Source of the DNA: a virus
Reading direction: 5' to 3' (one strand)
Length of the DNA stretch: 38,039 nt
IMG/VR virus record: IMGVR_UViG_3300048592_000298
Location: 1-38,039 of that record
In this document: piece by piece, positions 1-38,039 of the stretch
How positions within the stretch are numbered: position 1 is the stretch's first letter
Layout: every line of letters begins with the position of its first letter
Made by a program: the position numbers and the translations under genes
Notes under the pieces: generated by a model
Database searches by the model: none
What the model was told of the DNA's origin: nothing
What the model saw: only the letters and a program-made list of their open reading frames with translations

Positions 1-305
1 ATCATGTCGGCGCGGTGCTCGATCGAGGCGATCCGAGCCTCGTGGTCCGCGCGCGAGAGATCCGCGCGGCCGGCGAGCTCGTGCCGCCGGGGATGATCGG
101 CCGATTGCTCTCATACTTCGCGGCGGCGCACGAGCTCGGCATTCACTACCCGGTCGACTGCGGCGCGAAAGAGTCATTCGACGCCGCGCTCCTCGCGTGG
201 GGGGAGCGAGGTCACGACGTCGATTGGTGGATCTCGGCATCTCAGCATCAATTCGATCTCGATGAGCGCGGTAGAAGATGCTCGTGTGGTGCGCGCGAGC
301 AATGA
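1..305 (+). CDS. Partial hypothetical protein (5' end outside window)
   Basis: The frame is open from base 3 to the TGA at 303-305, so the gene probably begins upstream; a GTG at 15 is an internal start candidate only. The visible C-terminal ~100 residues end in a Cys-containing tail (RRCSCGAREQ). I do not recognise the family. Its stop overlaps the next start (AATGA at 301-305), so it belongs to the same coupled operon as the zinc protein and VRR-NUC nuclease that follow, which suggests an early, DNA-metabolism role. That role is inference only. Confidence 0.6.
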   Translation, partial: HVGAVLDRGDPSLVVRAREIRAAGELVPPGMIGRLLSYFAAAHELGIHYPVDCGAKESFDAALLAWGERGHDVDWWISASQHQFDLDERGRRCSCGAREQ

Positions 306-493
306 GGCGCCAGCGTCAGCACACTTTCGACGCCGACATGCGCTGCATCCGCTGCCGCGTCGAGTACGCATCGAGGCCGCCTCAATGCGACGGCCCGCAG
401 GGCACGCATGGCAACCGCAACCTTGGCGCGCTCGCGCGACGGAACGCGTATTGGGAGCGCAGGCGAGCCGCGCTGCAAGGGATGATTCGATGA
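302..493 (+). CDS. Small CxxC protein
   Basis: A 63-aa basic protein with one clear CIRC knuckle near residues 14-17 and another Cys about 13 residues on, so it may bind zinc or nucleic acid. I chose ATG 302 because it overlaps the preceding stop (ATGA); an in-frame GTG start at 278 would run far into the upstream gene. Its own stop overlaps the start of the nuclease gene in the same way. Family not recognised; an accessory role to the adjacent nuclease is inference from coupling. Confidence 0.6.
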   Translation: MRRQRQHTFDADMRCIRCRVEYASRPPQCDGPQGTHGNRNLGALARRNAYWERRRAALQGMIR

Positions 494-837
494 GGCGCGC
501 GGCACGCGTCGATCGGAACCACGCGGAGATCGTCGAGGGTCTCCGAAGCGCCGGAGCCGCCGTTACGAGCCTCGCTCCGATTGGCTCCGGCATTCCCGAT
601 CTGCTCGTCTCGTACCGCGGGCGATGGCATCTAGTCGAGGTCAAGCGTCCGCGGGGTCCTCGGGGCGGTGGCGGCGGCGAGCTGACCGCGGACCAGCGCG
701 AGTGGATCGCGCACCAGCGCGCACCGATTCACGTGGTCCGGTCGCTCGCCGAGGCGCTCGATGCGATCGGCGCGAAAGCGCGAGGATGCGATATGGCGCG
801 AGAAAAAGAGGCACCCCTAGCCACGGGGCGGGCGTGA
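490..837 (+). CDS. VRR-NUC-type endonuclease
   Basis: A 115-aa protein with the compact PD-(D/E)xK fold of VRR-NUC proteins. Visible motifs in order: an N-terminal helix (DRNHAEIVEGLRSAGA), GIPDLLV carrying the catalytic Asp, LVEVK carrying the E-x-K pair, then LTADQREW, which is typical of the family. A Gly-rich loop (GPRGGGGGE) lies between the last two. Stand-alone phage VRR-NUC proteins are thought to cut branched DNA such as Holliday junctions before packaging. The position just ahead of the packaging genes fits that. Start ATG 490 overlaps the preceding stop (ATGA). Substrate not shown by sequence. Confidence 0.85.
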   Translation: MRRAARVDRNHAEIVEGLRSAGAAVTSLAPIGSGIPDLLVSYRGRWHLVEVKRPRGPRGGGGGELTADQREWIAHQRAPIHVVRSLAEALDAIGAKARGCDMAREKEAPLATGRA

Positions 838-893
838 GATATTTTGGGCTCATATCGAATCCTGGTGGCCTTAGCGCCGACGCGGAAAGGTAT

Positions 894-915
894 TCGGAGC
901 CAATAATGGCTCCGA
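894..915. promoter_or_regulatory. Perfect 8-bp inverted repeat before the HTH gene
   Basis: In the 85-bp gap after the nuclease gene, TCGGAGCC (894-901) pairs with GGCTCCGA (908-915) around an AATAAT loop. The 3' arm runs into the purine-rich ribosome-binding site (GAGGGGGG, 914-921) of the gene at 923. It could be an operator for that HTH protein, an RNA hairpin limiting translation, or an intrinsic terminator without a T tract. The sequence does not decide between these. Confidence 0.5.
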
Positions 916-922
916 GGGGGGT

Positions 923-1162
923 ATGGGAATGGTGGATCAGCGTGATAGCCCCGAGGTGCCCCACTGGATCAGCGTAGAGGCCGCTGCTCGGATTCTGCGG
1001 ATTAGCGGCAGGACGATCCGCATCGCGATCCGACGTGGCAACATCGCGCGATTTCGCCGGGTGGGATTCGGCGCGCCATCACGGCGACGCTACTACGTCG
1101 TCCTCGATGATGTCCGCCGCGCGATGGAAACGGAAAGCAGGGAAAAAGCGGACACGGAATAG
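923..1162 (+). CDS. HTH (MerR/excisionase-type) DNA-binding protein
   Basis: A 79-aa protein with a winged-helix core of the helix-turn-helix 17 / excisionase kind: SVEAAARILRISGRTIRIAIRRG is the typical helix-turn-helix, followed by a basic wing (FGAPSRRRYYV) and a C-terminal helix. A strong SD (GAGGGGGG) supports ATG 923. It is the first gene of the packaging block, directly before DUF5681 and the large terminase, so it could be a small-terminase-like DNA-recognition protein or a late regulator. A classical excisionase is less likely because the integrase is 26 kb away. Confidence 0.7.
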   Translation: MGMVDQRDSPEVPHWISVEAAARILRISGRTIRIAIRRGNIARFRRVGFGAPSRRRYYVVLDDVRRAMETESREKADTE

Positions 1163-1198
1163 TGACGCGGCATCCAATCTCGTCTAGATCGGAGAAAC

Positions 1199-1552
1199 AT
1201 GAATCCCCCTGTGAAAAGCACTGGCCGAATCCGTGGCCGCGTCGAGAACCTCAAACCGTGGCGGAAGGGCGTATCGGGAAACCCGAAGGGTCGACCGTCG
1301 CACCGCTCGATTTTCGAAGCCGCGCTCGGATCGCGAATCGTGAAGAGCGTGGATGAGCTCGTCGAGGTGCTCGTTGCGCGCGCGCTCGAAGGGGATGCGC
1401 GCATGATGGTTGCGCTACTCGATCGGCTCGTGCCTCGGATCGATCGGCACGAGATCGATGCGGAGTCGGCGCCGACGAAGATCGTGCTCGAGTTCGCGCG
1501 TCCGCGCGTGGAGGGGGACGAGAATGCCTCAGGATCCGGTGACCAGAGTTGA
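1199..1552 (+). CDS. DUF5681 family protein
   Basis: A 117-aa protein with the signature WRKGVSGNPKGRP near residues 21-33, the hallmark of DUF5681, followed by helices (SVDELVEVLVARALEGDARMM). Family members are commonly found just before large terminase genes, and several are suspected to serve as the small subunit. The gene overlaps the next one by 29 bp. Role in DNA recognition for packaging is inference from position. Confidence 0.8.
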   Translation: MNPPVKSTGRIRGRVENLKPWRKGVSGNPKGRPSHRSIFEAALGSRIVKSVDELVEVLVARALEGDARMMVALLDRLVPRIDRHEIDAESAPTKIVLEFARPRVEGDENASGSGDQS

Positions 1553-1751
1553 GGACGAGAGTCGCGCGTTGGACGAGGCGGATAGCGCGACGGACAAAGA
1601 GAGTTCCGAAGAGATTTCCGAGATCCGCAAGGTGCTCCAAATGAACGCGGACCCATCGCGAAAACTCGACCTTCTCGCCGCGATCGTGTTCGCGGGACAG
1701 CGTGCGGAGCCGCGGGATGGCTCCGAGGACCCCACCGAGGGAGCGGAGTGA
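1524..1751 (+). CDS. Small acidic protein between DUF5681 and TerL
   Basis: A 75-aa, strongly acidic protein (many Asp/Glu in the first 35 residues, for example DEADSATDKESSEEISEI), then a helical stretch (SRKLDLLAAIVFAGQ). ATG 1524 lies inside the end of the previous gene and the stop overlaps the terminase GTG start (GTGA), so translation is probably coupled. Family not recognised; terminase-associated by position only. Confidence 0.65.
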   Translation: MPQDPVTRVEDESRALDEADSATDKESSEEISEIRKVLQMNADPSRKLDLLAAIVFAGQRAEPRDGSEDPTEGAE

Positions 1752-3037
1752 CACGCGGCGTGCGGAGCGATACCGAGCTTCGCGTCACGATCCCATACAC
1801 GCCTCGCCCCCTCCAGGAACAGTTACAGCGGGAGTTGGATCGCGTGCGATTCGGGCTCCTGCTCTGTCACCGGCGGTTCGGCAAGACCGTGTTCGCCGTA
1901 ATCCGACTCATCCTCTCCGCGTGGCTATGCCAACGCGAGCGACCTCGCGTTGCGTACATCGCGCCGCTGTATCGCCAGGCGAAGGCCATCGCGTGGGATT
2001 ACCTGAAGCACTACACGTCGACAATTCCAGGAATCGAGGTGAACGAGTCCGAGCTGCGCATCGACTTCGCGCAAAACGGTGCGCGGATTCAACTCTTCGG
2101 CGCGGACAATCCCGATTCGCTACGCGGGATCTATCTCGATGACGTCGTGCTCGACGAACCGGGGCAGATGCAAGGCCGCGCGTGGCGAGAAGTGATTCGA
2201 CCGGCTCTATCCGATCGCGAGGGACGTGCACTATTCATCGGGACGCCGGGAGGACGTGGGTTCTTTTGGGAGCTCTATCAGCAAGCTCTCCGTGATCCTC
2301 TATGGCTCGTGCGTGTGTACAAGGCGCCGGAAACCGGGGTGATCCCCGATGCGGAGCTCGAGTCTACGCGGCGCGGAATGAGCGCCGAGGAGTACGAGCA
2401 AGAGTTCTTGTGCTCGTGGTCTGCCGGCGAGCGCGGAGCGTACTACGCGAGGCTAATCGAGGCGGCCGAGCAGGAAGGGCGCCTCTGCGAAGTTCCCTAC
2501 GACCCGAGCCTCCGCGTGGTAACGGCGTGGGATCTCGGAGTGCGCGACTCGACGGCGATCGTGTTCGCGCAGCCGCACCCCACACAGCCGCGGATCATCG
2601 ACTATTACGAGTGCTCAGGAGAAGGCCTCACGCACTACGCGAAGAAACTCGCCGAGCGCGGCTACGTGTACGGGGACCACATCGCTCCGCACGATATCGA
2701 GGTGCGCGAGCTGGGTTCCGGGCGATCGCGAAAAGAAACGGCCGCTGCGCTTGGAATCCACTTCCGCGTGGCGGCGAACCTGCCCGTTTCTGACGGCATC
2801 GAGGCGGTACGAAACTTCCTGCCGCGCTGCTGGATCGACACAAAAAAGTGTGCCGATCTCATCGACTCACTGCGCTGCTACCGTGCGGAGGTCAATCCGC
2901 GCACGGATGAGCTACTGCCTCATCCTTTGCATGATTGGAGTGAGCATGGTGCATCGGCGTTCCGGTATCTGGCGATCGGCATGAACGCGCAACGCGAAAC
3001 GCGACGTCCGCGTCCGGACGTGAGGTGGGTAGTATGA
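1748..3037 (+). CDS. terL: Terminase large subunit
   Basis: A 429-aa packaging motor. The N-terminal ATPase has an early TPRPLQEQLQ adenine-contact-like motif, a Walker A variant CHRRFGKT at residues 40-47, and a Walker B strand ending in DDVVLDE with the catalytic Glu, then the coupling motif IGTPGG. The C-terminal RNase H-like nuclease shows AWDLGVRDSTAIV (first catalytic Asp) and later acidic candidates (PHDIEVRE, HDWSEH). Length is normal for the family. It starts with GTG overlapping the preceding stop. It acts at the portal of the prohead, driving DNA in and cutting it. Confidence 0.95.
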   Translation: MTRGVRSDTELRVTIPYTPRPLQEQLQRELDRVRFGLLLCHRRFGKTVFAVIRLILSAWLCQRERPRVAYIAPLYRQAKAIAWDYLKHYTSTIPGIEVNESELRIDFAQNGARIQLFGADNPDSLRGIYLDDVVLDEPGQMQGRAWREVIRPALSDREGRALFIGTPGGRGFFWELYQQALRDPLWLVRVYKAPETGVIPDAELESTRRGMSAEEYEQEFLCSWSAGERGAYYARLIEAAEQEGRLCEVPYDPSLRVVTAWDLGVRDSTAIVFAQPHPTQPRIIDYYECSGEGLTHYAKKLAERGYVYGDHIAPHDIEVRELGSGRSRKETAAALGIHFRVAANLPVSDGIEAVRNFLPRCWIDTKKCADLIDSLRCYRAEVNPRTDELLPHPLHDWSEHGASAFRYLAIGMNAQRETRRPRPDVRWVV

Positions 3038-3204
3038 GCATCGAGCAAGCGAATAAGGTGCGAGAAATCGAGCGGTGGCGCGAGCGATTCGCAGCGGAGC
3101 GCGAAAGGCGCGACATGGAGCATCAGGAACACATCGCAGAGCTGCGCCGGCGGATCGAGGAGCTCGAAAAGATGAGGGGAGGAGGCCATGGCAAGCCCCG
3201 CTGA
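3034..3204 (+). CDS. Short coiled-coil protein between TerL and portal
   Basis: A 56-aa peptide, almost wholly charged and helical (EIERWRERFAAERERRD, then ELRRRIEELEKM), with heptad spacing of hydrophobics that predicts a coiled coil. ATG 3034 overlaps the terminase stop (ATGA) and the end overlaps the portal start by 17 bp. Short coiled-coil proteins here are common in phages of this layout; the function is not known to me. Confidence 0.65.
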   Translation: MSIEQANKVREIERWRERFAAERERRDMEHQEHIAELRRRIEELEKMRGGGHGKPR

Positions 3205-5215
3205 TCTCGTCGGATTCGAGGCCCCGGCGCGTAGTGCCATGTCGGATCGCGAGCTCATTGCGATCGTCGAGCGTGAAATCGAGGACTCCGTCGAGTGGAC
3301 GGGCTCGAAGCTCGCGAGCGATCAACGGCGCGGACTCAGTGACTACTTCGGCGAGAAGTACGGCAACGAGAGAGCGGGGCGGTCGCAAGTCGTTTCGCGC
3401 GACGTGTTCGAGACCGTCGAGTGGATCAAGCCTGCGCTGCTCGAAATCTTTCACTCGGGCGACGAGGTGGTGCGCTTCGATGCGGTCGGGCCCGAGGACG
3501 TCGAGGCCGCCGCGCAAGAGACCGCGCTCGTCAATCATGTTTACATGATTGAGAACGACGGCTTTCTCCTCACGTACCACGCGACTGCGGACGCGCTACT
3601 GCAAAAGATCGGCGTCTTCAAGTCGTGGTACGAGTTCGACGAGCGCGTGGAACGGGAGGAGTACACGGGGCTGTCCGATCTCGCGCTACTCCAGGTGTTC
3701 GACGCCGAGGGCGACGTGACTCCGCTGGAGCACGCTGAGACTCAGGTATCACTCCCGGACGGATCGTTCACGACGCTGCATGATCTCGTGTGCGAGCGGA
3801 GGCGAAAGGTCGGGCGAGTGCGCATCGAGGTCGTGCCGCCCGAAGAGTTCGGGGTCTCAAAGGATGCCGTCACGCTCGATCGCGCGCGATGCGTGTGGCA
3901 CCGCGTGAAGAAGACGGAGAGTGACTTGATCCGGCAGGGATACGCGCCGGAAGTCGTTCGCGCACTGCCGAATGCTTCCGCCATCTCGAGCCGTAGGAGC
4001 CAAGACGCGGACACGCGGAGATCCCAGGAGGGTGGCACCGAGACGGACGGGCCTCGGCGAAGTGACGCTTCGCGCGAGGTGTGGGTAACGGAGGCTTATG
4101 TTCGAGTCGACTACGACGGTGACGGGTACGCAGAGCTGCGGAGGGTGACGCTCGGCGGAGATTCTGCGCTCACGCTGCTCGATCACGAGCAGGTTGACGC
4201 GCAGCCTTTCTCGGCGTTCTCGCCGATCATGATCCCGCACCGGTTCTATGGGCTTTCCGTGGCGGACATCCTGCGCGACTTGCAGGAGATGCACACGCAG
4301 ATCCTGAGAAACTACCTCGATGACCTGAACCTGAAAACGAATCCGCGACATAAGGTGCTCGCGAGTGGAGCGGAAGGCGCACCGCTCGTCGACCTCGACG
4401 AGTTGCTCTCCGCGCAGCCCGGTGGATACGTGACGGAGTTCGCGCCGGGCGCGCTCACGCCCCTGGTCCAGGAGGACGCTTCGGGGCCCGCGATCACAGG
4501 CATGGAGCTCGTGCGCACGATCCGGGAAAATCGCATCGGGGTATCACGGTATTCCGCGGGTCTCGACGCCGACACGCTCAACAAGACGGCGAGTGGTATC
4601 CAGATGATCCAGAATGCCGCCATGCAGCGGATTGGGCTCATTGCGCGAATCTTCGCCGAGACCGGCTTCCGGCACCTGTTCCGTCGCGTTTCGATGCTGC
4701 TACGCAAGCACCAGGACCGCCCGCGAACGATTCGCATGCGCGGGAAGTACATCGAGGTAGATCCGACGTCGTGGAGGCACGAGGTGGATGCGACGATTGC
4801 GGTAGGGATCGGGCATGGCAATCGTGATGCGTTGATTGCCGGTCTCGTGAAAATCATGGAACTACAGGGTCAGATGACACAGGTGGCTCCCGGGCTGATC
4901 GTGCAGCCGAAACACGCCTATGCGGCTGCCGAGATGCTCGCGCAGAAGCTCGGCTTCAAGGATGGCGGCACGCGATTCTTTCGGGACCCCGAAGGCCCCG
5001 ACGCGGAGCCCCCGCCGCCTCCGGCACCCGACGCGAAGATCGTCGAGATCGAAAGTCGAGAGCGCATCGAGATGGCGAAGCTCGCGATCGAGGCGCAGCG
5101 CCTTGCGCTGGATGCAAAGAAGCTTGCCGCGGAGACGCAAGGGGAGTCGCGTCGAATCGCGCTCGACGCGGCGAAGGCCATGGCAAGCGTGGATCAGGGG
5201 AAGGAGCCCGAGTAG
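3188..5215 (+). CDS. Portal protein (P22/epsilon15-like)
   Basis: A 675-aa protein in the portal position, with family features: an N-terminal segment ending GRSQVVSRDVFETVEWIKPALLE, typical of P22-like portals, a wing rich in EVVPPEEFGV-type strands, the stem region around FYGLSVADILRDLQ with TQILRNYLDDLN, and a C-terminal helical part rich in Ala, Glu, Lys and Arg that probably forms the barrel. It forms the dodecameric DNA gate at the head vertex and binds terminase, then the adaptor. ATG 3188 follows a GAGGGGAGGAGG ribosome-binding site inside the upstream gene. Confidence 0.92.
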   Translation: MASPADLVGFEAPARSAMSDRELIAIVEREIEDSVEWTGSKLASDQRRGLSDYFGEKYGNERAGRSQVVSRDVFETVEWIKPALLEIFHSGDEVVRFDAVGPEDVEAAAQETALVNHVYMIENDGFLLTYHATADALLQKIGVFKSWYEFDERVEREEYTGLSDLALLQVFDAEGDVTPLEHAETQVSLPDGSFTTLHDLVCERRRKVGRVRIEVVPPEEFGVSKDAVTLDRARCVWHRVKKTESDLIRQGYAPEVVRALPNASAISSRRSQDADTRRSQEGGTETDGPRRSDASREVWVTEAYVRVDYDGDGYAELRRVTLGGDSALTLLDHEQVDAQPFSAFSPIMIPHRFYGLSVADILRDLQEMHTQILRNYLDDLNLKTNPRHKVLASGAEGAPLVDLDELLSAQPGGYVTEFAPGALTPLVQEDASGPAITGMELVRTIRENRIGVSRYSAGLDADTLNKTASGIQMIQNAAMQRIGLIARIFAETGFRHLFRRVSMLLRKHQDRPRTIRMRGKYIEVDPTSWRHEVDATIAVGIGHGNRDALIAGLVKIMELQGQMTQVAPGLIVQPKHAYAAAEMLAQKLGFKDGGTRFFRDPEGPDAEPPPPPAPDAKIVEIESRERIEMAKLAIEAQRLALDAKKLAAETQGESRRIALDAAKAMASVDQGKEPE

Positions 5216-5216
5216 G

Positions 5217-5906
5217 GTGTCGCGGACGCTTTTGATCGGAACGCCGGCTCACAAGCCGGAGTTTCCTGGGACGTTCTATGAATGCCTGAACCAAACTGAG
5301 CGCGCGTGCGCGGCGAACGGCGTGCGTTCATGGTGGGTCTGCGCAAAGGGCTGCGGAGTCGAGTGGAATCGCAACAAGCTGGTGAGTGTGTTTCTCGAGT
5401 CCGAGGCGACTCACCTGCTTTTCGTCGACACGGACATGGCGTGGAGCCCGAAGACGGTGCTGCGATGGCTCGAGGCAGATCGCGAAATCGTGGCGGGCGC
5501 CGCGCTTGCGCGGCGGTTGGATCGCGCACAGTGGAATGTGCAGCCGACGGATCCGCCCTCGGAGGTGGATGCGGATGGGTACGTGAGGGTTTCGCGAGCC
5601 GGAACGGGTCTCATGATGATTCGCAGGGACGTCCTTGCTCGAATGTACATGGCATCGGATCCGTACTACGAGACCTACGAAGAAGGGCGGAAGCCGCTTC
5701 GGAGACTCTTCTACTTCGACATCGATCCGGAAACGCGCGAGATGCGCGGTGAGGACTTCAACTTCTGCCGAGATGCGCAGGATCTCGGTTACGGGGTGTG
5801 GTGCGATACGGATGCGCGCCTCGGCCACATCACCGAGGTGCCCATTTCTGCCGGGCTCGAGTCTCTCTTGCCGGCGCTCCACATTCCGCGAGGTGGTGGG
5901 GCGTGA
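5217..5906 (+). CDS. Glycosyltransferase-like protein (GT-A fold)
   Basis: A 229-aa protein. Key signs: a Rossmann-like start (LLIGTPAHKPEF), THLLFVDTDM with a DxD-type metal/nucleotide-sugar motif at about residues 72-74, AGAALARR, and the acceptor-side motif GEDFNFCRDAQDLGYGVW. These fit GT2-like GT-A glycosyltransferases. It sits between portal and scaffold, one base after the portal stop, and its own stop overlaps the next start (GTGA), so it is co-translated with head genes. A role in glycosylating a virion protein is inference; donor and acceptor are unknown. GTG 5217 is the first start after the portal. Confidence 0.75.
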   Translation: MSRTLLIGTPAHKPEFPGTFYECLNQTERACAANGVRSWWVCAKGCGVEWNRNKLVSVFLESEATHLLFVDTDMAWSPKTVLRWLEADREIVAGAALARRLDRAQWNVQPTDPPSEVDADGYVRVSRAGTGLMMIRRDVLARMYMASDPYYETYEEGRKPLRRLFYFDIDPETREMRGEDFNFCRDAQDLGYGVWCDTDARLGHITEVPISAGLESLLPALHIPRGGGA

Positions 5907-6169
5907 GGGAAGCGCAGGCGATTGCAGCGGGACGGCGCGCGGCGGACATTCTGTCGGACGAGGTATTCGTCGCGATGATTTCGCTGTTGCGGAATGCTGC
6001 GGTCGAACGGTGGGCTGCGGCACAGACTGTCGATGCGCGAGAAACCGAGCACAAGAGGCTGGAGGCGGTTGCGTACCTCGTTTCCGAGCTGAAGGCGCTC
6101 GCGGCTCAGGGGCGGCGAATCGAAGCCGAGATTGCGCGCCGGCGTGACGACGGCGAAGCGCAGAGATAG
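5903..6169 (+). CDS. Helical hypothetical protein before scaffold
   Basis: An 88-aa protein, almost entirely predicted helix, with many Arg and Glu (ELKALAAQGRRIEAEIARRR at the end). GTG 5903 overlaps the upstream stop. Small helical proteins in this place are frequent in podovirus head operons, but I do not know a function. No transmembrane or signal segment is visible. Confidence 0.65.
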   Translation: MREAQAIAAGRRAADILSDEVFVAMISLLRNAAVERWAAAQTVDARETEHKRLEAVAYLVSELKALAAQGRRIEAEIARRRDDGEAQR

Positions 6170-6206
6170 ACGCGCGTCGAGCGCATCTCCGGCATAGAGC
6201 ACCGCC

Positions 6207-6224
6207 TTTTCCCTATTTTCCCTA
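6207..6224. repeat. Tandem 9-bp repeat upstream of the scaffold gene
   Basis: TTTTCCCTA occurs twice in succession in the 98-bp gap between the gene ending at 6169 and the scaffold start. It is AT-richer than its surroundings. It may mark a promoter or protein-binding site for the head genes; no consensus -35/-10 pair is evident. Confidence 0.45.
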
Positions 6225-6267
6225 TCGCGCGGGCACGCATTCGCGAAAAGTGTGCCAAGGTGGCCGC

Positions 6268-7272
6268 GTGCAGCAAGGCCAACCTTCCGAACACGGTACA
6301 TTGCACGATCTCGACGCCATCGCGTCGGCCATGAAGGGCTGGGCGACTCGCGAACGGTCGGGCGATCTCGGCGACGCGGCTGAAACGCGAGCCGCGGATC
6401 AGGAATCGGGACCCACCGAGACCGCGACGGAAGAGCCGGTCGAGCAGCACGCCGAAGCGAAGCCCGAGGCGTCCGAGGAAGTCGCCGAGGAAGTCGCCGC
6501 GCAAGAAGAAGAGCCCGAGGACGTCGAGGCAACCGTAGAGCTGGAGATCGACGGAAAGGCCGAGAGGTTTACGCGGGAAGAGCTTCGCGCCGGAGTCCTT
6601 CGGCAGCGTGACTACACGCGGAAGACGCAGGAGCTTGCCGAGGGGCGTCGGATCGTCGAGGCGCAGGCCGAGCAAGTCGGGACCCGGCTTCGCACGCTAT
6701 CCGAGCGAATCGCTCAGCTCGACACGCAGCTCAAGGGGGAGGACACATCGGCCTACGACCAGCTCCGGCAGACCGATCCGGCCGAATGGTCGGCGCGGAT
6801 GCTCGAGCGACGGCAGCGCTTCGAGGCGCTCGCTCGCGGACACGCGGAGTATCAACGCACGTTGTCTCAGCAGCGCGAGGAGATGCAAAGGCGAGAGGCC
6901 GAAATCTTGCGGGAGAAGATTCCCGCTTGGAAAGATCCCGCAGTTGCGGGACGAGAGTACGGCGAGCTGATCACGTTCGCCGTGCAGGAGTACGGACTGA
7001 CGCAGGACGTACTCGAAAACGTCGCGAGTGACCATCGCTTCGTACTGCTCGCGCGAGATGCGCGGCAGCATCGCGAAGCGACACGGAAAGCCGACGTCCT
7101 GAAGCAGAAGATGCGCAAGCTGCCGCGAGTGCAGCAGCCGGGCGCAGCGGGGCAGCGCGAATCGACGGGGGACGTCGAGTATCGCCAGAGCCTCGAACGA
7201 CTCAGGACAACCGGCGGCCGGAACATGGATGACATCGCGGCCGCCTTCAAGGCGAGGTTTAGGGGGCGCTAG
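6268..7272 (+). CDS. Putative capsid scaffolding protein
   Basis: About 334 aa, in the classic place just before the major capsid gene. The first half is very acidic and low in complexity (a Glu/Ala/Val tract at about residues 45-95), then a short folded patch (VELEIDGKAERFTREELRAG) and long charged helices, ending in a basic tail (AAFKARFRGR) that could bind the capsid protein. This composition and polarity match phage scaffolds. I prefer GTG 6268, with AAGG seven bases upstream; GTG 6250 would add six residues. No protease motif is visible. Confidence 0.75.
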   Translation: MQQGQPSEHGTLHDLDAIASAMKGWATRERSGDLGDAAETRAADQESGPTETATEEPVEQHAEAKPEASEEVAEEVAAQEEEPEDVEATVELEIDGKAERFTREELRAGVLRQRDYTRKTQELAEGRRIVEAQAEQVGTRLRTLSERIAQLDTQLKGEDTSAYDQLRQTDPAEWSARMLERRQRFEALARGHAEYQRTLSQQREEMQRREAEILREKIPAWKDPAVAGREYGELITFAVQEYGLTQDVLENVASDHRFVLLARDARQHREATRKADVLKQKMRKLPRVQQPGAAGQRESTGDVEYRQSLERLRTTGGRNMDDIAAAFKARFRGR

Positions 7273-7301
7273 CCCCAAAAGCCTCGCCAGGGGGCAATTC
7301 C

Positions 7302-8267
7302 GTGGCGCAGACCACTAACCTCTACGACTCCTACGACAGCAAGGGCAACCGCGAAGACCTCTCGGACATCATCTACAACATCTCGCCGACCGACACGCCG
7401 TTCTTCCAGCTCGCGGGGCGCACCAAGGCCACGAATCCGATGCACGAGTGGCAGACGGATTCGCTCTCGGCGGCCTCGACCTCGAACGCGCTCATCGAAG
7501 GCGATGAGTACGCGCTGGCCGAACCGTCGGCCACCACGCGCGTCAACAACCGCACGCAGATCTTCTCGAAGGTGTACGGGACCTCGGAGTCGCAGCGCTG
7601 GATTGCGAAGGCCGGGCGCGATGACGAGCTTTCGTACATCCGAGGGAAGGCGGCGAAGGAGATCAAGAACGACATCGAGGCGACGCTCCTCAACAACCAG
7701 GCCAGCGTGGCGGGAAACTCGACCACCGCGCGGAGGCTCGGCGGTTTCCCGGCGTGGCTCGCGTCGAACACGAGCTTCGGTTCTGGTGGCTCGGACAACG
7801 GCTTCTCGTCCGGAACGGGTCTCGTCGTCGCGCGAACGAACGGTACCGAGCGGAGCTTCACGGGCACACTGCTCAACGCGGTGTTCCAGGATGCTTGGAC
7901 GAACGGCGGCAATCCGAGTGTGATGCTGATCGGCGGGAAGCAGATGACGGTCTTCGTCGGATTCGACGGCATCGCGTCCCCGCGACACGAGGTTAGTGAT
8001 CGCACGATCTACGATACTGCCGAGGTCTACGTCGGCCCGTTCGGCTCGCTCAAGGTCCTTCTCGACCGCCACATCCGCAAGACGACGAACATCGATCGGG
8101 ATGTGTTCCTGATCGATCCGGATCGCGTCAAGATTGCGATCGGTGACGACTTCCACACGGAGACGCTTGCGAAGATCGGCCACTCCGATCGGGAGGCGAT
8201 GGTCGTTGAGCTGACGCTAGAGGTGTGCAACGAGGCTGCGCACGGTCTCGTGACGGACCTCAACTAG
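7302..8267 (+). CDS. Major capsid protein (SU10 / DUF5309 type)
   Basis: A 321-aa HK97-fold capsid protein. The N-terminal part shows the family pattern REDLSDIIYNISPTDTPFF followed by a Trp in HEWQTDSL; the centre contains the E-loop/P-domain stretch RTQIFSKVYGTSESQ, and the C-terminal part has GPFGSLKVLLDRHI and IDPDRVKIAI, as in DUF5309 proteins. It forms the icosahedral shell. GTG 7302 is 29 bp after the scaffold stop; the region upstream of it is only moderately SD-like (CCAGGGGG). Two hairpins follow the gene. Confidence 0.92.
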   Translation: MAQTTNLYDSYDSKGNREDLSDIIYNISPTDTPFFQLAGRTKATNPMHEWQTDSLSAASTSNALIEGDEYALAEPSATTRVNNRTQIFSKVYGTSESQRWIAKAGRDDELSYIRGKAAKEIKNDIEATLLNNQASVAGNSTTARRLGGFPAWLASNTSFGSGGSDNGFSSGTGLVVARTNGTERSFTGTLLNAVFQDAWTNGGNPSVMLIGGKQMTVFVGFDGIASPRHEVSDRTIYDTAEVYVGPFGSLKVLLDRHIRKTTNIDRDVFLIDPDRVKIAIGDDFHTETLAKIGHSDREAMVVELTLEVCNEAAHGLVTDLN

Positions 8268-8273
8268 TACGAT

Positions 8274-8302
8274 GGCCGGCGGGGGGTGTCTCTCCGCCGG
8301 CC
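8274..8302 (+). terminator. Stem-loop after the capsid gene (9-bp stem)
   Basis: GGCCGGCGG (8274-8282) and CCGCCGGCC (8294-8302) form a perfect stem with an 11-nt loop, seven bases after the capsid stop. There is no T tract, so it is more likely a partial terminator or a 3' stabiliser of capsid mRNA than a full intrinsic terminator. Confidence 0.5.
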
Positions 8303-8320
8303 TCAGTCGTCCACGCAACG

Positions 8321-8338
8321 CCGGCGCGAGAGCGCCGG
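8321..8338 (+). promoter_or_regulatory. Second stem-loop with GAGA tetraloop
   Basis: CCGGCGC (8321-8327), GAGA, GCGCCGG (8332-8338): a perfect 7-bp stem closed by a GNRA-type loop. The 3' arm abuts the GGAGGGGG ribosome-binding site of the gene at 8351. With the first stem it would let downstream genes be made at a lower level than the capsid protein. Confidence 0.45.
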
Positions 8339-8350
8339 AGGGGGCCGGGA

Positions 8351-8719
8351 ATGCACAGCTCAATCCGTCGCGCGGCGAGGTCTCTGCTGCGAAGCGGAGC
8401 GTTTACCGCTACTGCGACTCACGATCTCGGCCCGGGTGCGATGGACGGCTATGACGCTCTCCTCATCCACTACGTGGTGACGAGCTACGCGACGGGAAAC
8501 GTGACGATCAAGGTGTCTGCGATTGCTGACGCTCCTGGGAGCCGCGTTCTCGCGTGCGACAATGCAGCGTGGACGACCTCGGCGATTTCTTCGAACGCTC
8601 AGGGGACGCTCATCGTAAACGCGCCGCTGCCCAGCGACATTCTCGTAACGCTCACGGGGGCGTCGACTCCGGGGATGTCTTTGGCGGTTTACGTCGAGAA
8701 AGTGAAAACGGGACACTAG
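8351..8719 (+). CDS. Hypothetical virion protein after capsid
   Basis: A 122-aa protein with a short basic start (MHSSIRRAARSLLRSGAF), then alternating small and hydrophobic residues typical of a beta-sandwich (VTSYATGNVTIKVSAIAD, TLIVNAPLPSDILVTLTG). It is abutted directly by the next ATG. A capsid decoration or head-closure role is possible from place and fold, but not shown. ATG 8351 has a strong SD (GGAGGGGG). Confidence 0.6.
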   Translation: MHSSIRRAARSLLRSGAFTATATHDLGPGAMDGYDALLIHYVVTSYATGNVTIKVSAIADAPGSRVLACDNAAWTTSAISSNAQGTLIVNAPLPSDILVTLTGASTPGMSLAVYVEKVKTGH

Positions 8720-9031
8720 ATGGCTGCGATTCGCCGGCGATTTTTCGTCGAGTGCGATTCGAGTGGACGAGAGAAGCTCATCCATCACTCGCAGCAGTAT
8801 TTCGGAGATATCCTCGCCGCGAATCGCGCCCTGTATAACGCATCGACGCGAACCACGCAGCTGAACCCCGGGGACGGATGGCGCCACGTTGCGAGCATCC
8901 CCCTCGGCGTGGTCGAGGGCTGGGGCAAACAGGGTGCGTGGATATGGCGTCCGGATGACTGGCAGATCATCAGGCGCATGCTCAACGATTCCGAGTGGTC
9001 GGCCTTGAGGACTGCGCCAGGGAGGCTCTAA
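8720..9031 (+). CDS. Conserved phage head-tail region protein
   Basis: A 103-aa protein of a type often seen between capsid and adaptor genes: GDGWRHVASIPLGVVEGW, a short linker and DDWQIIRRMLNDSEWSALRTAPGRL are the recognisable segments. The C-terminal pattern (LND...LRTAPGR) recurs in many podovirus genomes as a hypothetical protein. It starts immediately after the previous stop and ends immediately before the adaptor start. Function unknown; probably structural. Confidence 0.7.
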   Translation: MAAIRRRFFVECDSSGREKLIHHSQQYFGDILAANRALYNASTRTTQLNPGDGWRHVASIPLGVVEGWGKQGAWIWRPDDWQIIRRMLNDSEWSALRTAPGRL

Positions 9032-9643
9032 GTGGCGATCACGAGCTATGCCACGCTCGCATCCGCGGTCGCCGAGTACAATCCGCACAGTGATACCGGG
9101 ACGAAGGTTTCGCTGTGGGTGTCGCTCGCGGAAGCGCGCATGAATCGCGAGATCCGCGTGAGGCAGCAGCACAAGCAAGAGACGGGATCTCTTGCTGGCG
9201 CCACGGTGACCGTCCCTTACGACTTTCTCGAAACGGTCGATTTCAGGCTAGAGACCACTGGCGGTGGATACTACGAACTTGAACGGAGGCCGCTCGTGGA
9301 TCTCTACGCGCGACGCGCCTCGGTCTTGAGCGGACTGCCCGTCATGTTCGCGCTCGATGGCACGTTGCTGCGCGTTTCGCCGTCTCCGGATAGTACCTAC
9401 GCCTATGTCTGGACGTACGTTTCCGCGATTCCCGGGCTCGAGTCGGCGGGGGTGAATTGGTTGGTGACCGACGCTCCAGATATCTACCTCTACGCGACTC
9501 TCACGGAGGGCGAGCGGTTCTTACAGAACCCGGATGGGTTCGCGTTTTGGGATTCGCAGTACCAGCGCGCTCGCGATTCGCTCATCGGATCCGATCGTCG
9601 CGGTCGGTGGCGCGGCGGGCTTCAGGCGGTGCGCACGCTATGA
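9032..9643 (+). CDS. Head-tail adaptor (SU10 adaptor-like)
   Basis: A 203-aa protein with the adaptor pattern: N-terminal helices (TSYATLASAVAEYN, SLWVSLAEARMNREIRVRQQ), then VPYDFLETVDFRLE and a region of short beta strands, then a long final helix (LTEGERFLQNPDGFAFWDSQ). Such proteins form a ring under the portal and join it to the tail nozzle. The stop overlaps the next ATG (ATGA). GTG 9032 follows the previous stop with SD GGGAGG inside that gene. Confidence 0.8.
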   Translation: MAITSYATLASAVAEYNPHSDTGTKVSLWVSLAEARMNREIRVRQQHKQETGSLAGATVTVPYDFLETVDFRLETTGGGYYELERRPLVDLYARRASVLSGLPVMFALDGTLLRVSPSPDSTYAYVWTYVSAIPGLESAGVNWLVTDAPDIYLYATLTEGERFLQNPDGFAFWDSQYQRARDSLIGSDRRGRWRGGLQAVRTL

Positions 9644-11157
9644 ACGCCAAGATGACATTTGGCGAGTGGCTTCCGGATCTTCCGGCAACCGACGTCGGTG
9701 CGAATCTGACCATCGCAACCGATGTCTACCCCGTCTCGGGTGGGTACCGCCCGTTCCGGCAGATGGCAGACGTTCTCGGTGCCGGATCGCTCGACGCCAC
9801 GTGTTGTGGTGCCGCCTCGGGCCGGAGACGTTCAGACGGGACTCCGTACACTGCCGCCGCGAGCGCATCGAAGCTCTACGTCACGACATCTGCGGGGGTT
9901 CTCTCGGACCACACGCCCGGCACGTGGTCGCTCAGCTCTACGAGTACGTGCAGGTTCGCGCAGTACGGGGATCGGCTCTTCGCATCGGTTCCGGAATACG
10001 GAATACAGGTGCACCTACTCTCCGGAACATCCGCCTTTGCGACGCTTTCGGCGGACTGCCCCTCGGCGCGGTATCTCGCCGTCATCGGCGAGCACCTGGT
10101 AGCGGGGAGCATCGTGGGGCGCGGGGTGAATGCGGGTGCAATCGGTACCGCGCGAGATGCGGTGCAGTGGTGCTTCTTCAGGAATCCCACGCTTTGGCCT
10201 GCCGTGGGGACGGACGCTGCAAAGGCGGGTCTATCGGATTATCGCGTCCTGCCTGGGTTTGGCGGCGAAGTAACGGGGCTCGTCGGTGGACGCGAATACG
10301 GGATCGTGTTCCAGCAGCGTCAGGTTTCGCTTGCGGTACTCGATCCAGGCGGAGCTTATTTTCGCTTTACACCGATCGACGACAAGAACGGGGTGTACAT
10401 TCCTGGCTCGCTCGTGTCGAGCGGATCGACGCACGTGTACTACTCCGAGTCTGGCTGGATGCGGATGGACGGTCCCAACGCTCCGCAGCCGATCGGCTTC
10501 GGCCGGCTCGACGAGTGGTTCCGCGCCGACATGCAGTGGTCCTATGTGCACCGCGTGTCCGCTTGCGCGCATCCCTCTTTGCCGCTCGTCGCGATCTCTT
10601 ATCCTGGTGTCGGCAGCCCCTCTGGGATCGCGAATCGGATTCTCATCTACAACACGACTCTCAATCGGTGGAGCGTGGTGAAGGGCCTCACGCTCGAGTG
10701 GCTCGTCGACGCCACGATCGTAGGGAGCAACGTAGATACTCCGATCTCGTCGGACATTGACGGATCTCCCTTCGACGTGGACGCGGCGGGTGGGACCGGC
10801 TTCCCACAACTCGCGGGTTTTTCGAGTCCGACGCACACGCTCCAAGCGTTTACCGGCAGCGACCTACTCGGGAATCTCATGACTGGAGACATCGAGATCG
10901 AGCCGGGAAAGACCGCTTACGTGAGGGCCGTGCGCCCCGTATACACGGGTGGCGGATCCATCGTGGTGCGCATCTTTGGGCGTTCGACGCCGAGCGATAC
11001 GGCGACGATGCGCGCTCAGGCGCTTCCGAGTGCCGTCGATGGACGCGCTGGGGTTCGGTCGCGCGCGCGGTACCACAGGCTAGAAATCTATACGCTCTCG
11101 AATGCCGGTATCGTCTCGGGCTTCGACGTGGAGTTCGAGCGGGCAGGTGCGCGATGA
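9640..11157 (+). CDS. Tail nozzle-like beta-propeller protein
   Basis: A 505-aa protein rich in short beta strands and in turns such as GGREYGIVFQQRQVSL, SSGSTHVYYSESGWMRM and NRILIYNTTLNRWSVV, which look like propeller blades. Phages with a DUF5309-type capsid have a tail nozzle/stabilisation protein of this size after the adaptor, comparable in place to P22 gp10. It would close the head and form the short tail tube. The call rests on order and predicted fold, not on a signature motif. Confidence 0.65.
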   Translation: MNAKMTFGEWLPDLPATDVGANLTIATDVYPVSGGYRPFRQMADVLGAGSLDATCCGAASGRRRSDGTPYTAAASASKLYVTTSAGVLSDHTPGTWSLSSTSTCRFAQYGDRLFASVPEYGIQVHLLSGTSAFATLSADCPSARYLAVIGEHLVAGSIVGRGVNAGAIGTARDAVQWCFFRNPTLWPAVGTDAAKAGLSDYRVLPGFGGEVTGLVGGREYGIVFQQRQVSLAVLDPGGAYFRFTPIDDKNGVYIPGSLVSSGSTHVYYSESGWMRMDGPNAPQPIGFGRLDEWFRADMQWSYVHRVSACAHPSLPLVAISYPGVGSPSGIANRILIYNTTLNRWSVVKGLTLEWLVDATIVGSNVDTPISSDIDGSPFDVDAAGGTGFPQLAGFSSPTHTLQAFTGSDLLGNLMTGDIEIEPGKTAYVRAVRPVYTGGGSIVVRIFGRSTPSDTATMRAQALPSAVDGRAGVRSRARYHRLEIYTLSNAGIVSGFDVEFERAGAR

Positions 11158-11522
11158 GTCCTCAGATCACATCGCAGAGCTACGACGACGAGACCCCTGG
11201 GCGCCTTTGGGGGCGCCTGCGAACGGTCGCGATCTCCACGACGGCGGCGAGTGGGGATGCGACGATCCACGCGACGGCTAGCGGGGTGTATTTCCTTTGC
11301 TTCGCGCTCTGGCTCACGTCGAGCGCGGGGATCGACTTGACAGTCAAGAGCGGCTCGACTGCGATCACGGGGGGCATTCCGATCACGTCGGGGGGTGTGG
11401 TCTCGTGGAGTGGGTATGGGTATCCGATCATGCGCGGACGCGCGACGGGTGAGGCGCTCGTATTGAATGCGTCCGCGTCAACGGACCTGCGCGGTTTCGC
11501 GCTCGTTGCGGAGAAGGCGTGA
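11154..11522 (+). CDS. Small beta-rich virion protein
   Basis: A 122-aa protein with a flexible start (QITSQSYDDETPGRLWGRL), then beta strands with many Ser/Thr/Gly and a closing LRGFALVAEKA. Its organisation resembles the protein at 8351, and both may be small virion decoration or tail components. ATG 11154 overlaps the nozzle stop and its end overlaps the GNAT-like gene. Family not recognised. Confidence 0.6.
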   Translation: MSPQITSQSYDDETPGRLWGRLRTVAISTTAASGDATIHATASGVYFLCFALWLTSSAGIDLTVKSGSTAITGGIPITSGGVVSWSGYGYPIMRGRATGEALVLNASASTDLRGFALVAEKA

Positions 11523-11947
11523 GGATCGGTGCGAAGCCCATTACGCGCGATGAGGTCGAATCGGCGTGGCCCGGGATCAAGGGATACGTCGCGGAGGCGC
11601 TTGCGCATGGCACGGGGCGCATGGGCCCAGACGACGTTTTGCGGTATCTCGTTTCAGGCGAGATGCAAGCCTTCATCGTGTTTGACGCAGATGCCGCGAA
11701 ACTCTTGGCGGTGCTCGTGACGGAAGTGATGGACTATCCGACGGCGCGCGTGCTCGACTTGGCGCTTTGTGCCGGAGAGCGTCTCGACCTCTGGATTTCC
11801 GCGCTTCCGTGGCTCGAGGGATTTGCGAAGCAGGCGGGGTGCACGCAGATGCAGGTGCACGGCCGAGCGGGTTGGTCCCGCGTACTCGCGCCGCGCGGAT
11901 TCCGCGAGGCCGCGCGCGTGCTCTTGAAAGGGGTCCGTCATGGGTGA
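11519..11947 (+). CDS. GNAT-like acetyltransferase-fold protein (gp13-like position)
   Basis: A 142-aa protein with the shape of phage GNAT proteins: FIVFDADAAKLLAVLVTEV (strand pair), LDLALCAGERLDLWISALPWLEGFAKQAGC, then MQVHGRAGWSRVLAPRGFREA, where GRAGWSR and the Gly-Phe turn are recurrent family signs. Podoviruses often carry such a protein in the internal-virion block, comparable in place to T7 gp13. No clear acetyl-CoA P-loop (Q/RxxGxG/A) is visible, so enzymatic activity is doubtful. GTG start overlaps the previous stop. Confidence 0.65.
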   Translation: MRIGAKPITRDEVESAWPGIKGYVAEALAHGTGRMGPDDVLRYLVSGEMQAFIVFDADAAKLLAVLVTEVMDYPTARVLDLALCAGERLDLWISALPWLEGFAKQAGCTQMQVHGRAGWSRVLAPRGFREAARVLLKGVRHG

Positions 11948-12710
11948 TTCTGGCGGCAAGACGACGAAGGCCACGGGATTCCGGACGAATATTGCGGAGG
12001 TGCAGCTTCCGGCGTGGTACAACACTGCGCTTCAGGATTTCCAGAACAGCGCCTTGGGCATCTACAACCAGAAGCGCGCGACTCCGCCGCCCTCGATGTA
12101 TGTCGGGCTCGATCCGGCTACTTCGCGCGCGCTTTCGATGACCGAGGCAACCGCGGGCGGGCAATACGGCTCCCAGGTTCCGCGGTCTGCGCTTGCGGAG
12201 TGGCAAAAAACTCTCTCTGGAGGATACGCGGACCCTGCCGCGAATCCTTGGCTACGCGCGGTGGCTGATCGCGCGGGGCTCGAAACCGAGGGGCGCGTGA
12301 ACGCTGCGTATGCGACGGGTGGAGCGGCGGGAGGAGGCGCATACGCGAACGCGCTTGCCGATGCGCTCACTCAGGAGCGCACGCAGTTGTACGCGCAAAA
12401 CTACGACGCCGAGAGGCAGCGTCAGATTGCCGCGCTCGGACTGACTCCGCTCATGGAGCAGATGCAGTATGCCGATGCGGCTCGGCTCGGCTCGGTGGGC
12501 GCGCGGCGCGAAGAGGATGCGCTGGCGAAGGCCACGGAGGAAAATCGCCAGTACATGGCCGATTGGGATGCCCTGGGGCGCTACCAAGACGCGCTGTTCG
12601 GGAATCCGGCACAGCGTGCGATTACCGCGACGGAAAGCGGCACATCGCAAGAGCGCACGGACCAGAGCAACAAGTTCGACTGGGCTGCGTTTCTCGGCGG
12701 TCTGTTCTAG
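11940..12710 (+). CDS. Internal virion / ejection protein candidate A
   Basis: A 256-aa protein, largely helical after a disordered start, rich in Ala, Gln and Arg (ERQRQIAALGLTPLMEQMQYADAARLGSVGARREEDALAKATEENRQYM in pieces). It opens the run of four proteins between the nozzle region and the fibre, the place where podoviruses encode ejected internal proteins. No catalytic motif seen. The C-terminus ends in an aromatic/hydrophobic tail (FDWAAFLGGLF), a common packing signal in such proteins. It overlaps the GNAT-like gene by eight bases. Confidence 0.6.
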   Translation: MGDSGGKTTKATGFRTNIAEVQLPAWYNTALQDFQNSALGIYNQKRATPPPSMYVGLDPATSRALSMTEATAGGQYGSQVPRSALAEWQKTLSGGYADPAANPWLRAVADRAGLETEGRVNAAYATGGAAGGGAYANALADALTQERTQLYAQNYDAERQRQIAALGLTPLMEQMQYADAARLGSVGARREEDALAKATEENRQYMADWDALGRYQDALFGNPAQRAITATESGTSQERTDQSNKFDWAAFLGGLF

Positions 12711-12722
12711 GGGGTTGTCGTC

Positions 12723-13400
12723 GTGAGTTCACTCAAGAAGATGATCCCGATCAACAATCAGGTGTACGGGGAACGTGCGAACATCGTGCCGGACGATGGC
12801 GGCAAGAGTTCGAGCGAGGCATTCGGCGCGTTCATCAAGAAGGTCATCATGATGGCGGCCGGCGGAGCCGCTGCGGCTGGCGCTGCGGGTGCCGCTGGCG
12901 CGAGTGGTGCCGCGGGCGGTGCTGCGGGTGGCGGTGCGGCCGGCGGCGCTGCTTCCGGTGCGCTTCCCGCCGCGTTCGGCAGTGGCGCGTCGGCGCCGCT
13001 CGCATCTGCCGCGGGTTCGTCCGCTTGGATGGGCGCGGGATCGGCGGGGCCCATGGCAGGACTCGGTGCCGCTGGATATGCGCCGGCGGTCGCGAGCGCT
13101 GCGAGTGCATCGCCGAGTCTCGCATCGTCGGTTCTTCAAGGCGCATCGAGAAACGGGATTCAGGGCGGGCTACAGGGCGCGTTGTCCCACTACGCGCAGA
13201 CTGCGCAGCCGGGTTCGTTCATGAGCAACTTTGGCGCCGGGATGAGCCGTAGCGGAAACATGATCGGCGGGTTGCAGGCGCAGTTCATGGATCCGAACGC
13301 AGCGGCGACCATCGGTAACATGAACAACTTCGACTTGATGAACATCGGCTTGCAACGCATGCTGGCGCGCGACAAGCGGCAGCGTGAGTGGTGGGAGTGA
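12723..13400 (+). CDS. Ala/Gly-rich internal virion protein
   Basis: A 225-aa protein with a low-complexity Ala/Gly tract of about 75 residues starting near residue 40 (repeats of AAG and GGAAGG). Such tracts are membrane-compatible and occur in ejection proteins that line the infection channel. The C-terminal part is folded-looking (NNFDLMNIGLQRMLARDKRQREWWE). GTG 12723 has an SD at 12709-12714 (AGGGGG). Role by composition and place only. Confidence 0.55.
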   Translation: MSSLKKMIPINNQVYGERANIVPDDGGKSSSEAFGAFIKKVIMMAAGGAAAAGAAGAAGASGAAGGAAGGGAAGGAASGALPAAFGSGASAPLASAAGSSAWMGAGSAGPMAGLGAAGYAPAVASAASASPSLASSVLQGASRNGIQGGLQGALSHYAQTAQPGSFMSNFGAGMSRSGNMIGGLQAQFMDPNAAATIGNMNNFDLMNIGLQRMLARDKRQREWWE

Positions 13401-14812
13401 TGGCGGTCTCATCGCGATGGCTCGCGGAAATCGAGCGGATGATCGCATCCGGAGAGTCTCCCTCGCCGTACGATCCTTCGATTGGATTGCGCGGTAGCGC
13501 GACTCCCGACGTCCCGATGCAACCGGCGCCTACGGCAGACGTGTCGGCCCCGGCCGACACGGCCTCGTCCGGGCTCTCCGCGCAATCAGATTCCTCTTAC
13601 TGGGACCGGCTCGCGGGGTCTCCGAGCCTGGGGCTCTCGTCGTTCCTCACCGCGGCATACGATCCCACACCTGGCGCGCAGAATAGTGGCGCTGCGAAGG
13701 GGGTCGCGATCATGGGTGGCCTACTGCGCGCAGGAGGGCGCGCGCTCGCGAGTGCCTACGGCAACCCGGGCTACGCGATTGCAGCCCGCGCGGCGGATGA
13801 TGATGCGATGCTGGGGCAGCAGCGCGTTGCAGCCTATCAGCAGCAGGTCGATGCTTCGCTCGAATCACAACGTGATGCGAAGCGGAGAAGCGCGGCGGAT
13901 GAAGCGCGGCAGGCCGCTGCGCTCGCAGCATTGCAGGGCCTCGATCCGACGACGGAATCCGGCAACGCGGAAGCCGTGGCGCGATTGACTGCGCTTGGAG
14001 AGGTGGACGCTGCCACCAAGGTCCGCGGATTGCTGCGCGAAAAGAAGCCGCCGCAGCACCGCACGCGAGGCGAGGATGCTTACGAGGTATTCGAGGAGTT
14101 CGATCCGGAGACTGGCGCATTCGTCGAGCGCTCGCGCGCTCCGAGGTGGAAGCCTGGAGCGGGCGGCCGTGATGGCGGCGGAGCGGACCCCGGAGTCGTG
14201 ACGAGCGGAACCGGAATCGCGCTCGATGACTACGGGCAACCCGTCGACCCGTGGTCCGTTCCTCCATTCGATCCGCAGAACAAACAAGCCGCAATCACGG
14301 CGAGGACGATGGGGCGCCAGCTCGAACACGACTCGAAGGATTTCGTGACGCTCCAATCTGCGCGACGGCAAATGGACGAGCTGGAGAAGGCCGAAGGTCC
14401 GGCGGCAGAGATCGCGACGCTCTACCAGTTCATCAAGCAGCTCGACCCGGGTTCGGTCGTCAGAGAGGGCGAGGTCTCGCTGTCCACGCAGGGGATGAGT
14501 TACTTCGATCGTCTCGGCCTCGCGTATAAGAAGGTTGCCGATGGCGGAGTTGTGAGCCGCGACATGAAGCAAGACCTGATCGACACGGCACGCAAGCTTT
14601 ATCGCGCGCAGTTGCCCGCACAGATCGAGCGCGAGAAGAGGGCGTTTCGCATGGGTGCGCTACAAGGGGTCCCGCCGGCCGCTCTGGGTGGATCGCGTCT
14701 TAGCGCGGAAGATTGGGATACCGCTTACGGGAAGTCCGTCGAGAACCCCGAGATCAAGGTGGTTGGCGGAGTGAGGTACCGCAAGGTGCCTGGCGGATGG
14801 CGGCGGGAGTGA
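13400..14812 (+). CDS. Internal virion / ejection protein candidate B
   Basis: About 470 aa. After a Ser/Pro-rich N-terminus there is a helical central part (DASLESQRDAKRRSAADEARQAA in pieces) and a well conserved-looking segment near residues 340-400: EIATLYQFIKQLDPGSVVREGE, then RDMKQDLIDTARKLYRAQ. That DPGSVVREGE block recurs in large internal structural proteins of many phages. ATG 13400 overlaps the last base of the preceding stop (TGATG); GTG 13388 is an alternative four codons upstream. Confidence 0.65.
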   Translation: MAVSSRWLAEIERMIASGESPSPYDPSIGLRGSATPDVPMQPAPTADVSAPADTASSGLSAQSDSSYWDRLAGSPSLGLSSFLTAAYDPTPGAQNSGAAKGVAIMGGLLRAGGRALASAYGNPGYAIAARAADDDAMLGQQRVAAYQQQVDASLESQRDAKRRSAADEARQAAALAALQGLDPTTESGNAEAVARLTALGEVDAATKVRGLLREKKPPQHRTRGEDAYEVFEEFDPETGAFVERSRAPRWKPGAGGRDGGGADPGVVTSGTGIALDDYGQPVDPWSVPPFDPQNKQAAITARTMGRQLEHDSKDFVTLQSARRQMDELEKAEGPAAEIATLYQFIKQLDPGSVVREGEVSLSTQGMSYFDRLGLAYKKVADGGVVSRDMKQDLIDTARKLYRAQLPAQIEREKRAFRMGALQGVPPAALGGSRLSAEDWDTAYGKSVENPEIKVVGGVRYRKVPGGWRRE

Positions 14813-14813
14813 G

Positions 14814-16778
14814 ATGGCGGATTTCCTGACAGACGCGGAAATGGAGGCGCTCGAGGCTGGCGAGCGCAGAACCGCTGCGGACGTGGCCGAGATCTCAGAC
14901 GAGCAGATGATGGAGCTCGAAGCGCGTGCGAACGCGAAACCGATTGGTATGGGTCGCGCTGCATTGCGGGGCGCCGTGCAGGGCGTGACCGACCTTGCGG
15001 AGGGTGCGCTTGGCTTCGGCGGGACGCGAGCGCTCCTCGACTCGATCGCGCGATATCGCGGGAAGCAATCCGCGCGAGCCGTATTCGAGACGCTCATGGC
15101 GCCTTACATGCCCCCAGAGCCCGTCACGGAGGACGAGATCACAACGGAACGCGTTGTGAGGTCTGCGACTACCGGAATCCCGATGTCGCTTACCGGGGCG
15201 TCCGCGGTTCCAGCCGCACTCGGTGCGGTGGGTTCCATCACTGGTCCGCTGGCGAGTGAGGTGGTGCGGCGAGGTGGAGGCGGACGAGTCGCGCAGACCG
15301 TGGCTGGCGTGGTGGGTGGCATGGGGCCTGGCATTGCGGGTGGTGCCATGGGTGCCGCGATGCGCGGCAGAAGCGTGCCGCTCGCGGGAGCACGGAGTCG
15401 AGAGGCCGCGGAGCTCGCCGCGGCGGCGGACTTGCGCGGTGCGGTGGGTGCGAGTGCGGTGGAACGCGCGACGCAGCGGTTGCGCGAAGAGGTGCGGGCT
15501 GGCGCGAGTATTCCCGGGCACGCGAGGACCGCGCAGGTGTTGATGGACGATGCACCGGGAGTCGTGGGCTTGGAGGCGGCAGTTGCGCGGCGATTCCCGG
15601 ACATTCAGTCTCGTGCCGCTGCGAGGCTAGACGAGAATCAGGCGGCGGTGAATCTCGCCGAGGACATGATGGCCGGCGCTGGCCCTGACGCTCTCGTGTC
15701 GGGTTGGCGCGATGCGAGAGACATTGCGCGTGCCGGAGTACGGGAAGCCTACGAACGAGTGGATCCCTCATCGGTGGCCACCGTGAGTGCGGGACGCATC
15801 AAGGATGCGGCGCAGCAGATCGTCGAAGAGGCCGGAGAGGAGCTCGCCTCGAAGCTGCCTTCCGAAGTGAATCTGATCGCGCGCTATGGGGATGAGATCG
15901 ACTTCTCGTCGCTCCAGAGACTGCGCACATCGCTATCCGACACCGTTCGCGGCCTGTCCCGAGATCCAGGGAAGGCCACGGACCTACGCTTCGCGCAGCG
16001 TCTGCGATCGTCGGTCGATCAGACCCTCGACGATCTCGCGCAATCCGGGCAGGGCGCCGCGCCGGCGTTGAGGGAGGCGATCACGAGGCGTGCAGAGTTT
16101 GGCAGGCTCTTCGATCAGCGACATCCGGCGGTACGGGCACTTGAACAGAACGAGAGAGCGACGGCAGTCGTTGACACGATCGCGAGCGGTGGAACGAAAC
16201 GCCCCGTCGAAGAAGCGCGCCGGGTGATAGAGGCCGTGGGCCGAGATACGCAGGCGCACGAGGGGTTGAAGCGAATGTGGCTCGATCGCGCGCTCGGTGG
16301 ACAATCGTTGTGGGATGCGCGCTCGGAATCATCGATTCAGTTCCTGCGAAAGAATGCCGCGGCGTCAAGTGTGATTCTCGGGCAAGAGGGGCATGCCGCT
16401 GCGCTTCGGCTGATCGAGCGTGTCCGCAATCTTCGATTCGGTCGCGTTGGCACGCGGGGAATGGCGCTCGGGACGGGATCCTCCATTCCTGAATCCGGCG
16501 AGCTTGCTGACTCGGCTGGTTCCGCGCTCCTCGCCCTGTTGCGCGGTCGGCCCGGGCAGGCCGCATCGGTTGCAGCAGGGAAAGCTTATGATTGGCTCGT
16601 GAGGTCGACTACACCCCAGATGCGCTCCGAGATCCTCGCAGATGCGCTCATGGATCCGCAGCAGGCAATTAATCTGCTCGAAAGCGCGAGACCCGAGAGA
16701 CTCGAAGCGTTCCTTGCGTCTGCGCGGAGTCACGTTGCGCGGCAGGCGGCACGGCAAGCCGCGACGGAGAGCGAATAG
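14814..16778 (+). CDS. Large internal virion / ejection protein candidate C
   Basis: A 654-aa protein with two hydrophobic Gly/Ala-rich segments at about residues 120-185 (SLTGASAVPAALGAVGSITG and VAGVVGGMGPGIAGGAMGAA) that could insert into membrane, followed by ~450 residues of charged helix. This architecture resembles ejected core proteins that help DNA cross the cell envelope. There is no lysozyme or protease motif that I can see. It is adjacent to candidate B (stop one base before ATG) and precedes the fibre. Confidence 0.6.
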   Translation: MADFLTDAEMEALEAGERRTAADVAEISDEQMMELEARANAKPIGMGRAALRGAVQGVTDLAEGALGFGGTRALLDSIARYRGKQSARAVFETLMAPYMPPEPVTEDEITTERVVRSATTGIPMSLTGASAVPAALGAVGSITGPLASEVVRRGGGGRVAQTVAGVVGGMGPGIAGGAMGAAMRGRSVPLAGARSREAAELAAAADLRGAVGASAVERATQRLREEVRAGASIPGHARTAQVLMDDAPGVVGLEAAVARRFPDIQSRAAARLDENQAAVNLAEDMMAGAGPDALVSGWRDARDIARAGVREAYERVDPSSVATVSAGRIKDAAQQIVEEAGEELASKLPSEVNLIARYGDEIDFSSLQRLRTSLSDTVRGLSRDPGKATDLRFAQRLRSSVDQTLDDLAQSGQGAAPALREAITRRAEFGRLFDQRHPAVRALEQNERATAVVDTIASGGTKRPVEEARRVIEAVGRDTQAHEGLKRMWLDRALGGQSLWDARSESSIQFLRKNAAASSVILGQEGHAAALRLIERVRNLRFGRVGTRGMALGTGSSIPESGELADSAGSALLALLRGRPGQAASVAAGKAYDWLVRSTTPQMRSEILADALMDPQQAINLLESARPERLEAFLASARSHVARQAARQAATESE

Positions 16779-16779
16779 A

Positions 16780-17709
16780 ATGTCAGCCATCGAATCATGG
16801 TCCACGACGGCCGCATCGAACAACGCCTCGGCGCCGAACGGATGGCCGGAAAACATGTCGAGCGCGGGACTGAATGACTCGGGTCGCGAGATGATGGCGG
16901 CACTGAAGACGTGGTACAACGATCCGGAGTGGCTCAACCGAAACTACGGGGCCACGATCACGCGGTTGTCGACCACCCAGTTCCGTGTGGTCGGTCAAGA
17001 CGCTACGGCATGGTTTTCCACGAATCGCCGAGTGAAGATCGTCGGTTCGTCCACCGACCACGGATTCGTCGAAAGCTCGAGCTTCTCGACCGATACGACG
17101 GTCACCGTGACGATGGACTCCGGAGATGTTCCCGCGAGCCCGACGCTTGCGCTCGTGCACCACAGTGCGACGATTGCACGCGCAGCGTTCACCGGAGCCG
17201 TTCCGACCGGCGTTTCGTTGCCGTGGTCGGGCGCCATTGCGCAGATCCCGTCCGGGTATCTCCTCGAGGATGGCTCCGAGGTGGCGAAGGCCACCTATCC
17301 GGACTTGTGGGCGGCGTTCGGTTCTGCGCACATCTACGGGACGCCGTCGAATCCCACGCTCAACTTCCTCCTGCCGAACAAGGGTGGGAAGGTGTTCGTG
17401 GGGTATGTCGCTGGCGGCGATGGCGATGGTGACTACGGGACGGTAGGTGCGACGGGCGGCGAGAAGAAGCACGCGCTGGCCGACACGGAGTTGCCCGCGA
17501 TGGCGTCGGGCGGCACGCATGCGCACACAGTACCGTTCACCGGCGACGCGCCCGTCGTGACGGCGGCCGGCGGCAACGCAGCGGCGACGCAGAACCATAC
17601 CCACGCGATCAGCGGGGACGGTGCTCACACGCATACATACACCGGCACGGGGACTTCGCACGAAAACAGGCCACCGTTCATTGTCGGCGCATGGATCATC
17701 AAGACGTGA
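16780..17709 (+). CDS. Tail fibre with phage collar domain
   Basis: A 309-aa fibre. The N-terminal segment (GWPENMSSAGLNDSGREMMAALKTW) is a typical attachment region of podovirus fibres. After a short beta stalk, the C-terminal half is a phage tail-collar domain: AQIPSGYLLEDGSEVAKATYP, GTPSNPTLNFLLPN, GKVFVGY, then a His-rich stretch (GGTHAHT, NHTHAIS, AHTHTYT) and ENRPPFIVGAWIIKT. The paired HxH repeats usually bind metal along a trimer axis. It probably contacts the host receptor. Confidence 0.85.
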   Translation: MSAIESWSTTAASNNASAPNGWPENMSSAGLNDSGREMMAALKTWYNDPEWLNRNYGATITRLSTTQFRVVGQDATAWFSTNRRVKIVGSSTDHGFVESSSFSTDTTVTVTMDSGDVPASPTLALVHHSATIARAAFTGAVPTGVSLPWSGAIAQIPSGYLLEDGSEVAKATYPDLWAAFGSAHIYGTPSNPTLNFLLPNKGGKVFVGYVAGGDGDGDYGTVGATGGEKKHALADTELPAMASGGTHAHTVPFTGDAPVVTAAGGNAAATQNHTHAISGDGAHTHTYTGTGTSHENRPPFIVGAWIIKT

Positions 17710-17720
17710 GGGGGAGAGGC

Positions 17721-18437
17721 ATGATTCGTTACGTGTTCGTTTTTGCGCTCGCCTGCGCCGCTCAAGCGGCTCAGGCGCAGGTCAAGGTCGACCTCTACAC
17801 GGCGGCCGGTGTCTCCACATCCGAGGACTTCTCGGGATGCGCTGACGTCTCCGTCCGTGGGGATCAATCGGTTTCGGACGCATCGACCGATGCGAAGCTC
17901 GAGGTACTCGCCTGCCGCGGATCGGCGGATGCGTGGTCATCCTGCGCGGTGCTCCGAACGATCCCTGGTGACATTGCAGACGGCTCCGCGGCTTCGATTG
18001 GAGCGCCTCCGGCCGATCGCCCATACCTGATGACCCGTGCCGCGGTGTCTCCGTCGAGTGATACCGCGCGAGTCATTCTCGCGTGCGAGGAATATGCGTC
18101 CGCGAGAGAGCGTGGGTGTCGCGTGGTTCCGTTCGCCGCGTCCGGTGCGGGAACCTACGGGCCCTATACCATCTACGGGCAAACGCTGCGCTTCGACCTC
18201 GACGGCAACGCGACGAGCAGCTCGGATACTACCGGCGCGACGGCCGAAGTGACCGGGAATACGGATTTCGGCACGCTCACGTTTTCTTCGTGCGATCTCG
18301 TAGGCGGTGACGACGCATGCGCGGTGTATGACGGGACGACGGGGGCGGCTGGCTTCGTGGCCACGGCGCCGCGGACGGTGAGCGTCGAGATCACGGCTGC
18401 GGCGAATCCCGGCACTTTCACGCTTTGCGCGTGGTAG
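17721..18437 (+). CDS. Sec-exported Cys-rich protein A
   Basis: A 238-aa protein with a clear signal peptide: basic MIR, hydrophobic core YVFVFALACAAQAAQ and a probable AQA cleavage site about residue 20. The mature part is beta-rich, Ser/Thr-rich and has several spaced cysteines (SGCADV, VLACRG, SSCAVL, RGCRVV, SSCDLV, DDACAV, LCAW), suggesting disulfides formed outside the cytoplasm. It follows the fibre by 11 bp with SD GGGGAGAGG. Export of a tail-region protein is unusual. It might be an envelope-located exclusion or adhesion factor, or a spike partner; none is proved. Confidence 0.75.
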   Translation: MIRYVFVFALACAAQAAQAQVKVDLYTAAGVSTSEDFSGCADVSVRGDQSVSDASTDAKLEVLACRGSADAWSSCAVLRTIPGDIADGSAASIGAPPADRPYLMTRAAVSPSSDTARVILACEEYASARERGCRVVPFAASGAGTYGPYTIYGQTLRFDLDGNATSSSDTTGATAEVTGNTDFGTLTFSSCDLVGGDDACAVYDGTTGAAGFVATAPRTVSVEITAAANPGTFTLCAW

Positions 18438-18448
18438 GAGATTTCAAA

Positions 18449-21079
18449 ATGCGTCGCCTTCTCTACGCTTTCGCCATCCTGTTGGCTCCCGCTACCGCGC
18501 TGTCCGAGACGTGCACCGTCACGACCTCGGCCACGTGGACCTCGGCGACGCAGGATATTTCCGCAACGTGCACCGAGGATGCGTCGGACACGTTCGTTTT
18601 TGACGACGGCGCCACGGTCACGATTGCGGAAGGAACCGCGATCACCGTGGCGAAAGCGATCGTCACTGGTGGGGCGCTCGTCGTAAGCGGAACGCTCAAC
18701 CTGACGGGCTGCAACGATGCGGACGCGCGGGTCTACGGGAACGCTCCGTGCGGTGCTACGAGCGGAACGTTCAGCGTGCAGGGCCGCGTGTTGCACGATT
18801 CCGTTGTGGACGGCGCCATTTTCACGCAGATGACGAAGCAGACGTCGGACGCTTCGCGGATGCGGCTCAACTTCAACGCGACTCCGAGCGGCGGCAATTT
18901 CGCAGCCGGCGACATTCTGTGGTTCGAGAGCGGTCCTGCGAAGCATCACGCCTACCGCGTGGCAGCGGTGAACACGGCTGGGTGTGCGAGCGCGACGGTT
19001 GCGACCTGCTACATCGACATCGAGATGTACCGGAGCGGCACGGCATTCGGTACGTCTGCGTTTCCTGATACGGCCAACTACGCGCGGAACATCGCGTATC
19101 CAGACACCTCGGGCTCGCCGTCTGCGCCGTCCTTCAACGGTGGACGGTTGGCGAGTACCGCCAACGCAAACTACGTCACGAACGGGCTCGACAAGAAGGT
19201 TGTCGTATGCTCCGCAGGGGCAAGTCCGTGCACGGCGTCTGCGCTGCTTGCGGCGAACGGTGCCTATACGGGGTGGTACTACGCTGCACAAGAGACGGGG
19301 ACAGGCGTTTACACCGATGCTTCCCTCATCACGCGAACGATGATCGTGAATAGCGAGAATGACGTAGCCACGCCGATCTCTGGAGATTCCGGCACCGTCG
19401 ACGTGCTGCACTTGATTGATCCGGTGCCCCTTGATGACCTTCTGTCGGCTGGGAATCTCTCCGTTAGTGTGCGCACTCCGAACGGGATCATCTGGCCAGG
19501 CTTCTGGAACGCCGATGCGTGGAAGCTAATCCGTCCCGCGCAAGTTTTCTATACGGGGAGCGAGCCGGATGGAAACTTCGGAGTGTACGGCCCAGATGGA
19601 TGCTTCGATGTGGATTACGGGCATCTGAAGGATTTCGCCGTGGTCTCCGTCGCGGGCGGCACGAGTGCGACAACGGCGCAGACCTCTTGCACGGCGCCGT
19701 TTTCGTATACGCTCGTGCAAGAGTACGGCGGAGGAAACGGGACTGAGTTGACACACGCGTCCAACGGCGGGGGGTGCGATCTCCAAGCGGTGGACCTGGC
19801 GCACTGGGCGAGCGTTTCCGTATCGAACCTTGCGATCACGGACCACCGGACGCCGGCGAATACCACGACGACATGTTGCGCGACGGGTGGAAGTGGTGCG
19901 TCGTGTGCATCTGGAACCGGCAACCTCGCGTCGAACGACGATACGACGAGCGCGGTTCATGGGCTCTATCTATACAACGCGACGAACGTATCGGTCACCG
20001 GCTACTACGGTCGATATATCGGCGATGACATGCTCCTATGGACTGTCACCTCCGCAGTGCCGGAGTCTGGCATGACGCTCGCAGTGGACGGCGCCGTGTG
20101 CTGGTGGCTCGCACAGGGGACGAGTGGGGAATGTATGAGCACGGCGAGTGCAGCGCGCCCCGTTGTAGTGACGGCGACCGACGTCGTGTCGATCAACGGC
20201 AACGCAGGCGCGAAGAACGGATGCTCACTCGGCATCGTGAGCACGACTCCGAGCGCGACTGAGAGCGTGTCCGTTTCGCGAGCGGTGCTGATCGACAACC
20301 GCTCGAGTGCTCCCGGCGTCTACAACTACGCCGGAAACTCGGGCGGATCGCTCTCGAATGCGTTCCTCTTTGCGCGAGATCAGGACGGTGGGACGTCGGC
20401 GCGGACATGCTCTGCCGCAAACGCGACGAATCTCGCAGGGAACTGGATTGATGGATGGGCTGCCATTGCCACCGGTACGACGGGACAATCTGTAACGCGA
20501 ACGTTCTGGCAGCCGGAAGCGTCGAGCTCGCCGGGTTCGGCAATGATGGCCTCACAGCCCAGCGTGGATCACGTCTACACGAACAATCACTTTCAGGGTC
20601 TTCCGGTGCAGCCCATCACGGATTCCGCGGCGAACGGTTCCACGCTCGCCGTGCGGAATAACTTCTTCGGTTGGTCGGCAGTCGCGCAGAACGCGCTCGG
20701 CGTTCGGAGCGACGGGTCGCAGCCGATTGTCGATGTGTCGTACAACGTGTTTGACGGTGCCACGATGTTCAACTGTGTCGGAACGACGTGGGGCGGCCTC
20801 TACGGCGCAAACATTCACGACAACATGATTTCGAACAATGCTGGGGGCGCGAACCCGGCCGTGTCGAACATGAATCGCTGCACTGGGATCGGCGCGGTTC
20901 ACTTGTTGAACTCGTCTCATTATCTGCTCGGTGGCTTGCTCCCGTCGCTTCCGAGCGGATACGGGCCGCAGGGAAGAGTAGGCATCGGGGATCGTTCGCT
21001 TCTCGACGAACTCGACATCCGATCTCCTTTCAGAATCAAGGCCGGCGGCGGTAGTGGATGGATTCCGAAGGGGTACTGA
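18449..21079 (+). CDS. Sec-exported beta-helix protein B
   Basis: An 876-aa protein with an N-terminal signal peptide (MRRLLYAFAILLAPATALSE, likely cleavage after ALS). The next region has the ladder pattern of a right-handed beta-helix (FDDGATVTIAEGTAITVAK, then GALVVSGTLNLTG), comparable in look to G8/pectate-lyase-like exoproteins, and cysteines occur in spaced pairs over the chain. It could be a polysaccharide-binding or depolymerising spike, but a Sec signal argues for secretion or surface display. SD TAGGAG lies eight bases before ATG 18449. The stop overlaps the next ATG (TGATG). Confidence 0.7.
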   Translation: MRRLLYAFAILLAPATALSETCTVTTSATWTSATQDISATCTEDASDTFVFDDGATVTIAEGTAITVAKAIVTGGALVVSGTLNLTGCNDADARVYGNAPCGATSGTFSVQGRVLHDSVVDGAIFTQMTKQTSDASRMRLNFNATPSGGNFAAGDILWFESGPAKHHAYRVAAVNTAGCASATVATCYIDIEMYRSGTAFGTSAFPDTANYARNIAYPDTSGSPSAPSFNGGRLASTANANYVTNGLDKKVVVCSAGASPCTASALLAANGAYTGWYYAAQETGTGVYTDASLITRTMIVNSENDVATPISGDSGTVDVLHLIDPVPLDDLLSAGNLSVSVRTPNGIIWPGFWNADAWKLIRPAQVFYTGSEPDGNFGVYGPDGCFDVDYGHLKDFAVVSVAGGTSATTAQTSCTAPFSYTLVQEYGGGNGTELTHASNGGGCDLQAVDLAHWASVSVSNLAITDHRTPANTTTTCCATGGSGASCASGTGNLASNDDTTSAVHGLYLYNATNVSVTGYYGRYIGDDMLLWTVTSAVPESGMTLAVDGAVCWWLAQGTSGECMSTASAARPVVVTATDVVSINGNAGAKNGCSLGIVSTTPSATESVSVSRAVLIDNRSSAPGVYNYAGNSGGSLSNAFLFARDQDGGTSARTCSAANATNLAGNWIDGWAAIATGTTGQSVTRTFWQPEASSSPGSAMMASQPSVDHVYTNNHFQGLPVQPITDSAANGSTLAVRNNFFGWSAVAQNALGVRSDGSQPIVDVSYNVFDGATMFNCVGTTWGGLYGANIHDNMISNNAGGANPAVSNMNRCTGIGAVHLLNSSHYLLGGLLPSLPSGYGPQGRVGIGDRSLLDELDIRSPFRIKAGGGSGWIPKGY

Positions 21080-21765
21080 TGCGCGATCAATCCAGACACC
21101 TCGGAGCGAAGCGAACCGAGGATCTCGCACCGATGCGAGCGATTCGGACGACAGCACCGTATCGGCGCGTCAGGAAGGAGAGGCGTCGCGAGGAAACGTC
21201 ACTCCGCGGAATCATCATCGGCATGAAGCACGAGATCGGCGGGCGCGAAATCCCGCTCGACTCGCTCACACTGCAAGGCATCGAGGCGCGCGAGGAAGGG
21301 GGCGTGCGCCTCGACAAGTGGGGGAGGACGCATTCGGACCGCTCCGCGTGGCGAAGTTTCTTGGCCGGCTTCGCGCTCGCGTGCGCATTCGTCGCAGGAC
21401 CCGCGCGTGCGGCCGAGGTGACGGGGGGCGAGCTATTCCCGTCGACGCCGGGAATCGGTCCGACCGTTGCGTGTACGGAGCCGACGACGCAATCCGACGG
21501 CCGTCCGCTCGGAGCAACGCTCGCAGCCGGCGGGCTCGCGGGATGCTTCGCGTCGATCAAAGACAACGCGAACGTCGTCGCGTGGGAAGGGTGGCTACGT
21601 CCTCCGGTGCCATCGGGCGGCGCGCGACACGACCTCGGCGCGAATCTCCCTCTCGACGTCACGCGCTACCCCGTCGCGATCTCGTGCGCGTGCTTCAACG
21701 CGATGGGCTGGGGTCCATCGGCCGTCGGTCGCGTGTCGCTCGTGCTCATCCGCGAAGGAGAGTAG
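21079..21765 (+). CDS. Signal-like hydrophobic protein C
   Basis: 228 aa from ATG 21079. Around residues 94-112 there is a signal-like segment (FLAGFALACAFVAGPARAAEV) after a long basic N-terminal part. An in-frame GTG at 21304 preceded by GAGGAAGG would place this segment near the N-terminus of a 153-aa exported protein, which is more natural for Sec export; the upstream 75 codons look coding too, so I keep the longer frame and flag the choice. The distal part has Cys pairs (VACTEP, GCFAS, SCACFN). Third member of the exported cluster after the fibre. Confidence 0.55.
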   Translation: MRDQSRHLGAKRTEDLAPMRAIRTTAPYRRVRKERRREETSLRGIIIGMKHEIGGREIPLDSLTLQGIEAREEGGVRLDKWGRTHSDRSAWRSFLAGFALACAFVAGPARAAEVTGGELFPSTPGIGPTVACTEPTTQSDGRPLGATLAAGGLAGCFASIKDNANVVAWEGWLRPPVPSGGARHDLGANLPLDVTRYPVAISCACFNAMGWGPSAVGRVSLVLIREGE

Positions 21766-22086
21766 GTGGACGCCGAGACGCGTGTCGAGTTCGAGCGACG
21801 CGACAAGCTCAATATGTGGCTCGGCGGTCTCGCATTATCCGTCTCCGTCACCTTCGGCTCGTGCGCACTCGAGCGCGCGTTCACCGCGCACGCGCAAGTT
21901 GCATCGATGGAGGCGCGGCAGACGAACGCCTCGGCGAAGGACCAGGAGCACGATGCGGCCATCGAAAAGGCGACCGAGACACGAGAGCGTGTCATCCGGA
22001 TCGAGGGAAAGGTCGAGGGCATCGTGGGCACGCTCGCCGATCAGCAGCGGATCCTAGAAGAGATCCGCCGCGAGGTACGGAAATAA
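21766..22086 (+). CDS. Membrane-anchored coiled-coil lysis protein (spanin/XhlA-like)
   Basis: A 106-aa protein with one N-terminal transmembrane segment (MWLGGLALSVSVTFGSCAL) and a charged helical rest with coiled-coil character (ERVIRIEGKVEGIVGTLADQQRILEEIRREV). The layout fits an inner-membrane spanin subunit or a small lysis-associated protein; XhlA-type proteins have the reverse order, so spanin-like is preferred. It lies next to the muramidase-like gene, whose ATG uses the last base of its stop. GTG 21766 directly follows the previous TAG. Confidence 0.55.
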   Translation: MDAETRVEFERRDKLNMWLGGLALSVSVTFGSCALERAFTAHAQVASMEARQTNASAKDQEHDAAIEKATETRERVIRIEGKVEGIVGTLADQQRILEEIRREVRK

Positions 22087-22505
22087 TGCCGACCCTTCAA
22101 CCGCGCGGAATCCGCAACCACAACCCCGGGAACCTCGAACGAGTGCGCGGCGTCACCTGGCGCGGGCAAGCGCCGCGGCAGACTGATCCGCGCTTCGTCG
22201 TCTTCACCTCGCCGCGCTGGGGCATTCGTGCCATGGCCCGCGTGCTCACGACCTACTACGAGCGCAGAAACCTTCGCACGGTGCGCGCGATCATCTCGCG
22301 ATGGGCTCCGCCCGCGGAAAACCGAACGCATGCCTACATCCTCGCCGTGGCATCGCGTCTCGGCGTCGGCGTCGATCAGCCGATTACGCGCGATGAGGGT
22401 ACATGGGTGCTGCTCTGCGCTGCAATCACGCGGCACGAGAACGGCACCGATCCGTACCACGCAGACGTCTACCGCGAGGCGATCCGCCTTGCGTGGGGAG
22501 GGTGA
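22086..22505 (+). CDS. Endolysin / lytic-transglycosylase-like protein
   Basis: A 139-aa protein with the family pattern GIRNHNPGNLERV, then WRGQ, FVVFTSPRWGIRAMARVL, IISRWAPPAENRTHAYI and a C-terminal ITRHENG. This matches the structural protein P5-like muramidases found in phage lysis regions. It would cleave peptidoglycan in the periplasm; no signal peptide or SAR segment is visible, so release would depend on the holin at 22512. It starts on the last base of the previous stop (TAATG). Confidence 0.8.
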   Translation: MPTLQPRGIRNHNPGNLERVRGVTWRGQAPRQTDPRFVVFTSPRWGIRAMARVLTTYYERRNLRTVRAIISRWAPPAENRTHAYILAVASRLGVGVDQPITRDEGTWVLLCAAITRHENGTDPYHADVYREAIRLAWGG

Positions 22506-22511
22506 ATCATC

Positions 22512-23060
22512 ATGACGAATCGCACCGATCCCGGGGCCCGAGATCCGAGCCCCCCGATCTACAAGCTCCTTCGCGCCGGTATGGCGGGCCTGATCGCGAC
22601 GGCCGTCACGTGGCTCGTCTCTCACGGGATTCTCGGCGAGGCCGAGCGCGGCGTCGTCGAAGAGGCCTCGGTCATCGTGATCATGGGTGCGATCATGGCA
22701 TTCGGCGCGTACGCGCGCGACCGAGGGTGGTCGATCGGCGCGTTTCTTGCCGTGCCGCTCGCCTTCGTCCTCGGCGGCTCGCTCGCGTGCGCCTCGATCC
22801 CGCAGCCTCCGGCCGAGGCCTACGCGGCGACCCTCGGCACGTACCGCGCGTTGGCCGGCGGGATGGCGGCCTACTGCGCGTCGCCAGAGGCCGAGCCGGA
22901 TCCGTGCGTGCGCGCGGCGAAGGCGACGATTCAAGCCGATCGCGCAATCGACGCGCTCGAGGGACTGATCCGCTCGGGGGATGCAACCGACTCCGCGTAC
23001 TCGGCAGCCGAAGTTCAACTGCGCGACGCCATGCCGTCGCTCATGGAGGTGCAGCCGTGA
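22512..23060 (+). CDS. Holin-like protein with periplasmic tail
   Basis: A 182-aa protein with three hydrophobic segments: GMAGLIATAVTWLVSHGIL, VIVIMGAIMAFGAYA and IGAFLAVPLAFVLGGSLAC. These fit a holin. After the third comes a ~90-residue soluble tail (SIPQPPAEAYAATLGTYRAL to the end) with Cys pairs that resembles separate small lipoprotein-like lysis proteins of other phages; here both parts are one chain. The SLAC site does not match a proper lipobox. Start ATG 22512 is six bases after the endolysin stop. Confidence 0.65.
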   Translation: MTNRTDPGARDPSPPIYKLLRAGMAGLIATAVTWLVSHGILGEAERGVVEEASVIVIMGAIMAFGAYARDRGWSIGAFLAVPLAFVLGGSLACASIPQPPAEAYAATLGTYRALAGGMAAYCASPEAEPDPCVRAAKATIQADRAIDALEGLIRSGDATDSAYSAAEVQLRDAMPSLMEVQP

Positions 23061-23344
23061 ACCCTGCGCTCCTTATTCTCGCCATTCTCCAGGCCGCGCC
23101 GGCCGTCACGCGCGCGGTCATCGACACGATCGAGCTGCTGCGCGCTGCGGCCGACGACGATCGGCACGTGACGACCGACGAGCTGCTCGGCTTCGTCGCG
23201 GCGGCTCGGGCCGCCGGCGCAGACCTTCGCGCGGTCGTCGTCGCGCGCCTGCGCGAGGGCGGCGACTGGCGCGCACGCGTCGAGGACGCCGATCAGGTGG
23301 CCGACGCCCTCGAAGCCGCGCGGGGCCGCGTTGCCGGCGCGTGA
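23057..23344 (+). CDS. Small helical protein of the lysis region
   Basis: A 95-aa protein with a hydrophobic start (NPALLILAILQAAPAVTRAVIDTI) and then acidic/Ala-rich helices. The start could be a weak membrane anchor. GTG 23057 overlaps the previous stop, and its own stop overlaps the GTG of a 31-aa membrane peptide. Function unknown; coupling suggests involvement in lysis. Confidence 0.6.
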   Translation: MNPALLILAILQAAPAVTRAVIDTIELLRAAADDDRHVTTDELLGFVAAARAAGADLRAVVVARLREGGDWRARVEDADQVADALEAARGRVAGA

Positions 23345-23436
23345 GCGCGGGCGAGCTCGCCGCGGTGCTCGTGGCCGTGGCACTCGCCGCGGCGCTCGGG
23401 ATGCTCGCGGCGCTCGCGGTGAGCGCGATTCCCTAG
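23341..23436 (+). CDS. 31-aa single-span membrane peptide
   Basis: Almost wholly hydrophobic (AAVLVAVALAAALGMLAALAV), forming one transmembrane helix with a short N-terminal MSAGEL. GTG 23341 overlaps the preceding stop (GTGA), which is the usual coupling pattern in this operon and supports it as a real gene despite its size. Candidate antiholin, pinholin-like or lysis-control peptide; inference from size, helix and place. Confidence 0.5.
   Translation: MSAGELAAVLVAVALAAALGMLAALAVSAIP
23403..23432. repeat. 30-bp direct repeat, copy 1
   Basis: This 30-bp segment at the 3' end of the membrane-peptide gene recurs at 25425-25454 with 29 of 30 bases the same, but is read in a different frame there. 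It ends at the same point relative to the next gene junction. It may be a recombination footprint flanking the 2-kb HTH-phosphoesterase-zincin block. Confidence 0.55.
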
Positions 23437-23477
23437 CCGCGGATGCGAGCCTCTCGCCGCTAGCTCGACTCGATGCG

Positions 23478-23717
23478 GTGTCCCCGCGTTCTGGTGGACG
23501 CAAGTGTAGCGCGTGCGTAAACGGCGCACCCGAGCGCATTCGCTATTGGGTGGACCTCGCCATTGCGAACAATCGGCCGCTTTCCGCCGGCGGAATCTAT
23601 CTGCTGCTCCAAGGCGACGGTCCGCAGTTCTCAGGCATGAGCCGCACGGGCCTCGCGCGTCACCTCGCGAATCACCAGCGCGAGGAATGGAAGCGGCTCA
23701 AGAATGCCGCGCTCTAA
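23478..23717 (+). CDS. Small HTH-like protein before phosphoesterase
   Basis: 79 aa from GTG 23478 (no ATG is available in frame; start uncertain). It has one CSAC pair, then RIRYWVDLAIANNRPLSAGGIYLLL and SRTGLARHLANHQREEWKRL, which look like a helix-turn-helix DNA-recognition unit. It overlaps the next gene by 14 bp. Proteins of this kind often stand before phage phosphoesterase or terminase genes; exact role unknown. Confidence 0.55.
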   Translation: MSPRSGGRKCSACVNGAPERIRYWVDLAIANNRPLSAGGIYLLLQGDGPQFSGMSRTGLARHLANHQREEWKRLKNAAL

Positions 23718-24774
23718 GCGCGAGCGAGCTGCCATCGATCGCCTCGATCGGGTCGAGGCGGATGAGCGCTCGACGCGACACGCGCTGTCTCTTCATCGCG
23801 CGCAGCGTACGGCGGACGAATGGCGTCGCCATGCCCTCGCGCTCGAAAAGGCGCTCGACCTCGAAACGCGCCGCTGTGATGCGCTGCTGGCGATCAAGGA
23901 ACCCATCGAGATCGTCTCGATTCGCCCGTCGAAGAGCCGCACGCGCAAGAATCTCACGATCGCTGGGGCCATCGCATCCGACTGGCACGTGGGAGAGACC
24001 GTGACTCGCGGGCAGACCGCAGGACGAAACGAGTATTCACCGAAGACTTGCGAGGAGCGTGCCGCGCGATTCTTCGAGCGCGCCTTGCGCCTCGTCGAGA
24101 TCCAGCGCGGAGGCGCGGAGATCCGGGACTTCGTCCTATGCCTGCTCGGCGACTTCATCGGCGGCTACATCCACGAGGACTTGAAGCTCACAAACGCCAT
24201 GAGCCCAACCGAAGAGGTTCGCTTCGCGAAGCGCCTCTTGATCGCGGGCATCGACTTCCTGCTGCAACGCGGGAAGTTTTCGCGTCTGCACATCCCATGC
24301 AGCTACGGGAACCACGGACGCACGAACCCAGGAAAGCCGCTCGTCGGCGCCGCTCCGCGCAACTCCTACGAGGTCATGCTTTACGCCGACCTCGCCGACC
24401 ACTACCGCCATGATCAGCGCGTGTCGGTCTACATCCCCGAAGGCGCGTTCGTCTACCTCGACCTCTCGCGCTACATACTCCGGTGTACGCATGGCGATAC
24501 CTTCCGCTATCAGGGCGGGATCGGTGGACTCACGATTCCGCTCGTGAAGGCCCTCCACCGCTGGGAGACGCAGCGGCGTGCAGATCTCACGCTGTTCGGC
24601 CACTGGCACACGTACTCGCCGGGGCCGAGGTGGATCGGGAATGGATCGCTAAAGGGATTCGACGCCTGGGCGTCGTTCATCGGCGTGGAGTACGAGCCGC
24701 CGCAGCAAGCTTTTTTTGCGATCGACGTCGAACGACGGCGGCGAACCGCGGCCGAACCGATTTTCGTGGAGTGA
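23704..24774 (+). CDS. Calcineurin-like metallophosphoesterase
   Basis: A 356-aa protein with the complete set of metal-binding motifs: SDWHVGE (D-x-H), LLGDFIGG (GD), YGNHGR (GNH), THGD and FGHWHT (GH-x-H). An N-terminal ~70-residue charged helix precedes the domain. The enzyme would hydrolyse phosphodiester or nucleotide substrates with two metal ions; DNA processing (SbcD-like) is plausible, substrate not determined. It is co-translated with the HTH-like gene upstream and five bases ahead of the zincin. Confidence 0.9.
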   Translation: MPRSKRERAAIDRLDRVEADERSTRHALSLHRAQRTADEWRRHALALEKALDLETRRCDALLAIKEPIEIVSIRPSKSRTRKNLTIAGAIASDWHVGETVTRGQTAGRNEYSPKTCEERAARFFERALRLVEIQRGGAEIRDFVLCLLGDFIGGYIHEDLKLTNAMSPTEEVRFAKRLLIAGIDFLLQRGKFSRLHIPCSYGNHGRTNPGKPLVGAAPRNSYEVMLYADLADHYRHDQRVSVYIPEGAFVYLDLSRYILRCTHGDTFRYQGGIGGLTIPLVKALHRWETQRRADLTLFGHWHTYSPGPRWIGNGSLKGFDAWASFIGVEYEPPQQAFFAIDVERRRRTAAEPIFVE

Positions 24775-24779
24775 TCGAG

Positions 24780-25112
24780 ATGCCTCGCATCATGCCGGAG
24801 TGGCGATGGGTCGTGCGCTTCTTGCGCGCGGGTCCACTGGCCGGCATCCGCGTTTCGATGCGTCGCGCTCGCGTGCCTGCGGATCGTAGCGCGGATTGCT
24901 CGCGATCGCGCAGCGGATACACGATTCGCGTTTCGCGCGAGGCGAGCGCGGATGCCGCGGTCCTGCTCCTACTCCACGAGGCCGCGCACGTTCTCGCGTG
25001 GTCGCTCGAAGGAACCGAGCACGACGGGGTAGATCAGCACGACGGATATTTCGGGCTCGCCGTGGCGCGCATCTGGCGCGAGTTTGCAGCGACCCTCGAT
25101 GCGGAGGAATGA
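24780..25112 (+). CDS. Small zincin-like metalloprotein (HEAAH)
   Basis: A 110-aa protein with LLLHEAAHVLAW, in which HEAAH at residues 66-70 is a classical HExxH zinc site. A third ligand could be His or Asp in the following VDQHDGYFGLAVARIW, as in SprT- or minimal-zincin-type phage proteins. The N-terminal 45 residues are strongly basic. It could be a peptidase acting on a host or virion protein; no substrate evidence. ATG 24780 is just downstream of the phosphoesterase stop. Confidence 0.7.
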   Translation: MPRIMPEWRWVVRFLRAGPLAGIRVSMRRARVPADRSADCSRSRSGYTIRVSREASADAAVLLLLHEAAHVLAWSLEGTEHDGVDQHDGYFGLAVARIWREFAATLDAEE

Positions 25113-25444
25113 TGGATCCTAGCGCGTGGCTACGAGCAGACGCGGCCGAGGAATCGATGACATGGGGACGGTGGCCGGCGGAGCGGATTGCGCGACTCGA
25201 GGGACAGCCGCTCCACGAGCTCACGATCGAAGAGGCGTGCGCGGTGCGATGGATGTCCGGGCGACGAGCGCGCGGCATGCCGCTCGACGCGCCGTTTGCG
25301 GGCGAGCCGCTCGCAGAGGCGTTCGAGGAGGCGATCGACCTCGTCTCCTATCTGCGCGTCGATGGCCTCACGTCGATGGCCGCGGAGGCGTACGACTTCG
25401 CTCGGCGGATCCGCGAGCTACTGCGCTCGCGGCGCTCGCGGTGA
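25112..25444 (+). CDS. Hypothetical protein, last gene of the late operon
   Basis: A 110-aa mostly helical protein; the central PLAEAFEEAIDLVSYLRVDGL is a pattern I recall from phage hypothetical proteins of early or terminal regions. GGAGG at 25103-25107 suits ATG 25112 (ATG 25109 is an alternative). It ends in basic LLRSRRSR, encoded by the second copy of the 30-bp repeat. It converges with the minus-strand cassette 53 bp further on. Confidence 0.6.
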   Translation: MDPSAWLRADAAEESMTWGRWPAERIARLEGQPLHELTIEEACAVRWMSGRRARGMPLDAPFAGEPLAEAFEEAIDLVSYLRVDGLTSMAAEAYDFARRIRELLRSRRSR

Positions 25445-25454
25445 GCGGGATTCC
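25425..25454. repeat. 30-bp direct repeat, copy 2
   Basis: Second copy of the segment at 23403-23432 (one mismatch). It spans the stop of the last late gene and ends the block at a convergent junction. Confidence 0.55.
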
Positions 25455-25497
25455 GTGAGCGCTATGACGCTGCTCGGTGTCTGCGGGAGCGCCGTAT

Positions 25498-25917
25498 CTA
25501 CTCGCGCTCCAGCGCGCGCTCCAGCGCGGCGTTCTTGCGTCTCAGTTCGCGCGCGACGACGCTCACCGATCGCGACATAGCCTCGTCGTCACGCGCGGCG
25601 GGGTCCTCGGAGGCGGCGAGGATCCGAGGGCCATCCCATCCGGCCGCGCGCAGCTCGGCGAGCGCCTCGGTCCAATCCGTCCACGCATCGGCGACGAGCG
25701 CGCGCACATACGCGCTCGCGTTGCCGGTGCCGGCGAGCAGCGCGTCGGTGGCGGGATCGAGCGAAACGAGCCGCCGCTTGAGCTGCGATGGCCGCGCCCG
25801 CACGGGCAGGCCGTGCAGGCCCTCGGCGATGCGCGCTGCGGCGTCGTGGTCGCCGCGCTGCACGGCCGCCGCGCACTCGCGCAGGCGGCGCAGATTCGCG
25901 TCACTAGCCTGTGTCAC
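25498..25917 (-). CDS. Putative ribbon-helix-helix regulator
   Basis: 139 aa from GTG 25917, which is preceded by an excellent SD (GGAGGAGG). The frame continues upstream, but that part is Arg/Pro-rich and collides with the neighbouring gene. Centre: KRRLVSLDPATDALLAGTGNA followed by SAYVRALVADAW fits a beta-strand plus two helices of RHH/CopG type, with an acidic helical C-terminus (ELRRKNAALERALERE). Last gene of the three-gene minus cassette; an autoregulator of the promoter at 26882-26911 is one hypothesis. Confidence 0.5.
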   Translation of the reverse strand: MTQASDANLRRLRECAAAVQRGDHDAAARIAEGLHGLPVRARPSQLKRRLVSLDPATDALLAGTGNASAYVRALVADAWTDWTEALAELRAAGWDGPRILAASEDPAARDDEAMSRSVSVVARELRRKNAALERALERE

Positions 25918-26099
25918 TGCTCCCTCCTCCAGGAGGCGCGAGACGACCGGGATCGTCTCGGCCTCGACCTCGTGGCGCGGGCTTCGTCGCACGTCTCCCG
26001 TGGTGAGGTGACGTGGTGCAGCCACGAGGCGCGGCTGGTCACTCTCGCTCGCAGCCGTCGCACGCGCGACGGCCGCGGCCGCGGGGCCGCGGAAGGGGG

Positions 26100-26333
26100 C
26101 TACCGGACCACGATCCCGCGGCGAAGGCACGTCCCGCGATCGCGCGCGATCGCGGCAATCTGCCACGGCTCGAGCCCCGCAATCTGCGAGGCGGACAGGC
26201 GCCAACGGTCGCCGGTGACCGATCCTTCGACCCGCGACCACATGGCGACCGTCGCTCCGCCGTCGCGAGAGAGGGTAATCGTCGCCCCGCCGCGATCGCC
26301 GTCGATATGGTGCGTGCTGTTCGTGCTGCTCAT
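26100..26333 (-). CDS. Small hypothetical protein of moron-like cassette
   Basis: A 77-aa protein with a beta-type start (GGATITLSRDGGATVAMWSRV) and a helix (SASQIAGLEPWQIAAIARDRG). ATG 26333 has an overlapping purine SD (GAGGAGATGAGGAG). Between this gene and the regulator at 25917 lie 182 bp with no gene that I can support, only GC-rich sequence with short palindromes. Function unknown. Confidence 0.6.
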   Translation of the reverse strand: MSSTNSTHHIDGDRGGATITLSRDGGATVAMWSRVEGSVTGDRWRLSASQIAGLEPWQIAAIARDRGTCLRRGIVVR

Positions 26334-26348
26334 CTCCTCATCTCCTCG

Positions 26349-26386
26349 GCTCCGATCCCCGGAGCATGGGCCGGCGGAATGCCGGC
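26349..26386 (-). promoter_or_regulatory. Two tandem stem-loops in the moron-like cassette
   Basis: In the 58-bp gap between the two genes: GCTCCG (26349-26354)/CGGAGC (26360-26365) and GCCGGC (26370-26375)/GCCGGC (26381-26386), each with a 5-nt loop. No T tract. They may act as partial terminators or mRNA stabilisers that set the ratio of the zinc protein to the downstream genes. Confidence 0.45.
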
Positions 26387-26391
26387 GTGGA

Positions 26392-26835
26392 TCAGCCCTC
26401 CAGCGCCTCGATCCACTCGCGGACTTCCGCGCGGATCTCGGCGTCTGTGATCACTCGGCGGGATCGTCCGCGGACCAGGACGATCCCGTCGTCGTCGGCA
26501 TCACGCGGGCGACCGAGCGCAGTCATCGGCGGTAGTCGATGATCCGACACGCGGATCGTCGCGAGGCCCCGGCGGTAGTAGCGCGAGCCCGAGTCCGTCT
26601 CCCCGTCCGCGCAAAAACCCGCGGCGAGAAGCTCGGCTCGCGCGATCTCGTGCGCGTGCGCGAGCCGGCCGGCTCGCTCGCTCTCCTCGCGGGCGAGGGC
26701 CACGACGCCCGCCTGCCAGCGGAGGTCGAGGGACTGGCGGCAGGCCTCGCAGCCCGCGACGTGCGCGCGATAGCGCGCATCGCGCTCGCGCGAGGACCCG
26801 GTGCCGCAGTCGATCCCGCACGGAGTCGTCGTCAT
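26392..26835 (-). CDS. Zinc-binding anti-sigma-like (zf-HC2-type) small protein
   Basis: A 147-aa protein whose N-terminus has CGIDC (C6, C10) and then HVAGCEACR, giving H25-x3-C29-x2-C32, the ZAS/zf-HC2 pattern of anti-sigma factors. The rest has a helical middle (VALAREESERAGRLAHAHEIARAEL in pieces), another short Cys (FCADGE), and a final acidic helix. It is the first gene after a consensus promoter, and SD AGGAGG supports ATG 26835. Anti-sigma activity is inference from the zinc motif alone; it could be a simple zinc finger. Confidence 0.55.
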   Translation of the reverse strand: MTTTPCGIDCGTGSSRERDARYRAHVAGCEACRQSLDLRWQAGVVALAREESERAGRLAHAHEIARAELLAAGFCADGETDSGSRYYRRGLATIRVSDHRLPPMTALGRPRDADDDGIVLVRGRSRRVITDAEIRAEVREWIEALEG

Positions 26836-26881
26836 CCCCAGCCTCCTGCGCTCTACGGGAGCGCATCCCTTACGCTGGTGG

Positions 26882-26911
26882 AGTATATCCGCGCGTATAT
26901 CGGAATGTCAA
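26882..26911 (-). promoter_or_regulatory. Consensus sigma70 promoter with overlapping operator-like repeats
   Basis: Read on the minus strand: TTGACA (26911-26906), 18-bp spacer, TATACT (26887-26882), very close to consensus. It would start transcription about 40 bp before the zinc protein gene. On the plus strand GTATATC occurs twice (26883-26889 and 26895-26901) around CGCGC, also readable as the near-palindrome ATATCCGCGCGTATAT, covering spacer and -10. This is how a repressor-controlled promoter looks. The cassette product at 25498-25917 is a candidate repressor. Confidence 0.7.
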
Positions 26912-26995
26912 GGGGAGACGAACTCGTCCCCCGGACCAACCAGAGACCAAGAATCGAGCCCGCAAGACATCTCTGAACCACGCGAAATGCTTCAG

Positions 26996-27040
26996 CTTCC
27001 TGGAGAAGTGTTGCGGGTTCGAGTCCCGTCCGCCCCGCCA
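26996..27040 (+). other. tRNA 3' end: phage attachment site (attP/att)
   Basis: The plus strand carries the T arm GCGGG-TTCGAGT-CCCGT (27013-27029), then the acceptor 3' strand CCGCCCC, discriminator G, and encoded CCA (27030-27040). A possible long variable arm (CTTC, CTGGA, GAAG; 26996-27008) precedes it. No matching 5' half (D arm, or GGGGCGG acceptor strand) is found upstream, so this is a tRNA fragment and not a full gene. It is 65 bp from the integrase stop, the classic place for an attachment site that restores a host tRNA on integration. Isoacceptor not determinable. Confidence 0.75.
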
Positions 27041-27104
27041 GTTTCCCCAGCCGATCCGGGCGTCTAGGATCCAGCCTGGAGTGCGGACCAACGCCGGACC
27101 AAGA

Positions 27105-27674
27105 TCAGCCCCTGCGCTCCGGCCGGAGCACCGTCACCAGGGCAGCCGTCGCGCGGTGGGTGTAGTGGTCCGTCGATCGCCGATCCGCGTGTCCGAGGAC
27201 GCGCTGGACGAGCCCGAGATCGACTCCGCGCTCGACTAGCTCTGTCGCCATCGAGTGCTTCGTGCCCTCGTACATCCCGACGGCGACGCCGACCGCGCGA
27301 CACGCGCGCATCCACTCCTCGCGCAGCGCGTTCGCGTGCCAGCGCTTGTCGCTGCTGCGCCCGGTCGGATTCGGAAACAGCGGCTCGTCTGGATCCGACG
27401 CAGACCTGTGTACAGCGATCCACGACGCGAGCGTATCCGATACCGGTAGGGTGCGAGCCCGCAGCCCCTTCGTTGGCCCCGGTCGGTCTGTCGCTCTCGG
27501 CGTTCGCAGTGCGCGCGAGATCGTCAGCTCCCGTTCCTGCGCGTCGTAGTCGCGCATGTCGAGCGCCCGCAGCTCTCCGGGCCTTATCCCCATGCACGCG
27601 GCGAGAAACGCTCCGCGCCGCGGCTCCGGGATCGCCGCGAGGATCGCCTCGCGTCGCAGGCTGGTGCGGAGCAT
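27105..27674 (-). CDS. int: Tyrosine integrase, catalytic domain only
   Basis: A 189-aa protein consisting only of the catalytic domain: GIRPGELRALDMRDYD (first Arg, residue 31), TKGLRARTLPVS (beta-hairpin Lys), GTKHSMATELVERG (the second Arg position is Lys, K139, as in a subset of phage integrases), LGHADRRSTDHYTH (His box; nucleophile Tyr171). The N-terminal core-binding and arm-binding domains are missing. An in-frame TGA lies 18 bp upstream of ATG 27674 and is also the stop of the preceding gene. It probably catalyses integration at the adjacent tRNA 3' end, perhaps with partner domains from elsewhere. Confidence 0.8.
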   Translation of the reverse strand: MLRTSLRREAILAAIPEPRRGAFLAACMGIRPGELRALDMRDYDAQERELTISRALRTPRATDRPGPTKGLRARTLPVSDTLASWIAVHRSASDPDEPLFPNPTGRSSDKRWHANALREEWMRACRAVGVAVGMYEGTKHSMATELVERGVDLGLVQRVLGHADRRSTDHYTHRATAALVTVLRPERRG

Positions 27675-27689
27675 CGTAGAAGTGGAGGG

Positions 27690-28322
27690 TCACTGCTCGC
27701 CCTCCTCCGGCTCCGCGATCGGGCCGGCCCATCGAGGGCGGTGCGGAGGATCCAAGCCCATTCTGCCGAGCTCCGCGATTTCGCGTGCGTCCCAATGTTC
27801 GATCCGCACAGAAAGCTGAGAATCACAGTACCAGTACCATCCCGGCGAGGACGGCGGCCCGCGGCGCCACGTTGGCGGCGGCGCAAGCGACGAGGACTGT
27901 GGCTCACGGCGCCATTGTACCGTGCGAAGTGTTTCGTTTTGCATTTCCACTTGGCGCAACCGAAGGATTTCGGCCTGTAGCTGACTCGTCGCTTCGTCGC
28001 GACGCTTCAGTTCGGCGCGTGCGTCCGCAGCGTCGGCACGCGCTGCGTCCCGCTCGCGCAGGAGCCGCGCCACGTCGGATGCGAGGATCTCGTTCTGTGC
28101 GCGGATCGCGTCGCAGCGGTCCGTGGCCTCGTCCCGCTCCTGCCCAAGCTGCACCGCGCTCCCTATCGCTGCATCGCGCTCGCGAGTCACTCGGTCGAGC
28201 GTCAGCACTTGGTCGAGCGTCGCACCTTGCACGGCAGGCGGCATCGAGCGATGCGCCTCGAAGTCGCGACGCAGTTGCCGCAGCTCGGTAAGAATCTCGG
28301 CAATCGGATCGTCGTCGGTCAT
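27690..28322 (-). CDS. Coiled-coil protein in frame with integrase
   Basis: A 210-aa protein: N-terminal MTDDDPIAEILTELRQLRRD, a long coiled coil (about residues 45-125, Arg/Glu/Ala-rich), then a compact aromatic C-terminal part (PGWYWYCDSQLSVRIEHWD, PPHRPRWAGP). It ends with the TGA at 27692-27690, which is in the same frame as the integrase start 16 bases on. ATG 28322 overlaps the upstream stop. No core-binding (SAM-like) domain pattern is obvious. Function unknown; a DNA-binding or multimerising partner of the short integrase is an untested idea. Confidence 0.6.
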   Translation of the reverse strand: MTDDDPIAEILTELRQLRRDFEAHRSMPPAVQGATLDQVLTLDRVTRERDAAIGSAVQLGQERDEATDRCDAIRAQNEILASDVARLLRERDAARADAADARAELKRRDEATSQLQAEILRLRQVEMQNETLRTVQWRREPQSSSLAPPPTWRRGPPSSPGWYWYCDSQLSVRIEHWDAREIAELGRMGLDPPHRPRWAGPIAEPEEGEQ

Positions 28323-28630
28323 CGCATTCCTTTCATGCCGGCCTCGGCGAGGACGGCGCAGATCGCGTCCAACTCTGCGCGGCACTCGTCTACGTCGAGC
28401 TTTCGCCGGGCCAGCGCCGCGCGAGACTGGAGCATCCAGTAGCACTCGGCGTGCGAGTACATCGCCTCGACGCTCCGCGTCCACTCGGCCTGTCTCTCGC
28501 ATCGGGAGATCGCCGTTGAGAGCCGCTTCCGCGCCGCCGAGAGCTGGCTCTTCGCCTCGCGCACCGTGAGGTGAGGCTCGGCCTCGGAGCTACTCCGCGG
28601 CTCCGCACGCTGTCCCACAGGCCACATCAT
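28319..28630 (-). CDS. Helical hypothetical protein
   Basis: A 103-aa protein, strongly basic at the start, then helical (REAKSQLSAARKRLSTAISR, ARRKLDVDECRAELDAICAVL). Overlaps with both neighbours by four bases (ATGA). I do not recognise it; it looks like a small helical early-phage protein. Confidence 0.6.
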   Translation of the reverse strand: MMWPVGQRAEPRSSSEAEPHLTVREAKSQLSAARKRLSTAISRCERQAEWTRSVEAMYSHAECYWMLQSRAALARRKLDVDECRAELDAICAVLAEAGMKGMR

Positions 28631-28857
28631 GACGGTTTCCCTGCGGAATTGTCGCGAGGGATTTCGGGAACGTCAGGGACGCGGCAAAGTGCAAACTCAC
28701 CGCACCAGGAAGCATGATCCACTGTCGGCCAACCGTTGGCGTCCGGCGGGTTACGGCGACAATCGCCGTAACCGTAGTAACCGTCGTTTTCCTTCCTCGT
28801 CGCCGAAACAGGCGCGAACCATTCGCAAGATCGACACGCTCGCGTGTTATTGCTCAT
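28627..28857 (-). CDS. Small Cys-rich zinc-type protein
   Basis: A 76-aa protein: CRSCEWFAP, GYGDCRRNPP, WPTVDHASWCGEF and a final C. The pattern C-x2-C ... C ... H/W-C with NPP is a type I know from phage and bacterial hypothetical proteins and fits one structural zinc site. Coupled to both neighbours by ATGA. Function unknown. Confidence 0.65.
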   Translation of the reverse strand: MSNNTRACRSCEWFAPVSATRKENDGYYGYGDCRRNPPDANGWPTVDHASWCGEFALCRVPDVPEIPRDNSAGKPS

Positions 28858-29156
28858 TCGTCCTCCGCCTCCGCGTCAAGTTGGCGGAGGAAATCGAGCA
28901 TTGCTTGGGCGGCGGCGAAAAACTCGGGACTGTCATGGCCGTGTCGTGCGGTCGCGCCCAAGACGCGATTCCACGGGCTACCTTCCTTGCACGATTCGAC
29001 GGGGCAGCCGACGCAACGGAGGTCGACAAATCGGCGGCAGAGTGCGCAGTCCTTGGCGAAGATGGTTTCTTTCGGGAGTCTCGTATCAGTCGCGATACGC
29101 TCCCAGTGGGCAATCGAGTCGCGAAGTCGCTTTCGAGCGTCGGCGTCGAGCTTCAT
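28854..29156 (-). CDS. Zinc-type early protein
   Basis: A 100-aa protein. The N-terminal half is a helix (DARKRLRDSIAHWERIATD), then Cys-rich DCALCRRFVDLRCVGCPVESC, probably binding one or two metal ions, then a C-terminal helix (FFAAAQAMLDFLRQLDAE). ATG 29156 overlaps the next stop by ATGA; ATG 29174 is an alternative upstream. Family not named. Confidence 0.6.
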   Translation of the reverse strand: MKLDADARKRLRDSIAHWERIATDTRLPKETIFAKDCALCRRFVDLRCVGCPVESCKEGSPWNRVLGATARHGHDSPEFFAAAQAMLDFLRQLDAEAEDE

Positions 29157-29419
29157 GCCGTCTCCATCTGCCATCGGGCCAGTAGCTCCGCGCGACACTT
29201 GTGACACTCGATCTCGGTCTCGACGTCGTGCCAGGTGCGCAGCGAGTCGAACGCCCATTCGAGCAGCGCCTCGGCCTCTTCCGGCTCGAAGTACAGCGCC
29301 GCGAGCCGCTCGCAGCGATCGCGCGCATCTCGCCCCTCGCACGTGGGACACGAGTAGTAACCGTCCACCGATCCGTGCCACGCGAGCCCGGCACCGCAAT
29401 CGCGGCAACACGGCGTCAT
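29153..29419 (-). CDS. Double zinc-ribbon-like protein
   Basis: An 88-aa protein with CCRDCGAGLAW, YYSCPTCEGRD and ECHKCRAELL, that is three C-x2-C knuckles. The first two could make one zinc ribbon; the third would need a partner. The central helix EPEEAEALLEWAFDSLRTW is acidic. SD GAGG in front of ATG 29419. Possibly a nucleic-acid-binding early protein. Confidence 0.65.
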   Translation of the reverse strand: MTPCCRDCGAGLAWHGSVDGYYSCPTCEGRDARDRCERLAALYFEPEEAEALLEWAFDSLRTWHDVETEIECHKCRAELLARWQMETA

Positions 29420-29565
29420 CGGATCGCCTCGGGAGTGATGCGCAGGGCGTCGCGCTCGCGCTCTATCTCGGCGACACGACTGCGGAGGCTGGCGCACGCA
29501 TCCTCGCGCACCTCGCTCGACTGCCATGCTCCGCACCATGCGCAGACGACGTGCCATGTAGTCAC
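29416..29565 (-). CDS. Zinc-knuckle protein A (49 aa), paralog of 32729-32875
   Basis: A 49-aa protein starting [20 protein letters not shown], followed by a Cys and a coiled-coil-like tail (RSRVAEIERERDAL). GTG 29565 overlaps the methyltransferase stop (GTGA). The first ~21 codons are almost identical to zinc protein B, but the second half is different and lacks B's second CxxC. It thus has an incomplete zinc site and may be a recombinant or decayed copy. Confidence 0.6.
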   Translation of the reverse strand: MTTWHVVCAWCGAWQSSEVREDACASLRSRVAEIERERDALRITPEAIR

Positions 29566-30356
29566 GATGCGGCCTCGTCGTCGCGCGGCATCTCGATCTG
29601 TTCCGGCGCCGGCGCTCGCGTCGGCTCGAAGCGCAGTACCGATTGCGCGAGCCGCTTCGCAGCCATCTCGCAGTAGCGCTCCTCGATCTCGATCCCGATG
29701 GCGCGGCGTCCGAGCAGCTTCGCGGCGACGAGCGTTGTGCCGACCCCCATGAAAGGATCAAGCACCGTCTCGCCTTCCTTGCACGCCGAGACAAGCCATC
29801 CGAGGAGGTCGACGGGCTTCTGCGCGATATGCAGCTTGTCGTCGCCACGAGGACTCGGGCATCGCACGACACCGGGCAGATATGCCGCTAGGTCGTTCGG
29901 CCCGTTCGTTCCCCACACGATGTACTCGGATTGAGCGCAGAGCCGCGCCTGAGGGCGAGCGGCTTCCGTCTTGTCCCACACGCCGATGCCGCGCCACACC
30001 CACCCACCAGCCTGCATCGCATCTGTGGTCACCGGCAACTGCCGCCAGTCTGTGAATAGCGCACAGAAGGCACCTGTCTGCGCCGCCTTGTGCGCTGCCG
30101 CAAGCCAGAGCGAGCACCACGCGAGGTAAGAACGGGCGTCGCGGTTGTCGCCGCTGAATTCCTGCCTCGCAACAATAGTGCCGGTCTGCACATACTTCGC
30201 CACGGTAGACCGCACGCGATCCCCGCGAAACTGGCCGCCGCTAGAGTACGGCGGATCGGTAATGACCGCCCCGAGGTCGCTCAACTCATGAAGAACGTCG
30301 AAGCAGTTCCCGTGGTAAATCGTGATTCCGTCCTCGTCGTAGTAGGGCGTAGTCAC
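29562..30356 (-). CDS. DNA adenine/cytosine-N4 methyltransferase A (beta class)
   Basis: A 264-aa protein with the beta-class order: motif IV ITDPPYSSGG (residues 32-41) near the N-terminus and the SAM-binding motif VLDPFMGVGTTLVAA near the C-terminus, then [14 protein letters not shown]. The start [12 protein letters not shown] is the shared signature of the three copies in this window. DPPY favours N6-adenine methylation. No restriction endonuclease gene is visible, so it looks like an orphan enzyme, perhaps protecting phage DNA from host restriction. GTG 30356 overlaps the upstream stop (GTGA) and aligns with paralog B; GTG 30368 is longer. Confidence 0.85.
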   Translation of the reverse strand: MTTPYYDEDGITIYHGNCFDVLHELSDLGAVITDPPYSSGGQFRGDRVRSTVAKYVQTGTIVARQEFSGDNRDARSYLAWCSLWLAAAHKAAQTGAFCALFTDWRQLPVTTDAMQAGGWVWRGIGVWDKTEAARPQARLCAQSEYIVWGTNGPNDLAAYLPGVVRCPSPRGDDKLHIAQKPVDLLGWLVSACKEGETVLDPFMGVGTTLVAAKLLGRRAIGIEIEERYCEMAAKRLAQSVLRFEPTRAPAPEQIEMPRDDEAAS

Positions 30357-30667
30357 AGCGCGAGCCACAGCGCGTCCTCGGCCGCAGCGTCTCGCTCCGC
30401 GGCGATCTCGACGAGCGTCGGGCCGTCCGTGACCGGCACGGATGACGGTCCATCGTAGGGCGCGTGGTTGAGTAGCTCCGCGACGAACCCGCCTTCGCTG
30501 TTGGCGTGGTAGCGGAGCCAGTCTGCGACCGCGCGCACCTTTCCGCGCAGCCGCGCCAGCTCGTTGAGGATCGCATCCGCTTCGTCATCGGCGAGAGCAT
30601 TCTTTGCGCCGCCGATGATCTGGCGCAGCGACTCCTCGGCGTCTGCGAGAATGCCTACCTCGGCCAC
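30353..30667 (-). CDS. Hypothetical early protein
   Basis: 104 aa from GTG 30667, with GGAGG seven bases upstream (GTG 30670 is next to it). Helical and acidic (ADAEESLRQIIGGAKNALADDE, ILNELARLRGKVRAVADWLRYH), with a short strand region (SSVPVTDGPTLVEIAAERD). No recognised domain. Overlaps the methyltransferase A start. Confidence 0.55.
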   Translation of the reverse strand: MAEVGILADAEESLRQIIGGAKNALADDEADAILNELARLRGKVRAVADWLRYHANSEGGFVAELLNHAPYDGPSSVPVTDGPTLVEIAAERDAAAEDALWLAL

Positions 30668-30810
30668 CACTTCACCTCCTGCGCGCCGATCTCTCGACGT
30701 GCGATGAGCCACGCGCGGCCGCTGCGCTCCAGCGCATCCGCGGCTGCGTGCGACGAGAGCGGATCTCCCGTGCGAGCGCGCGGCGCGAAGTCGAGCACGC
30801 CCTGCCTCAC
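30655..30810 (-). CDS. Truncated winged-helix-like phage protein
   Basis: A 51-aa protein, GTG 30810 overlapping the Gp157 stop. FAPRARTGDPLSSHAAADALERSG is the start of a common phage domain (pattern DPxTSHAAA) that usually runs ~100 residues and ends in a winged helix; here it stops after AWLIARREIGAQEVKWWPR, so it is short. It may be a truncated regulator. It overlaps the next gene by 13 bp. Confidence 0.55.
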   Translation of the reverse strand: MRQGVLDFAPRARTGDPLSSHAAADALERSGRAWLIARREIGAQEVKWWPR

Positions 30811-31298
30811 CGGATCACCAGCGTGCGACGTTTCACGAGGCGGCATCCCTTGATCTCCACCCCAGCGGCGAGCGCCCGCTTGATCGACGGCTTATCCGCT
30901 TCGCAGCGGATGCGCGCGTACTCCTCGGGCAGCTCCATCGGATCCACGTCCACCTCGACCGCCGTCGAAGTCCGCCAGAGGATCTCCACGCGCGGATCCC
31001 GGAGTTTCGTTCCGTCAGGGAGATGCGCTTGGAGGTACTCGACGAGCCGCTCGGCATGGCGCTCGTGCCGCGCCGCGCGCTCGGCGAGACGCTTCGCCTG
31101 CGAGCGCACGGCGTCAGCCTCCACGTCCTGCCCGTGCGCGTAGGCTGCGATAGCGAGCGCCTTCGCGTCGCGCTCGCCTTCGAGCGCCTCGATCTCGGCG
31201 AGGGCCTCGGCGTTGACCTCGCCGGTCTCGCGATCGACCGAGGCGTTGAGCAACGCCTCGATCCGCGCGTCGAACTCCCACAGCGCGAGGCCCGGCAT
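30807..31298 (-). CDS. Siphovirus Gp157-like protein
   Basis: A 163-aa protein with the Gp157 layout: LWEFDARIEALLNASVDRETGEV, a long helix with EALEGERDAKALAIAAYAHG, AKRLAERAARHERHAERLVEYL, then a C-terminal strand domain (DPRVEILWRTSTAVEVD) and SIKRALAAGVEIKGC. Gp157 proteins commonly sit beside RecT-type genes. They are linked to phage recombination functions and, in Streptococcus phages, to phage resistance phenotypes. ATG 31298 uses the last base of the recT stop (TGATG). Confidence 0.85.
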   Translation of the reverse strand: MPGLALWEFDARIEALLNASVDRETGEVNAEALAEIEALEGERDAKALAIAAYAHGQDVEADAVRSQAKRLAERAARHERHAERLVEYLQAHLPDGTKLRDPRVEILWRTSTAVEVDVDPMELPEEYARIRCEADKPSIKRALAAGVEIKGCRLVKRRTLVIR

Positions 31299-32212
31299 CA
31301 GAACGGCTCCTCGACGCCGGGAACATCCTGCGGCAGATCCTCGCGCGGATCGGTCGGAGGTGCCCACGTCTGCACGTCCTCGCAGATCCGCTCGTAGGCG
31401 TCGCGCGGGATCTCGCGCGTGTGCTCGATGCCGCGGGTCATGAGCACGTCGCGAACGATGTCGGTGCGATCGATTCCCGGCAGCGCTTCGGCGCGCTTGG
31501 CGGCGAGCGCCCACAGGCGCTTGCCCTGTTTCTCGGAGATCCCGCCGTCGGCGAAGCGCGGAGCGGGCGCCTCGATCTGCTCGCGCGGCGGCGTCACGTC
31601 GCGCTCCTCGCGCGGCGCGGGAGCGTCGATCGTGACCGGCTCGGCGTCCTCGGTGACTGCGCGATCCGGAGACAGCTCCTCCGGCGTGTAGATCACGCCG
31701 CCCGTCGCATCCGGGCAATAGACCCGCACGCCCTCCGTCAGGGCGCGCGCGAAGAGCATTGCACGCGGAAACTTCGCCCAGTTTTGCTTACCCCAGAGTC
31801 CCGCGCGCTTCGCGTCGTTGTGGTCGAATCGTGACTCCCCGACCGGCTCGCCGTGCTCGAACCACGCAAGCACGCACGCCTGATCGTCGCGCTGCACCAC
31901 GCGATAGTCGTAGCGTCCGCTGCGCTTCACGTTCGCGGCGATCGCGTTTGCGCCCGCCGCGGGCTTGCCATCGATGATGTGGATACCCGCGAGCGCCGCG
32001 ATCGGTCCCATGCCCATCTCGCGGCCAGCGAGCATCTTGACGAGCGCCTGCGAGGCGTCGCGCACGTCGCGGTAGTAGCCGCTCGCGGCGCAGGCCTTCG
32101 CGACGCGCTCGATCTCGGCAAGCGTGGGGAGCAGGTCGGGCACGCGCGCCGGTGCGGCCGGTGCCGACTGCGAGATCGTGCGTACGGCGGGCAGTGTCAG
32201 CGCATCAGACAT
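31298..32212 (-). CDS. recT: RecT-family single-strand annealing protein
   Basis: A 304-aa protein with typical RecT parts: LAEIERVAKACAASGYYRDV, QALVKMLAGREMGMGPIAALA, GIHIIDGKPAAGANAIAA, then WAKFPRAMLFARALTEGVR and YTPEELS. The C-terminal ~110 residues are a separate tail with acidic/Pro linker and a helical end (ISEKQGKRLWALAAKRAEAL), like a single-strand-binding-protein interaction region. It anneals complementary strands during phage recombination and replication. Start ATG 32212 follows GAGGAG. Confidence 0.85.
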   Translation of the reverse strand: MSDALTLPAVRTISQSAPAAPARVPDLLPTLAEIERVAKACAASGYYRDVRDASQALVKMLAGREMGMGPIAALAGIHIIDGKPAAGANAIAANVKRSGRYDYRVVQRDDQACVLAWFEHGEPVGESRFDHNDAKRAGLWGKQNWAKFPRAMLFARALTEGVRVYCPDATGGVIYTPEELSPDRAVTEDAEPVTIDAPAPREERDVTPPREQIEAPAPRFADGGISEKQGKRLWALAAKRAEALPGIDRTDIVRDVLMTRGIEHTREIPRDAYERICEDVQTWAPPTDPREDLPQDVPGVEEPF

Positions 32213-32291
32213 ACACGCTCCTCGGTTCGGTGGCCCGACTCCGGTGTGGGGCCGGAGCCGGGCTGCCGAGCTTCTGTTTCTTCCTGTTACG

Positions 32292-32326
32292 ACGCTGCGC
32301 CCCTCACTCCAAGAAAAGCGCAGCGT
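32292..32326. promoter_or_regulatory. 9-bp inverted repeat upstream of recT
   Basis: ACGCTGCGC (32292-32300) and GCGCAGCGT (32318-32326) form a perfect 9-bp stem with a 17-nt loop in the 148-bp gap before recT, the largest gap in the minus-strand operon. A second shorter stem (CTCCGG/CCGGAG, 32239-32257) lies nearer recT. On the minus strand the larger stem has TTTTCTT on its loop, not after it, so it is not a standard terminator. Operator, anti-termination site or RNA processing stem are possible. Confidence 0.45.
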
Positions 32327-32360
32327 ATCTACGCGGACCGGACCTCCCGGGCGCGAAGAT

Positions 32361-32735
32361 TCATCGTCGGAGCCACGCGGCGACGAGGTGCGCCGCGAGG
32401 TAGAGCGCGGAGAGAGCCATGGAGCGCCGGATCCACCGCTCACCAATCCCGATCTCGGCGCGCAACGGATCGATGCCGCGGCGTCGATACGCGCGCTCCA
32501 CTCGCCACCACGGTGCGCGCGGAGGCGGCGAGACGATGGTTCGCCGTCCCGGGACTGGCGGTAGAGCGAACCCGTTCCGCTCGCTCGCCAGAACCCCCCG
32601 ATCCGGTCCCTCGTGCCGTAGGACGCGTCCCGGGACGGCTGACACCTCCTTGACCCGGCGCATGTCCGGGTCACAAAGCCTGATCGTGACGGGCTCGCTC
32701 GCCTCGATGGCTCGGATCTCATCCGACGTCAGCAC
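32361..32735 (-). CDS. Hypothetical early protein with hydrophobic end
   Basis: 124 aa from GTG 32735, which has a strong SD (AAGGAGGAT). Starts LTSDEIRAIEASEPVTIRL; the middle is basic with aromatic residues (GRRTIVSPPPRAPWWRVERAYRR); the last 20 residues (MALSALYLAAHLVAAWL) may be a membrane segment. Overlaps the zinc protein gene by seven bases. Not recognised. Confidence 0.55.
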   Translation of the reverse strand: MLTSDEIRAIEASEPVTIRLCDPDMRRVKEVSAVPGRVLRHEGPDRGVLASERNGFALPPVPGRRTIVSPPPRAPWWRVERAYRRRGIDPLRAEIGIGERWIRRSMALSALYLAAHLVAAWLRR

Positions 32736-32875
32736 GCATCCTCCTTCGCGGCGTACCGCGCGAGCAGACACTCGGCGCAAATCGTGTGCGACGTCGCCTC
32801 GGACTCGGAGCCCTCGCGCACCTCGCTCGACTGCCATGCTCCGCACCATGCGCAGACGACGTGCCATGTGGTCAC
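32729..32875 (-). CDS. Zinc-ribbon protein B (48 aa), paralog of 29416-29565
   Basis: A 48-aa protein with a complete zinc site: HVVCAWCGAW and HTICAECLLARY, two C-x2-C knuckles 21 residues apart, then a Cys end. The GTG 32875 overlaps the methyltransferase B stop exactly as in copy A. Codons 1-21 and the flanking methyltransferase end are nearly identical between the two copies. It is probably the intact form. Function unknown, but linked to a methyltransferase twice. Confidence 0.65.
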   Translation of the reverse strand: MTTWHVVCAWCGAWQSSEVREGSESEATSHTICAECLLARYAAKEDAC

Positions 32876-33705
32876 GATGCGGCCTCGTCGTCGCGCAGCA
32901 TCTCGATCTGTTCCGGCTCGGGCTGCGCGGGGGACTCGAAGCGTAGGACGGACTGTGCGAGCCGCCTCGCGGCCATCTCGCAGTAGCGCTCCTCGATCTC
33001 GATCCCGATGGCGCGGCGTCCGAGCAGCTTCGCGGCTACGAGCGTCGCCCCGGCGCCCATCACCGGATCAAGCACCAGATCGCCCGCGTCGGAATGGAGC
33101 CTGATGAAGTGCATGGGCAACTCTACCGGCTTTGGTGTCGGGTGGTGGTCGGCTGATGGCTTGATCCCGGACAAGCGCAGAACATTCGAGGTTCGATTTC
33201 CGCCGTTCCACTTTGTCGCGCCTCCTGGAATCTGCGCGACGAGCACGAACTCGTAGTTTCGGCGGTAGTGCCACCCCATGCCGAGTCCGCCCTTGTCCCA
33301 CACGACGGCATGCTTGAATCCGATCGCCTCATCCATCCAGAGCGCCCACCGCGCGAACTGCGGATCGGGCCCGCCGCCGCCGCAGCAGCAGCAGCAGCAG
33401 CAGCCTGCGCGCACCAATAGACGGCGACATTCCGAGAAGATGAATCTAACTAGATCGTTCGCCTCGGGGCCGTCGTTCGCGATTGGACGCGCTTCGCCAG
33501 GCTCCGAGATTCCTCTCCGCACGAGCCCGAGAGCTTCTTCCCATCTGTGCGCTAGGTCGCCGTTGTTGTTGTTGTTGTGTCCGTAGGGGGGATCCATGAA
33601 TATGAAATCGACTGTGCCGGACGGGATGCGGGGAAGGACAGCACGGCAGTCACCGTGGTAGATCGTGATCCCGTCCTCGTCGTAGTAGGGCGTAGGCGCG
33701 GTCAC
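32872..33705 (-). CDS. DNA methyltransferase B (beta class) with trinucleotide runs
   Basis: A 277-aa paralog of methyltransferase A. Order: [13 protein letters not shown], catalytic motif IV MDPPYG (38-41 = DPPY), then H and five Asn (44-48), a variable centre with seven Cys (102-108) and four Gly (109-112), [11 protein letters not shown], and the SAM motif [14 protein letters not shown] with [11 protein letters not shown]. The Asn and Cys runs come from pure (AAC)5 and (TGC)7 tracts on the coding strand. Reading frame is intact, so the enzyme may be active, with lengths that vary by slippage. GTG 33705 overlaps the pentapeptide gene's stop. Confidence 0.85.
33382..33402 (-). repeat. (TGC)7 microsatellite encoding seven Cys
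   Basis: Seven identical codons in a row on the minus strand (residues 102-108 of methyltransferase B), followed by GGC/GGG Gly codons. Purity of the tract points to recent slipped-strand expansion. Changes in number keep the frame. Confidence 0.9.
33562..33576 (-). repeat. (AAC)5 microsatellite encoding five Asn beside the catalytic motif
   Basis: Five AAC codons, residues 44-48, three residues after DPPY in methyltransferase B. The paralog A has SSGGQ here. Together with the Cys run 54 residues on, it is a second independent trinucleotide tract in one gene. Confidence 0.9.
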
Positions 33706-34301
33706 GGCTGCGCCTCGCAGCCCGTCCAGCCGTGCGCACGGCAGATGGATAGGATCGCGTCGAGGCCGGCGAGCATCAGATCTCCGTGCTCGCGGCGATC
33801 GTCGCAGCCGGGACCCCAATGCGCGCGCGCCTCCGCGAGCGTGAACCATCGGCAGCCGCACGCGATGCGCGGGCCGTCGGCCCAGGCGACGGCCAACATC
33901 GTCCATCCATCGATCGGCCCCAGTCGCTGTAGGGTCCGGCCGAGGTCCGCGCCGCGAAGGTCCGCGCCGCTAAGGTCCGCGTCGCGAAGGTCCGCGCCGC
34001 TAAGGTCCGCGTCGCGAAGGTACGCGCCGCTAAGGTCCGCGTCGCGAAGGTCCGCGCCGCGAAGGTACGCGCCGCGAAGGTCCGCGTCGCGAAGGTCCGC
34101 GCCGCTAAGGTCCGCGCCGCGAAGGTCCGCGTCGCTAAGGTCCGCGTCGCGAAGGTCCGCGCGCCTGCCGTCAGTCTCCGATAGGCGCCACGCGCGATGC
34201 AGCGCGAGAACCGCGGTCCGCGTAGCGGCGTTGAGAGTGACGCCGCTAAACGGGCGCTCTACGGGACGGCCAGCGTAGGGGTCGGTGGCGGGAAGGCTCA
34301 T
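33702..34301 (-). CDS. Pentapeptide-repeat protein
   Basis: A 199-aa protein with 15 consecutive pentapeptides, ADLxx or AYLxx, at residues 48-122, which fold as a right-handed square beta-helix. After it comes a Trp-rich C-terminal domain ([21 protein letters not shown], then [12 protein letters not shown]). Known pentapeptide proteins can mimic DNA and bind gyrase (Qnr, MfpA), but many have no known role. ATG 34301 overlaps the stop of a 41-aa gene; without one copy of a 23-bp repeat the two would be one frame. The start lacks a good SD, so translation is probably coupled. Confidence 0.8.
33936..34160 (-). repeat. 15 tandem 15-bp units (pentapeptide coding)
   Basis: Near-identical 15-bp units, with a few alternate bases (for example CGCGAAGG or CGCTAAGG), encode [15 protein letters not shown] and AYLRx. 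High DNA identity between units, beyond what the protein needs, indicates recent expansion or gene conversion. This is not a CRISPR: there are no spacers. Confidence 0.9.
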
Positions 34302-34423
34302 CGCGCAGCAGCACTCGGCGCAGTCGCGCAGCAGCACTCGGCGCAGTCGCGCAGCGGGAAGGCCAGCTCCGCGCGGACGCGGGCGCCGGGATGCGCGGCG
34401 GTGGGACGAGACGGGGCGGTCAT
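34298..34423 (-). CDS. 41-aa ORF, probable frame-shifted N-terminus of the pentapeptide gene
   Basis: Starts [20 protein letters not shown], then [10 protein letters not shown] with two Cys groups, and ends ATAPSAAAR. The last nine residues are read from the second copy of a 23-bp tandem repeat in a shifted frame. Removing one copy would read [10 protein letters not shown] straight into MSLPATDP of the pentapeptide protein. ATG 34423 overlaps the preceding stop (ATGA), and its own stop overlaps ATG 34301. Confidence 0.6.
34301..34346. repeat. Perfect 23-bp tandem duplication
   Basis: 34301-34323 and 34324-34346 are identical; a partial third unit of eight bases follows (34347-34354). Since 23 is not a multiple of 3, gain or loss of one copy shifts the reading frame between the 41-aa ORF and the pentapeptide gene. 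Confidence 0.95.
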
Positions 34424-34710
34424 CGGGCGTCGTCCGTCTGCGCGATCCAGAGCGCCCCCATCGCGTCCGTGATCTCGTTGCCGAGGCTGGCGCCGCCCGG
34501 GCTGCGGCGCTGGGGCAGCGTGGAAACGTCGCGCGCCGTCGCGCACTCGATGGACGCCGCCGCGAAGTTGCCCGCCTGTGCGTGCGTGATCGCGCGCTGG
34601 AGCGCCTCCCGCCCGGGACCGTCTCCTACGGTCTCCCGGGCGAATGAGATCGCAGCAACGGCGTGACGGGCGTGCTTCGCGGCGGGCTGGGTGGCGGGAG
34701 CGGGCTTCAT
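34420..34710 (-). CDS. First gene of the leftward early operon
   Basis: A 96-aa protein, helical ([44 protein letters not shown]), with a short Ser/Pro-rich part and an acidic end ([18 protein letters not shown]). SD GGAGG before ATG 34710. It is the first gene leftwards of the control region, a place for regulatory or host-takeover proteins, but no domain is recognised. Confidence 0.6.
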
Positions 34711-34739
34711 CGGGTCCTCCTGGGTGGACGATGGATCGA

Positions 34740-34790
34740 AGCCTACGCCTACTATTTCGGCGGCGCAAGATTTATTTCGTCTCGCCGAAA
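34740..34790. promoter_or_regulatory. Leftward promoter candidate and operator-like dyads
   Basis: Within the 141-bp divergent region: TTTCGGCG (34755-34762) is the inverted partner of CGCCGAAA (34783-34790), and TTTCG (34775-34779) pairs with CGAAA (34786-34790) in the same stretch, giving repeated half-sites. On the minus strand TTGCGC (34768-34763), 17 bp, TAGGCT (34745-34740) is a weak promoter candidate overlapping the left half-site. The dyads are likely binding sites of the repressor encoded at 34852. Confidence 0.4.
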
Positions 34791-34815
34791 AAAAACTTGA
34801 GCCCTGCGATCTCGC

Positions 34816-34844
34816 TTGACTCGCCGATCGCGGGCCCGTAATAG
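34816..34844 (+). promoter_or_regulatory. Promoter of the XRE repressor gene
   Basis: TTGACT (34816-34821), 17-bp spacer, TAATAG (34839-34844). The -35 is near consensus, the -10 is weak. Transcription would begin about at or just before ATG 34852, so the message would be nearly leaderless, as for lambda cI from its maintenance promoter. Confidence 0.5.
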
Positions 34845-34851
34845 TAGGGGC

Positions 34852-35112
34852 ATGGACCTTGCCACTTTTCGCGTCCGCGTAGGCGTGCAGACAGCGACGC
34901 AACTGGCCGAAATCACTGGGATTTCGCTTGCATCCATCTCCAGAATCGAGGCCGGGATTTCGCGTTGCTCCGTCGATTCGCTGGAAGTGCTGCGGCGCTG
35001 GATCGCGGAGGCGGGCGTGCGGGCCGGGATCCCGGCCTCGGAGTGGCCGGACCGGGACACCTTCGCCCGGCGGCCGGCGGCGCCGGCCGAGGGCTCCGAG
35101 GCGCGCGCGTGA
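34852..35112 (+). CDS. XRE-family HTH repressor (Cro/CI-like)
   Basis: An 86-aa protein with a typical lambda-repressor HTH: FRVRVGVQTATQLAEITGISL, then ASISRIEAGISRCSVDSLEVLRRWI. QLAEITGIS-LASISRIEAG is the recognition unit. There is no C-terminal peptidase-like domain, so it is closer to a short repressor or Cro than to full CI. It faces the leftward early operon across the control region and is the first gene rightwards, so it probably governs both directions. Confidence 0.85.
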   Translation: MDLATFRVRVGVQTATQLAEITGISLASISRIEAGISRCSVDSLEVLRRWIAEAGVRAGIPASEWPDRDTFARRPAAPAEGSEARA

Positions 35113-35183
35113 GGCGCCGCCGGCCCGTGATGGGCAAGAGCAAGGCGAAGCCGGCACCGAAGCCCGCGAAGAAGGGCAAGTAG
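35109..35183 (+). CDS. 24-aa Lys-rich basic peptide
   Basis: Starts GTG 35109 overlapping the repressor stop (GTGA). Sequence is RRRRP followed by a KAKPAPKPAKKGK-type tail like that of histone H1, so it may bind nucleic acid. It may also be only a short coupled leader. Very small, so confidence is limited. Confidence 0.4.
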   Translation: MRRRRPVMGKSKAKPAPKPAKKGK

Positions 35184-35238
35184 TACGCGGCCCGGCCTGC
35201 TCTCGGGGCCTGGCCATCGCTCACCGGGGGGTGGGAGT

Positions 35239-35394
35239 ATGGATACGGTAGCGCTGCTCACGCGCGATCAAGTCGAGGAGATCCGCGAGCGTGCGCGCGA
35301 CGGGCACTATGGCATCAATGCGGGCCTGATCGAGCTGCTCGCTACGCAGGTCGCGCTCCTCATGGCGACCTACGGGCGCGAGGACGCGGCGTGA
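35239..35394 (+). CDS. 51-aa early protein
   Basis: MDTVALLTRDQVEEIRERARDG followed by a helix (GLIELLATQVALLMATYGRE). SD GGGGGGTGGGAG lies before ATG 35239. Its stop overlaps the next GTG (GTGA). Acidic-helical, not recognised; place suggests an early regulatory or replication helper. Confidence 0.55.
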   Translation: MDTVALLTRDQVEEIRERARDGHYGINAGLIELLATQVALLMATYGREDAA

Positions 35395-35762
35395 GCGCGC
35401 CGCGACGAAGCCCGGCGCGAGACGCGGCAGCGGCCCGCGTACGCGCGGCCATTGCAGTGGCCGGCGAGGAGCGCATGGCGCGGTTCGACGACGCCCGGCG
35501 CGCGCCCAACTCCTGCGCGTGCAGGATTCGTGCGGCGCGATCCAGCTTGCGTCTACCGAGAGCCTGGTGGTGTGCCCTATCGACGGATGGAGGCGACGTG
35601 ACCCACGAGCCCCGCTGCGCCTGCCTCGTGTGCTCGCTGCGGCGCGACCTCTCGCCGGCCTTCTGGTGCCGCGAGTGCGAGAGCTGGCAGCCCTACGAGG
35701 ACGTGCCGGGGGCCGAGGCTAGGACCCGGTGTGAGGAGTGTGACGTGTCCGCCGGCAAGTGA
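35391..35762 (+). CDS. Zinc-ribbon protein with uncertain start
   Basis: From GTG 35391 the frame is open for 123 codons. The C-terminal ~55 residues are convincing: CACLVCSLRRDLSPAFWCRECESW and RCEECD, with four C-x2-C knuckles. The middle (codons ~45-68) is less convincing by third-base composition, while another frame looks better there, so a frameshift may separate an N-terminal gene from a zinc protein beginning at GTG 35598. I keep one entry and flag the doubt. Confidence 0.5.
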   Translation: MSAPRRSPARDAAAARVRAAIAVAGEERMARFDDARRAPNSCACRIRAARSSLRLPRAWWCALSTDGGDVTHEPRCACLVCSLRRDLSPAFWCRECESWQPYEDVPGAEARTRCEECDVSAGK

Positions 35763-35774
35763 CCGCGCGGCGCG

Positions 35775-35818
35775 GCCCCCGCCCGTGGTCGTCGTGGCTG
35801 GTGAATGCGGGCGGGGGC
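35775..35818 (+). terminator. Strong 11-bp stem-loop
   Basis: GCCCCCGCCCG (35775-35785) pairs perfectly with CGGGCGGGGGC (35808-35818) with a 22-nt loop, 13 bases after the stop of the zinc-ribbon gene. Only two T follow, so it is a weak intrinsic terminator at most, but its stability should still slow transcription or translation into the methyltransferase remnant. Confidence 0.5.
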
Positions 35819-35850
35819 TTGGGAGAGGGGACGCAACCGGGGGGTGAGGA

Positions 35851-36049
35851 GTGGCTACGCCGATGAAGCCCTACTACGAGCAGGACGACGTCACGATCTA
35901 TCCCGACATCGCCGACGCCTCCATTGACTTCGTGTTCACCGATCCCCCTACGGGCAATCGCCGTCAAGCGGCTCGCGCAGTCGGTACTGCCGCTCAACCG
36001 CGATCCCGAGCGTGAGCCTGAGCAAGCGTCGCTGCTGGGTGAATCGTGA
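35851..36049 (+). pseudogene. Collapsed third DNA methyltransferase (internal deletion)
   Basis: From GTG 35851 the frame reads MKPYYEQDDVTIYPDIADAS, then VFTDPP, which is the start and motif IV of the paralogs A and B. Immediately after the DPP codons the sequence jumps to the paralogs' C-terminus: in the next frame AIAVKRLAQSVLPLNRDPE and EPEQASLLGES to the TGA at 36047-36049. The first frame stops at 36013-36015. About 200 codons, including the target-recognition and SAM regions, are missing, so no methyltransferase can be made. It is on the plus strand, opposite to the other two. Confidence 0.85.
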
Positions 36050-36081
36050 CGCCGCGGCAGGGGGCGGACGAGGAGAGCTGA

Positions 36082-37050
36082 ATGTTTGCGGCGGCCGTGA
36101 AGCTGAATGGGTCAGCACGCACGACCGCCGCTCTCGCGAGGTATGGCAAGAATACCATGCAACTAAACATCGAACGACAGCGCGCGAACAGGAACGATGA
36201 TGGGTACGTGTGGGATGACACGCTAGACGATTTTTTCCACATCAAGGTCTCGATCGAGAAGGTGGGGCCGAAGGTTGCCACCCGGATGATCAAGCAGAGC
36301 GAGGCTTCCGGCTTCGAGAATCGCAAGATCCGTGGCACCCGCATCGAGCGGTACTCGGCCGAGATGATCGCCGGCCGCTGGGGCTTCACGGCGGAGCCCG
36401 TGATCCTCGGTGAGCGAGGCGAGATCTTCAACGGACAGCATCGGCTTCTCGCTATCGTGCACTCCGGCGCGACAGTGCCGCTCCTGATCGTGCGCGGCGT
36501 GGATCGCACGGCCTTCGACGCCATCGATTCCGGACTAGGCCGAAAGGCTTCAGACGTGCTGGGAGCGTCTGGATACGAGCACCGGGTGTGCCTAGCGGCG
36601 GCGGCTCGGTGGCTGTGGCGATACGAAAACGGTGGCATCCTGAACGCCACCCCGGTTCACACGTTTTCCAACCAGGTCGCTGTGGATGTAGTGAAGGCGA
36701 ATCCGGGGCTGCATGCCTCTGTCATGCGGGTGCAGTGCGACGGTCTCAAGTCGCTGGCGCCGGCCTCCCCGCTCGCTTTCTGCCACTACATCTTTTCCAG
36801 AATCGACAAGGGAGACGCGGAGAAGTTCTTCAACGACCTGGAACGCGGGGAGGGGCTCACCTCAGCAGATCCGGTCTGGCACCTGCGCCAGCGCATGATC
36901 TCCGATCGCTCCGGATACTCGAAGATTCGACCGGAACATCTCGTCATCCTGATCTTCAAGACGTGGAACGCGATGCGCTCCGGATCGCAGATGGGAAGGC
37001 TCAGCATCGGTCGGGTGATCAGCAACGAAAACGTGCCTACGCTGATCTAG
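36082..37050 (+). CDS. ParB/Srx-like phage protein
   Basis: A 322-aa protein. The central part carries the ParB-like fold signature: ERYSAEMIAGRWGF, AEPVILGERGEIFNGQHRLLAIVHSG (GQHR is the characteristic box, equivalent to the GERR of ParB) and VDRTAFDAIDSGLGRKASDVL. The C-terminal 170 residues are helical and probably act as DNA-binding or partner domain. Such proteins are common in phage replication regions; function is not established, and some are nucleases or CTP-binding. SD GAGGAGAG before ATG 36082. Confidence 0.75.
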   Translation: MFAAAVKLNGSARTTAALARYGKNTMQLNIERQRANRNDDGYVWDDTLDDFFHIKVSIEKVGPKVATRMIKQSEASGFENRKIRGTRIERYSAEMIAGRWGFTAEPVILGERGEIFNGQHRLLAIVHSGATVPLLIVRGVDRTAFDAIDSGLGRKASDVLGASGYEHRVCLAAAARWLWRYENGGILNATPVHTFSNQVAVDVVKANPGLHASVMRVQCDGLKSLAPASPLAFCHYIFSRIDKGDAEKFFNDLERGEGLTSADPVWHLRQRMISDRSGYSKIRPEHLVILIFKTWNAMRSGSQMGRLSIGRVISNENVPTLI

Positions 37051-37094
37051 CCACAACGGGGGCTGACGGGGAGAGGTGGCGACGAAGCACCGTA

Positions 37095-37104
37095 GGGGGG
37101 GGGG
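37095..37104. repeat. Poly-G tract of 10 before the replication gene
   Basis: Ten G in a row, ending one base before GTG 37106. It is either an extended SD-like element of that start, or, if GTG 37076 is used, part of codons 7-10. Homopolymers of this length slip readily, so length changes could alter expression. The bases GTGGCGAC occur on both sides, at 37076 and 37106. Confidence 0.85.
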
Positions 37105-37105
37105 T

Positions 37106-37963
37106 GTGGCGACACCGAGAAAACACTGGTTCCGGGTGCTCGATTCGATCCTACACGAGACATGGCCCGTCGAGCTAAAAGGGGTTGCCGTGAACCTCAT
37201 GGCGTACCTAAACACGCGCTGGGCGCGAGAGGGTCTGACCGCCGAGCAAGCCTGCTCGGCGCGGCTCTCGCCGGCAGCCTGTATGCTGGTGACCGGCAGT
37301 CAACGCTTGGTCAAGGCGCGGTCTACTCTCGGTAGACTCGCGGTTGTGACACAGTTGACCGTCGCCTACGACGGCGCAGACACGGTGATTAGTTGGGATA
37401 AGTTCGCTGAAATACAAGGATTCACTACCCCGAAAACGCCCGAGAGTCGCCCGAGAGTCGCCCCCTCCGCATCCGCATCCGCATCCGCCTCCGCATCCGC
37501 ATTAACAGACACAGACACAGAGGCGGCTGCGCCGCGTGTGTGTCACGGCACGGGAGCGCAGCATCCGGAGCCGGAGCGGAGGGTGCCGGCGAGCTCGCGG
37601 CCGCCGCCCGCGCCTCGCGCGATCGAGCAGGCTGCGTTGCTGCGCGATGCGGTGCGACGTCGCTGGCCGCACGCCGCGGTGCCGCAGTCGCTCGTCGCAT
37701 GGGCTCGCGAGATCGAGCGCGTGCCGGCGCCGCCCGAGCAGGTCGTCGAGCTGATCACGTGGCTCGTCGATCCGCGGCGCGACACCGAGCGCTACGTTCC
37801 CGAGGTGCGCTGCGCGCGGAGTTTCCGCGCCAAGTGGAACGCGCTGGTCGCGGCTCGTGCGCGTAGCGAGCGCGGGGCGCCGAAGAGCGCAGCGCAAGAG
37901 CGCTACGAACGCACCGTCGCGGCGGCGGAAGGGGCCCTCGAGCTATTGAGGCAATCGCAGTGA
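37106..37963 (+). CDS. Replication initiator / helicase-loader-like protein
   Basis: 285 aa from GTG 37106 (GTG 37076 would add 10 residues). The N-terminal domain, HWFRVLDSILHETWPVELKG and following helices to EIQGFT, is a winged helix of the phage O / DnaD-like kind. Then comes a low-complexity linker (Ser-Ala repeats, TDTDTE) encoded by iteron-like DNA, and a C-terminal helical part (AIEQAALLRDAVRRRWPHA, VVELITWLVDPRRD) probably contacting helicase. It would bind the origin inside its own gene and load the helicase. Its stop overlaps the next gene (GTGA). Confidence 0.7.
   Translation: MATPRKHWFRVLDSILHETWPVELKGVAVNLMAYLNTRWAREGLTAEQACSARLSPAACMLVTGSQRLVKARSTLGRLAVVTQLTVAYDGADTVISWDKFAEIQGFTTPKTPESRPRVAPSASASASASASALTDTDTEAAAPRVCHGTGAQHPEPERRVPASSRPPPAPRAIEQAALLRDAVRRRWPHAAVPQSLVAWAREIERVPAPPEQVVELITWLVDPRRDTERYVPEVRCARSFRAKWNALVAARARSERGAPKSAAQERYERTVAAAEGALELLRQSQ
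37440..37522. repeat. Iteron-like repeats: candidate replication origin
   Basis: Three nested direct-repeat sets inside the initiator gene: CCGAGAGTCGC twice (37440-37461), TCCGCA six times with one variant TCCGCC (37466-37501), and ACAGAC twice plus ACAGAG (37505-37522). As in lambda, where the origin lies in gene O, such iterons in the initiator gene are the likely origin. The encoded stretch is low-complexity linker, so the DNA and not the protein is probably under selection. Confidence 0.65.
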
Positions 37964-38039
37964 GCATGCAGAGAACGACTTCCGACACCGATCAGCGTAA
38001 GCGACTCGCGGCGCTCACGAAGCTGTTCGTGACGTTCGA
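37960..38039 (+). CDS. Partial replication-region protein (3' end outside window)
   Basis: Begins GTG 37960 overlapping the initiator stop and continues open to the window end, 26 codons: MSMQRTTSDTDQRKRLAALTKL, then FVTF. Many phages have a helicase-loading helper or replisome protein here with a similar helical start (RKRLAALTKLF). The family cannot be proved from so little. Its frame does not join in frame with the partial gene at base 1. Confidence 0.45.
   Translation, partial: MSMQRTTSDTDQRKRLAALTKLFVTF

Follow-up and report, generated by a model that had tools for sequence, protein, structure and literature searches.

Tail fibres and spikes are usually regarded as cytoplasmic products. 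The locus described here raises the question of what genes with N-terminal export signals do when they directly follow a tail-fibre gene. The window, i.e. the whole stretch of DNA that was analysed, comprises the 38,039 nucleotides of virus record IMGVR_UViG_3300048592_000298. A preliminary description pointed to three successive genes with a signal peptide or signal-like segment behind the tail fibre, one of them coding for a presumed beta-helix protein of 876 aa.

Gene order around the collar fibre

The record represents a P22/HTVC010P-like short-tailed phage with TerL, portal, capsid, gp4-type and gp10-type proteins in order. The three genes of interest (P238, P876 and P228) sit between the tail-fibre and lysis genes, in the late fibre-lysis block:

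16780..17709, plus strand: collar tail fibre, 310 aa, with a canonical fibre N-domain (N-domain alignment), PF07484 (E 9e-07) and PHROG tail families
17721..18437, plus strand: P238, an orphan of 238 aa; predicted Sec-type signal peptide at residues 1-20, followed by a mature part with 8 cysteines
18449..21079, plus strand: P876, an orphan of 876 aa; predicted Sec-type signal peptide at residues 1-19, followed by a mature part with 20 cysteines
20576..20830, plus strand: residues 710-794 of P876, four beta-helix-coil-like motifs at spacings of 25, 28 and 26 residues
21079..21765, plus strand: P228 (153 aa if read from GTG 21304); hydrophobic AxA segment at 21358-21414, then 4 cysteines
21766..22086, plus strand: small protein with a single hydrophobic stretch and a C-terminal part that is charged
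22086..22505, plus strand: endolysin, the first of the lysis genes (phrog_873, E 1.2e-55)

The collar fibre has no signal peptide according to our custom signal rule, and the docking motif of its N-domain occurs in the window in this fibre only, being absent from P876 and P238. An analogue of the small protein is present in a related lineage, here called G014 (L116:1957-2193). A promoter scan of positions 16500-22600 gave no hit, which carries little weight, since 0.8 would be expected by chance.

Signal segments and cysteines

Both P238 (MIRYVFVFALACAAQAAQA, predicted cut before Q) and P876 (MRRLLYAFAILLAPATA, predicted cut before LS) start with a signal segment of the n/h/c type with a good Shine-Dalgarno sequence in front; positive n-region, uncharged hydrophobic core and AxA-type cleavage site are all present. 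The signal calls derive from a custom rule and not from SignalP; this rule recovers seven of eight reference signals, and its rate of false calls is 1.3% for internal pseudo-starts (9 of 716) and 3-5% for composition shuffles (150-247 of the 5000 made for each protein). It is positive for four of the 24 N-termini listed: those at 17721, 18449 and 21304, and that of 22512, where the hydrophobic segment comes late. None of the nine upstream virion genes receives a signal call, and their cysteines are few. Given complete n/h/c patterns and ribosome sites at both starts, the earlier assignment of signal peptides to 17721-18437 and 18449-21079 stands, and the sequence gives good support to the prediction that at least two of the three proteins are sent out of the cytoplasm.

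The mature parts contain 8 (P238), 20 (P876) and 4 (third protein) cysteines – every count is even. Cysteines make up 32 of 1192 residues in the three mature parts versus 9 of 2890 in the nine upstream virion genes (Fisher p 1e-10), an abundance that is partly due to DNA composition, because P238 and P876, the two larger genes, are equally rich in cysteines or richer when read out of frame. From these features, we infer that P238 and P876 are exported, cleaved and disulphide-bonded.

The signal of P228 is weaker. Coding in its frame sets in at about 21150, and candidate starts with good ribosome sites are found at 21079 and 21304. The hydrophobic AxA segment is a signal peptide only with start 21304; start 21079 places it at residues 94-112. 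As 93 residues may precede the segment, it could equally well be a membrane anchor as a signal, and P228 may stay in the membrane instead of being secreted. The proposed row of three signal genes is therefore upheld for P238 and P876 and depends, for P228, on the downstream start. A fibronectin-like domain, suggested by eye for the C-terminal part of P228, gained no support from a Pfam sub-segment search.

Fold and relatives of the orphans

None of the three proteins matches a family in Pfam, PHROGs or NCBIfam; for P876, this holds for the whole protein and, in Pfam, for sub-segments too. Neither a tail family for P876 (PHROGs) nor a lysin domain in any of the three (Pfam, PHROGs, NCBIfam) was detected, and the endolysin is a separate gene. 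Relatives are likewise missing: tblastn found none for the three proteins in phages and none for P876 in plasmids, and peptide-pattern scans gave none for P876 or P238 in viral contigs and none for P876 in genome contigs. No relative of P876 was found in 24 related virus records or in sets of 385 and 398 bacterial genomes, where the query's sole positive control was its own record. One match in 10 genomes or records (E 0.011) has three internal stops and was taken as chance, and a comparison with PDB sequences returned a single chance-level row, a cucumber copper protein (E 0.25).

P876 contains five coil-like motifs, four of which are spaced 25-28 residues apart; 2 of 2000 shuffles reach five, for a motif framed after the protein had been read. 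AlphaFold2 with single sequences gave a pLDDT of 31.5 for P876 and 34.5 for P238, and the structure prediction proposed for 18449-21079 has thus established no fold. The coil motifs speak for the presumed beta-helix of the 876-aa protein, which neither the low-confidence model nor a family match confirms.

Comparable loci

That fibres normally lack a signal peptide, much as the preliminary description said of tail spikes, fits our survey: 80 viral loci share the N-domain of the fibre, the fibre carries a signal in zero of them, and a single locus encodes a large signal-bearing protein downstream of it, a beta-helix of the pectate-lyase type. At this locus, L217, a signal-less S74 fibre is followed by a signal-bearing pectate-lyase-type beta-helix. 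Prophage fibres with a signal number zero of nine read, from 13 matching genomes among 385 (L145 gave no fibre ORF, and L148-L150 were left out). Prophage L135, with related head and tail genes, has no signal-bearing gene after the fibre. Signal calls in ORFs of at least 120 aa amount to 15 distinct ones of 1295 (ATG starts only), counted over loci of which many are fragments and some overlap. The setting of a large, putatively exported protein after a fibre is rare.

In the G014 lineage (L101, L113-L118), a signal-less spike of the pectate-lyase type lies beside a signal-bearing tail fibre. The signal of this fibre is conserved (79% identity) and fused precisely to the docking domain of canonical type; the cleaved form begins where signal-less fibres begin. 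P238 and P876 share no sequence homology with the G014 fibre or the L217 beta-helix. Small signal-bearing ORFs (80-154 aa) downstream of the fibre occur in survey loci and also in L116 and L151; by tblastn, P238 resembles none of them. Among the papers listed by searches of open-access literature, none dealt with tailed-phage fibres or spikes that carry a signal; as these searches take in few subscription papers and no bioRxiv preprints, this is weak evidence of novelty.

Possible role of the putatively exported proteins

We put forward, at roughly even confidence, that P238 and P876 are accessory late exported proteins, with P876 being spike-like, glycan-acting and additional to the virion fibre. 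Both would be produced late, alongside virion and lysis proteins, exported by Sec, cut by signal peptidase I and oxidised in the periplasm, where disulphide bonds would form. For P876, a spike-like beta-helix is the most likely fold; the protein would bind or cut a host glycan, in the envelope or in the matrix, either outside the producing cell's cytoplasm or as a soluble protein after release at lysis; it could clear or cover receptor and matrix, so that progeny escape and do not re-adsorb. P238 might be a partner or a second binding protein, and P228 is probably membrane-bound. Fold, glycan target and purpose are inferred; the genes and their order, the signal-like N-termini, the cysteine content, the rare arrangement and the comparable cases in other phages were observed directly.

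We favour this accessory role because of the signal patterns with ribosome sites, the high and even cysteine counts and the coil motifs, because a separate signal-less collar fibre exists, and because L217 and the G014 lineage are comparable and exported spike or fibre folds have precedents in bacteria. Against it stand the lack of relatives anywhere searched, the absence of the arrangement from nearly all relatives and from the nearest prophage read, the 1-5% false calls of the signal rule, the low confidence of both structure models and the partial dependence of the cysteine counts on DNA composition. Of the roles suggested at the outset, that of secreted polysaccharide-active proteins is favoured by the sole comparable locus, L217, but may not extend to P228, which is possibly anchored rather than secreted. 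Lysogen-modifying proteins are not favoured: the genes belong to the late block of fibre and lysis genes, and lysogenic conversion was dropped, as no integrase was found among the subset of ORFs scanned.

The exported proteins could instead be virion fibres or spikes that mature in the periplasm, where they would fold, trimerise and become disulphide-bonded, and that attach to progeny tails once lysis brings the compartments together. The G014 signal, which abuts a canonical docking domain exactly, agrees with such a route, and in P22 tailspikes are known to be added late, to particles that are already complete. However, a docking domain of the G014 type was not found in P876 or P238, and in all three cases – window, G014 and L217 – a signal-less fibre or spike is already on the virion; we consider periplasmic maturation of virion parts unlikely. 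A low probability is also given to envelope proteins that have nothing to do with fibres and serve surface or superinfection exclusion; they would hide or modify the receptor on the infected cell. Signal peptides, cysteines, the location away from head genes and the possible membrane anchor of P228 suit them, but the late position next to lysis genes is poor timing, a family match is missing, and a length of 876 aa would greatly exceed the usual size of known exclusion proteins.

Lysis-linked exported proteins, of a kind often located between fibre and endolysin, might have been enlarged here. The small signal-bearing ORFs downstream of the fibre in the survey, L116 and L151 are in line with this; yet P876 is far larger than 80-154 aa and P238 unlike any of them by tblastn, which leaves a very improbable explanation for these two, while it may apply to P228 alone. 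There is, finally, a slim chance that the hydrophobic N-termini play no part in export and belong to ordinary virion proteins or to misread starts. The false calls of the signal rule allow for this, but it has to contend with two adjacent genes that combine complete n/h/c patterns with ribosome sites right at their starts, and with nine upstream virion genes that have few cysteines and no signal calls.

A broader and rather doubtful view is that some short-tailed phages divide the production of receptor-binding proteins between the two sides of the inner membrane: dedicated fibres or spikes would be exported by Sec, acquire disulphides in the periplasm and meet the particles only at lysis, with the window, G014 and L217 as three separate inventions. 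Such fibres or spikes would dock on particles or act beside them as soluble decoys or depolymerases. If true, some virions may be completed outside the cytoplasm, and effects credited to virions, such as receptor binding, depolymerase haloes or exclusion, may in part come from dedicated secreted proteins. The G014 fibre, with its signal and intact docking domain, makes the question testable with a single protein.

Comparison with known systems

P876 is like P22-type tailspikes and pectate-lyase-type spikes in size, position beside the fibre and coil-like motifs; those spikes have a docking domain and no signal, whereas in P876 a signal is predicted and a docking domain of that kind was not found. 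Lys44 and T4 RI are phage proteins exported by Sec for lysis (PMC6116005). The likeness would lie in late phage proteins leaving through Sec before lysis; in contrast to those two, which serve lysis, the focal proteins have no lysin match and the phage has a separate endolysin.

Exported proteins of spike or fibre type are also described in bacteria. WceF of Pantoea stewartii is a tailspike-like stewartan hydrolase with a solved trimer and a Tat signal, encoded in an exopolysaccharide cluster; it is a spike-type beta-helix with an export signal and acts on the cell's own exopolysaccharide (PMC7949094). P876 may have a similar make-up, but it is phage-encoded and Sec-type, and its beta-helix is putative. 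The MAT fibres of Bdellovibrio are phage-fibre-like adhesins exported with signal peptides (PMC10769870). They are proteins of a predatory bacterium and would resemble the window proteins in being exported; a relation in sequence was not seen.

Among related short-tailed phages, the G014 fibre and the L217 beta-helix would be counterparts of P238 and P876, each being an extra, putatively exported protein of fibre or spike type beside a signal-less fibre or spike.

Phage identity and host

The window takes in an entire IMG/VR virus record (38,039 bases, 65.6% GC). Its gene content makes it a P22/HTVC010P-like short-tailed phage: TerL shares 47.9% identity with its counterpart in the Pelagibacter phage HTVC024P, and the genes for the portal, the capsid and the gp4-type and gp10-type ('stabilization', phrog_3287) proteins, each matched in relatives, stand in the usual order. 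Rhodospirillaceae and Defluviicoccus genomes contain TerL copies 55-56% identical to that of the window; hence, our guess is a likely alphaproteobacterial host. IMG/VR holds close relatives of the head genes in L011 (TerL 99%) and L091-L093, and none of the window genes past the one at 11940 is matched in their contigs. Compared with window positions 7302-11157, the L091-L093 capsid is 83-90% identical and the adjoining gp4-/gp10-type proteins only 45-59%, a sharp fall along the operon between close relatives. Between portal and scaffold, the ORF 4920-5906 (+) matches phrog_1574 in segment 5232-5903 (E 2e-20), with a weak match to a glycosyltransferase family (phrog_12406, E 0.0015). DNA methyltransferases are encoded twice in this small genome, at 29565-30368 (-) and 32872-33903 (-), and both genes belong to phrog_67.

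Candidate signal-bearing genes between fibre and lysis

The block from collar fibre to endolysin contains six genes:

16780-17709, collar fibre (PF07484)
17721-18437, P238 (238 aa), full signal-peptide pattern, good ribosome site
18449-21079, P876 (876 aa), full signal-peptide pattern, good ribosome site
21079-21765, P228 (228 aa), hydrophobic segment, N-terminal only from GTG 21304
21766-22086, small protein with a single hydrophobic segment
22086-22505, endolysin (phrog_873)

The preliminary description proposed three exported, cysteine-containing proteins behind the tail fibre. For P238 and P876 the signals are borne out by complete patterns, called by a home-made rule, together with good ribosome sites. 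For P228 the hydrophobic segment is present, but coding in this frame already starts at about 21150, upstream of the GTG that would place it N-terminally. Because coding precedes 21304 and both candidate starts (21079 and 21304) have good ribosome sites, the segment could be either a signal or a membrane anchor. All three proteins are orphans, to which conservation cannot be applied.

Their mature parts contain 8 (P238), 20 (P876) and 4 (P228) cysteines, together 32 of 1192 residues. This is far above the upstream virion proteins, where the nine encoded between 9032 and 17709 have 9 in 2890 (Fisher p 1e-10); out-of-frame readings of P238 and P876 contain equal or higher numbers of cysteines. 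The even numbers would fit disulphide pairs, a pattern with a chance of 1/8.

The beta-helix proposed for P876 is not established: single-sequence AlphaFold2 gave no usable model, and none of the sequence and family libraries searched gave a meaningful match. A coil-type motif nevertheless supports it: there are five copies, including those at residues 710, 735, 763 and 789. Only 2 of 2000 shuffled sequences reach five, an optimistic figure since the motif was defined after P876 had been read. The same motif occurs six times in the evident beta-helix of the viral contig L217, and 0 or 1 times in P238 and five virion proteins (portal, capsid, gp10-type, the 14814-16778 product and collar).

Rarity among fibre loci

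Loci were collected by alignment of the window fibre's N-terminal domain, and the best 80 of 398 viral loci were surveyed, a sample that leans toward fibres resembling this signal-less one. In agreement with the expectation that fibres normally lack a signal, none of these 80 fibres carries one. Among ORFs of at least 90 aa within 4 kb downstream of the fibre in these best 80 loci, 10 of 243 received a signal call, as against 0 of 125 ORFs upstream; the sole one of the ten longer than 154 aa is in L217. Relatives of P238, P876 or P228 are encoded in none of the 80. A broader fibre N-domain alignment matched 13 of 385 alphaproteobacterial genomes, and the nine prophage fibres read from these matches are all signal-less. 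Between its capsid and gp4-type genes, a Rhodospirillaceae prophage (L135) has a signal-bearing ORF of opposite orientation, at 3599-4246 (-).

Putatively exported fibre and spike types in other phages

L217, a short-tailed phage or prophage, encodes an S74 tail fibre without signal (6998-7963, PF13884) and directly 3' of it, at 8424-9596 (+), a signal-bearing pectate-lyase-type beta-helix of 390 aa. Its N-terminus reads MKRLLALFIALFACVALA/QTVPP (slash, cleavage point), and the mature start GGSPNGVTDNTAAWRAAV...VYFPPGHY is, we take it, that of pectate-lyase-type spikes. Pfam gave no match for this protein; the single match in 398 genomes is a bacterial protein carrying GNGVTDDTTAIRNAI...VSFPAGTY (E 3.5e-6). 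A class 3 lipase gene lies downstream (11622-12203).

In the G014 lineage (L101, L113-L118), whose gp10-type protein is 33-35% identical to that of the window, the fibre itself bears the signal; it is encoded immediately 3' of the ejection protein gene (L101:9525-10526 (-)) and is arguably more striking than the window. The sequence starts MKRYIIAALALLAIPALA/AEVQDWN...ENMSPALVNDAIRA; past the cleavage point follows the canonical N-terminal docking domain, beginning where signal-less fibres begin. A relative lineage at 79% identity retains the signal in 15 of 18 residues, the other three being Ile/Val/Leu exchanges. G014 also encodes a pectate-lyase-type spike without signal (PF12708, E 1.1e-12), and the 79% relative has a matching one. 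L116-L118 add a small second signal-bearing gene after the fibre. The L116 copy (1619-1960), with two cysteines in its mature part, and a small signal-bearing protein beside the fibre of a different phage (L151:1020-1739 (-)) both end in a Trp...Cys-Leu pattern by eye; perhaps they represent one widespread small periplasmic phage protein.

Interpretation and known systems

The sequences suggest three mutually non-homologous cases of a phage that combines a signal-less fibre or spike with an additional exported protein, two of them of fibre or spike type and the window suspected to be so. We infer export, cleavage, disulphides, fold and target alike: the proteins would be made late, sent via Sec and oxidised in the periplasm, and would act there or after lysis on host glycans or receptors. 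P876 is not classed as a tailspike, because it has a signal pattern and shows no canonical docking domain, and it is unlikely to be the only receptor binder, because a separate signal-less collar fibre exists; it may work like a tailspike outside the cell. The G014 fibre has kept a docking domain, which would be of no use to a factor that is only soluble; for this lineage we therefore favour either attachment to virions once exported or a recent origin from a virion fibre.

In the open-access library searched, we found no account of a tailed-phage fibre or spike that bears a signal. Lys44 and T4 RI are known phage proteins whose export serves lysis (PMC6116005). Bacteria are known to export proteins with phage spike or fibre folds: WceF is a tailspike-like stewartan hydrolase that carries a Tat signal (PMC7949094), and Bdellovibrio has MAT fibres with signal peptides (PMC10769870).

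Follow-up and report, generated by a model that had tools for sequence, protein, structure and literature searches.

A 23-bp tandem duplication at the start of a phage pentapeptide-repeat gene and its likely origin as a tolerated slippage event

An exact tandem duplication lying across the junction of two reading frames raises a simple question: does it serve as a switch, or is it the trace of a mutation that was tolerated? Such a duplication, of 23 bp, is present in IMGVR_UViG_3300048592_000298, a metagenomic virus record from an uncultured phage. The 38,039 nt of this record were analysed as a whole and are referred to here as the window. The duplication is found where a putative 41-aa ORF meets the gene of a pentapeptide-repeat protein. 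It had been proposed in the initial annotation that loss or gain of one copy could toggle this protein between a fused and a split form.

The repeat and the frames that it divides

The two full copies of the repeat lie on the minus strand at 34301-34323 and 34324-34346, and are identical to each other. The coordinates and the identity agree with the initial annotation, and so does the count of two full copies, to which a partial third copy of 9 bp at 34347-34355 has to be added. This partial copy, which was recognised by Tandem Repeats Finder and in the sequence itself, reads TCGCGCAGC on the plus strand. Tandem Repeats Finder thus reports one array at 34301-34355, with 2.4 copies and a 100% match. 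The final minus-strand base of the copy nearest to the pentapeptide gene is the A of that gene's ATG.

Repeats of this kind are infrequent. As a control for chance, third-order Markov sequences were generated at 20 times the window size, and these 20 window-sized sequences held, in total, two exact tandem repeats with a period of at least 11. Other phage DNA, 680 kb in total, contained three exact tandem duplications with a period that is at least 15 and not a multiple of three. As chance hardly produces such a repeat, it is regarded as a true and fairly rare slippage duplication. A second exact duplication of non-triplet length (11 bp, 2.45 copies) is present in the window at 37437-37463; the 23-bp event is therefore not unique to the pentapeptide gene, and a general mutational habit is suggested. 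The 11-bp repeat is followed directly by a 6-bp repeat of 6.2 copies, and the two together occupy 37437-37502 within a 295-aa ORF (37076-37963). Another 10-bp repeat, GCGGGAAGGC, which flanks the 23-bp array at 34288 and 34354, was set aside because pairs of 10-mers no more than 100 bp apart are common in the window. The RNA structure across the junction was also found to be nothing special (z = -0.12).

The putative 41-aa ORF (34298..34423, minus strand) has an ATGA overlap at each of its ends, with a 96-aa gene at its start and with the pentapeptide ORF at its end. At this end, which reads CGCGATGAGC, its stop, TGA at 34300-34298, overlaps the pentapeptide ATG at 34301-34299. A length of 23 bp leaves a remainder of two on division by three, so that any change in copy number shifts the reading frame, and a single copy would join the first 33 codons of the ORF in frame to MSLPATDP and the pentapeptides. 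The prediction of a fusion with one copy, and of a stop at ATGA with two, was confirmed by reading the frames. The ORF had also been said to end in CCCA; these residues close only the 33 that can be joined, and the true end is different, as the last eight residues come from the second copy read in a shifted frame. The pentapeptide frame itself is open upstream to 34625 and offers a second possible start, GTG at 34337. A programmed -1 frameshift from the 41-aa ORF into the pentapeptide frame, which lies at -1 relative to it, was considered and set aside, since no slippery heptamer was seen by eye.

Overlapping genes and coupled translation

The junction belongs to a series of tightly packed genes on the minus strand. 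The first of the set is the 96-aa gene (34420..34708; MKPAPATQ...TDDAR), with a strong GGAGGA ribosome-binding site and a coding score of +24 bits. It shares ATGA at 34420-34423 with the 41-aa ORF, which in turn shares ATGA at 34298-34301 with the pentapeptide gene. Downstream, the pentapeptide stop overlaps the GTG start of a DNA methyltransferase (32872..33705) through GTGA at 33702-33705, and the stop of the methyltransferase overlaps the GTG start of a 48-aa ORF (32729..32875) through GTGA at 32872-32875. Four consecutive co-directional junctions thus carry the 4-nt NTGA overlap by which coupled gene pairs are recognised.

No GGAG-type Shine-Dalgarno sequence precedes ATG 34301 in CGAGTGCTGCTGCGCG. 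Such a sequence is present at the 96-aa gene and at several homologous pentapeptide genes (loci L087, L088, L096, L119 and L125), and the start at 34301 is therefore likely to depend on coupling. Termination-reinitiation at ATGA-type overlaps is experimentally established (PMC6728339), and translation from 34301 most likely relies on it. The earlier statement that the pentapeptide start must re-initiate in the two-copy state was correct. With four NTGA overlaps in a row, re-initiation should yield the pentapeptide protein in either copy state. The conserved protein is expected to be made by read-through from one copy and by re-initiation from two.

The methyltransferase of this set is one of two on the minus strand of the window (29562-30368 and 32872-33705), which have different middles and near-identical ends. 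At the DNA level they share 88% identity across the final 207 bp and 92% across 50 bp at the beginning; judging from these sequences, domain swapping by recombination is likely. On the plus strand, at 35851-36049, a methyltransferase start (MKPYYEQDDVTIY...FTDPP, a tblastn match) is followed by a C-terminal-like piece (KRLAQSVL..EPEQ, recognised by eye) with the middle missing, and this appears to be the remnant of a third methyltransferase. The enzyme at 32872-33705 also contains a (GCA)7.7 run at 33382-33404, which encodes seven cysteines in a row, and a run of five asparagines (33268-33420 region); both are unusual for the enzyme family.

The pentapeptide-repeat protein and its homologues

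The pentapeptide gene (33702..34301, minus strand) encodes 199 aa from ATG 34301, or 211 aa from GTG 34337. The protein consists of an N-terminal helix, about 15 pentapeptides and a C-terminal cap domain (GCRWF..EARAHW), and the DNA of the pentapeptide array (33943..34162, minus strand) is built of a 15-bp unit repeated 14.7 times with 88% matches. With its A(D/N)LXX repeats it belongs to Pfam family PF00805 (E 2.4e-35; 120 bits against a gathering cut-off of 20.2), and it matches PHROG 7713. A scan for the C-terminal cap, built on an alignment of closer homologues, recovered 50 viral and 5 bacterial loci.

In the aligned homologues with an LxxHxxW helix, the protein starts about 10-15 residues ahead of this motif. 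The window protein, even from ATG 34301, has about 22 residues more at its N-terminus than the homologues. The 41-aa part was absent from every homologue ORF examined, and a natural fusion of this part with pentapeptides, which was sought among them on the suggestion of the initial annotation, was found in none; homologues lacking this part were one of two outcomes that the annotation had named as speaking against its switch. Through an AlphaFold model (mean pLDDT 78, pTM 0.51), a helix is predicted at residues 25-44, followed by the solenoid and then by an alpha/beta cap, and residues 1-24 are of low confidence. As the N-terminus is not conserved and is modelled with low confidence, and the predicted fold begins at residue 25, adding or losing it would be unlikely to affect the fold.

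A Foldseek search of the model against the PDB returned the pentapeptide solenoids Nostoc alr5209, NP275 and MfpA (MfpA E 2e-4), with the match limited to the solenoid part. No solved structure in the PDB was found to be related to the cap domain by sequence. The cap (IIAGCRYF..EARxHWxxTRGGTxLGDES; 33705-33850 in the window) is common to PF00805 proteins and to phage proteins with a YdcK-type beta-solenoid (PF18836). One cap is thus carried on two types of solenoid (L087, L096, L106, L108, L127 and L130), and no Pfam model matches it.

It had also been suggested that the pentapeptide array is prone to change in length, and this is borne out in other phages. Two viral contigs that are 99.85% identical over 3.3 kb, L034 (2859-3716) and L053 (5001-5753), carry pentapeptide arrays whose lengths differ by 35 residues net without a shift of frame, a difference that has nothing to do with the 23-bp repeat.

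Origin of the duplication and comparison with known systems

How did the junction arise? It is fairly likely that it goes back to a tolerated slippage duplication, by which the beginning of a coupled cistron became a short coupling ORF. The one-copy precursor would have contained TCGCGCAGC twice, as direct repeats 14 nt apart. Two short direct repeats lying close together are the usual substrate of replication slippage. A single slippage (template-switch) event between these 9-bp repeats would generate the 23-bp tandem copy, and TCGCGCAGC probably primed it. The direction, from one copy to two, is read from the repeat itself because no one-copy relative was found. In the precursor, the cistron probably started at ATG 34423, in the ATGA overlap with the 96-aa gene, and read through into the pentapeptides. 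The duplication would then have shifted the frame, and the Met-Ser pair (ATG AGC) at the end of the repeat would have provided TGA as a stop and ATG as a restart. In place of one cistron there would now be two, a coupling ORF of 41 codons and, behind it, the pentapeptide ORF. Having finished the 96-aa gene, ribosomes would go on to read the short ORF, terminate, and re-initiate at ATG 34301. Because the part lost is an N-terminal extension that is not conserved, the change would have been tolerated, and may well have been neutral.

It is because of the overlaps that we lean towards translation of the short ORF, even though the coding evidence is weak and its two measures disagree. By GC at the codon positions, the 33 upstream codons resemble coding sequence, with a contrast of 0.18 against means of 0.18 for in-frame and -0.04 for off-frame windows, a value that 17% of off-frame windows also reach. 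By codon usage, the same codons score -4.2 bits, a value exceeded by 99% of true in-frame windows and reached by 30% of off-frame windows. The N-terminus of the pentapeptide protein also scores low (-4.8 bits), which marks the region as atypical.

Alternatively, the two-ORF arrangement could be established and under selection. The 41-aa ORF would then be a genuine small gene with a coupling or leader role, and the repeat would be incidental to its origin. That the ORF both starts and ends in ATGA fits well with the uniform 4-nt overlaps of the operon. A selected small gene is nevertheless unlikely. The 41-aa peptide has no homologue in Pfam, PHROGs or the scanned collections, the GC3 bias is lost when the second copy is read in its frame (GC123 0.75/1.0/0.38), and the copies have kept 100% identity, as would be expected of a recent event.

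The proposal of the initial annotation was a reversible phase-variation switch, in which slippage between one and two (or three) copies would convert the protein between a fused form of 232 aa and a split one, under selection. Its frame arithmetic is right, and comparable cases are known. In the pneumococcal capsule genes cap3A, cap8E and tts, phase variation arises from tandem duplications inside the reading frame (Waite et al. 2001, 2003, as cited in PMC4022640), promoter tandem repeats in M. tuberculosis offer another example (PMC12817950), and tandem repeats of a greater length, 101 bp, undergo deletion at high frequency in E. coli (PMC8378479). Given these precedents, copy loss by slippage is possible in principle, and at this locus it may be called plausible.

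As a switch, however, the arrangement is quite unlikely. The family homologues examined do not share the N-terminal part, and the conserved protein would be obtainable from ATG 34301 in both states, so that neither is an evident OFF. The two-state claim is unsupported. The reversion expected from PMC4022640 for short insertions (9 bp or less) is at most about 1e-5, and the like duplication at 37437-37463 speaks for a general mutational habit. No one-copy or three-copy form was found in any of the collections searched, which also gave no close relative of the locus. Positions 33000-35200 had no relative in the phage collection by blastn, and the non-repeat parts had no match there by tblastn. 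Scans of viral contigs with the cap domain and the 96-aa gene yielded no close relative, a 21-base piece of the repeat had no match in these contigs, and the one-copy N-terminus had none among bacterial genome contigs. Four contigs with capsids 83-90% identical (IMGVR 3300005673, 3300005676, 3300005683 and 3300033061), which are fragments of 4-7 kb, also gave no match to the locus.

It was also considered that the 41-aa frame is untranslated and that the pentapeptide protein is made from ATG 34301 or GTG 34337, with the duplication lying in a spacer. This reading, to which the low codon score lends some weight, is improbable, since it would open a gap of 118 nt among genes that elsewhere in the operon overlap by 4 nt, and the start would have no Shine-Dalgarno sequence to rely on. 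More doubtful still is a copy-number rheostat. Here, one copy would give an extended protein at full translation and two copies a shorter protein at the level of re-initiation, and a population would hold both forms of a putative DNA-mimic-like protein. If true, slippage phase variation would act on a phage accessory protein via translational coupling. An assembly or sequencing artefact is scarcely credible: the source is a metagenomic record that stands without a second genome for comparison, but the array is just 55 bp, below ordinary short-read length, and perfectly copied.

The tolerated duplication can finally be set beside systems that are better known. With the pneumococcal capsule genes (cited in PMC4022640), it shares a short exact tandem duplication in or at an ORF, which shifts the frame and is in principle reversible by slippage. 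There, reversion and phenotype were measured, whereas here no variant form was found, and a re-initiation start would keep the conserved protein. The protein itself resembles the phage pentapeptide proteins with a GCRxF..EARxHW cap (PHROG 7713-like, PF00805) in its HxxW helix, solenoid and cap, and differs from them in its roughly 22 extra N-terminal residues and in the disputed upstream part. With MfpA and Qnr, pentapeptide proteins that mimic DNA and target gyrase, the modelled structure appears to share the pentapeptide solenoid; the cap domain sets it apart, and the structural matches are limited to the solenoid.

The nearest comparison for the junction is the coupling of genes through 4-nt overlaps (PMC6728339, PMC10666635). 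The same ATGA stop/start overlap is present here, as part of four successive junctions of the kind, while the upstream ORF differs in being just 41 codons long, without a homologue, and in ending within duplicated sequence. An operon of this build may thus absorb a frame-shifting duplication, as ATGA supplies the stop and the restart together.
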